The position numbers and the translations under genes were made by a program. 64,000 nucleotides of DNA, from the NCBI RefSeq assembly GCF_900187265.1, contig NZ_LT906450.1:3153444-3217443 (forward strand), given 5' to 3'. The notes below the pieces were generated by a model. That model was not told the origin of the DNA. It made no database searches and worked only from the letters and a program-made list of their open reading frames with translations. Shown piece after piece: positions 1 to 64,000 of this stretch. This DNA is from Rhodococcus rhodochrous. GTDB lineage: Bacteria; Actinomycetota; Actinomycetes; Mycobacteriales; Mycobacteriaceae. The stretch's first letter is position 1; each line of letters opens with the position of its first letter.

Positions 1-703
1 GGGATTTCGACAGCGTCGCCGTGACGACCACATCGGGCTCGCCGGCGAGACCCATTTCGTGGACGAGTCCGCGGCCCCCCGCGCCGCGGACCCCCACTCC
101 GTGGGCCTCGTCGACGAGCAGCAACGCGCCGTGCGCTCGGCAGACGCGATGCAGTTCCCGCAGCGGCGCGAGGTCGCCGTCGGTACTGAACACCGAGTCG
201 GTCAGGACGAGCGCGCGGGCCTCGGTGCGCGTCGCGAGGGCGTGCGCGACCGCGTCGACGTCGTTGTGCGGGGTGACGACGATCCTCGAGCGGGACAACC
301 GGCACGCGTCGACGAGCGAGGCGTGGCTGCCGGCGTCCGACACGATCAGTGCGTCCCTGCCACCGAGGGCGGCGACGGCACCGAGGTTGGCGGCGTATCC
401 GCTCGAGAACACCAGGCCGCTGTCGGCCCCGACGAAGTCGGCGAGTTCGCGTTCGAGGAGCTCGTGTTCGGCGGTGGTGCCGGTGACCAGGCGCGATCCG
501 GTGGAACCGGCTCCCCATCGCCGCAGGGCGGCGGTGGCCCCCGCGAGGACCTCGGGATGGCGGGTCAGGCCGAGATAGTCGTTGGAGGCGAGGTCGACGA
601 CGGTCGAGCCGGGGGTCCGGACGACGGGGTCGCGGTGCAGGCCCGCTGCGCGTCGCGCCGCCGCGGTGCCGTCGAGCCACGCCAGGGCGGGATGTGCGGT
701 CAT
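1..703 (-). CDS. bioF: 8-amino-7-oxononanoate synthase BioF (3' end cut by window)
   Basis: PLP enzyme that condenses pimeloyl-ACP with alanine in biotin synthesis. The first 234 codons are present, read leftwards from ATG at 703. The fold-type I pattern is clear: an N-terminal SNDYLGL stretch, a VDEAHGVGVRG segment, and TATLSKS at the window edge, where the PLP-binding lysine is the codon at 5-7. The rest (about 150 residues) lies outside. It follows bioA in the same direction after 144 bases. A perfect palindrome sits 15 bases upstream of the start, and a -10 box TAAGGT lies 8 bases before ATG, so bioF probably has its own repressible promoter. The gene looks intact as far as it is visible. 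Confidence 0.95.
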   Translation of the reverse strand, partial: MTAHPALAWLDGTAAARRAAGLHRDPVVRTPGSTVVDLASNDYLGLTRHPEVLAGATAALRRWGAGSTGSRLVTGTTAEHELLERELADFVGADSGLVFSSGYAANLGAVAALGGRDALIVSDAGSHASLVDACRLSRSRIVVTPHNDVDAVAHALATRTEARALVLTDSVFSTDGDLAPLRELHRVCRAHGALLLVDEAHGVGVRGAGGRGLVHEMGLAGEPDVVVTATLSKS

Positions 704-711
704 GAGCGGTG

Positions 712-740
712 ACCTTACTTGAACACCGTTCAAGTCGCTA
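712..740 (-). promoter_or_regulatory. bioF promoter with BioQ-like operator
   Basis: The perfect 7-bp inverted repeat CTTGAAC-acc-GTTCAAG (718-734) contains TGAAC-N3-GTTCA, which resembles the BioQ (TetR family) operator of Corynebacterium and Mycobacterium biotin genes. On the minus strand TAAGGT (712-717) fits a -10 box, and the palindrome fills exactly the 17 bases between it and the weak -35 TAGCGA (735-740). A repressor bound here would block RNA polymerase directly. The promoter is inferred; the palindrome is seen. Confidence 0.7.
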
Positions 741-847
741 CGTCGGTGGCCTCGGGTCGCAGGCCGGATGCCTGGATCGCCGGACGTTCCTACGGCGCAC
801 CGCGCGCCCTGAGGGCCGTCGGCGCGAATGTCGGCCGACTCCTTCGA

Positions 848-2137
848 TCAGCGGATGTTCGCGCCGACGGCGGCGATCATCCCCGAGGTGATCGCCGCGA
901 GATCGTCGGCCGAGCAGATGTAGGGCGGCATCGCGTAGACGAGATTGCGGAACGGCCGCAGCCACACGCCGGCCGCCACGGCGGCATCGGTCGTCGCGCG
1001 CATGTCCACCGGTTCGGTGAGTTCGATCACGCCGATGCCTCCGAGGACGCGGACGTCCACAACCCCCGGCACCTCGCGTGCGGGGGCGAGTCCTTCGGTC
1101 AGACCGGTGTTCACCGCCGCCACCTCGGCACGCCAGTCGCGGGAGAGCAGCAGTTCGACCGCCGCGACGGCGACGGCGCACGCGAGCGGGTTGCCCATGA
1201 AGGTCGGGCCGTGCATCACACCGCCGCCCTCCCCCGCGCTGATCGCCTCGGCGACGGCCCGCGTACACAGCGTCGCGGCGAGGGTCATGTATCCGCCGGT
1301 GAGTGCCTTGCCCACGCACATCACGTCCGGGCTCACCTGCGCGTGATCGGCGGCGAAGAGTTCGCCGGTGCGCCCGAACCCGGTCGCGATCTCGTCGAAG
1401 ATCAGCACCAGTCCGTGCTCGTCGCACATCCTGCGCAGCTCGCGCAGATACCGCGGGTCGTGGAAACGCATGCCGCCGGCGCCCTGGACGACCGGCTCGA
1501 CGACGATCGCGGCGAGCTCGTCGACGTGCTCGAGCAGGACCGCCTCGAACTGCGCGACGTAGTCGGGATCGAACCGGTCCGGTGGGGCGGGGGCGAAGAC
1601 CTGTCGCGCGAGCATGTCGGTCCACAGCGCGTGCATGCCGCCGTCCGGGTCGCACACGCTCATCGGGGCGAAGGTGTCGCCGTGGTAGCCGCCGCGCCAG
1701 GTGAGCAGACGACGCCGTCCCGGTCGGCCGACGGCACGCTGGTACTGCACCGCCATCTTCACGGCCACTTCCACCGACACCGAACCCGAGTCGGCGAGGA
1801 AGACCGTGTCGAGACCGTCGGGCGTGATGTCGACGAGCAGTTCCGCGAGCCGCGCGGCGGGCTCGTGGGTGAGGCCGCCGAACATCACGTGGCTCATCCG
1901 GCCGAGCTGGTCGCGGACGGCGGCGTCGAGGACCGGATGCCCGTATCCGTGCACCGCGGCCCACCACGAACTCATGCCGTCGACCAGCTCACGACCGTCG
2001 GCGAGGACGATCCGGGTACCGTGGGCACGGTCGACCACCAACGATTCGGTGGTCGCCGGGAACGCGCCGTAGGGGTGCCAGAGGTGCCGAGCGTCGAGGG
2101 TGCGGATCCGCTCGACCGGGAGAGGAGAGTTGTCCAC
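848..2137 (-). CDS. bioA: Adenosylmethionine-8-amino-7-oxononanoate aminotransferase BioA
   Basis: Class III PLP aminotransferase making 7,8-diaminopelargonate from KAPA with SAM as amino donor, the step after BioF in biotin synthesis. It is 429 aa, the normal length. Visible signatures are the substrate-side HLWHPYGAF near residue 18, [13 protein letters not shown] near 55, the PLP aspartate in [14 protein letters not shown] (about 245-260), the lysine in [10 protein letters not shown] (about 275) and [13 protein letters not shown] (about 310). The GTG start is supported by a -10 box TACAGT six bases upstream, which gives a leaderless transcript. It is the first gene of the visible bio operon (bioA-bioF), divergent from the acyltransferase gene at 2288. 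Confidence 0.96.
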
Positions 2138-2143
2138 GCCCAG

Positions 2144-2149
2144 ACTGTA
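2144..2149 (-). promoter_or_regulatory. bioA -10 box (leaderless)
   Basis: On the minus strand TACAGT is followed by six bases and the GTG of bioA, so transcription should begin at or next to the start codon. No TGAAC-N3-GTTCA site is seen here, unlike at bioF. Confidence 0.5.
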
Positions 2150-2191
2150 GGCGGTTGGAAGTTGCCGCCCGCAGCCGCGTAGTCTGCCCCA

Positions 2192-2219
2192 GTTGCCGTG
2201 AACAGACGCTCACGGCAAC
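2192..2219. promoter_or_regulatory. Inverted repeat between bioA and the acyltransferase gene
   Basis: GTTGCCGTGA (2192-2201) and TCACGGCAAC (2210-2219) form a perfect 10-bp inverted repeat around 8 bases. It lies in the 150-bp divergent intergenic region, 54 bases upstream of bioA and 68 bases upstream of the acyltransferase start. It could be an operator shared by both genes or a hairpin in the plus-strand leader. No regulator gene is next to it. Confidence 0.5.
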
Positions 2220-2287
2220 CGACCGGCGCGCTCGTCGCCCGGTCGGCAGCACAGCCGAACACGTAAGACACCGGGGGTATCCGTCAC

Positions 2288-4390
2288 ATGTCCGTCCACA
2301 CCTCGGGACCGGAACTCGAGAGTGGCGCGCGGACAGCAGGCACCCGCCCCGCGCGCCGTGCCGACATCGACGGACTGCGCGGTCTCGCGATCGCGCTCGT
2401 GGTGATCTTCCACGTCTGGTTCGGTCGCGTCTCCGGTGGTGTCGACGTCTTCCTGGCGCTCTCCGGATTCTTCTTCGTGGGCACGCTCCTGCGGACGGCC
2501 GACTCCTCGGCCCCGCTCGATCCGCGTCCCGTCCTGCGGCGGATCGGCCGGCGTCTGCTGCCACCGCTCGTCGTCGTACTCACCGCCGTCGCGGCCGCCA
2601 CGGTCGTGCTGCGGCCGTTCACACAGTGGCTCGATGTGGCCGACCAGACCGGGGCGTCGCTGCTGTTCTTCCAGAACTGGCACCTCGCCCGCACAGCGAG
2701 CGACTATCTGGCCGCGGACCCGATGGTCAGCCCGCTCCAGCACCTGTGGTCGATCGCCGTACAGGGCCAGTTCTACATCGCGGCCCTCGTGGTGGTGTTC
2801 GGCCTCGCGTGGCTGTTGCGGCGGATGTCGGTGCCTGTCCGTCTGCCCCTGACGGTGCTGCTGGCCGTGCTCACCGCGGCGTCGCTCGCGTATGCGGTGC
2901 TCGCCGACCGTCCGCAGTCGTGGCTCTACTACGACAGCGCCGCCCGTACGTGGGAGTTGACCCTCGGTGGTCTGCTGATGTGCCTGTCGCCGTGGCTGCG
3001 GGTTCCGCGCGCCCTGCGGATCGTACTCGGCGCCCTCGGACTCGCGGTGCTCCTCGCGTGCGGCTTCGTCCTCGACGGCAACTCCCTCTTCCCCGGCCCG
3101 TGGGCCCTCGTCCCCGTCGGTGCGGCGATGGCACTCGTCGTCGCGGGCATCCGCTCCGGCTCCGGTCCTGACTCCGACTCCGGCGCCGAGCACGACACGC
3201 CGTCGGCGCGACTGCTGGCGTCCGCGCCCATGGTGCGCCTCGGGGCGATCGCCTACGCGCTGTACCTGTGGCACTGGCCGGTCCTCATCGGCTACCTGAT
3301 CGTGCGCGGACACCCATCGGTCGGCCTGGTGGGCGGGCTCGTCGTGATCGCCCTGTCGCTGCTGCTCGCCGAAGCGTCGACCCGGTGGTTCGAGGACCCC
3401 ATCCGTCGCGTCGACCCCCCTCGGCCGTCCCGCACCGCGCTCGTGGGTCTCGTCACGGTCCTGGCCGTCGCCCTCGTCGGGGCCGCGAACCTCTGGCACA
3501 CCCACGTCGACCGCTCGACGGAGGCCCTCGACGGCATCGCCGCCCTGCCGACGGAGCTGTATCCCGGCGCCGCGGTGTTCGATCCCGCCGTCTCCACCGA
3601 GGCGCAACCGGTGCAACCGCCGCTGCTCGTCGCCCATCGCGACCTGCCGCCCGCGACGCTCGACAACTGCATCGCCCAGCACACCAACCGCACACCGTTG
3701 ACCTGCACCTACGGCGATCCCCTCGCAACGCGCCGCATGGTGGTCGTCGGGGGGTCGCACTCGGAGCACTGGCTCGCCGCGCTCGACGCGCTCGGCATCG
3801 AACACGGCTTCCGCCTCGACACCTATCTCAAGGTCGGGTGCCCGCTCTCCGATCCCCTCGCCCCGCTCGTCGAGGAGTCCCCGACGGTCGAGTGCGACAC
3901 GTGGTCGACCGCCGTCCTCGCGGAACTGCGCGCCGATCCGCCCGACTACGTGTTCACGACGTCGACGCGCACCAAGGACCAGGGCGAGGGACCGGGCGAC
4001 TTCGTCCCGTTCTGGTACGTCGACCTGTGGGAGACGCTCGCCGATTACGGCATCCCGGTGGTGGCGATCCGCGACAACCCGTGGCTGTTCCGCGGCGACG
4101 TCGCCTATCGGGCCGCCGACTGCCTCGCCGGGGGCGGCACCGCGGAGACGTGTGGGGTGCCCCGTGAGGAGGCGCTGGACCCGATCGACCCGGCCGTCGC
4201 CGCGTCCGCGCACCTGCCCACCGTGTCGCTGCTCGACCTGTCCGACAAGTTCTGCCGGCAGGATCTGTGCCGGGCGGTGGAAGGCAACATCCTCATCTAC
4301 CGCGACGAGAACCACCTCACCACGACCTACGTCCGGACGCTGACGCCCGAGCTCGGCCGACAACTCGGCCCCGCCACCGGTTGGTGGTGA
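2288..4390 (+). CDS. Acyltransferase 3 / SGNH-domain membrane protein (OafA type)
   Basis: Integral membrane O-acyltransferase of the OafA/YrhL family, expected to move an acyl group across the membrane onto a cell-envelope sugar. It is 700 aa. The N-terminal acyltransferase-3 domain (about 20-390) starts with ADIDGLRGLAIALVVIFHVW, includes the family's FFLVSGF-like FLALSGFFFVGTLLR, and has about ten membrane helices. The C-terminal SGNH-like domain (about 440-700) shows the serine block VVVGGSHSEHW and the Asp/His block DENHLTTTY; the usual GDSH is GGSH here. The position beside glgX matches M. tuberculosis Rv1565c. The substrate cannot be told from sequence; a trehalose- or arabinogalactan-linked acceptor is only a guess from the neighbours. 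Confidence 0.9.
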   Translation: MSVHTSGPELESGARTAGTRPARRADIDGLRGLAIALVVIFHVWFGRVSGGVDVFLALSGFFFVGTLLRTADSSAPLDPRPVLRRIGRRLLPPLVVVLTAVAAATVVLRPFTQWLDVADQTGASLLFFQNWHLARTASDYLAADPMVSPLQHLWSIAVQGQFYIAALVVVFGLAWLLRRMSVPVRLPLTVLLAVLTAASLAYAVLADRPQSWLYYDSAARTWELTLGGLLMCLSPWLRVPRALRIVLGALGLAVLLACGFVLDGNSLFPGPWALVPVGAAMALVVAGIRSGSGPDSDSGAEHDTPSARLLASAPMVRLGAIAYALYLWHWPVLIGYLIVRGHPSVGLVGGLVVIALSLLLAEASTRWFEDPIRRVDPPRPSRTALVGLVTVLAVALVGAANLWHTHVDRSTEALDGIAALPTELYPGAAVFDPAVSTEAQPVQPPLLVAHRDLPPATLDNCIAQHTNRTPLTCTYGDPLATRRMVVVGGSHSEHWLAALDALGIEHGFRLDTYLKVGCPLSDPLAPLVEESPTVECDTWSTAVLAELRADPPDYVFTTSTRTKDQGEGPGDFVPFWYVDLWETLADYGIPVVAIRDNPWLFRGDVAYRAADCLAGGGTAETCGVPREEALDPIDPAVAASAHLPTVSLLDLSDKFCRQDLCRAVEGNILIYRDENHLTTTYVRTLTPELGRQLGPATGWW

Positions 4391-4423
4391 CGCGCTCACC
4401 CGGTGCCCGGACCGCCGGAAGGC

Positions 4424-4429
4424 TACTGT
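4424..4429 (+). promoter_or_regulatory. glgX -10 box
   Basis: TACTGT lies eight bases before the glgX ATG, in the 47-bp gap after the acyltransferase gene. The same -10-to-start spacing recurs across this window and suggests an own, leaderless or near-leaderless start for glgX. Confidence 0.4.
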
Positions 4430-4437
4430 TGGCGGAC

Positions 4438-6722
<2,285 letters not shown>

Positions 6723-6726
<4 letters not shown>

Positions 6727-9116
6727 CGACCGGCGGTACGGAGTCGGCAGGTGTGAGCGACGCCGGCGCGGGGAATACTGCGCCGGTGTTGTCCACCTAC
6801 CGCCTCCAGATGCGCGGCGACGAATGCACCTTCGCCGACGCCGTCGCCCTGCTCGACTATCTCGACGCCCTGGGTGTCTCGCACGTCTACCTCTCCCCCG
6901 TCCTCAGCGCGACGACCGGGTCCACCCACGGATACGACGTGGTCGATCCCGGCACGGTCTCCGAATCGCTCGGGGGACGCGAGGGCCTGGAACGGTTGTC
7001 GCGGGAGGCACGCGCACGGGGCATGGGGCTGGTCGTCGACATCGTCCCCAACCACGTCGGGGTGGCCGACCCACGCCAGAACGCGTGGTGGTGGGATGTC
7101 CTGAAGCACGGCTCCGGGTCCCGCTACGCGTCGTTCTTCGATCTCGACCTCGCCGACGACAACGGTGCGGACGGGCGGATCGCTCTGCCGGTGCTCGGAT
7201 CGGACGACGCCGTGCGGGAGCTGACCGTCGACCGCTCGGGCGACGAACCGATGCTCGCCTACTACGACAAGCGATTCCCGATCGCTCCCGGAACCGACGA
7301 GGGCACCGGCGAGGAGGTCCACGCGCGGCAGGCCTACCGACTCGTGGCGTGGAACTCCGGGTTGATCGGATACCGCCGCTTCTTCACCGTCGACGATCTC
7401 GCCGCGGTGCGGGTGGAGGATCCCGCAGTGTTCGACGCCACGCACGAGCAGGTCGCGTCGTGGATCGCCGACGACCTGGTCGACGGGATCCGCGTCGACC
7501 ATCCGGACGGTCTCGCCGATCCGGCCGGCTATCTCGCGCGCCTGCGCGAGGTGATCGGCCCCGATCGGTGGCTCGTGATCGAGAAGATCCTCGGCGACGC
7601 CGAACCGCTGGATGCGACGCTGCCGGTGGACGGCACCACCGGCTACGACGCACTCGGCGAACTGTCGTCGGTGTTCGTCGATCCGTCCGGCGAGACCGAG
7701 CTGAACGCCCTGTCGCGCAGGTTCACCGGCGCCGAGGGCGACGCGCCGTGGCTGCACGCCCGCGAACACGACCTCAAACGAGCGGTGCTCGGCGGCGGGC
7801 TCGCACCGGAGGTGCGCCGTCTCGTGCGGGCGATCCGACGCGAGACCGGCGACACCGGGTGCGACGACGCGGCACTGCGCGAGGCCGTGATCGCCGTCGC
7901 CGCACAGCTTCCCGTCTACCGCGCCGACTACGCGCCGCTCGCGACCCTGGTGCCGCGCATCGTCGGCGACCTCGCGCGGACGCAACCCGCACTCGATCCC
8001 GCCCTCGCAGTGTTCGCCCGGGCGATGGCCCTCGGCGGTGAGGCAGCGGCCCGCTTCGGCCAGGTCTGCGGCGCGGCGACCGCCAAGGCGGTCGAGGACT
8101 GCCTGTTCTATCGGGCGGCGCGGCTGATCTCGCTGCAGGAGGTGGGCGGGCAACCCGGCCGTTTCTCGGCCACCCCGGCCGAGTTCCACCTCGCGTGGAC
8201 CCAGCGGGCACGGCACTGGCCGCGGGCGATGACCACCCTGTCGACCCACGACACCAAACGCAGCGAGGACGTCCGGGCTCGGATCGGCGTGCTCTCGCAG
8301 GTCGCCGACGAGTGGTCCCGCCGGCTCGGGTCGTGGAACGAATCGGCACCCGCACCGGATCCGGCGATCGGACTGTTCCTGTGGCAGACCCTCTTCGGAG
8401 TCTGGCCGCTCGACGGAGCAGTGACCGACGAACTGCGCGAACGGGTACATGCCTACGCGCAGAAGGCGCTGCGCGAGAACGGGACCCGCACCACGTGGAC
8501 CGAGGTCGACGAGGAGTTCGAGACCGCGGTCGACAACTGGCTGGACGCGGTGATCGACGGACCGGTCGCGGGTGAGCTCACCGCCTTCGTCACCGAGGTC
8601 GAACCGCACGTCGCGGCCGTCTCGTGCGGCCAGAAACTGTTGCAACTGCTGGGCCCGGGCGTTCCCGACGTCTATCAGGGCACCGAACTGTGGGACGACT
8701 CCCTCGTCGATCCGGACAACCGGCGGCCGGTGGATTTCGACGCCCGACGGCGGCTGCTCGACGCCCCCGATTCGGCGCCGGCGAAGTTCACGATCGTGCG
8801 CACCGCGCTCCGGCTGCGCCGCGAACGTCCGGCGAGCTTCGTCGGTGGCGCGTACGTTCCGGTCCTCGCCACCGGTCCGGCTGCCGAGCACCTGCTCGCG
8901 TTCGGCCGCGGGCCGGCGACGGACGACCTCGACGTTCTCGCGGTGGCGTCCCGTCGCACCGTGGCGCTGTCGCGCTCGGGCTGGAAGGACACGGCCGTCG
9001 ACCTGCCCGACGGCAACTGGTCGGACGTGCTGACCGGACGCTCCTTCACCGGTCGGATGCGGGTCGCCGATCTGCTCGACTCCCTGCCGGTCGCGGCACT
9101 CGTCCGCGCGCGTTAG
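6723..9116 (+). CDS. treY: Malto-oligosyltrehalose synthase TreY
   Basis: GH13 enzyme that isomerises the reducing end of maltodextrins to an alpha,alpha-1,1 linkage, giving maltooligosyl trehalose. It is 797 aa, the usual size. Motifs: VLSTYRLQM and YLSPVLSATTGSTHGYDVVDP near the N-terminus, nucleophile Asp about 259 in RVDHPDGL, Glu about 287 in VIEKILGD, Asp about 510 in STHDTKRSEDVRARI, and GTRTTWTEVDEEFE near 585. The GTG start overlaps the glgX stop by four bases (GTGA). Its own 3' end overlaps the convergent membrane-protein gene by four bases. In many relatives treZ follows directly; here it is about 4.2 kb away. Confidence 0.96.
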
Positions 9117-9625
9117 TCCTCGAGCGCGTCGAGCGCTTCCTCCGCGTCGAGCCGGCGCTGGGTACGGCGCCGGCTCCACGTGAGGACCAGTCCCGCGAGG
9201 ACGATCACGGTGGCCGCACCGACGATGCGTCCGGCCCAGGTCGCGGCATCGTTCTCGAACGGCTGACCCTCGTAGCGCAGGCGGAGGAAGATGCCGGCGA
9301 CGCCGACGAGATAGAGCGCGGCGGCGGCGGCACTGCGGGGTCGCCACAGTTTCGCGGTGGCGTACAGGTCGACGTCGCGTTGCCGCACGTACAACTGGGT
9401 CACGATCGACACGACGAACCAGGCCACGAGGAGGCCCAGCGCCGTCCACGCCCCGGGTCGGCCGACGAGCCACGGGAGCAACGCCGCCGCGACCAGCGCG
9501 ATCCACTGGGACAACTGGAATCCCACCGCCGAGGCTTCGTTCCAGACGTCGCGCTGGCGCTCGTCGCGGTAGAAGTCGTCGTCGAGATCGCCGATGAAAC
9601 GCGCGGTTTTCAGGAAGACGGTCAT
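9113..9625 (-). CDS. Four-helix membrane protein paired with XRE regulator
   Basis: Protein of 170 aa with a cytosolic N-terminal stretch containing YRDERQRDVWNEASA, then four predicted membrane helices (about 36-52, 58-78, 98-112, 132-150) and a charged tail rich in Arg and Glu. The ATG overlaps the stop of the upstream XRE gene (ATGA), so the pair is one operon. The DERQ block followed by helices resembles the DUF2178-like membrane proteins often coded beside small XRE regulators; this is a family guess. Function unknown. The 3' end runs four bases into convergent treY, leaving no room for a terminator. Confidence 0.75.
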   Translation of the reverse strand: MTVFLKTARFIGDLDDDFYRDERQRDVWNEASAVGFQLSQWIALVAAALLPWLVGRPGAWTALGLLVAWFVVSIVTQLYVRQRDVDLYATAKLWRPRSAAAAALYLVGVAGIFLRLRYEGQPFENDAATWAGRIVGAATVIVLAGLVLTWSRRRTQRRLDAEEALDALED

Positions 9626-9843
9626 GAGGACTCCTTGGTGGTGAGCGGGAACAGTTCCTCGACCGTGGTGTCGAGTCTGAGGGCGAGACGAAGGGCGAGG
9701 TAGACGCTGGGCGCGTAGTCGCCCTTCTCGGTCGAGACGATGCTCTGCCTGCTGACGCCGACCGCGTCGCCGAGCGCGGCCTGGGTGAGTCCCGCTTGCT
9801 TGCGGAATTCGCGGACCCTGTTGCTCCTCGGTGTGTCGGTCAC
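9622..9843 (-). CDS. Small XRE-family transcriptional regulator
   Basis: A Cro/CI-type helix-turn-helix protein of 73 aa: RVREFRKQAGLTQAALGDAVGVSRQSIVSTEKGDYAPS is a full HTH_3 fold, followed by LALRLALRLDTTVEELF. It has no effector domain. I chose GTG at 9843 rather than the further-upstream ATG at 9879 because a TTGACA / TTTACT promoter lies between them, with the -10 box ending seven bases before GTG. The longer start would lie upstream of the transcription start. It probably represses its own operon with the membrane protein that overlaps it. Close relatives (YozG-like) are toxin-free regulators, and no toxin is seen here. Confidence 0.88.
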   Translation of the reverse strand: MTDTPRSNRVREFRKQAGLTQAALGDAVGVSRQSIVSTEKGDYAPSVYLALRLALRLDTTVEELFPLTTKESS

Positions 9844-9850
9844 GGCCAGA

Positions 9851-9893
9851 AGTAAACCCTGCTTGTCATTCTGTGTCAAGCATTCTTGTCATT
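9851..9893 (-). promoter_or_regulatory. Promoter and candidate auto-operator of the XRE gene
   Basis: Minus-strand -35 TTGACA (9874-9879), 17-bp spacer and -10 TTTACT (9851-9856), seven bases before the GTG. Two direct copies of AATGACAAG (plus-strand cttgtcatt at 9862-9870 and 9885-9893, 23 bp apart) flank the -35 box, and TGCTTG / CAAGCA form an inverted repeat across it. This is the layout expected for autorepression by the encoded HTH protein. Confidence 0.65.
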
Positions 9894-10211
9894 TTCGATC
9901 ATCGAACCACCACGGCACACCTGTCGAGCCGGACATCCGACCACCCCTCGACACAGTCGATCACGGAATCGAGAATTACATTCTCGCGATCGAAGGTTCC
10001 GACAACACTCCGGTCTTCGACGAATCGTGCGACAATGCGCCGATTTCCGAGTAGATCCCCATCTCGGCGAGGCATGGATTCGACACCTCCACCCACGAAA
10101 TCCACCCGATACGCAACACTCCTTGATTTATGTTCTCGAATACGGAAATCTAGTTCTCATCGCGAGCGCCGACGCCGGCAGGACTTTTGCGCAGCCCAGG
10201 GAGAGGATTCG
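9894..10211 (+). promoter_or_regulatory. AT-richer intergenic region before the amidohydrolase gene
   Basis: No convincing gene is seen in these 318 bases, which are clearly richer in A+T than the flanking genes. A perfect palindrome CGAGAAT-tac-ATTCTCG (9970-9986) looks like an operator. TTGATT (10123-10128), 17 bases, then AAATCT (10146-10151) is a weak promoter candidate. AGAGGA lies before the amidohydrolase ATG as ribosome-binding site. A reading frame runs in from upstream but lacks coding character. Confidence 0.45.
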
Positions 10212-11489
10212 ATGAAGACCGAAGACATGGTGATGATCAGCATCGACGACCACGTCGTCGAACCCGCGGACATCTTCGAGAAGCACTTCCCCAAGAGCCT
10301 GATGGACCAGGCTCCCAAACTCACCGCCCATCCCCGCAACCCCAATGTGCAGGCCTGGCAGTTCCAGGGCACCGTCGTCGGCAGCTCCGGCCTCAACGCC
10401 GTCGTCTCCTGGCCCAAGCACGAATGGGGCATGGACCCCACCGGCTACGCCGAGATGCGACCGGGTGTCTACGACATGGACCTGCGCGTGCGCGACATGG
10501 ACGCCAACGGAACCCTCGCCGCGACCCTGTTCGCCACCTTCCCCGGCTTCGCCGGCACCCACCTGGCGAGCCTGCCCGACAAGAAGCTCTCCCTCGCCGC
10601 ACTGAAAGCGTTCAACGACTGGGTCGTCGGCGAGGTCCCGGACGCCCACCCGGGCCGGTTCATTCCCATCGGCATCATCCCGTTCTACGATGCCGAAGAA
10701 TCGGTGAAGGAAATCGAGCGCATCGCCGCCATGGGATGCCGGTCGATCAGCATCCCGGAGACGCCCTACGGCGTCGGCGAGGGTTATCCCGACTTCAAGT
10801 CCGGGCACTGGGATCCGATCTTCGAGGCATGCGTCGAGCACAACATCGTGTTGTCCCTGCACATCGGCGGCGGTATCAACCTCGTCAAGCGCCCGGCCGG
10901 TTTCAACATCGACGACATGATGATCCTCACGCCGCTCATCTCGACCATCGCGGCCACCGACATCATGCTCAGTGGCGCCTTCCAGAAGTTCCCCGATCTG
11001 AAGGTCGCGATGAGCGAGGGCGGTGTCGGCTGGGTCGCGCCGTGGCTCGACCGCCTCGACCGGCACATCGTCAACCAGTCGTGGACCGGCACCAGCTTCC
11101 TGCCGGCCGGGATGAGCCCGACGGACGTGTGGCGCAAGAACTTCCTCGCCTGCTACATCACCGAGCCGAGCGGACTGAACAACCGTCACCGGCTCGGCGT
11201 CGACACCATTGCGTGGGAATGCGACTACCCCCACTCCGACTCGACGTGGCCGAACTCCCCCGAGATGCTCAAGGAGGAACTCGACGCGTGCGAGTGCACG
11301 GACGAGGAGATCGACAAGATCACCTTCGCCAACGCCGCGAAGTTCTTCGACTGGGATCCTTTCGAGCACATCCCGCGTGAGGAGGCCACCGTCGGCGCCC
11401 TGCGCGCCCGCGCCGGCGACGTCGACATCAGCGAGACGTCCAAAGAGGAGTACCGCCGCCGCTACGAGCTCGCCAACTCCGGCTCGTAG
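10212..11489 (+). CDS. Amidohydrolase-2 family metal-dependent hydrolase
   Basis: TIM-barrel hydrolase of 425 aa in the amidohydrolase-related (ACMSD-like) family common in mycobacteria and rhodococci. Metal-site candidates are visible: ISIDDHVVEP at the N-terminus, LSLHIGGG around residue 218, MSEGGVGWVAPWLDRLDRH around 268-286 and WECDYPHSDSTWP around 335. Relatives act on aromatic-derived acids or ring-cleavage products, but no catabolic genes are nearby, so the substrate is unknown. ATG 10212 has a good AGAGGA site. The gene stands alone between a 318-bp AT-richer region and a strong bidirectional terminator, and separates treY from treZ. Confidence 0.85.
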   Translation: MKTEDMVMISIDDHVVEPADIFEKHFPKSLMDQAPKLTAHPRNPNVQAWQFQGTVVGSSGLNAVVSWPKHEWGMDPTGYAEMRPGVYDMDLRVRDMDANGTLAATLFATFPGFAGTHLASLPDKKLSLAALKAFNDWVVGEVPDAHPGRFIPIGIIPFYDAEESVKEIERIAAMGCRSISIPETPYGVGEGYPDFKSGHWDPIFEACVEHNIVLSLHIGGGINLVKRPAGFNIDDMMILTPLISTIAATDIMLSGAFQKFPDLKVAMSEGGVGWVAPWLDRLDRHIVNQSWTGTSFLPAGMSPTDVWRKNFLACYITEPSGLNNRHRLGVDTIAWECDYPHSDSTWPNSPEMLKEELDACECTDEEIDKITFANAAKFFDWDPFEHIPREEATVGALRARAGDVDISETSKEEYRRRYELANSGS

Positions 11490-11515
11490 AGCCTGCTCCA
11501 CAGGAGCCCACAGCA

Positions 11516-11551
11516 GACGATGCCCGCCGATCCGGATCGGCGGGCATCGTC
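11516..11551. terminator. Bidirectional terminator hairpin
   Basis: GACGATGCCCGCCGATCC (11516-11533) is followed at once by its perfect reverse complement (11534-11551), giving an 18-bp palindromic hairpin. It lies between the convergent amidohydrolase gene and the LOG-like gene, 27 and 14 bases from their stops. There is no T-run, as is common in actinobacteria. Confidence 0.85.
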
Positions 11552-11564
11552 AGTCTAAGTCGGC

Positions 11565-12050
11565 TCACACCGGGTCCTTGCGCCACAACAGCGCGTGCAA
11601 GCACTCGACGGCCTCGGCGGGCGATTCGACGTCGAGCACTCCCGCTGCGGGCATCCGCCAGCCCCCGATCGAGATGACCGGGACACCGATGCGGACCGCG
11701 AGCGCGATCTCGCTCATCGTGCCCCAGCTTCCACCCACCGCGATCAGCGCGTCACTGCTGCGCACGAGCAGCGCGTTGCGCATCTCTCCGAGCCCGGTGG
11801 GAACGGCCACCGTCAGATAGGGATTGCCCTCGGCACGGTCGTCTCCGGGCAGCAGGCCGAGGGTCGTCCCACCGGCTTCCACAGCGCCCCGGCAGGCTGC
11901 CGCCATCACCCCACCCAGACCGCCGGTGACCACGACGGCCCGGCGTCCGGCGAGGAGTCCCCCGACCTGGCGGGCGAGGCGTCGCTGTTCGGGCGTGGCT
12001 TCACCCGGCCCCACGACCCCGACATAGCGCTGCGCATTCATGTTCGGCAT
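11565..12050 (-). CDS. LOG-like / TIGR00725 family Rossmann protein
   Basis: A 161-aa protein with the lysine-decarboxylase-like (LOG) Rossmann fold. The nucleotide-binding VVVTGGLGGVMAAACRGA (about 38-56) and IAVGGSWGTMSEIALA (about 102-118, equivalent to PGGxGTxxE of LOG) are visible. Family members bind or hydrolyse nucleotide monophosphates, and some bind molybdenum cofactor; the actual role is unknown. A second ATG at 12041 could be the true start. It is divergent from the YchJ-like gene with a 14-bp palindrome in between. Confidence 0.8.
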   Translation of the reverse strand: MPNMNAQRYVGVVGPGEATPEQRRLARQVGGLLAGRRAVVVTGGLGGVMAAACRGAVEAGGTTLGLLPGDDRAEGNPYLTVAVPTGLGEMRNALLVRSSDALIAVGGSWGTMSEIALAVRIGVPVISIGGWRMPAAGVLDVESPAEAVECLHALLWRKDPV

Positions 12051-12063
12051 TCTGCATCATGGA

Positions 12064-12077
12064 GCGCTCCGGAGCGC
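12064..12077. promoter_or_regulatory. 14-bp palindrome between divergent genes
   Basis: GCGCTCCGGAGCGC is a perfect palindrome placed 13 bases upstream of the LOG-like start and about 96 bases before the YchJ-like start. It may be an operator; no partner regulator is identified. Confidence 0.35.
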
Positions 12078-12173
12078 GCGGTCCGAGAACATCATTCACG
12101 CCCGGTGATCGTCCGCTCCTGCAGGCACCGCCCCGAGGTCGGGCGATCGAGCCCCTCGGGGGAGACTGTGGCC

Positions 12174-12587
12174 ATGAGCAGAGCCGACCGCAGCGCCGAC
12201 ATCAGCCCGGACTCCCCGTGCCCGTGCGGTCGCGGCGTTCCCCTGTCCGAATGCTGCGGGCCGCTGCTGGCCGGCGCGAGCGCGCCCACCGCCGAACGGC
12301 TGATGCGTTCGCGGTACACGGCCTTCGCGACGCGCGACGCGGCGCACCTGCTGCGCACCTGGCACCCGTCCACGCGTCCGCGCTCGATCGAGTTCGACCC
12401 CGGTCAGCGCTGGACGGGGCTCGAGGTGCTGCACACCACCGGAGGCGGATTCCTGCACACCACCGGCACGGTGGACTTCCGCGCGCACTGGAGGGCGGGC
12501 GGGGTGCCCGACTCGATGCGCGAGCACAGCCGGTTCGTGCGGGAGGACGGCGAGTGGCTCTACCTCGACGACCGGGGCGACGACTGA
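12174..12587 (+). CDS. YchJ / UPF0225 family SEC-C protein
   Basis: A 137-aa protein with an N-terminal zinc-binding SEC-C motif, SPCPCGRGVPLSECCGPLL (four cysteines, about residues 14-33), followed by an NTF2-like fold starting TAERLMRSRYTAFATRD and containing FRAHWRAGG. This is the full layout of the UPF0225 (YchJ) family, of unknown function. ATG 12174 was chosen because upstream in-frame codons run through the divergent promoter region. The next gene, a TetR regulator, is convergent, with only 10 bases between stops. Confidence 0.88.
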   Translation: MSRADRSADISPDSPCPCGRGVPLSECCGPLLAGASAPTAERLMRSRYTAFATRDAAHLLRTWHPSTRPRSIEFDPGQRWTGLEVLHTTGGGFLHTTGTVDFRAHWRAGGVPDSMREHSRFVREDGEWLYLDDRGDD

Positions 12588-12597
12588 GTCGAATCCG

Positions 12598-13269
12598 TCA
12601 CGGTGCAGGTGGCCGCAACAGCGTCGCGCGCAGCGTCCCCGAGAGCCACTGACGGTACTGGTCGACGTCCCATCCGCGATCCCGCCTCAGCAGCGCGTGC
12701 ACCTGTGGGGAACTCAGGGTGAACAGGACATCTGCCGCGTGTTCGACGGTGACGTCCTCACGCAGCCAACCGGCGTGTTCGAGTCCTTCCGCGAGAGTGC
12801 GGGCGTTCTCGGCCGTCGCCTTCGCGTCGTCCGCGGCGAAACGACGCATATCGGGATCCGCCCCCGATGATTCCACGGAGGTCATGAGCAGCCCGCCCGC
12901 GCGTTCGAGCATCGCGGTGCCGTAGCGGACCACCTGCTCGACCACCAGATCGACGTGCGAGACCGCGCCGCCGGCGTGGGACGGTTCCGGTTCCGCCGCC
13001 GCGGTCGCGCGCGGATCGCCGTCACCGGCCACCGCGTGATCGAGCGCCTCGCGGAAGATCTCCGCCTTGCCGCCGGGGAATGCGGTGAACACCGTCCGCA
13101 CCGCCACACCCGCTTCGTCCGCGATGTTCTTGACGGTTGTGCTGACGTAGCCGTCGCGAACGAACAACCGTGCCGCGGCGTCGCGGATCGTCTCGCGGGT
13201 CCGGCGGGCCGCTTCCTCGCGCAACGGTGAGGTGTACCGTCGGCGGGCTCGCTCGGGATTCGGGTTCAC
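12598..13269 (-). CDS. TetR/AcrR family transcriptional regulator
   Basis: A 223-aa repressor. The N-terminal TetR helix-turn-helix (about 20-65) reads RETIRDAAARLFVRDGYVSTTVKNIADEAGVAVRTVFTAF; the C-terminal ligand domain has FAADDAKATAENARTLAEGLEHAGWL and ends near RQWLSGTLRATLL. GTG 13269 was chosen because a -10 box GATACT lies six bases upstream. Further-upstream starts would enter treZ and the operator region. It is divergent from treZ with 110 bp between starts, and a 12-bp palindrome overlapping its promoter suggests autorepression and possibly control of treZ. The ligand is unknown. Confidence 0.88.
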   Translation of the reverse strand: MNPNPERARRRYTSPLREEAARRTRETIRDAAARLFVRDGYVSTTVKNIADEAGVAVRTVFTAFPGGKAEIFREALDHAVAGDGDPRATAAAEPEPSHAGGAVSHVDLVVEQVVRYGTAMLERAGGLLMTSVESSGADPDMRRFAADDAKATAENARTLAEGLEHAGWLREDVTVEHAADVLFTLSSPQVHALLRRDRGWDVDQYRQWLSGTLRATLLRPPAP

Positions 13270-13275
13270 TCCCCC

Positions 13276-13303
13276 AGTATCGAGTGCATTGCAGCTGCAA
13301 CAA
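13276..13303 (-). promoter_or_regulatory. TetR promoter with palindromic operator
   Basis: Minus-strand -35 TTGTTG (13298-13303), 16 bp, -10 GATACT (13276-13281), then six bases to GTG. The perfect palindrome TTGCAGCTGCAA (13289-13300) overlaps the -35 box and spacer, the expected site for autorepression. It also lies 80 bases upstream of the treZ start. Confidence 0.6.
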
Positions 13304-13379
13304 AATTGACGCGCGGCAGGTGGGTCGTCCGTCGGCGCCATCCCCTGCACCGGCGCCGCCGACGCGGCATGCTGGTCGA

Positions 13380-15128
13380 GTGCACACCTTCGAGGTCTGG
13401 GCTCCGATCCCGTCGTCCGTCCGACTGTTCGCCGACGGACGGCTCCACGACATGCAACGCGACGACGACGGCTGGTGGCGTACCACCGTCGATGTCGCTC
13501 CCGACACCCGATACGGTTTCGTGCTCGACGACGACACCGGGACGGTCCTTCCCGACCCGCGCTCTCCACGTCAGCCGGAGGGCGTGCACGAGCCATCGCA
13601 ATTGCACGTGCTCGACGAGTCGAAGTGGACCGACCGCAACTGGACCGGCCGGCAACTGACGGGAAGCATCATCTACGAGATGCACGTCGGGACCTTCACC
13701 CCCGAGGGCACTCTCGACTCGGCGATCGACCGTCTCGACGAACTCGTGGACCTCGGCGTCGAGTTCGTCGAACCCATGCCGCTCAACGCGTTCAACGGCA
13801 CCCACGGGTGGGGCTACGACGGCGTGCTCTGGTACGCGGTGCACGAACCCTACGGCGGCCCCGATGCCCTGCAGCGTTTCGTCGACGCCGCTCACGCGCG
13901 CGGTCTGGCCGTGGTGCTCGACGTCGTCTACAACCATCTCGGTCCGTCGGGGAACTATCTGGGTCGCTTCGGCCCCTATCTCTCCGCCGCCCCGGGAATC
14001 TGGGGCGACAACATCAACCTCGACGGTCCCGGATCCGGGGAAGTGCGGCGGTACATCCTCGACAACGCGCTGCGTTGGTTCCGCGAGTTCCACATCGACG
14101 CCCTCCGGCTCGACGCCGTGCACGCGCTGATCGACCACACGGCCACCCACCTCCTCGAGGAACTGTCGGTCGAGACGTTCCGCCTGTCCGCTCATCTCGG
14201 CCGTCCCCTGTCGTTGATCGCCGAATCGGACCTCAACGATCCAAAACTGATCACTCCCCGGCCCGGCGGTGGATACGGACTGCACGCGCAGTGGGCCGAC
14301 GACGTCCACCACGCGATCCACGCAGCGGTGTCCGGTGAACGACAGGGCTACTACGGCGACTTCGGTTCCCTGGACTGCCTCGCGTACACGCTCGGGCACG
14401 GCTTCTTCCACGCCGGGACGTACTCGAGTTTCCGCGGCCGGGTCCACGGGCGCCCGCTCGACACCCGGCGCACACCGGCGAGCGGTCTGGTCGCCTACAC
14501 CTGCACGCACGATCAGGTCGGCAACCGGGCGCTCGGCGACCGGCCCGGGGCCTATCTCGAACCCGGTCAGCTGGCCGTCAAGGCAGCGCTCGTACTCGCT
14601 TCCCCGTACACCCCGATGCTGTTCATGGGCGAGGAGTGGGGCGCGAGCACACCCTTCCGCTACTTCACGTCGCATCCCGAACCGGAACTCGCCGCGGCGG
14701 TCGTCGAGGGTCGCCGGCGCGAGTTCGCCGAACACGGCTGGGACGCCGACGACGTACCCGACCCGCAGGCTTCGGAGACCTTCACCGGCTCGAAGCTGCG
14801 CTGGGACGAACGCGACGAGGACGGGCACGCCCGGCTGCTGGAGTGTTATCGCGCACTCATTGCGCTCCGGCGGGATCGGGCCGAGCTCACCGATCCCTGG
14901 CTCGAGCACGTGCACGTGACATACGACGAGGACGAGAAGTGGCTCGTCGTGCACCGCGGTGCGCTGCGCGTGGCGTGCAATCTCGGACCCGATCCCGTCA
15001 CCGTGCCGGTCGGCGGGAGGCCTCTGCTCTGGTGGGACGAACCGGTGGTCAACCGCACCGAGTCCGCGGTGCTGATCCCGGGCTGGTCCTTCGCGATCCT
15101 GGAGGCTCCCGAGACGCCCCGCCGATAA
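13380..15128 (+). CDS. treZ: Malto-oligosyltrehalose trehalohydrolase TreZ
   Basis: GH13 enzyme that releases trehalose from maltooligosyl trehalose made by TreY. It is 582 aa from GTG 13380, matching the family; no good ribosome-binding site is seen, so translation may be leaderless. An N-terminal E-set domain begins HTFEVWAPIPSSVRLF. The barrel shows IIYEMHVGTFTPEGT, nucleophile Asp about 245 in LRLDAVHAL, Glu about 282 in LIAESDLND and Asp about 378 in THDQVGNRALGDRPG; PYTPMLFMGEEW is also typical. It completes the GlgX-TreY-TreZ route but is separated from treY by five genes and faces a divergent TetR gene that might regulate it. Confidence 0.96.
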   Translation: MHTFEVWAPIPSSVRLFADGRLHDMQRDDDGWWRTTVDVAPDTRYGFVLDDDTGTVLPDPRSPRQPEGVHEPSQLHVLDESKWTDRNWTGRQLTGSIIYEMHVGTFTPEGTLDSAIDRLDELVDLGVEFVEPMPLNAFNGTHGWGYDGVLWYAVHEPYGGPDALQRFVDAAHARGLAVVLDVVYNHLGPSGNYLGRFGPYLSAAPGIWGDNINLDGPGSGEVRRYILDNALRWFREFHIDALRLDAVHALIDHTATHLLEELSVETFRLSAHLGRPLSLIAESDLNDPKLITPRPGGGYGLHAQWADDVHHAIHAAVSGERQGYYGDFGSLDCLAYTLGHGFFHAGTYSSFRGRVHGRPLDTRRTPASGLVAYTCTHDQVGNRALGDRPGAYLEPGQLAVKAALVLASPYTPMLFMGEEWGASTPFRYFTSHPEPELAAAVVEGRRREFAEHGWDADDVPDPQASETFTGSKLRWDERDEDGHARLLECYRALIALRRDRAELTDPWLEHVHVTYDEDEKWLVVHRGALRVACNLGPDPVTVPVGGRPLLWWDEPVVNRTESAVLIPGWSFAILEAPETPRR

Positions 15129-15151
15129 CGTTCGTCAGGCGAAAAAAGTCG

Positions 15152-15194
15152 TTGATTATGCCACGAGTGGGCGAGTACCGTCTCAGGTACCGTC
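15152..15194 (+). promoter_or_regulatory. Promoter of the small His/Trp-rich protein gene
   Basis: -35 TTGATT (15152-15157), 18-bp spacer, -10 TACCGT (15176-15181). GTACCGTC occurs twice 12 bases apart (15175-15182 and 15187-15194). The leader would be about 27 bases, ending in GAGGTGGA before ATG. Confidence 0.45.
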
Positions 15195-15215
15195 GAATTC
15201 TCGAGGTGGATCACC

Positions 15216-15488
15216 ATGAAACCCAAGAAGATTCTGGCGAGCGTATTCCTCAGCACCGCCCTCGTCCTCGCCCCCGCAGGGGTTGCCTCGGCGTCACCGG
15301 TGGTCGACACGTCCCCCGGCGTCGTCGCCGTCAACCACGACCACCACGGCAACCATCACAACAATCACTGGAAGGATCGCGACCACCACGGCAAGAACCA
15401 CAGGAACGACTGGGATCGCCGTTGGGACAATCCGTGGCGTCCCGACTGCTTCTGGTTCGGCCCGTGGCTGGTGTGCTCGCCCTGGTAG
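15216..15488 (+). CDS. Small secreted His/Asn/Trp-rich protein
   Basis: A 90-aa protein with a clear Sec signal peptide: MKPKK, a hydrophobic core VFLSTALVLAPAGV, and an ASA cleavage site near residue 27. The mature 63 residues contain nine His in HDHH/NHHNNH/DHH clusters, many Asn, Asp and Arg, seven Trp, and two Cys in a C-terminal WRPDCFWFGPWLVCSPW segment. I do not recognise a family. The His/Asp clusters suggest metal binding and the Trp/Cys tail suggests a disulfide-closed, wall- or membrane-contacting end; both are inference. Ribosome-binding site GAGGTGGA is good. It sits between treZ and convergent ilvA with nine bases between stops. Confidence 0.8.
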   Translation: MKPKKILASVFLSTALVLAPAGVASASPVVDTSPGVVAVNHDHHGNHHNNHWKDRDHHGKNHRNDWDRRWDNPWRPDCFWFGPWLVCSPW

Positions 15489-15497
15489 CGACTCCGA

Positions 15498-16853
15498 CTA
15501 GGTGAGATAACGGTAGGCCGGCGACCCCGGCTCGAGTCGCTGCGCGTCGATCGGCGACGCGTCCATGCGATTGAGCAGGGCCGAAAGGTCTTCTGCAGCA
15601 CCCAGTTCGATACCGACGAGGGCAGCACCGGTCTCCCGGTTGTTGCGCTTGACGTACTCGAACAGGGTGATGTCGTCGTCCGGTCCGAGGACCTCGTCCA
15701 GGAACCGGCGCAGCGCGCCGGGCTCCTGGGGGAAGTCCACGAGGAAATAGTGTTTGAGCCCGCGGTGGACGAGCGACCGCTCGATGATCTCGCCGTAGCG
15801 CGAGACGTCGTTGTTGCCGCCCGACACCAGGCACACCACGTTCGCTCCGGGCTGCACCGAGATCGACCCGAGGGCAGCGACGGACAGTGCGCCGGCGGGC
15901 TCGGCGATGATGCCCTCGTTCTGGTACAGATCGAGCATCGTGGTGCACAGCGCACCCTCGTCGATCTGGGTCATGCCGAACGGGGCCCGACCGAGCCCCT
16001 CGCGGCGCAGCGTGGCCACGAGCGGCAGGCTCGAATGGGACACGACCTCCGCACCGAGTTCGGAGACGACAGCGTAGGGGACGTCGCCGATCCGCTTGAC
16101 CGCAGCGCCGTCGACGAACGGCTCGACCTCCGGCAGCGTGACGGGACCACCCGCGACCAGCGCGGCGGTCATCGATGCTGCGCCGGCCGGCTCGACGCCG
16201 ACGATCGACGTGCGTGGGGACCGCTCGCGCAGATAAGCGGCGACACCGGCGATGAGGCCGCCCCCACCGACGGGGACGAGCACGACGTCGAGATCACCGT
16301 CGAGCTGTTCGAGGATCTCGCGGGCGATGGTGCCCTGGCCCGCGGCGGTGCGGGCGTCGTCGAAGGGCGGGATCATCGTCGCACCGGTGCGGATCGCATC
16401 GTCGGCCGCCGCCGCGGCCGCGGCGTCGAAGGTGTCGCCGACGCCGATGAGTTCGACGCTGTCGCCACCGTGGACGCGGATCCGGTCGCGCTTCTGCTTG
16501 GGAGTGCGGGTTGGCACGTAGATGCGTCCCTGGATTCCCATCACCCGGCACGCGTAGGCGACGCCCTGCGCGTGGTTGCCGGCGCTCGCCGTGACGACAC
16601 CCGCGGCACGCTCGGCCGCGTCGAGCTGCGCCATGGCGTTGTACGCCCCGCGGAGCTTGAAGGACCGCACCCGGGTGAGGTCCTCACGCTTGAGGTACAC
16701 GTTGGCACCCACGAGCGCCGAGAGCCGGGGGCTGCGCTCGAGCGGCGTCGGGGCGACCGCCTCCGAAATTCGCTCGGCAGCCGCATCGATGTCGGCCGCG
16801 CGGGGCACGGCGGTCACAGTCGTCGGTTCTGCTGTTCGCGAAGTGGAGGTCAC
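15498..16853 (-). CDS. ilvA: Threonine ammonia-lyase IlvA
   Basis: PLP enzyme converting threonine to 2-oxobutanoate, the first step to isoleucine. It is 451 aa from a GTG start. The PLP lysine is Lys66 in RVRSFKLRGAYN; VTASAGNHAQGVA and the phosphate-binding VPVGGGGLIAGVA follow. The C-terminal about 80 residues (HYFLVDFPQEPGALRRFLDEVLG...) are a single ACT-like regulatory domain, the short actinobacterial form (like M. tuberculosis Rv1559). A long inverted repeat in the 119-bp leader ends nine bases before the start and may affect translation. Confidence 0.95.
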   Translation of the reverse strand: MTSTSRTAEPTTVTAVPRAADIDAAAERISEAVAPTPLERSPRLSALVGANVYLKREDLTRVRSFKLRGAYNAMAQLDAAERAAGVVTASAGNHAQGVAYACRVMGIQGRIYVPTRTPKQKRDRIRVHGGDSVELIGVGDTFDAAAAAAADDAIRTGATMIPPFDDARTAAGQGTIAREILEQLDGDLDVVLVPVGGGGLIAGVAAYLRERSPRTSIVGVEPAGAASMTAALVAGGPVTLPEVEPFVDGAAVKRIGDVPYAVVSELGAEVVSHSSLPLVATLRREGLGRAPFGMTQIDEGALCTTMLDLYQNEGIIAEPAGALSVAALGSISVQPGANVVCLVSGGNNDVSRYGEIIERSLVHRGLKHYFLVDFPQEPGALRRFLDEVLGPDDDITLFEYVKRNNRETGAALVGIELGAAEDLSALLNRMDASPIDAQRLEPGSPAYRYLT

Positions 16854-16862
16854 CCGTCAATG

Positions 16863-16917
16863 CTGCCACTCCCCCGAATCGCCCACCACGGCGGGACCTG
16901 CATCGAGGGAGTGGCAG
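16863..16917 (-). promoter_or_regulatory. Long inverted repeat in the ilvA leader
   Basis: CTGCCACTCCC and GGGAGTGGCAG form a perfect 11-bp stem (arms 16863-16873 and 16907-16917) around 33 bases. In the minus-strand RNA the 3' arm, which holds the purine-rich GGGAG, ends nine bases before the ilvA GTG. It could hide the ribosome-binding site, or end transcription from the upstream Ddn-like gene. Confidence 0.45.
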
Positions 16918-16972
16918 GACCTTCCGGACAGTGCCCGGAACGCTGTCGGCTCTTCGTCGGAGCGCGTTCCGT

Positions 16973-17416
16973 CTACGAACTCTCGATCGGTTCGAGAACG
17001 AAGACGGGGATCTCGCGGTCGGTCTTCTCCTGGTACTCCGCGTAGGGCGGGAACGCCTCGACGGCACGCTCCCACCACTGCGCCTTCTCCTCGCCGTGGA
17101 CCTCGCGGGCGATCATGTCCCATACCTCGGTGCGGTCCCTCACCTCGACGTGCGGATTCGCGAGGACGTTGTGGTACCAGACAGGATGCTTCGGTGCACC
17201 GCCGAGCGAGGCGACGGCGGCATACTTTCCCTCGTGCTCGACCCGCATGAGAGGGATCTTGCGGAGCTTGCCGGACTTGGCGCCGACCGTGGTGAGGATG
17301 ATCACCGGCCGGCCCTGGAGGGTCGTGCCGCGGGTTCCGCCCGACGACTCGTACTCCTCGACCTGCTTGGCACTCCATTCGACGGGACTCGGTTCGTACT
17401 CTCCGTGCAGTGGCAT
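16973..17416 (-). CDS. Ddn-like deazaflavin (F420)-dependent nitroreductase family protein
   Basis: A 147-aa split-barrel protein of the DUF385/Ddn family. It begins [14 protein letters not shown] and has the typical [36 protein letters not shown] and [16 protein letters not shown] blocks, ending with [26 protein letters not shown]. Family members bind F420H2 (or other flavins and haem) and reduce quinones or nitro compounds. ATG 17416 is the family-typical start; GTG 17422 is possible. It lies upstream of ilvA, as Rv1558 does in M. tuberculosis. A CACAA-tcg-TTGTG repeat lies 14 bases upstream. Confidence 0.88.
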
Positions 17417-17429
17417 ACCCACCAGTCAA

Positions 17430-17442
17430 CACAATCGTTGTG
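17430..17442. promoter_or_regulatory. Small inverted repeat before the Ddn-like gene
   Basis: CACAA-tcg-TTGTG is a 5-bp inverted repeat in the divergent region between the Ddn-like gene and the small membrane-protein gene. An operator is possible; evidence is weak. Confidence 0.25.
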
Positions 17443-17554
17443 ACAGTCGCCGCCCGATCGCCGAGTTCGGTGGCCCGAACTCTTCCCTGCGCCTATCCTG
17501 AAGAAAGAATTCCGCTCGGCCTACAGCCGCTCTGCCTACAGGAGGTGCACCGAG

Positions 17555-17782
17555 ATGTCCGTGCTCGATACCCGGGTACACCGTGAGCGCACCGACGGCG
17601 TGGACATCGCCGGCACGATCTGGCCCCTGTACAAGCTCGAAGCACTCGCCGCCGGTCTCCTCACCCTGCTCGTGGTCCTCGTCGTCACGACCAACGCCCA
17701 GAGCGCCGTCCTCGGTGCCGCTGGGGTCACCGTCGTCGTGTGGTGGGTCCGCAGGATCCAGCGGCACGCACTCCGTTCCTAG
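17555..17782 (+). CDS. Small two-helix membrane protein
   Basis: A 75-aa protein: a polar N-terminus (MSVLDTRVHRERTDGVD), then two hydrophobic stretches (about 30-46 and 50-65) separated by TTNAQS, and a basic end RRIQRHALRS. A strong GGAGGTG ribosome-binding site precedes ATG. The family is unrecognised. TATCCT about 60 bases upstream may be its -10 box. It is divergent from the Ddn-like gene and is followed directly by a LuxR relic. Confidence 0.65.
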   Translation: MSVLDTRVHRERTDGVDIAGTIWPLYKLEALAAGLLTLLVVLVVTTNAQSAVLGAAGVTVVVWWVRRIQRHALRS

Positions 17783-17786
17783 ACGA

Positions 17787-18005
17787 GACACACCGCTCGC
17801 CGTCGCGGCCGACCCCATCCCGGTCGAGGGACGCCTTCCGCGTGCCCCTCTGCTCGGAGCCCGGTCGGGTGCCGTCCGGGCGCATCCCACCCGCACCGCC
17901 GCTCTGACGGCACACGAACGGCAGATCGCCGAACTCGCAGCCACCCGGATTCGCAACCGCGCGACGCTCGCCGGAGCACTCGCGTCGCGCGGCGGGACCG
18001 GCTAG
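17787..18005 (+). pseudogene. Relic of a LuxR-family (LAL-type) regulator
   Basis: The frame from 17787 to the stop at 18005 has no start of its own but reads AVAADPIPVEGRLPRAPLLG and later LTAHERQIAELAATRIRNRA. The first piece matches the segment that precedes the DNA-binding domain in large ATP-binding LuxR regulators (AADPIPVE...), and the second matches helices 1-2 of the LuxR HTH (LTxxExQVAELAAxGxxNR). The recognition helix is missing and replaced by a short tail ending at the stop. The remains therefore look like a deleted, decayed gene. The stop overlaps the convergent dnaE1 stop. Confidence 0.6.
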
Positions 18006-21000
18006 GTGGCCAGGCAGCCCGGGCCGAGCAGGGCCTTGAGGTCGCCCATGAGCGCGGACGACGGTTCGACCCGCAGGCTGTCGTCGAGCTTGAGGACGGT
18101 GACCTTGCTGCCGGTGATGAGCCGCACGTGCACGTCGGACGAGCCGGGATGGCGGGTGAGGACGTTCTTGAGGGCACCGACCTTGTCGGGGGTGCACAGG
18201 CGGGTGGGCATCGACACCGACACCGGCTTCGCGACCCCGATCTGCGACAGGTCGGGGACGGCGAGATCGTTGGCGATCAGGGAGATCCGGTCGTCGCGGA
18301 TCGACACCCGCGCCTTGACCAGCACCACCGAGTCCTCCACGACATCCATGCCGTAGACGGCGTAGGACTGCGGGAAGAACAGCACCTCGATGCCACCGGT
18401 GAGGTCCTCGAGCTGCGCGGACGCCCAGGCCAGACCGTTCTTGTTGATGCGCCGGTTCACCGAGGCGAGGATGCCGCCGACGGTGACCTGACTGCCGTCC
18501 TTGAGCGCGCCTTCGAGGATCGCCGGGATCTGGGTGTCGGCCTGCGACGCGAGCACGTGCTCGACGCCGTTGAGCGGGTGCCCGGAGACGTAGAGGCCGA
18601 GCATCTCCCGTTCGAGGGCGAGGCGGTGCTTGGTGTCCCATTCCTCCTCGGGGATGCGGACGTTGAACACCGCGGCGACGGACTCGTCGGCGTCGTCGCC
18701 GCCGAACAGGTCGAACTGACCGATCGCCTCGGCCTTCTTCGTGCTCATCACCGCGTCGATCGCATCGGCGTGGACGAGCATCAAGCCCTTGCGCGGGTGC
18801 CCGAGCGAGTCGAATGCGCCTGCCTTGATGAGGGATTCGGTGACCTTCTTCGAACACGCGACGGTGTCGATCTTGTTGAGATAGTCGGAGAAGTCGGTGT
18901 AGCGGCCCTTCTCCTCCCGACCCTTGATGATCGAGGCAACGACGTTCGTGCCGACGTTGCGAACGGCGCCGAGGCCGAACCGGATGTCCTCGCCCACCGA
19001 CATGAAGTTGGTGTGCGACTCGTTGACGTCCGGCGGCAGCACCGTGATGCCCATCTTGCGGCAGTCGGACAGGTAGACCGCGGCCTTGTCCTTGTCGTCG
19101 CCCACGGAGGTGAGCAGACCGGCCATGTACTCGGCCGGGTAGTTCGCCTTGAGGTAGGCGGTCCAGAACGAGACGAGGCCGTAGCCGGCGGCGTGCGACT
19201 TGTTGAACGCGTAACCGGCGAAGGGCAGAACGGTGTCCCACAGCGCGGTGATCGCCGCCTGCGAGAAGCCGTTGTCCTTCATGCCTTGCGCGAAGCCGTC
19301 GTAGGCCTCGTCGAGGATCTCCTTCTTCTTCTTACCCATCGCGCGGCGCAGCAGGTCTGCCTGTCCGAGCGAGTAACCGGCCACCTTCTGAGCGATCTGC
19401 ATGATCTGCTCCTGGTAGACGATCAGGCCGTAGGTGTCGGCGAGGATCTCCTTCAGCGGTTCCTCGAGCTCGGGATGGATCGGCTTGACCTCTTGCCGCC
19501 CGTTCTTGCGGTCGGCGTAGTCGTTGTGCGCGTTCATGCCCATCGGACCGGGGCGGTACAGCGCGAGCACGGCGACGATGTCCTCGAAGCCGGTGGGCTG
19601 CATACGGCGCAGCAGGTCGCGCATGGCGCTGCCGTCGAGCTGGAACACGCCGAGCGTGTCGCCGCGGGCGAGCAGTTCGTAGGTCGCGGGATCCTCCAGC
19701 GGGAGGGTGTCGAGGTCGAGATCGATCCCGCGGTTGACCTTGATGTTCTCGATCGCGTCGCCGATGACGGTGAGGTTGCGCAGACCGAGGAAGTCCATCT
19801 TCAGCAGGCCGATGGCCTCGCAGGACGGATAGTCCCACCCGGTGATGATCGCGCCGTCCTGCGCACGCTTCCACAGCGGGATCGCGTCCATGAGCGGCTC
19901 GGACGACATGATCACCGCGCAGGCGTGGACGCCGGCGTTGCGGATCAGGCCCTCGAGTCCGAGGGCGGTGTCGTAGATCTTCTTGATGTCCGGGTTGGAC
20001 TCGATCAGCTGGCGGACCTCGGCGGCTTCCTTGTACCGCTCGTGGCTCGGGTCGGTGATACCCGAGACCGGGATGTCCTTCGCCATGATCGGCGGCGGCA
20101 GGGCCTTGGTGATCTGGTCGGCGATCGCGAATCCGGGCTGGCCGAACTGCACTCGCGCGGAGTCCTTGATCGCGGCCTTCGTCTTGATGGTGCCGAACGT
20201 GATGACCTGGGCGACCTTGTCGTTGCCCCACCGCTCGGTGGCGTAGCGCACCATTTCACCGCGGCGGCGATCGTCGAAGTCGATATCGATATCGGGCATC
20301 GACACGCGCTCGGGGTTGAGGAACCGCTCGAACAGCAGGCCGTGCGGGATCGGGTCGATGTTGGTGATGCCCATCGCGTAGGCGACGAGCGAACCGGCAG
20401 CCGAACCACGGCCGGGGCCGACACGGATGCCGACCTCGCGGGCGTGGTTGATGAGGTCGCCGACGACGAGGAAGTAGGCGGGGAAGCCCATCTGGTTGAT
20501 GACGCTGATCTCGTACTCGGCGCGCTCGACGTACTCGCGGGGCGGGCCGTCGGGGAAGCGCCGGTCGAGACCGCGCATGACCTCCTTGTGCAGCCAGCTC
20601 GCCTGCGTCTCCCCTTCCGGTACCGGGAAGACCGGCATCCGGTCGCGGTGGGTCCACACGTCCTCGTAGGACTGCACGCGCTCGGCGATGAGCAGCGTGT
20701 TGTCGCAGGCCCCCGGCACCTCGCGGTCCCACTGCTCGCGCATCTCCTGCGCCGACTTGAGGTAGTAGCCGTCGCCGTCGAACTTGAACCGGGTGGGGTC
20801 GGAGAGGGTCTTACCGGTCTGGATGCACAGCAGCGCCTCGTGGTTCGCGGCCGCATCCTTGGTGACGTAGTGGCAGTCGTTGGTCACCAGTGGCGGGATG
20901 TCGAGCTTGCGGCCGATCTCGATCAGACCCTCGCGAACCCGGCGCTCGATGGACAGGCCGTGGTCCATGAGTTCGAGGAAGAAGTTGTCCTTGCCCCAGA

Positions 21001-21538
21001 TCTCCTGCCACTTCGCGGCGGCCTCGAGCGCCTCGCGCTCGTGACCGAGGCGCAGGCGCGTCTGGATCTCGCCCGACGGGCAACCGGTCGTGGCGATGAT
21101 GCCCTCGTGGTGGTGGGCGATGAGGTCTTCGTCCATACGCGCCCACTTGCCGAGCTGCCCCTCGATCGATGCGAGCGAGGACAGCTTGAACAGGTTCCGC
21201 AGGCCCGTCGAGTTCTCGGCGACCATCGTCATGTGGGTGTAGGCACCCGAGCCGGAGACGTCGTCGGACTTCTGGCCGGGATCGCCCCACTGCACACGCT
21301 TGGTGGAGAATCGCGACTCCGGCGCGACGTACGCCTCGATGCCGATGATCGGCTTGATGCCGAACTTCTTGGCGACGTTGTAGAACTCGCTGGCGCCGTA
21401 CATGTTTCCGTGGTCGGTCATGCCCACGGCCGGCATCCCCAGCCGTTCGGCCTCCTTGAACAACGGTCCGACCTTCGCGGCACCGTCGAGCATCGAGTAC
21501 TCGGTGTGGGTGTGCAGATGAACGAACGAGTCAGCCAC
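18002..21538 (-). CDS. dnaE1: DNA polymerase III alpha subunit DnaE1
   Basis: Replicative polymerase, 1178 aa, close to mycobacterial DnaE1. The N-terminal PHP domain opens with [19 protein letters not shown] and carries proofreading-type metal ligands. The polymerase core includes [10 protein letters not shown] and the catalytic PDIDIDFDD (about residue 414), then [11 protein letters not shown] helix-hairpin-helix and an OB domain ([18 protein letters not shown], about 1000) follow. GTG 21538 was chosen because [15 protein letters not shown] is the family start; the frame stays open far upstream without homology. rarD lies 38 bases upstream in the same direction. Confidence 0.97.
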
Positions 21539-21576
21539 GCGTGCCTCTCCCGGGATGTCTGTGGGCAGAGACGAGT

Positions 21577-22518
21577 CTAAGCCGCGCGAGGGTCCGCGGT
21601 GACCACGGCACGCTGACGACGGGCCCGCACGAGGGCGTCCGTGCTGTACACCGCCAGTGCGACCCAGATCAGGACGAAACCGATCCATCGCGAGGCGGGC
21701 ATGTCCTCTCCGAGCACCACCACACCCCACGTCATCTGCAGGCTCGGCGTGAGGTACTGCAGCATGCCGAGTGTCGCGAGAGGGACCCGTTGCGCGGCCG
21801 CGCCGAAGAGCAGCAGCGGCACAGCGGTCACCAGCCCCGCCGACACGAGCAGCGCGGTGTGATCCATGCCGTACCCGAGGAAGGTGCCGGTGCCGGTCAC
21901 CGCGAGGAAGATCACGTACCCGAGCGCGAACGGGGCCGCGACGATCCCCTCCCCCGTCAGGGACGTGCGCGGATCGAGCGGCACGATCTTCTTGATCACC
22001 CCGTAGGACGCGAACGACAGCGCCAGGGTCAGGGCGATGATCGGCGGTCTTCCGTAGTCGACGGTGATCACCACCACCGCGCATATCGCGAGCACCAGCG
22101 CCGCGATCTGCGCCGGCCGCAGTCGTTCCCGGAAGAACAGGACTCCGAACACCACGCTGACGAGCGGGTTGATGAAGTAGCCCAGTGCGGTCTCCACGAC
22201 CCGGCCCGAGACGACGCCGTAGATGTAGACGCCCCAGTTGACCGCGATCGCGGTGGACGCCGCGGCGACCAGACCCCACGTGCGGGCCGACAGGCCACGC
22301 AGGGCGCCGAGGCGTCCCATGACGCCCAGCACGATCAGCATGAGCACGAGGGTCCACAGCACGCGGTGCGCGAGGATCTCGACGGCGCCGGCAGGTTCGA
22401 GCAGACCGAAGTAGGCGGGGAACAGTCCCCACAATCCGTAGGCACCCAGGCCGCACAGCACCCCCGTGCGCGCGACGCTCCGCTGCCCCGAATCGTTCCC
22501 TTCCCCCGAGTCGCTCAC
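21577..22518 (-). CDS. rarD: EamA-family transporter RarD
   Basis: A 313-aa protein of the drug/metabolite transporter superfamily with ten predicted membrane helices. RarD features include [37 protein letters not shown] at the N-terminus, [32 protein letters not shown] and [25 protein letters not shown]. Substrate not established; RarD was first linked to chloramphenicol sensitivity. It lies directly upstream of dnaE1, and a 16-bp tandem repeat lies just before its start. Confidence 0.9.
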
Positions 22519-22543
22519 CGGCTCACCCTACGGCGCCGCCGGT

Positions 22544-22607
22544 GCACTGTCGTTCCGAAACACTGTCGTTTCGAGACACTGTCGTTTCGAGACACGCTCG
22601 TTCCGAG
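22544..22607. repeat. 16-bp tandem repeat, four units
   Basis: Units at 22544-22559, 22560-22575, 22576-22591 and 22592-22607 follow the pattern ACACTGTCGTTTCGAG; the middle two are identical and the outer two differ by a few bases. The array fills most of the 108-bp gap between the membrane-anchored protein gene and rarD, ending 19 bases before the upstream gene's stop. It is non-coding, and no spacers separate the units. Confidence 0.9.
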
Positions 22608-22626
22608 ACGGGGTCGCACCGCACCG

Positions 22627-23274
22627 TCACGCCTCCCCGTCGTCGGGGCCGGGCACGACCGTCTCGACGTGCGTGGGGAGCAGCGGCGTCACCGCGAAGC
22701 GTCCCGCGATCGCGTCGGCGGGCAGGACCTCCACGGCCCGCACGTCCGAGGCGTCGGCGACGGCCCGGAACTGCTCGGGAGTGCCACGGAGCACCGCCGC
22801 CACCACGCAGTCGCAACCGCCGGCGAGCCGCTGCGCGGAGACCGCCCCGACCCGTGCGGCGCGTTCGGTCCCGAACTCCATCAGGCTCAGCCTGCCCGCG
22901 GCGACCGAGGGAGCACGACGGACCGCCTCCGCGTTCTCCGGCACCGCGACCGGCACCAGCGGTGTCTGGACGCGGTCGATCGGGACGCGCAGCAGCACCT
23001 GCGCCACGCGCACCTCGCCGGTGAGTTCGACGACCCGGTCGATGCCGACGGTGTCGGCGAACGACACCAGTCCCCAGTGCTCGAGATCTCCGTCCGCTTC
23101 GGCCTCGGTCAGGCTGTCCGCGGCCCGCGTCAGATAGTCGGCGACCACTTCCCCGTTGTCGGGGCCGAGGGTGTCGCTGCCCACGGGGGCCGGCCGCGGC
23201 GGTGAGGTCCACCCGGCGACGAGCACGGCGACGACGAGAACGACGACCGCCGCCCAGGGCAGGACGCGTCCCAT
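22627..23274 (-). CDS. Membrane-anchored protein of unknown function
   Basis: A 215-aa protein: one N-terminal helix (WAAVVVLVVAVLVAG, about 7-22) without a lipobox, then an extracytoplasmic Ala/Val/Glu-rich domain with VVADYLTRAADSLTEAEADGD, two cysteines in GGCDCVVAAVLRG and VRAVEVLPADAIAGRFAVTPLLPTH near the end. I do not recognise a domain. The stop of the RluD-type gene is three bases upstream, so it is the last gene of lspA-rluD-this. Confidence 0.7.
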   Translation of the reverse strand: MGRVLPWAAVVVLVVAVLVAGWTSPPRPAPVGSDTLGPDNGEVVADYLTRAADSLTEAEADGDLEHWGLVSFADTVGIDRVVELTGEVRVAQVLLRVPIDRVQTPLVPVAVPENAEAVRRAPSVAAGRLSLMEFGTERAARVGAVSAQRLAGGCDCVVAAVLRGTPEQFRAVADASDVRAVEVLPADAIAGRFAVTPLLPTHVETVVPGPDDGEA

Positions 23275-23277
23275 CGG

Positions 23278-24204
23278 TCAGGCGTTGCGCAACACGGCGA
23301 GCGCGTGTTCGAGATCCGGCGGGTACTTGCTGGTGATCTCGACCCAGTGTCCGCGCGTGGGGTGCGAGAACCCGAGGGTGCACGCGTGCAACCACTGCCG
23401 TTCGAGACCGAGACGCGCCGCGAGACGCGGGTCGGCTCCGTAGGTGAGGTCGCCGCAACAGGGGTGACGCAGCGCCGAGAAGTGCACCCGGATCTGATGG
23501 GTGCGCCCGGTCTCGAGGTGGATGTCGAGCAGGCTCGCCGCCTGGAACGCCTCGATCGTGTCGTAGTGCGTCACGCTGGGCTTGCCGTCGGCGGTGACCG
23601 TGAACTTCCAGTCGCTGCTGCGATGACGGCCGATCGGTGCGTCGATTGTGCCGCTGCTCGGGTCGGGATGCCCCTGGACGAGCGCGTGGTACCGCTTCTC
23701 GACCGTGCGTTCCTTGAACGCGCGCTTGAGCACGGTGTAGGCGCGTTCGGACGTCGCGACCACCATGACGCCGGAGGTGCCCACGTCGAGCCGGTGCACG
23801 ATGCCCTGGCGCTCGTGGGCCCCGGACGTGGAGATCCGGTAGCCGGCGGCGGCGAGACCACCGATCACGGTCGGTCCGGTCCAGCCGACGCTCGCGTGGG
23901 CGGCGACACCCACGGGCTTGTCGACAGCGACGATGTCGTCGTCGGCGTAGAGGATCTCCATACCCTCGACGGGCTGGGCCTCGATGGTCAGGGGGCGGGG
24001 CGGCTCGGGCAGTTCCACCTCGAGCCAGGAGCCGGCGGACAGTCGGTCGGACTTGCCCACGGCCGCGCCGTCGACCACGACGGCGCCCTCCTCGGTGAGC
24101 GTGGCGACCACGGTCCGGGACAGACCGAGCAGGCGCGCGAGGCCTGCATCGACACGCATCCCGTCGAGCCCGTCGGGTACGGGCATCGCGCGGGTTTCCC
24201 TCAC
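23278..24204 (-). CDS. RluD-type 23S rRNA pseudouridine synthase
   Basis: A 308-aa RluA-family enzyme. An N-terminal S4 RNA-binding domain ([31 protein letters not shown]) precedes the catalytic domain with [18 protein letters not shown] (catalytic Asp in HRLD), [10 protein letters not shown] and [13 protein letters not shown]. It probably modifies helix 69 or a similar rRNA site, as in the Rv1540 family. The GTG at 24204 overlaps the lspA stop (GTGA); an internal ATG at the MPVPDG position is possible. It is translationally coupled to lspA. Confidence 0.9.
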
Positions 24205-24875
24205 TGGTGTGATTCCTTTCTCGTGTCGTCCGCATCCGGCGCTGCGTCCCGGCCCTTCGAGGCACCGCCGTCGGGTTCGACGCCGAAGACGGTCAGGGCC
24301 ACGAGCAGGATCGCCCCGCACACGATGGCCGAGTCGGCGACGTTGAACACCGGCCACCATCCGACCGACACGAAGTCGACGACGTGGCCCTGCAGCGGTC
24401 CGGGCGAGCGGAACAGACGGTCGGTGAGATTGCCGAGGGCTCCCCCGAGGACGAGGGCGAGGCCGAGTGCCCACCATCCCGATCTCAGGGTCCGGCCGAT
24501 CTTCACGACACCGACGACGACGGCGATCGCGACCAGCGTGAGCAGCCAGGTCATGCCCGTGGCCATGGAGAACGCGGCACCGGGATTGCGGACGAGTGTC
24601 AGGGTGACCGTGTCGCCGACGATCGAGATCGGGTCGGCGGGGTCGATGTAGTGGACGGCGAGCACCTTCGTCACCAGATCGGCGACATAGACGACGAGCG
24701 CCACGAGCAGCAGCGGTCGCAGCATGCGCCGGCCGATGGACGGGGACGGCTCGTCGGCACGACCGGGAACCGGAGTTGGCTCGTCGACGCGACCGGGAAC
24801 CGGCGTCGGCTCGTCGACGCGACCGGGAACCGGCGTCTCCGCGTCGCGGTCGGGTCGGGAAGCTTCGTTCGTCAC
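24201..24875 (-). CDS. lspA: Lipoprotein signal peptidase LspA
   Basis: Membrane aspartyl protease that cuts prolipoproteins after lipidation. It is 224 aa with four helices; the catalytic aspartates are in [12 protein letters not shown] and [11 protein letters not shown], and VRNPGAAFS is typical. The first about 45 residues are a soluble extension with three copies of a ten-residue PVPGR(V/A)DEPT unit encoded by 30-bp DNA repeats. Two lipoprotein genes in this window (24942 and 25977) would be its substrates. It is the first gene of the lspA-rluD operon and divergent from the lipoprotein gene at 24942. Confidence 0.95.
24750..24839. repeat. Three 30-bp direct repeats inside lspA
   Basis: Units at 24750-24779, 24780-24809 and 24810-24839 differ at a few positions. 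They are in frame and encode the repeated VPGRxDEPTP extension of LspA, so copy-number change would alter only the cytosolic N-terminus. Confidence 0.9.
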
Positions 24876-24928
24876 CTCTCCATCATCCCCTACCGGACGA
24901 CCGCGGCGGTTCCCCCACCCGTCGTGGC

Positions 24929-24934
24929 TACCCT
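24929..24934 (+). promoter_or_regulatory. -10 box of the lipoprotein gene
   Basis: TACCCT ends seven bases before the GTG at 24942, the leaderless layout seen at several other genes here. Confidence 0.4.
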
Positions 24935-24941
24935 GGGTGGC

Positions 24942-25898
24942 GTGCCTGCGCTGTCCAGATTCCCCCGCTCGGGGCCGTGTGCCCTCGCGGCCGTGCTGTC
25001 CCTCTCCGCTCTCGTCGCCGGTTGCGGTGGTCCTTCGGACGGCGCGCCCGCCGTCACGGCGGCGACATCGACGGAGGTGACGGTGCCGGTATCGGCGGTG
25101 ACCACGACGGTGCTCGACCCCGGCGCCGAACCCCGATCGGTGGTGCGTCTCGCCCCGGAGGCCGGGGTGCAGCAGGGCGTCGTCCTCACCACCCGCTCCG
25201 AGGTCTTCCAGCGCGTCGGCGACGACCCGCAGCAGGACTTCTCCACTCCCGAACTGACCCTTCCGCTCTCGGCCACGGTCGAGCAGGCGGTCTCCGACGA
25301 GGACCCGAGCACCGTGGTCGACATCACCGTCGGATCGGCGACGTCACCGGACGAGACGCTCGGATCCGCGTTGTCCGACGCCGAGGGTTCCGGGGCCGGA
25401 CTGACCATCGGGCCGACCGGCGCGATCAGTGCGCTGCGCCTCGAGCCCGCTCCCGATGCGGCGAACATCGCACGATCGGCGATCGAGCAGGCGTTCTACC
25501 AGGCCGTCTATCGCATCGTCTCGTTCCCGGAGGAAGCCGTCGGGGTGGGCGCCGTGTGGGAGATCCACCAGCAGGTGATGAGCGCGGGCATCACCCTCGA
25601 CCAGGTCGGGACGGCGACACTCGTCGAGCGGGAGGACGACCGTCTCACGGTCGACGTGAAGGTCGAACAGACACCGCGCGAGTCCACCTGGGTGTTGCCG
25701 AACGGGCAGGGCCGTCTCGACATCGAGCAGTACACGATGGCCGGGGAGGGGTCGATGACGATCGACGCGTCGCTCCCCCTGCCCGTCGGCGGAGAACTGA
25801 CGGTGCGGGGCGATCAGACCTACGTCGAGCCGGACGGCGGAACGCGCCTGTCGCAGTCGCAGGTCGACCGGGTGGGCTGGAACACCCCGGATCGGTAG
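24942..25898 (+). CDS. Secreted lipoprotein of unknown function
   Basis: A 318-aa protein with a lipoprotein signal ([15 protein letters not shown], cysteine near residue 27), a Thr/Val-rich linker, then a beta-rich domain with [47 protein letters not shown] and [19 protein letters not shown]. The pattern resembles actinobacterial lipoproteins of the DUF6263 type, but I am not sure of that. GTG 24942 is supported by a -10 box seven bases upstream. Convergent with the Mtb12-like lipoprotein gene, with a terminator between. Confidence 0.75.
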
Positions 25899-25919
25899 TC
25901 CGGAAGATATACGAACGCC

Positions 25920-25952
25920 GACGGCCGGCGCGGAAGTTCCGCGCCGGCCGTC
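25920..25952. terminator. Bidirectional terminator
   Basis: GACGGCCGGCGCGGAA and TTCCGCGCCGGCCGTC are perfect 16-bp arms with one central base. They lie between two convergent lipoprotein genes, 22 and 25 bases from their stops. Confidence 0.85.
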
Positions 25953-25976
25953 GGGTCGTTCGGGACGAGTACTACA

Positions 25977-26483
25977 TCACACGCAGGCCGGGGACTGCAG
26001 CTGCGCCATATTGATGACGATGGAGCACGCGTAGTCCTTCGACACCTTCCAGGTGTCGTCCTCGGCGACGAAGTCGACCGTGCCGAAGGACGGCTGGTCG
26101 CTGCCCGCGAGCGCCATCTCGACACCGGCGGTGATCGTGCCGTTCTCGTTGTCGGTCACGTCGACGACGTTGACCTGCACACCGGCATCGTTGGCCGCCT
26201 GGGCGACCATGTTGATCAGCTCCGGATCCTCCTCGGCGCCCTGGACCAGGTCGGTCTTCTCGGCGGCCGGGACGCTCAGGTCGAAGGCGCGCGCGAGGTC
26301 GGCGTTGAGCTCCTCGACGGTGGGCACCGGCGGGTAGTCGACGGCCGGAGCCGCGGCGGTCGTGGTCGTGCTGGTCTTCGCGGTCGTCTCGGAGGAGCTA
26401 CCGCCGTCGTCCGAGCTGCAGGCGGACATCGTGAGGGCGGCGGCGAGCGCCACGGTGGCGACGGTGATCTTGCGAAGCTTCAA
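25977..26483 (-). CDS. Mtb12-like lipoprotein
   Basis: A 168-aa lipoprotein starting at TTG 26483: KLRKITVATVALAAALTMSAC gives a full signal peptide with lipobox, and AAGGA lies six bases before TTG. Starts further upstream (ATG 26537 or 26603) would bury the signal behind a charged stretch. After a Ser/Thr linker the domain VPTVEELNADLARAFDLSV...ELINMVAQAAN...FVAEDDTWKVSKDYACSIV resembles the C-terminal domain of the low-molecular-weight antigen MTB12 family. Two cysteines near the end may pair. Exact role unknown. Confidence 0.78.
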   Translation of the reverse strand: MKLRKITVATVALAAALTMSACSSDDGGSSSETTAKTSTTTTAAAPAVDYPPVPTVEELNADLARAFDLSVPAAEKTDLVQGAEEDPELINMVAQAANDAGVQVNVVDVTDNENGTITAGVEMALAGSDQPSFGTVDFVAEDDTWKVSKDYACSIVINMAQLQSPACV

Positions 26484-26606
26484 CTTCTCGTCCTTCTCGT
26501 TCGGTCGTGCACGATGTGATTCGTCGTGTTCGGTCATCCGGCAGCGGATCGCCCGCAAGAGTACCCGGCGGTAGTAAGAAGACCATGAGGGCGCCGGGAA
26601 CATGTT

Positions 26607-27941
26607 TCAGTTCAGGCTCGCGAGCGGGTCGGCGACGGTGAGGTCGGGATCGTTCTCGTCGAGCGTCCGCGCTGGTCCCGGACCCGTGCTGCGTGTCTCG
26701 AAGCGGACGGTGACCACACCGTGTCCCGCACCCTGCACCCATCCGTGCCCGAATTCCGGATGGCAGACGTCGGCGCCCGGCGTCCACCGCGTGGCCGGTC
26801 CGCTCGCCGCGACGAACTCCTCGTCCTCCTCGGCCGGCCCGGTCTCCTCGGTCGTCGTCCGGTCCAGTTCGGGGAACAGGGTGTCCTGCGCGATCGCGGA
26901 CAGACCCGCATAGCCCACCCCGACGAGCCGGACGGGACCGATCTCGAGGGGATCGAGCGCGAGGCGCTGGGCAGCGGCGGTGAGCACCTGCACGTCCTCG
27001 GTGGCGTAGGGCAGGGTCGACGACCGGGTGAGCACCGACATGTCGGCCTTACGCAGCTTGAGCACCACCGTGCGGGCGGCACGCCCGTCCTTGCGCAGGC
27101 GTGTGTGCGCGGCGGTCGCGGACGCGGCGATCGCCCGCCGCAGTCCGGGCATCGCGACGATGTCCGTGGGGAAGGTGGTCTCGGCGCTGACCTGTTTCGC
27201 CTCGGCGCGTTCGGCGACGGGCCGGTCGTCGAATCCGTTGGCGAGCCGGTGCAGTCCCGGTCCGATGGTGCCGCCGAGGATCGACGCGGCCTCGGCGACG
27301 GGCAGCGCCGCGAGATCTCCGATGGTCTCGATGCCGAGTCGCCGCAACCGGTCCTCGGCCACCGGACCGATCCCCCACAGCTTGCGAACCGGCAGGCTGT
27401 GCAGCAACGGGAGTTCGCCTTCGGGCCGGACGACGAGCAGCCCGTCCGGTTTCGCGAGACCGGACCCGATCTTCGCGATCTGCTTACCCGATCCGGCGCC
27501 GATGGAGGCGACGAGACCCGTTTTCTCCCTGACGTGTTCGCGTAGCTCCGAACAGAAGCGTTCGACCTCGTCGGCGTCGGCGCCGGCGAGTTCGAGAGGT
27601 TCGGCGAACGCCTCGTCGAGCGAGAGGGTCTCGAGGATCGGGATCCGGGCGCGCAGGGTGTCGAAGACGAGTCCGCTCAGTTCGCGGTAGAGGATTCCGC
27701 GCGGAGGCAGCACGACCGCCGCCGGTCCGACGAGGCGCCGTGCCCGGCTCATCGGCATGGCCGAGCGCGCACCGTAGACGCGGGCCTCGTAGCTCGCGCC
27801 GGCCACCACCCCGCGGGCACCGAGCCCACCGACGAGGACCGGCCGGCCCCGCAGGGTCGGCCGGGTCAACTGCTCGGCGGACGCGAAGAACGCGTCGAGA
27901 TCCAGGTGCAACACCCAGCGCCGACTCACGGAAGCGGGCAC
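26607..27941 (-). CDS. dinB: Y-family DNA polymerase IV (DinX type)
   Basis: Translesion polymerase, 444 aa. Metal ligands are in [14 protein letters not shown] (about 12-25) and LSLDEAF (about 108). QDTLFPEL (about 355) fits a beta-clamp binding motif. The C-terminus carries an extra small domain, [26 protein letters not shown], resembling the Tudor-like tail of UvrD/PcrA helicases, as in mycobacterial DinX (Rv1537). The GTG start has a -10 box TAGTCT (27948-27953) six bases upstream. It lies downstream of ileS, as in M. tuberculosis. Confidence 0.93.
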
Positions 27942-27992
27942 GTGTCGAGACTAGTGCGCCGCACCCACACGTCCGGTGGGAGGCCACGGGTC

Positions 27993-28031
27993 GGTGCTTC
28001 CGGAAGGACGCTCGGCCCTTCCGGAAGCACC
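27993..28031 (-). terminator. ileS terminator hairpin
   Basis: GGTGCTTCCGGAAGG and CCTTCCGGAAGCACC are perfect 15-bp arms around nine bases, seven bases after the ileS stop. It separates ileS from the dinB promoter. No T-run follows. Confidence 0.8.
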
Positions 28032-28038
28032 GGCCCGG

Positions 28039-31000
28039 TCACGCCTTGACGATGGACGCGCGGGTTCCTTCGCCGAGTTCGATCGCCTCGCCCTCGGGGG
28101 CGCCGAGCTCGAAGGTCGTGGCGAGGATCTCGCCGGCGATCAGATCCCGGTGGCGTGCAGCCCATTCGGCGCGTTCGGCGGGAACCTCGAACCGCACCGA
28201 GATGCGGTCGGAGACCTCCAGGCCGAGGTTGCGGCGCGCGTCCTGGAACTCGCGGATGCGGTCCTTGGCCCAGCCCTCGGCCTCGAGTTCCTCGGTGACG
28301 GTCGTGTCGAGGACCACCAGGCCGTTGCCACCCGGCAGCGCGGCGGTGGATTCCGGCTCGGCCGCGACGAGACGGCTGGTGTACTCCTCGGGCAGCAGGG
28401 CGATTCCGGCCGCGGTGACCGTGCCGTCCTCCGCCTGCGTCCAGTCGCCCGCCTTGACCGCCTTGATGACCTTCTGCACGTCCTTGCCGAGACGCGGACC
28501 GGCGGCACGCGCGTTGACGACCACCTCGAACCGGCCGTGGGCCTCGACGTCGTCGGTGGTCACGACCCGCTTGACGTTGACCTCGTCCTTGATGAGGTCG
28601 ACGAACGGATCGAGATGCGACGAACCCGGCGTCGCCACCGTGACCTCGGGCAGCGGGAGTCGCACGCGCAGCTTCTGGGCCTTGCGCAGCGACAGCACGG
28701 TCGAGCACACCCCGCGCACCTCGTCCATCGCCGCGACGAGCGCGGGATCCGAGGGCAGGTCGTCGGACGCCGGCCAGTCCGCCAGGTGCACCGACCGGCC
28801 ACCGGTCAGACCCCGCCAGATCACCTCGGACGCCATCGGCAGCAACGGCGCGGCCAGGCGCGTGACGACTTCGAGCACCGTGTGGAGGGTGTCGATCGCG
28901 TCGGTGTCCTCGTCCCAGAACCGGTTCCGCGAGCGGCGCACGTACCAGTTGGTCAGCGCGTCGCAGAAGGTGCGCAGCTCGTCGCACGCCCCGGCGATGT
29001 CGACGGCCTCGAGCGCCTCGGTGATGACGTCGCGGGTCTGCGCGAGCTTGGCGAGGATGTACCGGTCGAGCACGTTCGTCGAATCGGTCCGCCAGGTGCC
29101 CGGCTTCGACGCGTACAACTGCAGGAAGCTCCATGCGTTCCACAGCGGCAGCAGCGCCTGTCGCACACCCTCCCGGATGCCCTGTTCGGTGACGACGAGG
29201 TTGCCGCCGCGCAGGATCGGCGAAGACATGAGGAACCAGCGCATCGCGTCGGAGCCGTCGCGGGCGAAGACCTCGTTGACGTCGGGGTAGTTGCCCTTCG
29301 ACTTGCTCATCTTCAGACCGTCGTCGCCGAGGACGATGCCGTGCGCGGCAACGCATTTGAAGGCGGGACGGTCGAACAGCGCGGTGGCCAGGACGTGCAG
29401 CGTGTAGAACCAGCCGCGGGTCTGGCCGTTGTACTCGACGATGAAGTCGCCTGGGTAGTGCGTGTCGAACCAGTCGCGGTTCTCGAAGGGATAGTGCACC
29501 TGGGCGAACGGCATCGAGCCGGACTCGAACCAGCAGTCGAGGACCTCGGGGACGCGACGCATGGTCGACTTCCCGGTCGGGTCGTCGGGATTCGGCCGGG
29601 TGAGTTCGTCGATCATCGGCCGGTGCAGGTCGGTGGGCCGCACGCCGAAGTCGCGTTCGAGTTCGTCGAGCGAACCGTAGACGTCGACACGCGGGTACTC
29701 CGGGTCGTCCGAGATCCACACCGGGATCGGACTGCCCCAGTAGCGGTTACGGCTGATGTTCCAGTCGCGGGCGCCTTCGAGCCACTTGCCGAACTGACCG
29801 TCGCGGATATGCTCGGGCACCCATGTGATCTGCTGATTGAGCTCGACCATGCGGTCGCGGAAACGGGTGACGGCGACGAACCACGACGGCACCGCCATGT
29901 AGATCAGCGGCTGGCCCGACCGCCACGAGTGCGGGTAGGAGTGCTCGATGGTCTCGTGCCGCAACAGCTTTCCGGCGGCCTTGAGGTCCTTGATGATGAC
30001 CGGGTTGGCGTCGAAGACCTGCAGGCCCTCGTACGGCGGCACCATCGAGGTGAACTTGCCGCCCGGATCGAGCGGCTGCACGAGCTCGATGCCGTTGCGC
30101 TGGCAGTACTCCATGTCCTCTTCACCGAAAGCCGGTGCGAGGTGGACGATTCCGGTACCGGACTCGGTGGTCACGTAGTCGGCGGCGATCACCCGGTGCG
30201 CGTTCTCGCGGCCGGTGAAGAAGTCGAAGGGCGGCTCGTAGGCGAGGCCGACGAGGTCGGTGCCGCGGTAACGGCCGAGCACCTCGGGCTCCTCGCCGAG
30301 TTCGCGGGCGTAGTGGCCGAGACGATCCTGCGCGAGCACGTAGGTCTTGTCGTCGGCGCCGCGCACGGCGACGTACTCGATCTCGGGGTGCACCGCGATC
30401 GCGAGGTTGGACGGCAGGGTCCACGGCGTGGTGGTCCAGATGAGCGCGCACGCGCCGTCGAGTTCGGAGCCGGGGGCGCGCAGCACCATGTCGACGGTGA
30501 CCGCCGGGTCCTGACGCATCTTGTAGGCGTCGTCGAGACGGGTCTCCTGGTTCGACAGCGGCGTCTGCTCGTACCAGCTGTAGGGCAGCACGCGGAAGCC
30601 CTGGTAGATCAGGCCCTTCTCGTACAGCGACTTGAACGCCCACATGACCGACTCCATGAAGTCGAGGTCGAGGGTCTTGTAGTCGTTGTCGAAGTCGACC
30701 CAGCGGGCCTGACGGGTGACGTAGTCGCGCCACTCACCGGTGTAGCGCAACACCGACTGCTTGCAGTAGGCGTTGAACTCGGCCAGACCCATCGAGTCGA
30801 TCTCGGACTTGTCCTTGATGCCGAGCTGCTTCTCCGCCTCGAGCTCGGCGGGCAGGCCGTGGCAGTCCCAGCCGAAGCGGCGGTCGACCTTCTTGCCGAG
30901 CATGGTCTGGAAACGCGGGACGACGTCCTTGACGTAGCCGGTGAGCAGGTGCCCGTAATGCGGGAGACCGTTCGCGAAGGGCGGGCCGTCGTAGAAGACG

Positions 31001-31197
31001 AACTCGTCGGCGCCGTCGCGGTTGCGCAGCGAGGCCTCGAAGGTTCCGTCGGAGGCCCACTGAGCGAGCACACGTTCTTCGAGGGCCGGGAAGTCGACAC
31101 CCGAATCGCGCGGCAGGCCGTAGTCGACGCGCGGATATCCGGCAGTACTGCCGGCGGTTGCTGCGGTGGGATCCGGTGCAGCGTGGTTCTCGGTCAC
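28039..31197 (-). CDS. ileS: Isoleucyl-tRNA synthetase
   Basis: Class I synthetase, 1052 aa. HIGH motif as PHYGH in [16 protein letters not shown] near residue 65, KMSKS in [12 protein letters not shown] near 615, with the CP1 editing domain between. The length and motif context match the eukaryote-like (type 2) IleRS of mycobacteria, which is usually less sensitive to mupirocin. GTG 31197 has GGAGGAGCC upstream. It is controlled by a T-box leader immediately upstream. In M. tuberculosis ileS is far from wag31, so the adjacency here reflects rearrangement. Confidence 0.97.
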
Positions 31198-31440
31198 AGC
31201 GTGGCTCCTCCGTGCCTGGATACGTCTCGGCACGGGGACGATCGCCGTGCGCATGCACGGCCACCGCGGTACCACCCCGCTTGCACGTCCCCGAGGGACG
31301 GCCACTCGTTCGGGCTGTGACGGGCCCACCCGTCCGGTTCTACTGGGCGACCGGCAAGGTCGCCGTTCTTCCGGAGGCTCCCCGGTGATGGCCGGATCGA
31401 CGCCACCCGCGATCGCGGGATCGAGCTTCACACTCGGTGA
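31198..31440 (-). promoter_or_regulatory. Short T-box riboswitch of ileS
   Basis: The minus-strand leader carries the hallmark T-box AAGCGGGGTGGTACCGCGG (31264-31282) and, about 105 bases before it, an ATC isoleucine specifier codon (31387-31389) in GGCCATCACCGGGGAGCC. This is the ultrashort actinobacterial ileS T-box, which acts on translation: uncharged tRNA-Ile pairs with the specifier and the T-box and frees the GGAGG site. A -10 box TACAAT (31446-31451) sits just upstream. The -35 is weak. Confidence 0.92.
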
Positions 31441-31458
31441 TGCATATTGTAGGACGCT

Positions 31459-31731
31459 TCATCGATCCGACGAATTCCGGTCGCCGGGACGCCGGCGCGG
31501 TGCGCGCCGACCGGAACGTCCGCCCGAGGTTCCGGCCTGCCCGACGGAACGGGGATCGGCCCACTCACCTTCGGCCGAACTCCGTCCGCCGAGTGCGCTC
31601 GCCAGCAGGAGCACTGCTCCCACGACGCACACCGCGATACAACCCCATGCCCAGACCACCGAACCGGTCATCAACGCGATCACGAGAAGACCGAATCCGA
31701 CAGCTGCGAGTACCAGCGTGACGACGAGCAC
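31459..31731 (-). CDS. Small membrane protein between wag31 and ileS
   Basis: A 90-aa protein: two adjoining helices (VVTLVLAAVGFGLLVIALM and VVWAWGCIAVCVVGAVLLLASAL) then a hydrophilic Ser/Gly/Arg tail. GGAGGAG precedes the GTG start. It lies 63 bases after wag31 and 8 bases before the ileS -10 box, so it is probably the last gene of the sepF/wag31 end of the dcw cluster. Function unknown. Confidence 0.75.
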   Translation of the reverse strand: MLVVTLVLAAVGFGLLVIALMTGSVVWAWGCIAVCVVGAVLLLASALGGRSSAEGEWADPRSVGQAGTSGGRSGRRAPRRRPGDRNSSDR

Positions 31732-31794
31732 GACGCTCCTCCTCTACCGAGGTACAGCACCAGGCCGTACAGCACGAGCCGGAGAGACCGTCGG

Positions 31795-32643
31795 TCAGCT
31801 GTTGCCCTTCGCGAAGGACGACGATCCGAACGACGACGACGAGTTGGACTGGTTGAACACTTCCTGTCCACCGTCCACCGGAACCGCGGAACCGCGCTGC
31901 TCGAGCTCTTCGAGCTGCGACTCCAGGTAGGACTTCAGGCGCACCCGGTACTCGCGCTCGAACGTCTTGAGCCGCTCGATACGCTCCTCCAGCACCGAAC
32001 GCTGCTGGTTGATCGTGGCCATGATCTCGGTGTGCTTCTTCTCCGCGTCCGCCTGCAGCGCATCGGCCTTCTCCTTGGCCTGACGCAGCTGGGTCTCCGA
32101 ACGGGTGCGCGCATCGGCGAGCATCGCGTCGGACTTCTGCCGCGCGTCGGCGATCATCGCCTCGCTGCGGGTACGTGCATCGGAGACGAGCTGCTCGGAG
32201 TTGGTCCGGGCGTTGCGCACGAGCTCCTCGGCCTCGGCCTTGGCGTCGCCGGTGAGGCGGTCGGCCATCTCCTGCGCGAGTCCGAGGACCTTGGCGGCCT
32301 GCATGCTCGCATCGCCGCTCGACGGCGCAGCGGCGACCGGGGCGGGTGCCGGCGCCGGAGCGGGCTCCGGCTTCGGTGTCTCGACGACGCGCGCGGGTTC
32401 GGGTTTGGACGGGGCCGCCGGCGCGGACGACGACGCGGCGCGCGGTGCCTTCTTGGCCTCGGCGAGCTCCTGGTCGAGTTCGGCCACCCGCTGACGCAGG
32501 TCGGCGTTCTCCTCGATGAGGTTCGTCAACTCCTGCTCGACGAGATCGAGGAAGGCGTCGACCTCGTCCTCGTTGTAACCACGCTTCCCGATCGGAGGCT
32601 TGCTGAACGCGACATTGTGCACATCAGCTGGTGTCAGCGGCAT
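31795..32643 (-). CDS. wag31: Polar growth protein Wag31 (DivIVA)
   Basis: Coiled-coil protein that marks poles and recruits cell-wall synthesis in actinobacteria. It is 282 aa: the conserved membrane-binding N-terminus [32 protein letters not shown], a first coiled coil to about 66, a Pro/Ala/Glu linker, then a long coiled coil (about 110-250) and a Ser-rich tail. The start region holds an inverted repeat GAAGG-gat-CCTTC overlapping the ribosome-binding site. An upstream TTGATA-16-GATTAC is a promoter candidate. The neighbours yggT and sepF are as in other actinobacteria. Confidence 0.96.
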
Positions 32644-32794
32644 GGAAGGATCCCTTCACGCGTCGAGTAAGCGGTCAAGCAGGCGTTCTGAGTAATCGAC
32701 AGTGCGTTACGCGTATCAAAACCCACTGTATACGGCACTCCATTGTGGCACACGGCAGCTCCGGGACGGCCCGACACGGCGTCGGATGCAGGCA

Positions 32795-33085
32795 TCATGC
32801 TGCGCCGCCCCTGGGCAGGAATGCCATGAGGAAATACACGATGAACAGCAAGACCATGATGGACAGATCGAGCCGTACACCACCGAGATTGAGCGGCGGA
32901 ATCAGTCTCCGCAGCAGCTTCACCGGCGGATCCGTGACCGTGAAGATCGCCTCGAGAACGACGACCACGAAGCCGGACGGCTTCCACTCCCGCGCGAAGG
33001 TTCTGATGAACTCGACGATGATCCGTCCGATCAGCAGAAGCCAGAAGATGAACAGCAGGAACCACAGCACCTCGAAAACGGCCAC
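32795..33085 (-). CDS. yggT: YggT family membrane protein
   Basis: A 96-aa protein with two hydrophobic hairpins: EVLWFLLFIFWLLLIGRIIVEF and LDLSIMVLLFIVYFLMAFL, and the conserved TDPPVKLLRRLIPPLNLGG loop. GTG 33085 gives the usual YggT length; a longer frame upstream crosses a terminator-like hairpin. YggT is a standard neighbour of sepF/wag31 and is thought to aid division or osmotic stress; its biochemical role is unknown. Confidence 0.9.
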   Translation of the reverse strand: MAVFEVLWFLLFIFWLLLIGRIIVEFIRTFAREWKPSGFVVVVLEAIFTVTDPPVKLLRRLIPPLNLGGVRLDLSIMVLLFIVYFLMAFLPRGGAA

Positions 33086-33127
33086 CTGCCCACAATGCCC
33101 GACGATGACGGGTCGATCAAAACCGAA

Positions 33128-33165
33128 ACGCCCGGCCTGCAGTGATCTGCATGATGGCCGGGCGT
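33128..33165 (-). terminator. Terminator-like hairpin between sepF and yggT
   Basis: ACGCCCGGCC pairs with GGCCGGGCGT (10 bp), with an inner stem TGCAG/CTGCA. On the minus strand it is followed at once by the T-rich GTTTCGGTTTTGAT. It lies 76 bases after sepF and 42 bases before yggT and is the best Rho-independent terminator in the window. Confidence 0.75.
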
Positions 33166-33241
33166 ATCGGAACGCTCGAGGGACGGCGACGGGCATGCCA
33201 CGACGGACGTGCTGTGTGCACGCCCGCGCAGCGCGCGTCGA

Positions 33242-33904
33242 CTACTGCTGGTTGTAGAAGCCGGTCTCGGCGATACGTCGCCGTTCCTCGGCGGAGACGT
33301 CGATGTCGGCGGGCGAGAGCAGGAAGACCTTCGTGGCCACCTTGTCGAACGAACCGCGCAGCGCGAAGGCGAGCCCGGCCGCGAAGTCGACGAGGCGCTT
33401 GGCGTCGGCGTTGCTCATCTCGACGAGGTCCATGATGACCGGCGTTCCGTCGCGGAAACGCTCACCGATCGTGCGCGCCTCGCTGTAGTCGCGGGGGCGC
33501 AACGTGGTGATCTTGGACAACGGACCTCCCTCGTCGAAGAGCGCACCACGCCGGGGCTCGGCACGCTCGAGTCGGCTCTCCGCCGTCAGTGGTGCGCGGC
33601 TGGGAACCGCGCGGGCCGGGGTGGGCGCCGGACGAGGGCTGCGGGCCGTGATGGGCTCGACCCGCGGACGCGGCGCCGGCTCGTACCGGTCGAATTCGTC
33701 GTGCTCGAACTCGCGGACCGGTTCCTCGCGGTGCGACGGGGCGTACTCGTCGCGGTGCGACGGGGCGTAGCCGCCGTAGGGCGCGTCGCCGTAGTCGCGA
33801 TCGCGGTCACGGCGGCCACTCGCCGGATCGTCGAGGTACTCGTCCTCGTAATCCTCGAGCGGCACCATCCCGAAGTACGCCTTGAACTTGTGGAGTGTGC
33901 TCAT
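33242..33904 (-). CDS. sepF: Cell division protein SepF
   Basis: Membrane-binding FtsZ partner, 220 aa. The N-terminal amphipathic [14 protein letters not shown] anchors to the membrane; a long Asp/Arg/Pro-rich linker follows; the C-terminal SepF fold reads [54 protein letters not shown]. The linker holds a duplicated YAPSHR(D/E)E encoded by 20-bp repeats at 33726 and 33750. ATG 33904 is the family start. It binds the conserved tail of FtsZ coded upstream. Confidence 0.95.
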
Positions 33905-33936
33905 CGATCGCCTTTCCCTCGCGCGGCGGATGTCAT

Positions 33937-34671
33937 TCAGGCTAACGGTCGATACCCCAAGACCGCCGTTCCGACACGCACGCACGTCGAACCCCATCGA
34001 ACCGCGTGCTCGAGGTCACCCGACATGCCCGCGGACAGCTCCACCGCCGCCGGGTGGTCCTGCAGCAACCGTGCATGCATGCCGTGCAGCAGCTCGAATG
34101 CCCGCTCGGGCTCCCACCCGAGCGGCGGCACCCCCATCAGGCCTCCGAGTTCGAGGACCTCGGACGCGGCGACCGCCTCCGCGAGGGCGGGCAGATCCTC
34201 GGCCACCACGCCACCACGCTCACGGTCGCCGTCGAGGCTGACCTGCAGCAGCGCCCGGAGCGGTGCGGTGCGTTCGCCGGCGTCGAGGGCCGCCCGCACC
34301 CCCTTCTCGAAGGCCTGCACGAGACGGAGACTGTCGACCGAGTGCACCGTATGCGCCCAGCGGACGACCGCGCGGGCCTTGTTGCGCTGCACCCGCCCGA
34401 TCATGTGCCACTCGACCGGCGCGGTGACGCTCTCCCGGAACTCGGCGATCTTCGCGCTCGCCTCCTGCTCGCGGGACTCGCCGAAACGTTCGCATCCCAG
34501 CTCGTGGAGAAGCACGGCGTCGGACGCGGGAAAGAACTTGGTGACCGTCAGCAAGGCGACGTCCGACGGATCACGGCCGGCGGCGCGTGCCGCGGCGTCG
34601 AGTCGCTCGCGGACGGCGGCGAGACGCCCGGCGAGTTCGTCGCGCCGGTTCTCGGAGGTAGGGGCGCTCAC
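33937..34671 (-). CDS. yggS: YggS/PROSC family PLP-binding protein
   Basis: A 244-aa PLP-binding barrel protein that keeps PLP and amino-acid pools balanced. The PLP lysine is in [40 protein letters not shown] and [28 protein letters not shown] are family blocks. The GTG start overlaps the pgeF stop by four bases. It lies in the usual place between pgeF and sepF. Confidence 0.93.
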
Positions 34672-35414
34672 GCCGTTCCCTCCTCGCCGGCCTCCTCGAG
34701 CCAGACGACCGAGGCGAAGCGGCCCGTAGGTGCCGAGCGCCGGTGGCTGAACAGCGAGGTGTCCTCGATCGTGCAGCGCGGATCCTCCACCACGGCGGTC
34801 ACGCCGTGGTCGGCGAGTTGGCGGCGCAGTCCGGCACGCAGGTCGAGTCCCGGAGTACCGCGGTTCGTGCGGGTCGCGCTGCCGGGCAGGTGAGCCTCGA
34901 CATCGGCCCTCATCGCCGCGGGCACCTCGTACTGTCGTCCGCTCGCAGCGGGCCCGAGCAACGCGCCGATGCGATCGGGGCGGGCGCCGAGATCGACCAT
35001 GACGTCGAGCACGCGCGGGAGGATCCCGATGCGCGCCCCCACCCGGCCGGCGTGCACGGCGGCGATCACCCCGGCCACCTCGTCGGACAGCAGGATCGAC
35101 ACGCAGTCGGCGCTGAGGGTCACGAGCGCGAGCCCGGTCTCGCGCGTGACGAGCGCATCGGTGGCGGGAACGGGTTCGGACACCGGCCCGTCGACCACGG
35201 TGACGTTGCGGCTGTGGATCTGTTCCATCCAGACGAACCGCTCCGGCGGCAGCCCGAGGACGGACGCGAGCCGCCGCCGGTTGGCGGCGACTGCGGCCGG
35301 GTCGTCACCGACGTGGTCGGCGAGGTTGAAACTGTCGTACGGAGGTGCGGAGACCCCGCCGGCTCGTGTGGTCACGACCCGGCGGGCGCGCAGCAGGCGG
35401 TGCGGAGCCGTCAA
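34668..35414 (-). CDS. pgeF: Peptidoglycan editing factor PgeF (YfiH/laccase domain)
   Basis: A 248-aa copper/zinc protein of the YfiH family, linked to removing mis-incorporated residues from UDP-MurNAc peptides. Signatures: [50 protein letters not shown] and [14 protein letters not shown] (the HAGWRG of other bacteria is HAGRVG here, as in mycobacteria). TTG 35414 overlaps the ftsZ stop (TTGA); no better start is seen. Confidence 0.9.
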
Positions 35415-36646
35415 CGGCGCATGAAGATCGGCACGTCGACGTCGTCGTCGCCGTCGTCGTCGATGTCCACGCTGCGGGGTGCGTGGCCGCCTCCGGCCGG
35501 CGGCTGGTTGCCGACGGGGGGCTGGTCGCGCACCGGGGTGGGTTCGACCGTCTCGCGCTCGGGACGGCCGAGCTCGCCGGCACGCGCGACGCCGATCGCA
35601 CCGGGCCGACCGGCCGGCTGTTGCTGCTGCGGCTGCTGCCCCTGGCCCGACTGCTGACCCGGTTGCTGCTGGCCCACCTCGACGGGACGGCGGGCGGGCG
35701 TTCCGCCCTCGAAGCCGGCGGCGATGACGGTCACGCGGACCTCGTCGCCGAGCGAGTCGTCGATGACCGTGCCGAAGATGATGTTGGCATCGATGTGCGC
35801 TGCCTCCTGCACGAGCGAGGCGGCCTCGTTGATCTCGAACAGGCCGAGATCGGATCCGCCGGCGATCGACAGCAGCACGCCGCGCGCGCCTTCCATCGAC
35901 GCCTCGAGCAGCGGCGAGTTGATCGCGGCCTCCGCGGCCTTGATCGCACGACCCTCACCGCGCGAGGAGCCGATGCCCATCAATGCGGAGCCGGCACCCG
36001 ACATGACGCCCTTGACGTCGGCGAAGTCGACGTTGATCAGACCCGGGGTGGTGATGAGGTCGGTGATGCCCTGGACACCGTTGAGGAGCACCTCGTCGGC
36101 GGAGCGGAAGGCGTCCATGAGGCTGACGGCGGCATCGCCGAGCTGGAGGAGCCGGTCGTTGGGGATGACGATGAGCGTGTCGCAGGACTCGCGCAGCGTC
36201 TGGATGCCGGTGTCGGCCTGGCTGCCGCGGCGCTTGCCCTCGAACGAGAACGGACGCGTGACGACACCGACGGTGAGCGCGCCGAGCTTGCGGGCGATGC
36301 TCGCGACGACGGGAGCGCCGCCGGTACCGGTTCCACCACCCTCGCCTGCGGTCACGAAGACCATGTCGGCGCCCTTGAGCACCTCTTCGATCTCGTCCTT
36401 GTGATCCTCGGCGGCCTTGCGGCCGACCTCCGGGTCTGCGCCGGCGCCGAGTCCGCGGGTCAGTTCGCGGCCGACGTCGAGCTTGACGTCGGCATCCGAC
36501 ATGAGCAGAGCTTGCGCGTCGGTGTTGACGGCAATGAACTCGACTCCCTTGAGTCCCTGCTCGATCATGCGGTTGACCGCGTTCACGCCGCCACCGCCGA
36601 TACCGACGACCTTGATTACGGCGAGGTAGTTGTGCGGGGGCGTCAT
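35411..36646 (-). CDS. ftsZ: Cell division GTPase FtsZ
   Basis: Tubulin-like GTPase forming the Z ring, 411 aa. GTP-binding [14 protein letters not shown] and tubulin signature [16 protein letters not shown] are intact, as is the T7-loop region [16 protein letters not shown] Gln/Pro-rich spacer (from about 320) leads to the C-terminal peptide [12 protein letters not shown], the SepF/FtsW-binding tail. It is preceded by a 262-bp leader with its own promoter elements and followed by pgeF with overlapping stop and start. Confidence 0.98.
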
Positions 36647-36908
36647 GTGCTCTCGCCTTCCTGAAGTTCCGGGTGGTGCATGGTGTCCGGGTGGTGCTCG
36701 GGTCTGGGTGGTGCTGGGTCTGGGTCTGGCTCGATGTCGGTCACGTCCGCCGGTCGGGCGGACGGCTCCGCAGCGCGCTGCCCCGACAAACCCTCAACCA
36801 CAGCTTGAAGGTTATGTCAAGTAACGCGACTGTCCGAAACGCTATGGCACGGGTACCGGGATTAGCCAGTAGACGCGCCGGACACGCCGGACGAATTTCG
36901 TCGATCCC
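36647..36908 (-). promoter_or_regulatory. ftsQ-ftsZ intergenic leader
   Basis: This 262-bp gap has no gene. On the minus strand a perfect -35 TTGACA (36815-36820) sits within CTTGA-N8-TCAAG, with only a weak -10 (TTGAGG) 17 bases on. Further down, CGTCCGCC/GGCGGACG (36744-36764) forms a hairpin, and GCACCACCC occurs three times (plus-strand gggtggtgc at 36671, 36689 and 36706) in a C-rich stretch before the start. It gives ftsZ its own promoter and a leader of well over 100 bases. Confidence 0.6.
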
Positions 36909-37682
36909 TCACCTCACCGTCGGCAGGTCGGGACTCGCCACGTCGAACCGCTCCCCCGGCTGCGTCAGCAGCGGGCCGACGACCGCCGCCTTCCGCTCGG
37001 AACGATCGGTCCCACCCCACACCACGACACGCCCGTCGGTGAGGACGATCGAGATGTCGGACGAGGAGGGCGCTTCGACCGTCTCCACCTGCACGCGCAG
37101 GTCGGGCGGCAACTTGTCGAGCACCTCCACGGCGGCGCGGGTCGCGGGATCGCCGGTGCCCGGCGTCGGGGTGACGAGGCGGGGCGTGAACATCGGGGGC
37201 GGTTCGACCGCGAAGTCCACTCCCTCGATATCGACCGAATGGGTGCCGTCGGGGGCGTCGAAGAAGACCATCGCCTCGCGCTCGGTCACCGTCACCCGAA
37301 CGGTGGAGGGATAGACCCGCTGGACCCGGGCCGACGCCGCGCGCGGAATCGTGGCGACCCGCTGGGCCGCCGCGGCCGTGTCGACCCGGAGCAGCGGCGT
37401 GCCCTCGGCGACCGCGAGCGCGTCGACCACCTCGTCGTAGGTGACGACCTCGATCCCGTCCACCTCGATCACCCGCACGGACAACAACGGCGACAGCCAG
37501 GCCACCGCGATGGCACCGAGGAGCACCGCGACGACAGCCGCCCCGACGAGCACGGTCCGCAAGCGCACCGACCGCCCGGACGGGCGCCGGGCGGTACTGC
37601 GTTCGCGGGCTTCATCGGGATCACGGGATTCGCGTGACGGTCGCCCGCGGCGGCGGCGTGACGAGACGGCGGCGGGCGTCAC
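36909..37682 (-). CDS. ftsQ: Cell division protein FtsQ
   Basis: Bitopic divisome protein of 257 aa. A basic N-terminus rich in Arg, one helix ([19 protein letters not shown], about 44-62), then the POTRA domain ([24 protein letters not shown]) and the beta domain ending near VAWLSP...[23 protein letters not shown] 37682 overlaps the murC stop. It bridges FtsL/FtsB to FtsI/FtsW. Confidence 0.93.
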
Positions 37683-39247
37683 GAGCCGATCGGCCCCGGT
37701 CCGGAACCGCCGGGTGCGCGGAATCCGCCGGGCTCGGGAACCGCCCCGGCCGGACGGAAACGACCCGGTTTGCTGTGCAGCGCGTCGAGGATCTGCCGGC
37801 CCAGCATCGTGACGTCACCGGCACCCATCGTGATCACGACATCACCCGGCCGGGTCAGACGCGCGACCTGCCGCGGCACCGCGGACAGATTCGGCTGGTA
37901 GTGCACAGGCTTGCTCACCGCCCGCGCGACCAGCGCACCGCTGACACCGGGGATCGGTTCCTCGCGGGCGCCGTAGACGTCGAGCACCACGACCTCGTCG
38001 GCGAGGTCGAGCGCCTGCCCGAACTCGGTGGCGAACGCCTCGGTGCGCGAGTAGAGATGCGGCTGGAAGACGACGATCACGCGGGGTCGTTCGGTGCCGG
38101 TCTCGGTGTAGCGCAGCGGCTCTCCCGCGACGAGTTCGGCCGCGGCCGCGAGGACCGCGCGGACCTCGGTGGGATGGTGGGCGTAGTCGTCGAACACCCG
38201 CACGCCGTGTTCGCGGCCGGTGTACTGGAACCTCCTGTGGACACCACCGAAGCCGGCGAGGCCCTCCAGCGCCTCGTCGACCTGCGCTCCCGCTTCGAGC
38301 GCCGCAAGCAGCGCGGCGAGAGCATTGAGCGCCATGTGCCGGCCGGGGACGGACAGTCGCACGGTGCGCGGCGAATCCTCACCCGCGAGGTGGAACTCGG
38401 CGACGCCGCCGACGTCCTTGGCCTCCCAGCCGAGCAGCCGCACCCCGACGGGAACGCCGCGGTGGTCGCCCGCGGTGCCGATGACGTCGGCGGTGCCGTA
38501 ACCCTGCACCCGCAGGTCGTCGCGGCCGAGGGCGACGACGCGTTCGGCGAGGGCCGCCGAGCCGGGATCGTCGAGGCAGACGACGAGCAGGCCGCCGGGG
38601 GCGATGCGGGCGACGAACTCGTCGAAGACCGCCGTGTACGCCTCCGGCGTGCCGAAGTAGTCGAGGTGGTCGGCCTCGATGTTCGTGACGATCACGGTGT
38701 TCGGGTCGTACTGCAACAGCGAGCCGTCGCTCTCGTCGGCTTCGGCGACGAAGACGTCCCCGCTGCCGTGGTGGGCGTTGGTCCCGGATTCGTTGAGTTC
38801 ACCGCCGACCGCGAAGGACGGATCGAAGCCGCAGTGCTGCAGCGCGACGACGAGCATCGACGTCGTGGAGGTCTTGCCGTGGGTGCCGGAGACCAGGAAC
38901 GTGCGGTTCCCTCGCATCAGCGAGGCGAGGACCGCGGGGCGCAACAGGATCGGGATGCCCCGCTCGCGGGCGGCGACCAGTTCGGGATTGTCCTTCGGGA
39001 TGGCCGCGAACGTCGTGACCAGGGCGGTGGGACCACCCTCGAGCAGGTCGAGAGCCTCGGCGGCGTGGCCGATGCGGACCTGCGCGCCGCGGGCCCGCAG
39101 CGCGAGCACACCGCGGCTCTCCTTCGCGTCGGAACCCGATACCTGTCCCCCACGGGCGAGCAGGATCCGGGCGATGCCCGACATCCCGGCACCGCCGATA
39201 CCGACCATGTGCACCCGCTCGAGCTCGGCGGGCAACTGCGCACTCAT
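37679..39247 (-). CDS. murC: UDP-N-acetylmuramate-L-alanine ligase MurC
   Basis: Adds L-Ala to UDP-MurNAc, 522 aa. Rossmann start [25 protein letters not shown] loop [26 protein letters not shown], and the C-terminal [15 protein letters not shown] with [15 protein letters not shown] Gly/Pro-rich tail follows. ATG 39247 overlaps the murG stop. Normal length and all Mur-ligase motifs are present. Confidence 0.97.
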
Positions 39248-40398
39248 CGTTCACTCCTGTTCGGTTCCACTCCGGCAACCTCGAGCACTATGCGCGCCAT
39301 CTCGTCCGCGGCACTGCGGTGGCCGGCGGCCGCGGCGCTGCGCCCCATCTCCACGAGTCTCCGCTCGTCGCCGAGCAGCGACACCACTTCCGTGGCGACA
39401 TAGTCCGAACTCAGGTCGCCGTCGGCGACGATCCTGCCACCGCCGGCCTCGACGACGGGGCGGGCGTTGAGTTCCTGTTCACCGTTCCCGTGCGGGAGCG
39501 GCACGTACACGGCGGGCAGACCCACCGCCGAGACCTCCGCGACCGTCATGGCCCCGGACCGGCACACCACCGCGTCGGCGGCGGAGTACGCGAGGTCCAT
39601 CCGTTCGAGATAGGGCACGGCGACGTACGGCGCGCGGGCGTGTCCGGGGTGAGCGGGAATGTCCACGGTGTTCTTCGGTCCGTGCGCGTGCAGCACGGCG
39701 ATGCCGGCCTCCGCGAGCGCCGAGGACGCACCGGACACGGCCTCGTTCAGCGAGCGTGCACCCTGCGACCCGCCGAAGACGAGCAGCACGGGCACGTCGT
39801 CGGGCAGACCGAAGTGCCGTCGTGCCTCCGCGCGCAGCCCGGCGCGGTCGAGACCGGTGATCGACGAGCGGACCGGGATCCCCACGATCTGCGCGTCGCC
39901 ACGCCGGACGATTCCCGAGCGCGGGACGGCGGCGAGCACACGCTCGGCCCGCAGGGCACCGATCCGGTTGGCGATGCCCGCGCTCGCATTGGCCTCGTGG
40001 ACGACGACCGGGATGCGCCGGCGTCGACGCAACGGACCGGCCCCGGCCGCGAGATAGGCGGGCAGCGCCACGTACCCGCCGAAACCGACGACGACGTCGG
40101 CGTCGACCTCGTCGAGGATCTGCCGGGTGCGGCGCACCGACGAGACGACCCGCCCCGGTAGCTTCAGCAGGTCCATCGTCGGCTTACGGGGCAGCGGCAC
40201 CGGTGGGATGAGTTCGAGGGGATACCCGCGGCGGGGCACCAGCGTCGTCTCGAGTCCCCGTTCGGTGCCGAGCGCGGTGATCCGCGCGTCGGGCACGAGC
40301 GCGCGGACGGCGTCGGCCACCGCGAGTGCCGGTTCGATATGACCGGCCGTGCCGCCTCCGGCCACCACTACCGACAGTGCCGGCCTCTCCCCACTCAC
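39244..40398 (-). CDS. murG: Lipid II synthase MurG
   Basis: GT28 transferase adding GlcNAc to lipid I on the inner membrane face, 384 aa. [23 protein letters not shown] at the N-terminus, [45 protein letters not shown] and [35 protein letters not shown] are all present. GTG 40398 overlaps the ftsW stop. Confidence 0.97.
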
Positions 40399-41966
40399 CT
40401 ACGGTTCCCTCTCTCTCCGCTTCGTCCGTTCGATCCGCGTGTCGTGCGGTTCGTCTGCTGCCGGCCCCGAGCCGGTTCGCGCGCAGGTTGTGCACGCCGG
40501 GCCCGGCCGGTCCCCTCCCGGGGTTCCGTCCGGCCCGCCGATCCCCGGCGGTCCTGCGCGGCTCTCCGTTGCCGCTCGTTCGGCACCTGGGGCTTCCGCG
40601 TGCGCGATCCCCCACCACCCGACGCGGGGCGGGCACTGCGCTCGGGTGCCGCGGCCCGCGCTCGCGGCTGTCGTGCTGCGACCGTACGCGCCGCCGAGGA
40701 GCGACCGGCCCGGTAGGCCTCCGGCTTGCGCAGACGCAGCAGTCGCGCGAACCGGCCGTCCTGCCCCGCGTGTAGCGCGGCGATCGCCTCGGGTTCGTGT
40801 CTGGCCGCGTTCGCGATCAAACCGAACATCAGCAGGGTGGTGGCCGTGGAAGTGCCACCGGCCGACACGAGCGGCAACTGCAGGCCGGTCACGGGCAGCA
40901 GTCCCACGACGTAACCGATGTTGATGAAGGCCTGGCCGATGATCCACGTCGTCGCCGTCGCGGTGAACAGGCGCAGGAAGGGGTCGGCCGAGCGCATCGC
41001 GATCCGCAGTCCGACATAGGCGAACAGACCGAACAGGCCGATGACGGCCACTCCACCGAGGAAGCCGAGTTCCTCACCGATGATCGCGAAGATGAAGTCG
41101 TTGTGGGCGTTGGGCAGATAGCTCCACTTCGCGCGGCTCTGACCGAGCCCACGCCCCCACAGGCCGCCGTCCGCGAGCGAGAACTTCGCCTGTCGCGCCT
41201 GGTAACCGGCACCCTGCGGGTCGTCGCCGGGGTTGAAGAAGGCCCGCACACGCTGCGAGCGGTAGCCGGCCGTCAGGGCCAGGATCACCGCGAGTGTGGC
41301 GGCCGTGCCGACGATCCCGAGGAACACCTTGAGCGGCAGTCCCGCGAACCACAACAGGGCGATCACGATGATCACGATCGAGACGGTGGTGCCGAGGTCG
41401 GGCTGGAGCACGATCAGGCCGGTCACGAGCAGGGCGGCCGGGACGAGCGGGACGAGCATCTCGCGGAGCGTCGAGTTCTCGCCGCGCCGGGAGGCGAGCA
41501 GGTGCGCACCCCACACGGCAAGGGTGATCTTGGCGATCTCCGCCGGCTGCAACGAGATACCGGCGATGACGAACCAGCCACGGGTGCCCTGCGAGACCGT
41601 ACCGATGCCCGGTATGAGCACGAGCACGAGCAGTACCACCGAGAACGCGAACGCCGGGAAGGCGAAGCGTCGCATCAGACGGACCGGGATCTGCAGCGCG
41701 ATGTAGAAGATCACCATGCCGAGGACGGCGAAGATCACCTGCGAGGTGAACAGTCCGTAGGCCGATCCTGCCGCGGCCACCGCGCCGACGCTCGACGACG
41801 ACAGCACCATGACGAGTCCGAGCACGGTGAGCAGGACGGCGATCGTCACCACGAGGTGGAAGGACGCAAGCGGTCGCGCCATCCAGGCCCCGAAGCGCCC
41901 GCGTACTCCGACCACCGGTTCGTCGGTGGTCGCCCCTGTTCGGGTCGCTCCTGCCCGAGGGGTCAC
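40395..41966 (-). CDS. ftsW: Septal peptidoglycan polymerase FtsW
   Basis: SEDS-family glycosyltransferase, 523 aa with about ten helices. Family motifs: [52 protein letters not shown] and [20 protein letters not shown]. The C-terminal about 125 residues are a hydrophilic, very Arg-rich tail, as in other actinobacterial FtsW. Partner of FtsI coded upstream. GTG 41966 overlaps the murD stop. Confidence 0.95.
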
Positions 41967-43453
41967 GGTTGCGTCCCGCCCCCGCGGAGTTCCTCGACCG
42001 CGGACGCGAAGCTCCTGCCGCGTTCGGCGTAATCGGCGAACATGTCGAGCGATGCCGCGGCCGGCGCGAGCAGCACCGTCTCCCCCGGCGAGGCGAGAGC
42101 GGCCGCTTCCCGGACCGCCACGCGCATAGCGGCGGGGCCGTCGGCGCCCGGCGCCGCGACCCTCCTCACCGAGGCGGTGTCGGTCTCGCTCGTCGCATCG
42201 GTCATCGCTTCATCGTCGCCCGTGTCCACGACGACGACCGGGACCTGCGGGGCGTGTCGCGCCAGCGCGTCGGCGATTTCGCCGGCGTCGCGGCCGAGCA
42301 GCACGGCTCCGGACAGTCGCGGTGCCACCTCGGCGACCAGGTCGTCCACCCGGGCGCCCTTGAGCAGACCACCGGCGATCCACACCACGCGGTCGCGGGC
42401 GAGCAGCGAACTGCGGGCCGCGTGCGGATTGGTCGCCTTCGAGTCGTCGATGTACTCGACGCCGTCGACCTGCCCCACGGGCGCGGCGCGGTGCGGGCCC
42501 ACGCGGTGCCGTCGCAGGCCGTCGTGCACCGCCGAGGCGGGCACGTCGATGGCCCGGGCGAGGGCGGCGGCCGCGAGTGCATCGGACAGTCCGGCGGGGC
42601 CGGGCGGCGTCACGTCGTCCACCCGGGCGAGCACGGCGGAATCGGCGAACGCCCGATCCACGAGCAGTTCGCCACTGATCCCGAGTTCGCCTTCCTGCGG
42701 ATAGCCCAGGGTGAAGCCCACGGTGACCACGGCACGGGACCGGTCGCCGAGACCACCGGCGATCGGGTCGTCGAGACCGATGACCCCGACGGCTCCGGTG
42801 AGGGCACCGAGTTTGGCCTCGATGTAGTTCTCGATGCCGCCGTGCCAGTCGAGATGGTCCTCGGCGATGTTGAGCACGACACCGGCCTCGGGCCGAACCG
42901 AGGGCGCCCAGTGCAGCTGGAAGGACGACAACTCCACGGCGAGGACGTCGGCCCGCGGTTCGTCGCGGCGCAGGGCGTCGAGCACGGAAAGACCGATGTT
43001 GCCGCACGCGACGCTGCCGAGACCGGCGGCCTCGAGGATCGCTTGCAGCATCATGGTCGTGGTGGTCTTGCCGTTCGTCCCGGTGACGACCAGCCACCGA
43101 CGGGCCGGTCCGTAGACCTCGGCGCGGTCGATGCGCCAGGACAGTTCGATGTCGCCCCAGATGGGGATCGCCGCGCCGGCCGCGCGCGAGAGCAGCGGGG
43201 CGTCGGGCGGGAATCCGGGACTCGTGACCACCAGGGCGAACTCGCGCAGCGCAGCGGGGTCGTCGACGAGGCTGTCGAGGTCGACCGTCCGGGCGCCGAG
43301 CGCCGCGCACTCGGCCAGTGCGCGCTCGTTGCGGTCGGTGACGGTGACGTGGGCGCCGAGATCGGTGAGGGGTTCGATCGTCGCGCGGCCGGAGACCCCT
43401 GCCCCGGCGACGAGCACCGCCCGTCCTCTGAGCCGTTCGAGTTCGTCGTTCAC
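41963..43453 (-). CDS. murD: UDP-N-acetylmuramoyl-L-alanine-D-glutamate ligase MurD
   Basis: Adds D-Glu, 496 aa. [56 protein letters not shown] and [13 protein letters not shown] are the family motifs. The frame is open far upstream through mraY, but GTG 43453 is two bases after the mraY stop and matches the family start. A short Thr/Asp/Ser-rich insertion near residue 430 ([19 protein letters not shown]) lengthens the C-terminal domain. Confidence 0.96.
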
Positions 43454-43455
43454 GG

Positions 43456-44535
43456 TCAGTCCCCGATCGCCGCGAGGTATTCGCTGTAGAAGAGGGCCAG
43501 ACCGATCGCCGAGGCGATGGCGGCGAGCAACCAGAACCGGATGATCACCGTGGTCTCGGCCCATCCGCCGAGTTCGAAGTGGTGGTGGAAGGGTGCCATC
43601 CGGAACACCCGCCTGCGGCTGGACCGGAAGACCGCGACCTGGATGACCACCGAGGCGGCCTCCGCGACGAACAGCGCGCCGATGACCACCATGAGCAGCT
43701 CGGTGCGGGTCGTGATGGACAGACCGGCGAGCATGCCGCCGAGGGCGAGCGAGCCCGTGTCGCCCATGAAGATCTTGGCCGGTGCGGCGTTCCACCACAG
43801 GAAGCCGATGCAGGCGGCAGCGCCGGCGGCGCACAGCAACGCGAGGTCGAGCGGGTCGCGGACGTCGTAGCACCCGGCGGTCGGCTCCACGGCGCACGCG
43901 TTGCGGTACTGCCAGAAGGTGATGATGACGTAAGCGCCGAGCACCAGCGCCATCGAACCGGCAGCGAGACCGTCGAGGCCGTCGGTGAGGTTCACCGCGT
44001 TCGACCATGCGCTGACCAGCAGGTAGACGAACAGGATGAACACGATCGAGCCCATCGAGACCGTGGCGATGTCGCGCACGTAGGACAGGTCGGTGCTGGC
44101 CGGGGTGAGACCGTCCGCATTGCGGAACTGCAGCGCGAGGATGCCGAAACCCACCGCGACGACCAGCTGGCCGACCAGCTTGGCCGTCTTGTTCAGGCCG
44201 AGATTGCGCTGCTTGCGGATCTTGATGAAGTCGTCGAGGAAGCCGACGCCGCCGAGCGCCGTCGTCAGGCCGAGCACGAGCAGACCCGAGGCCGTGGGAC
44301 CTTCCGCGTCGTATCCCATACCGATGAGATGCGACCCCCAGTAACCGGCCCACAGACCGGCGAGGATCGCGACGCCGCCCATGGTCGGGGTGCCGCGCTT
44401 GGACTGGTGGCTCTGCGGGCCCTCGACCCGGATCTCCTGCCCGAAACCCTGCCGGGAGAACATCTTGATCAGGACGGGGGTGAGCAGGATCGAGACTGCG
44501 AGCGCGATGCCCGCCGCGAACAGGATCTGTCTCAC
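43456..44535 (-). CDS. mraY: Phospho-MurNAc-pentapeptide transferase MraY
   Basis: Transfers phospho-MurNAc-pentapeptide to undecaprenyl phosphate, making lipid I. It is 359 aa with ten helices. Signatures: [28 protein letters not shown] (the DD pair), [15 protein letters not shown] and [14 protein letters not shown], then [26 protein letters not shown] 44535 overlaps the murF stop and gives the usual length. Confidence 0.97.
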
Positions 44536-46073
44536 CGGGCGTCCTCCGTCCCCACAGCAGCGTCGTTGTCTCCGGCACCGGGATCGTCCGCGAGGACGGC
44601 CTCGGCGACGGTCCACAGTCCCACGGACTGCGATGCCTTCACGAGCACGATGTCGCCCGGTTGCAGTTCGTCGCGCAACAACGCGATCGCGGCGTCGGCA
44701 TCGGGTACGTGGCTCGCTTCCTCACCCCACGATCCTTCCATCACGGCGCCCTGGAACAGACCCCGGACCGGCCGGGTGGCACCGACGGCGATGATGCGGG
44801 TGACGTCGAGGCGCACGGCGAGACGTCCGATGGCGTCGTGGGCGACGACGGCGTCGTCCCCGAGCTCGGCCATCTCCCCCAGCACCGCGAAGGTGCGCCG
44901 GCGATCCGGACCGGACCGCGCCATGGTGACCAGGGCCTTCACGGCTGCGCGCATGGAATCGGGATTGGCGTTGTAGGCGTCGTCGATGACGGTCACCCCG
45001 TCGGATCGGGTCTGCACCGCCATGCGGTGCGCCGAGACGGGACCCGCCGTCGCGAGCGCCTCGGCGGCCTGCTCGACCGTCGCACCGCATTCCACGGCGA
45101 CGGCGATCGCCGACAGGGCGTTGCCGATCTGGTGTTCGCCGTGCACGGCCAGGCGCACCGGCACGCGCCGCTCCTGTCCGTCGGCCCCGGGGACAACGGC
45201 GGTGAAGGACGCACGCGCCTGATCGTCGAGGTGGATGTCCTCGGCGCGATAGGCGGCACCGGACCCGGTCCCGACGGTCACCACGCGACCGGTGGTGCGC
45301 GTCGCCATCTTCGACACGAGGGTGTCGTCGGCGTTGAGGATCGCCACTCCCCCGTCGGCGGCGCTGGGCAGCGCCTCGACGAGTTCGCCCTTCGTCTTGG
45401 CGATGACCTCCTGCGAACCGAACTCGCCGAGGTGGGCGGTACCGACGTTGAGCACGACACCGATCCGCGGCGGGGCGATGCGGGTCAGGGTCGCGATGTG
45501 CCCGGGGCCCCGCGCCGACTTCTCGAGGACGAGGAACCGGGTGGATTCGGTGGCGCGCAGCGCGGTCCAGGGGTGGCCGAGTTCGTTGTTGAACGAGCCG
45601 GGCGGTGCGACGACCTGCCCGAGCGGTGCGAGCACGGCGGCGATCATGTCCTTCGTGGACGTCTTGCCCGCCGAACCGGTGACACCGACGACGGTGAGGC
45701 CGGCGTCGGTGAGCGTGTCCACCACGGTGCGGGCGAGCTTCGCGAGGCCGGCGAGCACGGCCGCGCCGGATCCGTCGCTGTCGTGTTCGAGCGCGAGGGC
45801 GTTGGTCTCGGTCGGCGGGATCGGCGGCACCACGATGGCGGGCACACCCACCGGCCGTGCGGCCAGGACAGCGACCGCACCGGCGGCGACGGCGGCCGCG
45901 GCGTGATCGTGCCCGTCCGAGCGCGCACCGGGCAGCGCCAGGAACAGGCCGCCGGGACCGATCCGTCGCGAGTCGAACTCGACGGAACCGGTCACCTCGG
46001 CGGACGGATCGTCGACGTCGTGCAGGGTGCCCCCGACGACCTCCGCGATCCGAGCCAGTGTCATCGGGATCAT
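44532..46073 (-). CDS. murF: UDP-MurNAc-tripeptide D-Ala-D-Ala ligase MurF
   Basis: Adds D-Ala-D-Ala, 513 aa. [15 protein letters not shown]-terminus, [23 protein letters not shown] loop [38 protein letters not shown] and [13 protein letters not shown]. The ATG overlaps the murE stop (ATGA). A slightly internal ATG at 46064 is also possible. Confidence 0.96.
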
Positions 46074-47815
46074 GCCTTGCCTCCGTGATGCGAACCGCCC
46101 GCAGCAGGCGGATGGTCACCGTCGGGTCCTGCGGTCCGGTACTTGTCGAGAGCTGCACCGAGGACCTCGCGGTCGTCGAAGGGGTGCTTCACTCCGTCGA
46201 TCTCCTGCCCCGTCTCGTGGCCCTTGCCGGCGACGAGGACGACGTCGCCCGGGCGGGCCCACGCGACCGCGGCGTCGATCGCCGCGGCGCGGTCGCCGAT
46301 CTCGAGGATCTCGCCACGTTCGGCCGGCGGCACGGAGTGCGCACCGTCGAGGACGGCCGCGCGGATGGCGGCGGGGTTCTCGGTTCGTGGGTTGTCGTCG
46401 GTCACGACCACCAGATCGGCGGCTCGCGCCGCGACCTCGCCCATGATCGGCCGCTTCGTCCGGTCGCGGTCGCCGCCCGCACCGACGACGACGGCGACGC
46501 GTCCCTCGGTCGCGGCGCGCAGGGTTCCGATGACCGCTTCGAGCGCCGCGGGCTTGTGGGCGTAGTCGACGACGGCGAGGAAGTCCTGTCCGCGCTCGAC
46601 CCGTTCGACCCGGCCGGGCACCGCGACATCGGCGATACCGCGGATCGCGGCGTCGATGTCGGCGCCCACCTCGGCGCAGAGCGCCACGGCGAGGGCGGCG
46701 TTGGTGACGTTGTAGCGGCCCGGCAGGCCGACGGTGGCGCGGCGGGCGATCCCGTCCGGACCGGTCAGGGTGAACTGCTGCACGCCCGTCTCTTCGGGGA
46801 CGTCGTCGGTGACCGTCCAGTCGGCACCGGCGGCACCGACGCCACCTGCGGCACCGACGCCACCGGCGTCACCTGCGGCACTGTCGTCACCTGTGGCACT
46901 GTCGCCACCTGTGGTGACCGTGCGGACTGCGGTCGCGTCGTCGCGGCCGGCGCGAGCGACCTCGGCCATGCGGCGTCCCCACGCGTCGTCGGTGCACACC
47001 ACCGCGCGCTGGGCCCGGACCGGCGAGTCCTCGGCGAACAGCCGGGCCTTCGCGCCGAAGTAGTCGTCGAGGTCCTTGTGGAAGTCGAGATGGTCCTGGG
47101 ACAGGTTGGTGAACCCGCCGACGGCGAACTCGGTGGCGTCCACGCGACCGAGCGCGAGGGCGTGGCTGGAGACCTCCATCACGACCGTGTCGACACCGCG
47201 TTCGCGCATGACGGCGAACAGTGCGTGCAGCTGCGGCGCCTCGGGGGTCGTGAGGGTGCTCGGCACGCGGATCCCCTCGATCCGGGTCTCCACCGTGCCG
47301 ACGAGACCCACGACGCGTCCGGCCGCGACCAGGCCGGCCTCGACGAGATAGGAGGTCGTGGTCTTACCGGACGTGCCCGTGATGCCGATGACCTGCATGC
47401 TCCGGGAGGGGTGTCCGTAGACGGTGGCCGACGCCGCCCCCAGCGCGGCACGCGGCTCGGGATGGACGAGGACCGCGACCGGATCCGAGGTGGCCTCGGC
47501 GACGAGATCGCGACCGGCCTCGTCGGTCAGCACGGCGACCGCTCCGCGCTCGAGCGCGGTGCCCGCGAAGGAGGCGCCGTGGGCGCGCGCGCCGGGCAGC
47601 GCGGCGAAGACGTCGCCGGGGCGGATGCCCTGGGCGCGCAGGTCGATGCCGGTGACCGCGGCCGCACGGGCCGCATCATCTCCGGCGGCTGCATTGACGA
47701 TCTCGACGCGCGCCCCGATGGCGTCGGCGAGAACCGAGATCTGCGTCATCGGTGGGTGCTCGGGTCTCCGCCCCTCCTCCGGAGGAGCCGGATCCGGACT
47801 CGATGGCACAGGCAC
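46070..47815 (-). CDS. murE: UDP-MurNAc-dipeptide meso-DAP ligase MurE
   Basis: Adds meso-diaminopimelate, 581 aa. IGITGTSGKTTTSYLVEAGL, MEVSSHALALGRV, NLSQDHLDFH and the DAP-selecting DDNPRTENP are present. GTG 47815 was chosen for the AGAGGA site five bases upstream; ATG 47854 and ATG 47749 (MTQISVLAD) are alternatives. An in-frame 18-bp repeat tract codes a Gly/Ala/Asp/Thr-rich surface loop. A 140-bp gap to ftsI is the largest break among the mur genes and may hold a promoter. Confidence 0.95.
   Translation of the reverse strand: MPVPSSPDPAPPEEGRRPEHPPMTQISVLADAIGARVEIVNAAAGDDAARAAAVTGIDLRAQGIRPGDVFAALPGARAHGASFAGTALERGAVAVLTDEAGRDLVAEATSDPVAVLVHPEPRAALGAASATVYGHPSRSMQVIGITGTSGKTTTSYLVEAGLVAAGRVVGLVGTVETRIEGIRVPSTLTTPEAPQLHALFAVMRERGVDTVVMEVSSHALALGRVDATEFAVGGFTNLSQDHLDFHKDLDDYFGAKARLFAEDSPVRAQRAVVCTDDAWGRRMAEVARAGRDDATAVRTVTTGGDSATGDDSAAGDAGGVGAAGGVGAAGADWTVTDDVPEETGVQQFTLTGPDGIARRATVGLPGRYNVTNAALAVALCAEVGADIDAAIRGIADVAVPGRVERVERGQDFLAVVDYAHKPAALEAVIGTLRAATEGRVAVVVGAGGDRDRTKRPIMGEVAARAADLVVVTDDNPRTENPAAIRAAVLDGAHSVPPAERGEILEIGDRAAAIDAAVAWARPGDVVLVAGKGHETGQEIDGVKHPFDDREVLGAALDKYRTAGPDGDHPPAAGGSHHGGKA
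46841..46915. repeat. 18-bp tandem repeats inside murE
   Basis: Units of the type GCCACCTGCGGCACCGAC start at 46841, 46868 and 46886, with a 9-base partial at 46859 and a 12-base partial at 46904. They encode GDS/GAA-type loops without shifting the frame. Confidence 0.8.
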
Positions 47816-47955
47816 CAGTTTCCTCTCGCTTCGCTGCAGCTCGTCTGCAGGCACTCCGACGGATGTTCCCGGGTTCGTTCCCGATGCGGTCTCGGCGACG
47901 ATCGTCGTGTCACGTTACCGACGTGTCAGCCTACCGAGGCGCCACGGTCACCTCG
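47816..47955 (-). promoter_or_regulatory. ftsI-murE gap, possible murE promoter
   Basis: The 140-bp gap has no gene. On the minus strand TAGGCT and TAACGT are possible -10 boxes, TGACACG occurs twice 16 bases apart, and the 12-bp palindrome CGACGATCGTCG is present. A second promoter within the mur operon is plausible but unproven. Confidence 0.35.
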
Positions 47956-49863
47956 TCAGTCGACCTGGAGGATCAACTTGCTCTCCGGTTCGGCCGACAG
48001 CGGCACGCCGTCGCGCTGCAGCAACCACGACGCGATGTTGCGGAACAGCGGCGCGGCCGATTGGCCACCGCTGCCGTCGGAGCTGCGGGTCGGGGCGTCG
48101 AGCATGATGCCCACGACGTAGCGCGGATCGTCGGACGGCGCGATGCCGGCGAAGGTGATCCAGTAGTCGGAGTTCGAGTAGCACTTGCAGTTCTGGTCGA
48201 TCTGCTGGGCGGTGCCCGTCTTGCCCGAGATCTGATAGCCCTCGATGGCGGCGCCCGCGCCGGTGCCCTGCTGGTTGCCGGTATCGGACTGGACGACGGA
48301 GCGGAACATGTCGCGCACCGTCGCGGCGGTCTGCGGGCTCACCACCCGCACCGGATCGGGGCGGGGCGTCTCGGTGCGTGTGCCGTCCGGCGCGACGGTG
48401 GCCCGCACGACCCGCGGCGGGACACGCTCGCCGTCGTTCGCGATGGTCTGGTAGATCGCAGTCATCTGCAGCAGCGTCATCGACAGACCCTGGCCGATGG
48501 GAAGGTTCGCGAAGGTGCCACCCGACCACTGCTCCCGGCTGGGCAGCAGACCCGCCGACTCGCCGGGCAGGCCGACATCGGTGCGCTGACCGAGACCGAA
48601 CAGTCGCAGCATCTCGGCGAAGCGGTCCTCACCGATCCGCTCCGCGAGCATGAGCGTGCCGACGTTCGACGACTTCCCGAACACACCCGTCGTGGTGTAC
48701 GGCACGACCCCGTGATCCCAGGCGTCCTTGACGGTCGCGCCGGCCATGGTGATCGTGCCGGGGACCTGCAGAACCTCGTCGGGGCGGGTCAGACCGTCCT
48801 CGATCGCCGCGGCCGCAGTGATGATCTTGTTCACGGATCCGGGCTCGAACGGCGAACTGACCGCGAGATTGCCCTGTTCGGCGTCGGGCGGGTTGTTCGC
48901 GACACCGATCGACGGGTCGAAGGTGCTGTCGTTCGACATGGCGAGCACTTCGCCGGTGTGCGCGTCGAGCACCACGGCGGAGGCGTTCTTCGCCCCGGAC
49001 AGGTCCTTGGCGCGCTGCACCTCCTGCTGCACGTGGTACTGCAGGTCGTTGTCGATCGTGAGCTCGACGGAGGAACCGTCGACGGCGGGCTGGCGGTCGC
49101 GCCAGCTGCCCGGGATGACGGCGCCGTCGGACCCGCGGTCGTAGGTGGACGACCCGTCGGTACCCGCCAGCACGGCGTCCATCGACGCTTCGAGCCCGAT
49201 CAGGCCGTGTCCGTCCCAGCCGGTCGCGCCGACGAGATTGGCGGCGAGCGATCCGCCCGGATACAGACGGATGTCCTGGCGTTCGGTGCCGACCTTGTCG
49301 TACTCGTCGACGATCTCCGCCGCGACGCCGGGATCGACACCGCGAGCGAGGTACACGAAGGTCTCGTCGCTCTCGAGCATCTCGAGCACGTCCTTCTCGG
49401 GCGCCGCAGCGCCGAGCGCGTCGTGGATCGCCGACGCGACGCCCTCGAGATATTCCGAGACCTCGGGCCGGGACGGATCCTTGGCGCGTTCCTCCTCGAG
49501 TTCCTTGCGCACCCGCACGGGTTGGAAGGTCAGTGCCTTCGCCTCCATGGTGTAGGCGAGTGGTTCGCCGTTGCGATCGGCGATGGTGCCGCGGGTCGCG
49601 GGTTCGACGAGTCGGGTGGTGCGCTGGCTGGCCGCCTCGGCGGACAGGGTCGGGGCCTGGACGAGCTGCACGGACAGCAACTGCGCGACGGCTACGCCCA
49701 GAGCGCCGAACATGCCGATCCGGCCCCATTTGTTGCGAAAGGTGAAACTCGTCCGGTCGCGGTGCTTGCGATCGCGCGGCGCGGGCATTCGAGCCCGCCC
49801 GCCGCGCGTCGCAGGGGTGGAACGTCGCTGCGGTGCACGCCGGGGGGTGGAGCGGTTGTTCAC
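47956..49863 (-). CDS. ftsI: Septal transpeptidase FtsI (PBP3/PbpB)
   Basis: Class B penicillin-binding protein, 635 aa. A basic N-terminus, one helix (IGMFGALGVAVAQLLSVQLVQ, about 48-68), a dimerisation domain from TRGTIADRNGEPLAYT, and the transpeptidase domain with SxxK in FEPGSVNK (about 355), SxN in GKSSNVG (about 408) and KTGTAQ (about 560). GTG 49863 overlaps the FtsL-like gene's stop. It cross-links septal wall with FtsW. Confidence 0.96.
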   Translation of the reverse strand: MNNRSTPRRAPQRRSTPATRGGRARMPAPRDRKHRDRTSFTFRNKWGRIGMFGALGVAVAQLLSVQLVQAPTLSAEAASQRTTRLVEPATRGTIADRNGEPLAYTMEAKALTFQPVRVRKELEEERAKDPSRPEVSEYLEGVASAIHDALGAAAPEKDVLEMLESDETFVYLARGVDPGVAAEIVDEYDKVGTERQDIRLYPGGSLAANLVGATGWDGHGLIGLEASMDAVLAGTDGSSTYDRGSDGAVIPGSWRDRQPAVDGSSVELTIDNDLQYHVQQEVQRAKDLSGAKNASAVVLDAHTGEVLAMSNDSTFDPSIGVANNPPDAEQGNLAVSSPFEPGSVNKIITAAAAIEDGLTRPDEVLQVPGTITMAGATVKDAWDHGVVPYTTTGVFGKSSNVGTLMLAERIGEDRFAEMLRLFGLGQRTDVGLPGESAGLLPSREQWSGGTFANLPIGQGLSMTLLQMTAIYQTIANDGERVPPRVVRATVAPDGTRTETPRPDPVRVVSPQTAATVRDMFRSVVQSDTGNQQGTGAGAAIEGYQISGKTGTAQQIDQNCKCYSNSDYWITFAGIAPSDDPRYVVGIMLDAPTRSSDGSGGQSAAPLFRNIASWLLQRDGVPLSAEPESKLILQVD

Positions 49864-50708
49864 CGAGGCCCACCCTCGGGTTCCGTCGGCACGGCCTGGA
49901 CAGGTGCTTCGGGCGCCGCCTCACGGGGCGCCTCGGATTGCGGCAGCTCGCTCACGGGTACCGATTGTCCCGCCGCGGGCGGAACAGGTGCGGCACCCTC
50001 GACGTCCGGCGTGGCGCCCGCAGGAGCCTCCGCCACGGACGCGGGCACGGGAGCCGGTGCCGGATCCTCGCCCACAGGGCGGCCGTCGGACGACGGCGCC
50101 GCCCGGCGCGCGTCCTCGGTGTCGGTGCGCGGCCGGGGTCCCTCGCTCACGTCACCGAGCGGCCGCGGTGTCTCCGCCCCGGCACTGCCGGCCAGCGGGG
50201 TCTGGACGCGGGCGTCCTCCCGGGCCGGCGGATCCAGCGGGGCCGGCGGGGCGCCCTGAGCCGGAACCGGATCGCCCACCACCTGCACCGAACCGTCCGG
50301 AGCGACGACGATCCGCGCGACCTGCCCGGTAGGAATCATGCCCAGCTCCGCCGCGGCGACGGCGAGCGCGGGAGCCGATTCGGCCGTGGCGACGTCGCGC
50401 TGGAGCACCGCGCGCTTCTGGGCGAGTTCCTCGTTGAGGGAACGCGCCGCGCTCAGCTCGTAGGAATCCTCGGTCGCCCGGGTGGTCAGCAGCAGCGTCA
50501 CGGCCATGCCCACGCCCAGGAGCCCGATGATGGTGGCGACGAACGGGATCCGGGTGCGGACACGTCCGGCACCCGTCGTGCGCCCGCGGGTCTCGACCTG
50601 CTCGACCCCGAGCTGTGCTGCGCGCTGCGACCGTCGCTGATAGGCACGCTGCGCTGCGGTCGATCGCCCCGGGTTCCGGCGCTGCGGGGGTGCCACCTGT
50701 ACGGTCAT
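49860..50708 (-). CDS. ftsL: FtsL-like divisome protein
   Basis: A 282-aa bitopic protein in the ftsL position. Basic N-terminus, one helix (IPFVATIIGLLGVGMAVTLLL, about 54-74), a short coiled coil (YELSAARSLNEELAQKRAVLQRDVATAES) and AAAELGMIPTGQVARIVV, which is the FtsL pattern. The last about 140 residues are a disordered Pro/Ala/Glu tail, far longer than FtsL of other phyla but typical for actinobacteria (Rv2164c). It lies between rsmH (3 bp away) and ftsI. Confidence 0.85.
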   Translation of the reverse strand: MTVQVAPPQRRNPGRSTAAQRAYQRRSQRAAQLGVEQVETRGRTTGAGRVRTRIPFVATIIGLLGVGMAVTLLLTTRATEDSYELSAARSLNEELAQKRAVLQRDVATAESAPALAVAAAELGMIPTGQVARIVVAPDGSVQVVGDPVPAQGAPPAPLDPPAREDARVQTPLAGSAGAETPRPLGDVSEGPRPRTDTEDARRAAPSSDGRPVGEDPAPAPVPASVAEAPAGATPDVEGAAPVPPAAGQSVPVSELPQSEAPREAAPEAPVQAVPTEPEGGPR

Positions 50709-50711
50709 CGG

Positions 50712-51752
50712 TTACCTCCTGGCGATTCGTTCTGCAGCACGCAGGCGGACGGGCGCCGAACGTGGGTTGGCCTCGATCTCGTCGTCCGTCGCCCGCTCCG
50801 CACCGCGGGTGAGGATGCGCAGCTCCGGTCCCATCCCGGGCAGTTCGACCGGAAGCCCTTCGGGACTGCGGGACTTCGCTCGCGGGGTCAGTTCCTGCTT
50901 GACGACCTTGTCCTCGAGCGACTGGTAGGACATGAAGACGATCCGGCCACCCACCGCGAGAGCATCGATAGCGTCCGGTATCGCGTTGCGCAACGAGTCG
51001 AGCTCCGCATTCACCTCGACCCGCAGCGCCTGGAAGGTGCGCTTGGCCGGGTGACCACCGGTACGGCGGGTCGCAGCAGGGATCGTGCGGTACAGCAGTT
51101 CGACGAGTTCGCCGCTCGTCCGGAACGGGGCCTTGGCCCGGGTCCGGACGATCTCGGAGGCGATCCTGCCGGCGAAACGCTCCTCGCCGTAGGTGCTCAG
51201 GATGCGGGCGAGGTCGCCGTGGCTGTAGGTGTTGAGGACGTCGGCCGCGGTGATGCCGGTGGTGGGATCCATCCGCATGTCGAGCGGTGCGTCCTTGGAA
51301 TAGGCGAAGCCGCGCTCCGCCTCGTCGAGCTGCATCGAGGACACGCCGAGATCGAACAGGGCGGCATGGACCGAGCCGTGCCGGTCGAGGCCGACACTCT
51401 CGAGTGCATCGGCGATCCCGTCGTAGCGGGTGTGGACGAAGTCGGTGCGATCGGAGAACCGTGCGAGTCGCTCGCGGGCGATCGCCAGTGCGTCGGGATC
51501 GCGGTCGAGGCCGACGAGCCGCAGCTTGGGGTAGATCGTCAGGAAGTGTTCGGAGTGCCCACCGAGACCGAGGGTCGCGTCGACGTAGACCGCGCCCTCG
51601 CCGTCGGGAGCGACGCTCTCGATGGCCGGGCCGAGCAGGTCGACGGCCCGCTGGAGCATGACAGGCACGTGGCCGAACTCCACCGCAGATGCCACATCGG
51701 CACCGGTGGCCTCATCCGTACCATCGACGGATTCGTGCTCGCCGTCCACCAT
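50712..51752 (-). CDS. rsmH: 16S rRNA m4C1402 methyltransferase RsmH (MraW)
   Basis: SAM-dependent N4-methyltransferase for C1402, 346 aa. [61 protein letters not shown] and the [18 protein letters not shown] block. ATG 51752 has GGAGGAC five bases upstream, so the open frame further upstream (which would translate the RNA hairpins) is not used. The leader carries two mraW-type RNA hairpins. Confidence 0.96.
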
Positions 51753-51922
51753 GTGTCCTCCGGAATCCTGCTCGGGCCGCTTACGGTCTGTGGGGTACTC
51801 GTCGGGTGGACGGTGGTGTGCCTCGTGCCTGCCTGTCGCTCGTCTCGATACCGTGCTCGCCGCCACGGGGTGGATACGGAAGACGGCGAATGCCTCGAGG
51901 TCTCTGTCCGAGTCCGAAGAGA

Positions 51923-51987
51923 CCTGACGCCGGGGAAGTGCGTCAGGGCCCTTCGGTCCGTACCTGGCGCTGGGGAAGTGCGTCAGG
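51923..51987 (-). ncRNA. Tandem mraW RNA motif hairpins
   Basis: In the minus-strand leader of rsmH two hairpins follow each other. Upstream copy (51963-51987): arms CCTGACGC and GCGCCAGG with loop ACTTCCCCA. Downstream copy (51923-51947): arms CCTGACGC and GCGTCAGG, perfect 8 bp, with loop ACTTCCCCG. Both loops hold CUUCCCC, the conserved loop of the actinobacterial mraW RNA motif found upstream of mraW. A 19-base identity is repeated at 40-base spacing. The second copy keeps pairing where the first has an A/C mismatch. Confidence 0.8.
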
Positions 51988-52041
51988 GCCGGCACATCGG
52001 GCAGAGGCCTCGCGGCACTCGCCGCGCAGCCCGAGCCGTGG

Positions 52042-52473
52042 TTACAAGATGTCGCGTAGTGCTTCGTCTCTCGCTTCCGAGAAGTCTTCTTCGTGCTCGG
52101 CGAGGTAGCTCTCCCATGCCGTCGCGTCCCAGATCTCGAGGTACCTGACCGAACCGATCACCACGCAGTCCTTGGTGAGACCGGCGTACTTGCGGTGGGC
52201 CGACGACAGCGTGATCCGGCCTTGTGAGTCGGGTCGCTGCTCCTCCGTTCCCGACGCGAGGCTCCGCAGGAACGCACGTGCCTGAGGGTTGCTCCGTGAG
52301 GCACTCGCAGCGCGTTCGGCCAGAGCGGCGAACTCGTCACGAGGGAACACGGTGAGGCTGTGATCCTGTCCCTTCGTGATCATCAACCCTCCCGCCAGCT
52401 CGTCTCGGTACTTCGCCGGCAGCGTGAGCCGGCCCTTGTCGTCCAACTTCGGGGTGTAGGTACCGAGGAACAC
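52042..52473 (-). CDS. mraZ: Transcriptional regulator MraZ
   Basis: A 143-aa DNA-binding repressor of the dcw cluster. Two SpoVT/AbrB-like halves each carry the family motif: [17 protein letters not shown] (about 8-24) and [18 protein letters not shown] (about 82-99). GTG 52473 gives the exact family length ([15 protein letters not shown]). Four phased boxes 51-86 bases upstream are its expected own operator. It begins the cluster that runs to wag31. Confidence 0.96.
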
Positions 52474-52523
52474 TCGGCGCCTCCCCGCTGCCGGACGGAT
52501 GCTTCGCGCGACAGGACACCTTG

Positions 52524-52559
52524 TCCCGCCGCGCCCCACATTACCCCACTTTGCCCCAC
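52524..52559 (-). promoter_or_regulatory. MraZ boxes (four phased repeats)
   Basis: On the minus strand GTGGGG occurs at 52554-52559, 52544-52549 and 52534-52539, followed by the weaker GCGGGA at 52524-52529, all with exact 10-bp spacing. This matches the TGGGN repeats bound by MraZ in other bacteria. A TAATGT -10-like hexamer lies among them, so binding would block the dcw promoter. Confidence 0.85.
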
Positions 52560-52850
52560 CGGAAACGGATTACCGCCGCCCGGTCACGCGTGTTGTCGTC
52601 ACATTCCCAGCTCAGAGTGGGTGGCGAAAAATGGGGACACACCCTCTCGTGACTACGGCGGATCCACCGACGTCGGCGCCCCGACGATCCGCCCCACCGG
52701 CGGAGCGAGGTTCGAGCGATGGGCGACCAGGGGAAACACTGCGCCCGGGGCCGGGGTGGGAGGCAGTGGGGGGACGGGGAACGCGCGAGTGGGGCGCGGT
52801 GGTGGAGCGACAGGAGGGATGGAGGGAGGTCGCTGGGCAGGCCGACGGAG
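52560..52850. other. G-rich intergenic region upstream of mraZ
   Basis: No gene is seen. The plus strand is strongly G-rich from about 52727; runs at 52747-52750, 52753-52756, 52758-52760 and 52768-52773 with loops of 2, 1 and 7 meet the usual G-quadruplex pattern. The part next to mraZ is AT-richer and probably holds upstream promoter sequence. Confidence 0.45.
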
Positions 52851-52853
52851 AAA

Positions 52854-52890
52854 CGACGACGGCGCGACCCGTTGGGTCGCGCCGTCGTCG
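52854..52890 (-). terminator. Terminator of the DUF3040 gene
   Basis: CGACGACGGCGCGACCC and GGGTCGCGCCGTCGTCG are perfect 17-bp arms around GTT, 22 bases after the DUF3040 stop. It insulates mraZ from upstream transcription. Confidence 0.85.
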
Positions 52891-52912
52891 ATACACCTGA
52901 TGGTCGAGGAGG

Positions 52913-53332
52913 TCAGTCCTGCTCGAAACGCCTCCGGAACCGCTCTTCCATGCGGTTGGTGAAGCCACCACCCGAGGACTTCTTGCCGCCGCGGGAACTT
53001 CGACCGGTCTTTCCGCAACCGGAACTACCGCCCGTCGCCCCTGGAGTCGACGGCCGACGACCGCCGAGGAGCAACAGGACTCCGGCGGCGAACATCACGA
53101 GGAACCCGAGCAGACTGATGATCGGGAAGCCGCCCGGCTTGAGCGGCAGGGCAACGCCGGCGATCAACAGCGTCAGGCCCAACACGAACAAGGCGCCGGC
53201 CTGTAGCCGCCGCCGGTTCGACGCCATCCCCAACCGGCTGCCACGCACGGTCGAGGCGAACTTGGGATCCTCAGCATAGAGCGCGCTCTCGATTTGATCG
53301 AGCATGCGCTGCTCGTGCTCGGAGAGTGGCAC
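52913..53332 (-). CDS. DUF3040 domain membrane protein
   Basis: A 139-aa protein. The N-terminal MPLSEHEQRMLDQIESALYAEDPKFAST is the DUF3040 hallmark; two helices (ALFVLGLTLLIAGVALPL and IISLLGFLVMFAAGVLLLL) and a basic Gly/Ser/Lys tail follow. GGGGGAGG precedes the GTG. It matches Rv2169c next to mraZ in M. tuberculosis. Function unknown; the location suggests a cell-envelope role. Confidence 0.88.
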   Translation of the reverse strand: MPLSEHEQRMLDQIESALYAEDPKFASTVRGSRLGMASNRRRLQAGALFVLGLTLLIAGVALPLKPGGFPIISLLGFLVMFAAGVLLLLGGRRPSTPGATGGSSGCGKTGRSSRGGKKSSGGGFTNRMEERFRRRFEQD

Positions 53333-53505
53333 GGTACCTCCCCCGGCACTAAACGGTGGCCACCGGATCCGTGGGGCGAATCCGGCGGGGGGCCGTCCGT
53401 ACGGCCGCCTGAGTCAATAATACGAGCAGATGTCGCTGTGGACCACAAACTCCACACGTGAGTTCGATCCCCTCTTCGGCGAAGACCCTCGTGAGGGGGC
53501 GAAAG
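53333..53505 (-). promoter_or_regulatory. Region upstream of the DUF3040 gene
   Basis: This 173-bp stretch has no gene. Minus-strand TATTAT (53417-53422) is a good -10 box, giving a leader of roughly 80 bases. GGCCGT-ccgt-ACGGCC (53391-53406) forms an inverted repeat just downstream of it. Confidence 0.4.
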
Positions 53506-53991
53506 TCACCCACCGACACCGACCTCCGGCTCTGCTTCGGCGTCGAGATAGCCCTCCACATCGTGCAGGAAGTGACCCACCTCGTCGTAGAACGCCCCGG
53601 ATTCGTCGGCGCCCACCGCATGCACTACCCCCGCCTCGACTGCGGCGCGGGTGGCTGAGCGATCGGCGAAGTAGTCGGCCCAGACGGCGAAGGACTCGTC
53701 GGCGCGCGCCATGAGCGCCCACGCGTTGCGCGTGGCGGGCCGGCGGGGGCGGATCCCGGAACGCAGCTCCGCGGCGGCGACCACCGCGCCCGCGCCGCGC
53801 AGCGCCGCCAGATAGGCGAGGCGGAACCGCTCGCCAGGATCGCCGGCACCGGCGGCACCCGAGAGCAGATCGTCGGCCTTGCGCAGCAGCGTCGCCGCGC
53901 GCGCCGAGGTGGCATGGTCGATGCATGCGGACGGCCCGAGCGTGGGAGACGTTCGGCGCGGGCCTCGACTCGCGACCTGACCGTTGGCCAT
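53506..53991 (-). CDS. SAV_6107-type HEPN domain protein
   Basis: A 161-aa, mostly helical protein. SARAATLLRKADDLLSGAAGAGDPGERFRLAYLAALRGAGAVVAAAE and RNAWALMARADESFAVWADYFADRSATRAAVEAG match the SAV_6107 HEPN family of actinobacteria. The catalytic RxxxxxH of HEPN RNases is not obvious, so RNase activity is doubtful. ATG 53991 has GGAGG nine bases upstream; GTG 53997 is possible. It is divergent from the GNAT gene. Confidence 0.8.
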   Translation of the reverse strand: MANGQVASRGPRRTSPTLGPSACIDHATSARAATLLRKADDLLSGAAGAGDPGERFRLAYLAALRGAGAVVAAAELRSGIRPRRPATRNAWALMARADESFAVWADYFADRSATRAAVEAGVVHAVGADESGAFYDEVGHFLHDVEGYLDAEAEPEVGVGG

Positions 53992-54313
53992 GTTCACGCA
54001 CCTCCTCGGCGTGGTCTCACCACTCGTTACGACGAGCGGTATCCGGTGGCATTCCCGCCGAAACGCCGAGGAACGGAGATCACTGTCCTCGAGTGAGGCC
54101 GACACGGACGCCGAGCGGGAGACCCCAGGGTGATCCGGGGATGTTCGCTTCCCTCGAACATCCCCGGATCACCGGTGTCGAACATGCGTTCGACGTATTC
54201 AATATAGCTGGACCCACCGACAACCCGTCAAGAGAAAGTGGCCACGTCATCCCGAACGATCAGCGAGACCCGAGCACCTCCGACGCAGCGCGAGCCACCC
54301 GAACGAGTCACGC
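53992..54313 (+). promoter_or_regulatory. Divergent intergenic region with 19-bp hairpin and operator-like repeats
   Basis: Non-coding, 322 bp. GGTGATCCGGGGATGTTCG (54129-54147) pairs perfectly with CGAACATCCCCGGATCACC (54155-54173) around seven bases. Directly after it GTCGAAC-atgc-GTTCGAC (54177-54194) is another perfect repeat, so CGAACAT occurs twice as a direct repeat 24 bases apart and once inverted. TATAGC (54203-54208) in an AT-rich patch is a -10 candidate for the GNAT-carotenoid operon. No gene ends here, so the hairpin is not a simple terminator. Confidence 0.6.
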
Positions 54314-54961
54314 ATGACCACCGATCCCCGCCAGGACGCCCCGATCCTCACCGAGCTCTCCCCCGCGGACTTCCGTGCGCGCCTGCCCGAGCTGCTGGCC
54401 GTCTACGTCGCGGCGATGCGGTATCCCCGCGGCACGGAGTACCACCGCGCGCCGATGTGGTCCGAGCATTCGGCCCGCGAGGGATGGCAGGCGTTCGCTG
54501 CGAGTCTCCCCGACGATCCGGACACCGCCGTCGGGATCGCGTACGGCTACCGGGGCGACACCCGCCAGTGGTGGAACCAGCAGGTGCGCGCCGGGATGCG
54601 CCATTCCGGACGGTCCCCCGAGGAGATCGATCGCATCCTCTCCGACTACTTCGAGCTCACCGAACTGCACGTCCGCCCCGACATGCAGGGACGCCGCATC
54701 GGTGAACTGCTCCTGTCGGCGCTGCTGCGGGAACGCACCGAAGCGGCCGTACTGCTGTCGACACCCGAAGTGCCGGGCGAGGACAACCGGGCGTGGCGGC
54801 TGTACCGTCGGTTCGGATTCCAGGACGTCGTCCGCCGGTTCGTCTTCACCGGCGACGCCCGCCCGTTCGCGGTCCTCGGCAGGAGCCTGCCTCTGGAGCC
54901 GGACCTCGTTCCGTACCACCATCACACGATCGACGATCCGGACGGAAGCGGTACCCCATGA
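54314..54961 (+). CDS. GNAT family N-acetyltransferase
   Basis: A 215-aa acetyltransferase. The acetyl-CoA loop is LTELHVRPDMQGRRIGELLLSALL (V-RPDxQGRRIG, about 115-138), followed by YRRFGFQDVVRRFVFTGDARPFAVLGR. The N-terminal MRYPRGTEYHRAPMWSEHS is specific to the actinobacterial relatives of M. tuberculosis Rv2170, a protein acetyltransferase. ATG 54314; its stop overlaps the crtO-like start (ATGA), so it leads the carotenoid operon. Confidence 0.88.
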   Translation: MTTDPRQDAPILTELSPADFRARLPELLAVYVAAMRYPRGTEYHRAPMWSEHSAREGWQAFAASLPDDPDTAVGIAYGYRGDTRQWWNQQVRAGMRHSGRSPEEIDRILSDYFELTELHVRPDMQGRRIGELLLSALLRERTEAAVLLSTPEVPGEDNRAWRLYRRFGFQDVVRRFVFTGDARPFAVLGRSLPLEPDLVPYHHHTIDDPDGSGTP

Positions 54962-56553
54962 ACTCCACACTCGACGTCGTCGTCGTCGGCTCGGGCCACA
55001 ACGCCCTGGTCTCGGCGTGTTATCTCGCCCGCGACGGATGGTCGGTGGAGGTCCTCGAACGCGACACCGTGCCGGGCGGCGCCGTCTCCACCGTCGAACG
55101 GTTCCCCGGATACGCCGTCGACCGCGGTTCCTCGGCGCACATCATGGTGCGCCACTCCGGGATCGTCGAGGAACTCGATCTCGCTGCCCACGGCCTGCGC
55201 TACATCGACTGCGACCCGTGGGCATACGCGCCGCCGCCGACGGACTCCGACCGCCCCGGCATCGTCTTCCACCGCGATCTCGACCGGACCTGCGCCTCCG
55301 TCGAAGCAGCCTGCGGACGCCGCGAGGCCGACGCGTACCGCCGCTTCGTGCAGGACTGGGGTCCGCGCAGCGCCGCGGTGATGAAGTCGTTCACCCACCC
55401 CCCGACCGGCCGGCACCTGCTGTCCTCGTTCTGGGGACTCGACGCCGGGGAGGGCGGCAGCGCCCTGTCCCGCCGGTTCCTCACCACCGGCGACAGCCTG
55501 CTCGACGAGTACTTCGACGACGAACCCCTCAAGGCGGCACTCGCCTGGTTCGGCGCGCAGTCCGGCCCGCCCATGTCCGAGCCCGGCACCGCCGCGATGG
55601 TGGGCTTCGCGGCCCTCATGCACACCCTGCCCCCGGGGCGCGCGATCGGCGGGAGCGGCGCGCTCACCCAGGCCCTGCTGTCGCGGCTGCGGTCCGACGG
55701 CGGCACGGTGACCTGCGGCGACGCCGCCACCGAGATCCGCCGGACCGGCGATGTGTGGACCGTGCGCACCGAATCGGGACGCTCCCTGCGGGCCCGGAGG
55801 GTCGTCGCCGGATGCCACGTACTGACCACGCTGGATCTGCTCGACCGCGGCGGATACGACCGCGACCGGCTCGAGCGCTGGCGCCGCAGCATGCGGGTCG
55901 GCCCCGGTATCGGCATGGTCCTGCGGCTCGGCACCGACTCGCTGCCCCGCTACCGCGGCTGCGACGAGCCCGAACTGACGACCGCCGGCCTGCAACTGCT
56001 CGTCGACGACCGCGCCCACCTGCGCGCCGCGCACGGTGCGGCGATGGCGGGAGACCTGCCCCCGCGACCGGCCGTCCTCGCGATGAGCTTCTCCGCCCTC
56101 GACCCAACGATCGCACCCGACGGCAAGCACCAGATCACCCTGTGGTCCCAGTGGCATCCGTACGCGCTGCGCGACGGGCGTCGCTGGGAGGACATCGCCG
56201 GCGCCGAGACCGACCGCATCCTCGCCGAGATGGAGACGCGCTCTCCCGGATTCACCGCAAGCGTGGAGCACTGCCACGTGCAGACCCCCGCGGACATCGA
56301 GAGCGAACTCGGCCTGCTCGGCGGGAACGTCATGCACGTGGAGATGTCGCTGGACCAGATGTTCCTGTGGCGCCCGCTGCCGGAACTGTCCGGCTATCGG
56401 GTGCCCGACGCGCCCGGCCTCTATCTCACCGGCGCCTCGACCCATCCCGGCGGTGGAGTCTCCGGTGCGAGCGGCCGCAACGCCGCCCGGGTCGCCCTCG
56501 CCGACGCCAAGGGAACTCTCGTGGACCGCGTGAAGGGCTGGGTGTCGCGGTGA
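54958..56553 (+). CDS. crtO: CrtO-type carotenoid ketolase
   Basis: FAD-dependent carotenoid 4-ketolase of the phytoene-desaturase-like family, 531 aa. The FAD motif VVVVGSGHNALVSACYLARDGWSVEVLERDTVPGGAVST, PGYAVDRGSSAHIMVRHSGIVEELDL, LAWFGAQSGPPMSEP, GGNVMHVEMSLDQMFLWRP and LYLTGASTHPGGGVSGASGRNAA follow CrtO of Deinococcus and Rhodococcus closely, with the GHNALV signature that separates CrtO from CrtI. It would make 4-keto carotenoids. ATG overlaps the GNAT stop; the cruF-like gene overlaps its stop. Confidence 0.85.
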   Translation: MNSTLDVVVVGSGHNALVSACYLARDGWSVEVLERDTVPGGAVSTVERFPGYAVDRGSSAHIMVRHSGIVEELDLAAHGLRYIDCDPWAYAPPPTDSDRPGIVFHRDLDRTCASVEAACGRREADAYRRFVQDWGPRSAAVMKSFTHPPTGRHLLSSFWGLDAGEGGSALSRRFLTTGDSLLDEYFDDEPLKAALAWFGAQSGPPMSEPGTAAMVGFAALMHTLPPGRAIGGSGALTQALLSRLRSDGGTVTCGDAATEIRRTGDVWTVRTESGRSLRARRVVAGCHVLTTLDLLDRGGYDRDRLERWRRSMRVGPGIGMVLRLGTDSLPRYRGCDEPELTTAGLQLLVDDRAHLRAAHGAAMAGDLPPRPAVLAMSFSALDPTIAPDGKHQITLWSQWHPYALRDGRRWEDIAGAETDRILAEMETRSPGFTASVEHCHVQTPADIESELGLLGGNVMHVEMSLDQMFLWRPLPELSGYRVPDAPGLYLTGASTHPGGGVSGASGRNAARVALADAKGTLVDRVKGWVSR

Positions 56554-57428
56554 CCGACACCCGCGTCCCCGCACCGCCCCGACCGGCCCGCTGGCAGACG
56601 ATCCTTCCGATCGTCCCGGCCGTCGCCGCGGTCCTGGCCCAGATCGCCTACCCCCTCACCGAGGGTGGCGCCCGGGACGCCGCGACCGTCGCGGTCGTCA
56701 CGCTGCTCACCGCCGCATGTCTCGTCCACGCCGCGCTGAACCGCGGCCTCACCTTCGCCGTCGTCCTGATCGTCAGCTCGGTGGGCATCGGATATCTGTC
56801 CGAGGTGGTCGGCACGACGACCGGCTATCCCTACGGCTGCTACAGCTATGTCACCGATCGGCTCGGACCGGCCGCCTTCGACGTCCCGCTGGTGGTGCCG
56901 CTGGCGTGGTCGGCGGGTCTGTACCCCGTCTGGTGCGTGGCCTCCCGCCTCGTCCGCAACGGTCCCGGCCGGGTCGCGGCGGTCACCGTCGGCATGCTGG
57001 GCTGGGATCTGTATCTCGACCCCCAGATGGTGGCGGACGGGCACTGGTCGTGGTGCAACGCCGGCGGACTGCCCGGGATCGAGCACATCCCACTCACCAA
57101 CTACGCGGGCTGGCTTCTCGTCGCCGCGATCATGGCGACCGTGCTCGTGCTCGTCGACTCCCGTTCGGATCGCACCGACACGTCCCGGCACGACGCCGTG
57201 CCCGTCGTACTGTTCCTGTGGACGTGGCTCGGTTCGGCGCTCGCCCACAGTGTCTTCCTCGACGCTCCCGAACTCCGCTACTCCGCGGTGTACGGACTGG
57301 TCGTCATGGGGGTACTGGGTGTTCCCCTGCTGTTCTCGCTCGTCCGGTCGTGGCGCGGAAGCAAGCCCGGTCCCGGGCGGGACGAGACACGACTCGCCGC
57401 GAGCGACCCGAACAACCGACGAGGATGA
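56550..57428 (+). CDS. cruF: CruF-like carotenoid 1',2'-hydratase (DUF422 membrane protein)
   Basis: A 292-aa membrane protein with seven or eight helices of the carotenoid-synthesis family PF04240. Conserved acidic and polar blocks are visible: GYLSEVVGTTTGYPYGCYSY, WDLYLDPQMVADGHWSWCNAGG and PLTNYAGW. CruF adds water to the 1',2' double bond of monocyclic or acyclic carotenoids, giving the hydroxyl that CruC can glycosylate. GTG overlaps the crtO stop and the lppM ATG overlaps its own stop. The reaction is inferred from family and context. Confidence 0.8.
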   Translation: MTDTRVPAPPRPARWQTILPIVPAVAAVLAQIAYPLTEGGARDAATVAVVTLLTAACLVHAALNRGLTFAVVLIVSSVGIGYLSEVVGTTTGYPYGCYSYVTDRLGPAAFDVPLVVPLAWSAGLYPVWCVASRLVRNGPGRVAAVTVGMLGWDLYLDPQMVADGHWSWCNAGGLPGIEHIPLTNYAGWLLVAAIMATVLVLVDSRSDRTDTSRHDAVPVVLFLWTWLGSALAHSVFLDAPELRYSAVYGLVVMGVLGVPLLFSLVRSWRGSKPGPGRDETRLAASDPNNRRG

Positions 57429-58147
57429 CCGTGCCTGGCACCATGTTCTCCGTGCAGTCGTCCATCCTGTCCGTCCGCCGTCGTGTCGTCGCGGTCGTGG
57501 GGCTCGTGCTCCTCGGCCTCCCGCTCCTCACCGGCTGCCTGCGTGTGCAGGCGACGATGGGGATCTCCTCCGATGACCGTGTGTCGGGGCAGATCGTCGC
57601 CGCGACCATCCCCGCCGACGAGAACGATCCCGGTCCCGAACTCACCCCTCCCTCGGCCCTGGCCGGCAAGGTGCGGGTGCAGGAGTACTCGCAGGACGGC
57701 TACGTCGGGAGCCAGGTCTTCTTCAACGACCTCACCTTCGGCGACGTCCAGCAGCTCGCCACGATGTCCGACCAGAGCGCCGGCATGTTCCAGCTCAACC
57801 TGCAGCGCTCGGGCGACCTGGTCGCCCTGAACGGACGCGTCGATCTCGAGTCCGCTCCCACCCAGGGCACCGACGTGCAGTTCACCATCGCATTCCCCGC
57901 CCGGGTGGCGACCACCAACGGCACCCGCGAGTCGGATTCGGTCGTGACCTGGAAGCTTCCGGCCGGTGAGGTGAGCACCCTCCGCGCGGAGGTGCGCTAC
58001 GCCGATCCCAACACGCGCGGTTTCGCGGGCTGGGCCGGAATCATGGCCGGCGGCGCCTTCGGTGTCACGCTGATCATCGCCGGCGCGGCCTGGTTCACCC
58101 GCAATCCCACGCCGCAGTGGTCGTCGGCGAACGGGACGCGGTCCTGA
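57425..58147 (+). CDS. lppM: Lipoprotein LppM
   Basis: A 240-aa lipoprotein. Signal VVAVVGLVLLGLPLLTGC (cysteine near 38), a beta-rich domain from RVQATMGISSDDRVSGQIV, and a C-terminal helix AGIMAGGAFGVTLIIAGAAWF. It matches LppM (Rv2171) of mycobacteria, linked to phosphatidylinositol mannosides and phagosome traffic in pathogens. In this genome it sits inside a run of carotenoid genes and is translationally coupled to cruF. ATG 57425 overlaps the cruF stop. Confidence 0.88.
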   Translation: MTVPGTMFSVQSSILSVRRRVVAVVGLVLLGLPLLTGCLRVQATMGISSDDRVSGQIVAATIPADENDPGPELTPPSALAGKVRVQEYSQDGYVGSQVFFNDLTFGDVQQLATMSDQSAGMFQLNLQRSGDLVALNGRVDLESAPTQGTDVQFTIAFPARVATTNGTRESDSVVTWKLPAGEVSTLRAEVRYADPNTRGFAGWAGIMAGGAFGVTLIIAGAAWFTRNPTPQWSSANGTRS

Positions 58148-59334
58148 CCCCCCTGCCGCGCGACCTGTCCCCCGGTCTCGCGCGGCTCGTCGCCGGTGGT
58201 GCTCTCGTCGCCTCCTACGGTGCGGCCGTCGCCGTCGCGAACCGCGTCGCGCTCCCTTGTCTCGTTCCGGGACCGGTGGTCGACGAGCAGGTCACCGTCG
58301 TCGTGCCGGCCCGTGACGAAGCTCCTCGCATCGGTGCGATCGTCTCCGATCTGCGCGCACAGAGAGGCCTGCGCGCCCTGCGCGTGGTGATCCTCGACGA
58401 CGACTCGTCCGACGGCACCTGCGATCTGGCCACGGCCGCGGCCGCGGACGACGAGCGCATCACCGTCGTCCGATCGACCCAGCCACCTCCCGAAGGATGG
58501 ACCGGGAAGGCAGCGGCGTGTGCCGCAGCCGTCGCCCACGCCGGGCCGGCAGCCGACAGCGGCGTCGTGGTCTTCGTCGACGCGGACGTCCGGCTCACGC
58601 CCGACGCACTCTCCGCCGCCATCGCTCTGCTGCGCCGCCAGGATGCCGCGCTCGTCTCGCCGTTCCCGTACCAGCTCACCGGGTCGGCGCTCGAACGGCT
58701 CGTGCAGCCACTGCTGTTCTGGTCGTGGTTCTCGCTGCTGCCCGTCGCGGTCTCGCACCGCACCCACCGGCCGTCGATGGCGGTGGCGTGCGGGCAGTTC
58801 CTCGTCTTCGACGCGCACGCCTACGGGGCGATCGGCGGGCACGCCGCGGTCGCGGCGAGTCCCACGGAGGATCTGGATCTGGCCCGGGCACTACGTCGCG
58901 CCGGACGACGTACGACGGTCGCGGCCGCGGGCGGGCTGTCGTCGTGCCGGATGTACGACGGGCCCCGCCCGTTGATCGGCGGATACACCCGCTGGCTGTG
59001 GTCGGCGTTCGGCTCCCCCGCCGGCGCGGCCGCGGTGGTCGCGCTGTATCTCCTCGCCTACCTCCTGCCCCCGGCAGCGGCGCTTCTCGGCGAGGGCCGG
59101 ACACGACGCTGGGGTCTGGTCGGAACCGCCGCGGGCATGGCGTCACGACTCCTCGCCCGCGTCACCGAACGGGGAGGACGCACACACCCGGATGCTCCGG
59201 ACCGTCCCGCCGACGACCTGCTCGAGGCCGTGGCACACCCGGCATCGGTCCTGGCCTTCGGCGCGCTCACGGCGTCGTCGATCCGGGCCCGGCGCAGCGG
59301 ACGCGCGGCATGGAAGGCCCGCGTCCTGCCCTGA
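58117..59334 (+). CDS. CruC-like GT2 glycosyltransferase
   Basis: A 405-aa membrane glycosyltransferase. An N-terminal helix (LVAGGALVASYGAAVAVA), the GT-A domain with VTVVVPARDEAPRIGAIVSDL, VILDDDSSDGTCDLA, VVFVDADVRLTPDAL and PTEDLDLARALRRAGRR, and C-terminal helices (AVVALYLLAYLLPPAAALL). It resembles CruC, which attaches glucose to the hydroxyl made by CruF. GTG 58117 overlaps lppM by 31 bases; a later start is possible. Convergent with the MTHFR gene. Confidence 0.78.
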   Translation: MVVGERDAVLTPLPRDLSPGLARLVAGGALVASYGAAVAVANRVALPCLVPGPVVDEQVTVVVPARDEAPRIGAIVSDLRAQRGLRALRVVILDDDSSDGTCDLATAAAADDERITVVRSTQPPPEGWTGKAAACAAAVAHAGPAADSGVVVFVDADVRLTPDALSAAIALLRRQDAALVSPFPYQLTGSALERLVQPLLFWSWFSLLPVAVSHRTHRPSMAVACGQFLVFDAHAYGAIGGHAAVAASPTEDLDLARALRRAGRRTTVAAAGGLSSCRMYDGPRPLIGGYTRWLWSAFGSPAGAAAVVALYLLAYLLPPAAALLGEGRTRRWGLVGTAAGMASRLLARVTERGGRTHPDAPDRPADDLLEAVAHPASVLAFGALTASSIRARRSGRAAWKARVLP

Positions 59335-59355
59335 CCCCGAACCGGGGCACGGATG

Positions 59356-60339
59356 TCAGGCCGGCTGCACCGCGGCGGGAGCTTCGAGTTCGTAGCCGAG
59401 GCGGTCGAGCACCTCGCCGGTCGCGCGGGCGAAGTTCAGCGTGATGAAGTGCAGGCACGGCGCGCCCTCGGAGATCAGCCGCTCGCACATCTCCGTGGCC
59501 ACCTCGATGCCCACCTCGCGCACGGCGGCGCGGTTCTCCTCCGGGCCGTCGCCCGCCGCGCGCCGCAGCCGCTCCTCGAGCACGGGCGGCAGGTGCGAAC
59601 CCGACAGTTCGAGGCTGCGCCGCGCCGAGCGCAGCGACGTGATCGGCATGATCTCGGGGATGATCGGCTTGAGCCCCTGCTCGGCGTCGCACGCCACGAC
59701 CCGGTCGCGCAGACGCAGGTAGTGCTCGACGTCGAAGAACATCTGGGTGATCGAGTACTCGGCGCCCGCACGCAGCTTCTGCACGAGATAGCGGGTGTCG
59801 TGGTCGAGGTCCGGGGACCGGTGGTGTCCTTCCGGGAACGATGCGACGCCCACGTGGAAGTCGCCGAGATCGCGCACCAGACGTACGAGTTCGTCGGCGT
59901 ATTCGAGACCCTCCGGGTGCTTCTCCCACTCGCCGAGGGGGTTGCCCGGCGGGTCGCCGCGCAGGGCGAGGATGTTGGTGATGCCGCGGTCGGCATAGGC
60001 ACCGACCATCGCGCGCAGTTCGTCGATGCTGTGCCCGACGGCCGTGAGGTGCGCGACCGGCAGGAGGGTGGTCTCCTCGGCGAGACGTCCGGTGATCCGG
60101 ACCGTACGGTCGCGGGTGGATCCCCCGGCGCCGTAGGTCATCGATACGAAGGCCGGACCGAGGCGTTCGAACGTCCGCACGGCACGCCACAGTCGTCCCT
60201 CGGCCTCGGCATCGCGAGGTGGGGAGAACTCGACGGAGAACGGAATGCGGCCCGAACGCGCGGATCCGAGACGGTCCACGATCGACGGGGTCCGAGAAAT
60301 CCCGTCGTCCTCGGTTGCCCTGACGAAGTCGCTTGTCAC
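59356..60339 (-). CDS. Methylenetetrahydrofolate reductase family protein
   Basis: A 327-aa barrel enzyme making 5-methyl-THF for methionine. PFSVEFSPPRDAEAEGRLWRAV, FVSMTYGAGGSTRDRT, HLTAVGHSIDELRAMV, ITNILALRGDPPGN, YSITQMFFDVEHYLRLRDR and PEIMPITS are MTHFR blocks. It matches Rv2172c of M. tuberculosis, in the same position between lppM and idsA2. GTG 60339 has a TATGCT -10 box six bases upstream. It is the only minus-strand gene in this stretch. Confidence 0.92.
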   Translation of the reverse strand: MTSDFVRATEDDGISRTPSIVDRLGSARSGRIPFSVEFSPPRDAEAEGRLWRAVRTFERLGPAFVSMTYGAGGSTRDRTVRITGRLAEETTLLPVAHLTAVGHSIDELRAMVGAYADRGITNILALRGDPPGNPLGEWEKHPEGLEYADELVRLVRDLGDFHVGVASFPEGHHRSPDLDHDTRYLVQKLRAGAEYSITQMFFDVEHYLRLRDRVVACDAEQGLKPIIPEIMPITSLRSARRSLELSGSHLPPVLEERLRRAAGDGPEENRAAVREVGIEVATEMCERLISEGAPCLHFITLNFARATGEVLDRLGYELEAPAAVQPA

Positions 60340-60345
60340 CGGTCC

Positions 60346-60406
60346 AGCATAGGTGGCGCCACCGGGCCGGTCGCTACCGGCGACGACCCGAGTGTGCGGA
60401 TAGGCT
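60346..60406. promoter_or_regulatory. Divergent promoters of MTHFR and idsA2
   Basis: Minus strand: TATGCT (60346-60351) six bases before the MTHFR GTG, leaderless. Plus strand: TAGGCT (60401-60406), 65 bases before the proposed idsA2 start, which does have a ribosome-binding site. The -35 boxes are weak on both sides. Confidence 0.45.
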
Positions 60407-60471
60407 GGTCGCGGCGCCTCCGGCTCTCCCCCCGCCGAGGTGCCGTCACCCATCGACCTGGAGGTTTCGTC

Positions 60472-61566
60472 CTGTCTACCGGCGCCGATCACTTGTCTGC
60501 CGAGCAGCTCCCCCATCGTGTGGAGGACTCCCTCCGGCAGTTCTTCACCTCACGTTCCGATCTGGTCGACTCGGTGGGCGGTGGATACCGGCAGGCCGTC
60601 GACACGCTCGAGGCGTTCGTGCTGCGCGGGGGCAAGCGGGTACGTCCGCGCTTCGCCTGGACGGGCTGGCTCGGCGCCGGCGGTGATCCGACCGGGCCGG
60701 ACGCCGCGGCCGTCCTGCAGGCGTGCTCGGCGCTCGAGCTCGTGCAGGCCGCGGCCCTCGTCCACGACGACATCATCGATGCCTCAACCACGCGCCGCGG
60801 GTTCCCCACCGTGCACGTCGAGTTCACCGAGCAGCACCGCAGCGCCGGCTGGCACGGTAGGTCGGAGCAGTTCGGCGAGTCGGTCGCGATCCTGCTCGGC
60901 GACCTCGCCCTGGTGTGGGCGGACGACATGCTGCACTCGGCCGGGCTCGACCCCGCGACGGTCGCGCGCGTGGTCCCGGCCTGGGCCGCGATGCGCACCG
61001 AGGTGCTCGGCGGGCAGTACCTCGACATCGCCAACGAGGTGGCGGCGGACGAATCGGTGGAGGCCGCCACGCGGGTCAACCGGTTCAAGACCGCGGCGTA
61101 CACGATCGAACGCCCGCTGCACATCGGCGCCGCTCTCGCCGGCGCCGACGACGACCTCATCGACGCCTACCGCCGCTTCGGCACCGACATCGGTCTGGCG
61201 TTCCAGCTGCGCGACGATCTGCTCGGCGTCTTCGGCGACCCCGAGATCACCGGCAAGCCCTCCGGCGACGACCTGCGCTCGGGCAAGAGGACGGTCCTGT
61301 ACGCGCTGGCACTCGAGACGGCCGACGCCTCCGATCCGGCCGCGGCCGAGCTGTTGCGCACCTCGATCGGGACCGATCTGTCCGACGCGCAGGTCGAACA
61401 GCTCCGCTCGCTGCTCGTCGACCTCGGCGCGGTCGCCCGGATCGAGGACCGCATCACGGAACTGACCGACAGCGCGTTCGAGGCGCTCGAGTCGTCCGGC
61501 GCCACCGAGGAGGGCAAGGTCCTCCTGCGCGAGTCGGCGGTCGCCGCGACCCGACGGGTGGCGTGA
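60472..61566 (+). CDS. idsA2: Geranylgeranyl diphosphate synthase IdsA2-like
   Basis: Trans-prenyl diphosphate synthase, 364 aa, supplying GGPP for carotenoids and other isoprenoids. FVLRGGKRVRPRFAWTGW, first Asp-rich motif LVHDDIIDAS, GDLALVWADDML, QLRDDLLGVFGD as second Asp-rich motif, and GKPSGDDLRSGKRTVL. No ATG or GTG is well placed; an in-frame CTG at 60472 has a perfect GGAGG seven bases upstream, while TTG 60493 has none. Matches Rv2173. crtI overlaps its stop. Confidence 0.9.
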   Translation: MSTGADHLSAEQLPHRVEDSLRQFFTSRSDLVDSVGGGYRQAVDTLEAFVLRGGKRVRPRFAWTGWLGAGGDPTGPDAAAVLQACSALELVQAAALVHDDIIDASTTRRGFPTVHVEFTEQHRSAGWHGRSEQFGESVAILLGDLALVWADDMLHSAGLDPATVARVVPAWAAMRTEVLGGQYLDIANEVAADESVEAATRVNRFKTAAYTIERPLHIGAALAGADDDLIDAYRRFGTDIGLAFQLRDDLLGVFGDPEITGKPSGDDLRSGKRTVLYALALETADASDPAAAELLRTSIGTDLSDAQVEQLRSLLVDLGAVARIEDRITELTDSAFEALESSGATEEGKVLLRESAVAATRRVA

Positions 61567-63104
61567 GGACGGTGCGGACGGTTCCCGGCGCCGACCGGGT
61601 CGTCGTGGTCGGTGCCGGCCTCGCCGGTCTGTCCGCGGCGCTGCACCTGCGTGGCGCCGGTAGGGACGTGACGGTCCTCGAACGCGCCGACGACGTCGGG
61701 GGCCGGGTCGGCAGTTATCACGGCCCCGGTTACGAGATCGACAACGGTGCCACCGTGCTCACGATGCCCGAGCTGATCGACGACGCCCTCGCCGCGGTGG
61801 GCGCCGATCGGGACTCGGTCCGGCCGGCGCTACGCACCCGACAATTGTCCCCCGCCTATCACGCGCGGTTCGCCGACGGCACCTCGCTCGACGTGCACTC
61901 CGACCCCGAGGCCATGGTCGCCGAGATCTCGCGGGTGTGCGGTCCCGAGGAGGCACGCCGCTATCTGCGGCTGCGGGCGTGGCTCGCCGACATCTTCGAC
62001 GCCGAGTTCGACCGCTTCATGGACGCGAACTTCGACTCGCCGCTCGACCTGGTCTCGTCTCCGGCGGCACTGCGCGACCTTGCGCGTCTGCTCCGGCTGG
62101 GCGGGTTCGGCAGGCTCGGCGCACAGGTGAACCGCAGGATCACCGACCCACGCCTGCGCCGCGTCTTCACCTTCCAGGCGCTGTACGCGGGGGTCGCTCC
62201 GGCACGGGCCCTCGCCGTCTACGGGGCCATCGCCCACATGGACACCTCGCTGGGCGTGTACGCGGTGGACGGCGGTATGCGATCGGTCGCCCGCGCGATG
62301 GCCGCGGCGTTCGTCGATGCCGGCGGACGGCTCGAACTCGGCCGGGAGGTGACCTCGCTCGATCTCTCCGGTGGCCGGGTCGACGGTGTCCGCACCCGCG
62401 ACGGAGAACGCTTCCCGTGCGACGCGGCCGTCCTGACCCCCGACACCCCGGTGGTCGACGGGTTGCTGCCGCACCGTCGGCGCCGCCGCACACTGGCCGC
62501 GCCGTCGGCCGTGGTGCTGCACGGGTCGATCCCCACCGGGGTGACCCACGGCTGGGCGGCGCAACACCACCACGTGATCGACTTCGGCGGTGAATGGGAC
62601 CGCACCTTCGCGGAGATCACCCGCAGCCGCGGACGTGGCCGGCCGATGTCGGATCCCTCGCTGCTCATCACACGACCGGCTCTGTCCGATCCCGGTCTGC
62701 GCTTCACCCGTGAGGGGGCCGAGCACGAACCGTTGTCGGTGCTGGCGCCGTGCCCGAACCTCGACAGCGCTCCGCTCGCCTGGGCCGAGCTCGCGGTGCC
62801 CTACCGCAACGAGCTGCTCGACGTCCTCGACCGCCGCGGATACGGCGGTATCATGGACGGTTTCCGCGTCGACCACATCGACACACCCGCAACCTGGCAC
62901 GCTCGTGGCATGCAGGCGGGCAGCCCGTTCTCGAGCGCTCACGTCTTCCGGCAGACGGGACCGTTCCGGCGCCGTAACCTCGATCCGGCCGTTCCCGGCG
63001 TGGTGCTCGCCGGGTCGGCGACGGTGCCGGGCGTCGGCGTCCCCACCGTGCTGTTGTCCGGAAGGCTCGCCGCCGAACGGCTCGGTGTTCCGCGAAGCCG
63101 GTGA
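61563..63104 (+). CDS. crtI: Phytoene desaturase CrtI
   Basis: FAD enzyme that desaturates phytoene towards lycopene, 513 aa. VVVVGAGLAGLSAALHLRGAGRDVTVLERADDVGGRVGSY is the FAD motif, GYEIDNGATVLTMPELIDDAL the substrate-side block, and VVLAGSATVPGVGVPTVLLSGRLAAERL the C-terminal CrtI signature. GTG 61563 overlaps the idsA2 stop (GTGA). The usual partner phytoene synthase (crtB) is not in the window. In M. tuberculosis idsA2 is followed directly by mptA, so crtI is an extra gene at this spot. Confidence 0.88.
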   Translation: MRTVRTVPGADRVVVVGAGLAGLSAALHLRGAGRDVTVLERADDVGGRVGSYHGPGYEIDNGATVLTMPELIDDALAAVGADRDSVRPALRTRQLSPAYHARFADGTSLDVHSDPEAMVAEISRVCGPEEARRYLRLRAWLADIFDAEFDRFMDANFDSPLDLVSSPAALRDLARLLRLGGFGRLGAQVNRRITDPRLRRVFTFQALYAGVAPARALAVYGAIAHMDTSLGVYAVDGGMRSVARAMAAAFVDAGGRLELGREVTSLDLSGGRVDGVRTRDGERFPCDAAVLTPDTPVVDGLLPHRRRRRTLAAPSAVVLHGSIPTGVTHGWAAQHHHVIDFGGEWDRTFAEITRSRGRGRPMSDPSLLITRPALSDPGLRFTREGAEHEPLSVLAPCPNLDSAPLAWAELAVPYRNELLDVLDRRGYGGIMDGFRVDHIDTPATWHARGMQAGSPFSSAHVFRQTGPFRRRNLDPAVPGVVLAGSATVPGVGVPTVLLSGRLAAERLGVPRSR

Positions 63105-63112
63105 CACCGGGC

Positions 63113-63140
63113 GCAACACGCTCCGCGTCTCCACTAAACT
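63113..63140 (+). promoter_or_regulatory. mptA promoter candidate
   Basis: GCAACA (63113-63118), 16 bases, TAAACT (63135-63140). The leader of about 58 bases ends with GGGGGAGGAA before the ATG. Confidence 0.4.
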
Positions 63141-63204
63141 GTCCTCGTTCGCCAGCTACCTGCGCGCCGCGCATCCACACGTCCACGGGGGAGGAACCGT
63201 AACG

Positions 63205-64000
63205 ATGTCGTCCCCTGCCTCGCCCGACGCCGAGCCGCAGACCTCGCCCGCGCCGGAGGGGACGGTCGCGCCGACGGGTGAGCGCCCGAAGTACGCATTC
63301 CTGAGGAGTCCCGCCGGCCACGCCACGTTGCTCGGCGCGTGGGGCGCGGTGCTCATGACCTTCGGCAGTTTCGGATCGGGCAGTGTCCGCCGCGTCGATC
63401 CGCTGCTCGAGGACATCTATCTGTCGTGGCTGCGCTTCGGCCACGGTCAGCTGCTCTCGCGGATCATCCTGTGGGTCGGTGTGCTCGTCATGATCGCAGC
63501 GTGGGTGCGCGTCGGTCGGGCGACCCTCGCCGGCCACGTCACGGTGCGCGATCTGTGGACGGTGCTTCCCGCGTGGACCGCTCCCCTGCTCGTCGCGACC
63601 CCGATGTTCAGCCGCGACGCCTACTCCTACCTCGCGCAGGGTGCACTGCTGCGCGACGGCTTCGATCCGTACGAGGTGGGCCCGGTCGTCAACCCGGGCG
63701 TCCTGCTCGACAACGTCAGCAACGTATGGACGACGACCACCACGCCGTACGGGCCCGTCCACCTGCTGCTCGGTGCGGGCATCACGTCCATCACCGACGA
63801 CAACGTGGTGACGGGCACCTGGCTGTGGCGCCTGACCATGCTTCCCGGCCTCGCGCTCATGGCGTGGGCCGTGCCGAAACTCGCCCGTCGCATGGGTGGG
63901 AACCCCGCGATCGCCCTGTGGCTCGCGGTCCTGAACCCGCTCGTGCTGATCCATCTCGTCGGCGGTGTGCACAACGAGCTGCTGATGGTCGGTCTCATGA
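63205..64000 (+). CDS. mptA: Polyprenol-phosphomannose alpha-1,6-mannosyltransferase MptA/MptB family (5' part)
   Basis: The first 265 codons of a GT-C membrane mannosyltransferase; the gene runs off the window. A disordered Pro/Ser-rich start (to about 28), then helices including LLGAWGAVLMTFGSFG and IILWVGVLVMIAAWV, the active-site-side MFSRDAYSYLAQG, TTTPYGPVHLL and the family's IHLVGGVHNELLMVGLM at the edge. It extends the mannan core of lipomannan and lipoarabinomannan from decaprenyl-phosphomannose. Next to idsA2 and lppM as Rv2174, so MptA rather than MptB. Confidence 0.88.
   Translation, partial: MSSPASPDAEPQTSPAPEGTVAPTGERPKYAFLRSPAGHATLLGAWGAVLMTFGSFGSGSVRRVDPLLEDIYLSWLRFGHGQLLSRIILWVGVLVMIAAWVRVGRATLAGHVTVRDLWTVLPAWTAPLLVATPMFSRDAYSYLAQGALLRDGFDPYEVGPVVNPGVLLDNVSNVWTTTTTPYGPVHLLLGAGITSITDDNVVTGTWLWRLTMLPGLALMAWAVPKLARRMGGNPAIALWLAVLNPLVLIHLVGGVHNELLMVGLM

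Follow-up and report, generated by a model that had tools for sequence, protein, structure and literature searches.

We found that the gap between mraZ and rsmH (also called mraW) of Rhodococcus rhodochrous carries, on the minus strand, one mraW RNA in which the apical hairpin occurs twice, predicted to form a three-way junction on an outer stem of about 28 bp. The reading we favour, to which we give a probability of roughly 55%, is that a protein reads the CUUCCCC loops in the rsmH leader and that doubling the loop gives stronger binding. The window is the whole stretch of DNA analysed, 64,000 nucleotides in length, and coordinates refer to it. The mraW motif, which precedes the operon for peptidoglycan synthesis and septation, was listed for the Actinomycetales as RF01746 (Weinberg et al. 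2010, PMC2864571; papers are cited throughout for the parts of their text that we consulted), and Rfam gives its type as "Cis-reg". The consulted text of a 2017 paper describes the function of mraW RNA as unknown (PMC5640933). The motif is known, and the variant with a doubled apical hairpin appears to be new: doubled mraW hairpins appear in none of the titles and abstract openings of the literature searched, a search with supplements and subscription papers outside it, and prior notice is possible.

Read directly, the mraZ-rsmH gap contains two CUUCCCC hairpins on the minus strand with 40 nt between their loops, identical in loop and in 5' arm (Table 1). An earlier reading of this DNA (the first-pass annotation) had described such a pair 40 bases apart, with a perfect 8-bp stem downstream and a single A/C mismatch upstream, and its description agrees with the sequence. 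The start of rsmH was placed by its GGAGG site and by alignment of relatives. The longest rsmH ORF starts at GTG 51995 and spans the RNA element (51753-51995, minus), and a comparable over-long start has been reported for Rv2165c of Mycobacterium tuberculosis (PMC3526491). Upstream of mraZ lies a long perfect inverted repeat followed by TTT (CGACGACGGCGCGACCC/GGGTCGCGCCGTCGTCG; 52853-52890, minus), the probable terminator of the gene upstream of mraZ. Also upstream of mraZ are three GTGGGG boxes at 10-bp spacing (GTGGGGCAAAGTGGGGTAATGTGGGG; 52534-52559, minus), which we take to be the layout of MraZ operator repeats.

Table 1. Features of the mraZ-rsmH gap and its flanking genes in the window
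Feature	Position	Strand	Sequence, basis or remark
mraZ, 143 aa, GTG start, upstream neighbour	52042..52473	minus	MraZ search and locus reading
Whole element, mraW RNA (RF01746) with predicted duplicated apical hairpin	51883..52025	minus	Rfam, minimum free energy (MFE) fold, consensus fold
Outer stem, 5' arm, about 28 pairs including mismatches	51994..52025	minus	MFE fold, consensus fold, covariation
Hairpin 1	51987-51963	minus	CCUGACGC-A-CUUCCCC-A-GCGCCAGG
Hairpin 1 loop, CUUCCCC	51978-51972	minus	8-pair stem; A·C is the fifth pair, conserved
Extended hairpin 2	51914..51956	minus	MFE fold; lower stem 51949-51956 with 51914-51921
Hairpin 2	51947-51923	minus	CCUGACGC-A-CUUCCCC-G-GCGUCAGG
Hairpin 2 loop, CUUCCCC	51938-51932	minus	Stem of 8 perfect pairs
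Outer stem, 3' arm	51883..51913	minus	MFE fold, consensus fold, covariation
rsmH/mraW, first gene downstream of the leader	50712..51752	minus	ATG 51752, GGAGG 51757-51761

The segment 52030-51870 folded at -91.8 kcal/mol compared with -62.7 ± 4.6 kcal/mol in 200 shuffles (z -6.4), none of which was as stable, and in the MFE fold one outer stem (52025-51994 with 51913-51883) is common to both hairpins. A cmscan of 40000-60000 returned a single minus-strand match to RF01746 (51878-52026, 47.3 bits, E 2.4e-7), which covers the entire model (1-107) but needs a 41-nt insertion where the apical loop would be. The model pairs the 5' half of hairpin 1 with the 3' half of hairpin 2 and takes the 41 nt between them as that insertion. 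The match falls 2.7 bits below the gathering cut-off of 50 bits. The apical insertion is probably the cause of this deficit, because 8 of the 10 genomes of the family that score below the cut-off have tandem leaders; the other 2 have single ones, and 2 tandem leaders of the same search exceed the cut-off. Further marks of RF01746 present in the window element are its position upstream of mraW/rsmH in a member of the Actinomycetales, covariation in the outer stem and apical hairpin, and the CUUCCCC terminal loop (consensus ACUUCCCC), which occurs two times. Two complete copies of the motif with outer stems of their own were not found; since both hairpins stand on the shared outer stem, they make up one element. 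Identification of the motif as mraW RNA in the first-pass annotation is therefore upheld by the covariance-model scan that it had proposed, albeit with a sub-cut-off score, whereas its description of tandem mraW RNAs gives way to a single mraW RNA with one outer stem capped by two apical hairpins. As for other forms of the element, in L033 and L077 (genus g8) the whole element is one nearly perfect hairpin capped by CUUCCCC, with 38 pairs and one mismatch in the former and 26 consecutive pairs in the latter, and L083 (genus g28) has an additional GC-rich hairpin without CUUCCCC beside two loop hairpins.

Covariation was assessed in an alignment of 39 leaders of Rhodococcus, Rhodococcoides, Prescottella, and Williamsia taken from 50 distinct tandem leaders; those of Microbacteriaceae, L083, and some near-identical rows were omitted, and L180 was too short and was dropped. 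RNAalifold arrived at the three-way junction unaided, with double changes that still pair in 17 of 38 pairs. When the two A·C positions were added, 94.1% of cells were paired and double-sided changes were seen in 18 of 40 pairs; 0 of 500 shuffles equalled the real alignment on these two measures, and slid controls reached at most 40% of cells paired and 6 pairs. By the count of further pair types, 129 of 500 shuffles matched the real alignment. The lower stem of hairpin 2 also covaries (columns 80-82 with 110-112). The two local hairpins taken alone account for 6 pairs with double-sided changes, compared with 1 for an arrangement in which the 5' arm of hairpin 1 pairs with the 3' arm of hairpin 2. 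In a second alignment, of 23 hairpins with unrelated stems among them, all 8 stem pairs showed double-sided changes; the loop columns of these 23 rows are invariant by selection, and the class sample described below is the fair test of loop conservation. Overall, the covariation supports both local hairpins, and the possibility raised in the first-pass annotation that only the primary repeat is kept did not hold: both stems covary and both loops are retained. The A/C that the annotation noted in the upstream stem is present, but it is the commonest state of the fifth pair and not decay: of 101 different hairpins with a C[C/U]UG stem, 59 have A·C here, 30 have G-C, and 12 have A-U, and in the 39 leaders the fifth pair is non-standard, with A against C, in hairpin 1 of 38 and hairpin 2 of 27.

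The cross-pairing implied by the Rfam alignment was rejected for the window, where the local hairpins beat the cross fold by 12.6 kcal/mol. The cross fold was preferred by 0.7-3.8 kcal/mol in 13 of the 39 leaders, mostly of the Rhodococcoides group and not that of the window, and by these predicted energies such leaders may have a second, cross-paired state.

The compensatory changes also bear on whether the element acts as RNA. Corynebacterial data could be taken to favour a DNA-level element, that is, a promoter or transcription-factor site with inverted repeats and no RNA role, in that start sites lie within or just past the motif: the mraW 5' end of Corynebacterium glutamicum at 2,266,932 is inside the Rfam motif at 2,267,021-2,266,916 (PMC3890552), and in C. 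diphtheriae the motif is upstream of the mraW start site (PMC5784534). With 5' ends so placed, part of the mRNA there would be without the full element, which counts against the favoured reading. The consulted texts have the motif transcribed or assigned in corynebacteria (PMC3890552, PMC5784534, PMC4046766), and a small RNA (60 and 30 nt on Northern blots) arises in the leader region of Rv2165c in M. tuberculosis (PMC3526491). A DNA-level element is, in our view, highly improbable given the many compensatory changes, G·U states on the minus strand among them, the RF01746 score of 47.3 bits on the minus strand against 24.4 bits on the plus strand (with a model built for the minus-strand orientation), and a spacing between copies that is not fixed.

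We then determined how widespread the element is and how constant its loop. RF01746 matched all 18 genomes of the genus, none of them over the cut-off, 61 of 61 genomes of the family (51 over the cut-off, at 50-77 bits), and 120 of 150 genomes of the order (79 over). In an early locus set, 4 of 131 loci were without mraZ and rsmH and were dropped. To avoid selection on the motif, the class sample was picked by MraZ: 108 genomes were searched, 97 had MraZ, and 98 places were read, of which 95 had rsmH in view and the 3 others were dropped. CTTCCCC was present in 95 of 95 mraZ-rsmH gaps, in 94 of them on a stem of 6 or more pairs (88 gaps with one hairpin and 6 with two) and in the remaining one as a heptamer without a stem of that length. 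Stems of at least 7 pairs flank 95 of 97 primary loops, compared with 4.2% of positions drawn at random from the same gaps, and they are unrelated in sequence across the class (CCUGAC, CCCCGGGG, CAGCGACG, CCGGAC, and others). Because the stems vary while the loop stays constant, it is the loop and not the stem that is conserved. Even where RF01746 rarely reaches its cut-off (3 of 20 class loci scanned, from the 58 loci L250-L307), the hairpin was found in all 20. Outside the class, CUUCCCC was absent near the end of mraZ in 42 of 42 loci (from 115 non-class genomes with MraZ), against its presence in all 57 of the class loci examined in the same way (drawn from the 98). Within the genus, both loops are invariant in 14 distinct leaders, and in the linker 5 of 16 columns are invariant and 11 vary.

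The first-pass annotation had further proposed a dose-dependent switch operating between mraZ and the remaining genes of the division operon. In the form considered here, its partner would be MraZ or the mraZ message. The element does lie directly past the mraZ stop, with the loop in every one of the 95 class gaps, and a lineage without mraZ has mostly lost the heptamer. This lineage is genus g34 of family f4, a family with large genomes that is probably Streptomycetaceae. For f4, 61 genomes were searched and 30 loci kept, giving 38 leaders with 8 from the earlier set, and 24 f4 genomes of that set were searched for MraZ. In g34, rsmH was found in 8 of 8 genomes and MraZ in 0 of 6 searched, and in 8 of 9 loci the leader element has no heptamer, L309 being the one that keeps it; the element's function would thus be dispensable or altered in the g34 lineage. 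In leaders L308, L310-L315, and L387 of this genus the CUUCCCC loop is lost or altered, with the outer parts of the element recognisable in several, and L311 has one CUUCCCC farther upstream, without a stem. That the loop tracks mraZ, as g34 alone suggested, was ruled out by the wider sampling of f4: all 21 of the other f4 genomes without a MraZ match (5 genera) retain, upstream of rsmH, a hairpin of 7-9 pairs with the CUUCCCC loop. The element is therefore found beyond genomes with mraZ, and its conserved job would be independent of that gene. As a general function the switch is contradicted by these genomes, and we consider it scarcely credible; the element appears instead to go with rsmH. 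Further, of the 30 f4 leaders without mraZ, 23 (8 of 9 in g34 and 15 of 21 in the others) carry a promoter-like sequence, TTGAC-N(15-20)-TA[A/G]AGT, at most 700 bases upstream of rsmH, compared with 0 of the 8 leaders with mraZ, a count made with no shuffled control. A promoter at this place would put the element in the leader of rsmH, and this is probably where it lies in genomes that have lost mraZ.

Constancy of the loop and its retention without mraZ also weigh on what we regard as the main rival explanation, an RNA processing site at which RNase III cuts the long duplex, or RNase E the C-rich loop, to part the mraZ and rsmH mRNAs and give them different stabilities. The outer stem and hairpins do form long duplexes, L033 and L077 being nearly perfect hairpins; the C. 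glutamicum 5' end is inside the motif (PMC3890552), RNase III is reported to cleave the mraZ coding region in that species (Maeda 2016, as cited in PMC8247434), and mycobacterial RNase E favours C-rich regions and cuts 5' of C (PMC10641625). On the other side, CUUCCCC remains constant while the stem sequence turns over, the presence of the element in MraZ-less genomes means that separating mraZ from rsmH is not its conserved job, and the C. glutamicum 5' end was called as a transcription start. To our knowledge, neither RNase III nor RNase E requires an invariant heptamer. Processing is thus unlikely, although it deserves to be taken seriously.

A further explanation for a constant C-rich loop is that it pairs in cis, as an anti-Shine-Dalgarno sequence, with the ribosome-binding site of rsmH or mraZ. 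The mraZ site of the window, GGGGAGG, would be a 7-nt partner with one G·U, the same sequence is given for M. tuberculosis Rv2165c (PMC3526491), and GGGAGG precedes mraZ (66 of 97 with GGAGG) somewhat more often than it does ORFs generally (82 of 178). However, most mraZ genes have no GGGGARG upstream, and the loop persists where mraZ is gone. Downstream complementarity was counted in the 89 of 97 class gaps that were long enough: at least 6 pairs were available to CUUCCCC in 33 of 89, which places it 10th (tied) of 21 permuted heptamers (range 18-47), and 7 pairs in 13 of 89 (permuted heptamers, 2-20). Pairing of the loop with ribosome sites of mraZ or rsmH is not specific by this comparison, and such a role is very unlikely.

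We next asked where else such hairpins occur. Both hairpins are present in the mraZ-rsmH gap of all 18 Rhodococcus genomes, and a hairpin model gave exactly two strong matches (38-42 bits) in each, all 36 being these hairpins. No other strong copy was found in the 18 genomes by this model, the next best scoring 27.0 bits; a regulon of such hairpins in the genus was accordingly rejected as a candidate for want of a strong second locus. A pattern search of the source genome allowing 3 mismatches found 5 places, two of which are the two hairpins, and the low-scoring off-locus Rfam matches L019, L021, L023, and L024 of the genus search were not mraZ/rsmH loci. Among 246 class genomes, 105 had a hairpin-model match at E 0.01 or better. 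We chose 32 regions to fetch, 30 from this class list and 2 weak matches in the genus; 24 lie at mraZ-rsmH and 8 elsewhere, and 5 of these 8 (L190, L202, L203, L205, and L218) carry a CUUCCCC hairpin of 7-10 pairs, one at 35 bits. The five may be chance occurrences, terminators, or further sites. It is thus for the genus, and not for the class, that a single place is established.

Duplication of the loop hairpin is not peculiar to Rhodococcus. Leaders with two loop hairpins also occur in Rhodococcoides, Prescottella, two Williamsia species, Plantibacter, and another Microbacteriaceae genome, with further cases in L188, L189, and L215, and the four loci of family f84 (L126-L129) have three CUUCCCC hairpins per leader, two of them on stems (CGAGCCG/CGGCUCG type) unrelated to that of the third. 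All 51 matches to a tandem pattern in named genomes adjoin rsmH and/or mraZ (50 have rsmH within 500 bases and 48 the end of mraZ within 300); the pattern demanded both loops and is uninformative on loop loss. A phylum-wide search with the Rhodococcus stem in the tandem pattern found the source genome alone among 296, a pattern that was too narrow because other lineages use other stems. On a FastTree of MraZ and RsmH (161 rows), we counted at least 7 changes between single and multiple hairpins, this being a quick tree on which gain and loss are not distinguished, and each Williamsia tandem groups among single-hairpin relatives. The doubled arrangement seems to have more than one origin among related bacteria. 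In the class, the excess of CUUCCCC over composition-matched heptamers is only moderate: extra copies occur in 14 of 97 gaps compared with 3.4 on average and 10 at most for such heptamers, and 6 extra copies are hairpin-borne compared with at most 4 for a permuted heptamer. In family f4, leaders L360-L375, L381, L382, L384, and L385 have a second CUUCCCC 21-27 nt past the loop and before the outer stem, which in L361 and L367 has its own 8-pair stem by script count.

That the RNA is functional and its second hairpin a neutral slippage duplicate of a palindrome would agree with the near-exact tandem units of Williamsia serinedens L175 (36-nt spacing) and of L189 (58-nt spacing), the spacing between copies varying from 33 to 58 bp overall. 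It agrees poorly with the 14 genus leaders, in which both loops are constant while the linker drifts, and with several species in which the two stems have diverged from each other and each is still paired. We judge neutral duplication to be improbable, if not remotely so.

Our computations thus comprise the predicted structure with its covariation, loop invariance despite stem turnover, and the single place in 18 Rhodococcus genomes, together with retention without mraZ and the recurrence of doubled hairpins. A loop that keeps every letter while its stems change, and that lies in a leader and at a single place in the genus, fits a trans factor that reads sequence; from this we infer such a factor, its protein nature, the added binding by a second copy, and control of the operon. 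In the favoured reading, mraW RNA would act in cis in the leader of the division operon headed by rsmH, with a long outer stem presenting two identical single-stranded CUUCCCC loops. The loops would be the recognition site of a trans factor shared by most of the class Actinomycetes, with an RNA-binding protein the likeliest candidate; its binding would alter the extent to which the transcript is completed or translated, and two loops would raise avidity or shift the threshold of the response. Cooperative or avid binding by two loops would be plausible, and recurrent duplication is consistent with it, short of proof.

More tentatively, and with considerable doubt, one RNA-binding factor may read CUUCCCC across the Actinomycetes, lineages tuning the dose response by one or two extra loop hairpins, some on unrelated stems. 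A bolder sub-case would make RsmH itself the factor, through the likeness of CNNCCC to its 16S rRNA target, which we assume to be around C1402. The question of what mraW RNA responds to is narrowed by these results to a seven-base loop as the putative determinant, independent of mraZ, at one place in each Rhodococcus genome tested, and varied in copy number by nature. The doubled arrangement offers a handle on that question: loop mutants and leaders with one versus two loops would be direct tests, and the loop could serve as bait for the factor.

Comparison with known systems places the element closest to mraW RNA itself (RF01746), whose position upstream of rsmH/mraW, outer stem, apical hairpin, and CUUCCCC loop it shares; it differs in that the apical hairpin is duplicated and in scoring below the cut-off in all 18 genomes of the genus. 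Tandem-aptamer leaders, of which the tandem glycine riboswitch is an example, likewise repeat a recognition module within one leader. Unlike in those leaders, both modules here would stand on one outer stem, in an element known from its sequence and predicted fold. Sites of the CsrA/RsmA type are repeated leader stem-loops bound by a protein through loops with the motif GGA. The element resembles these in displaying a short invariant single-stranded motif in hairpin loops in several copies, and is distinguished from them by CUUCCCC in place of GGA, by its one place per genome in 18 Rhodococcus, and by a protein reader that is putative.
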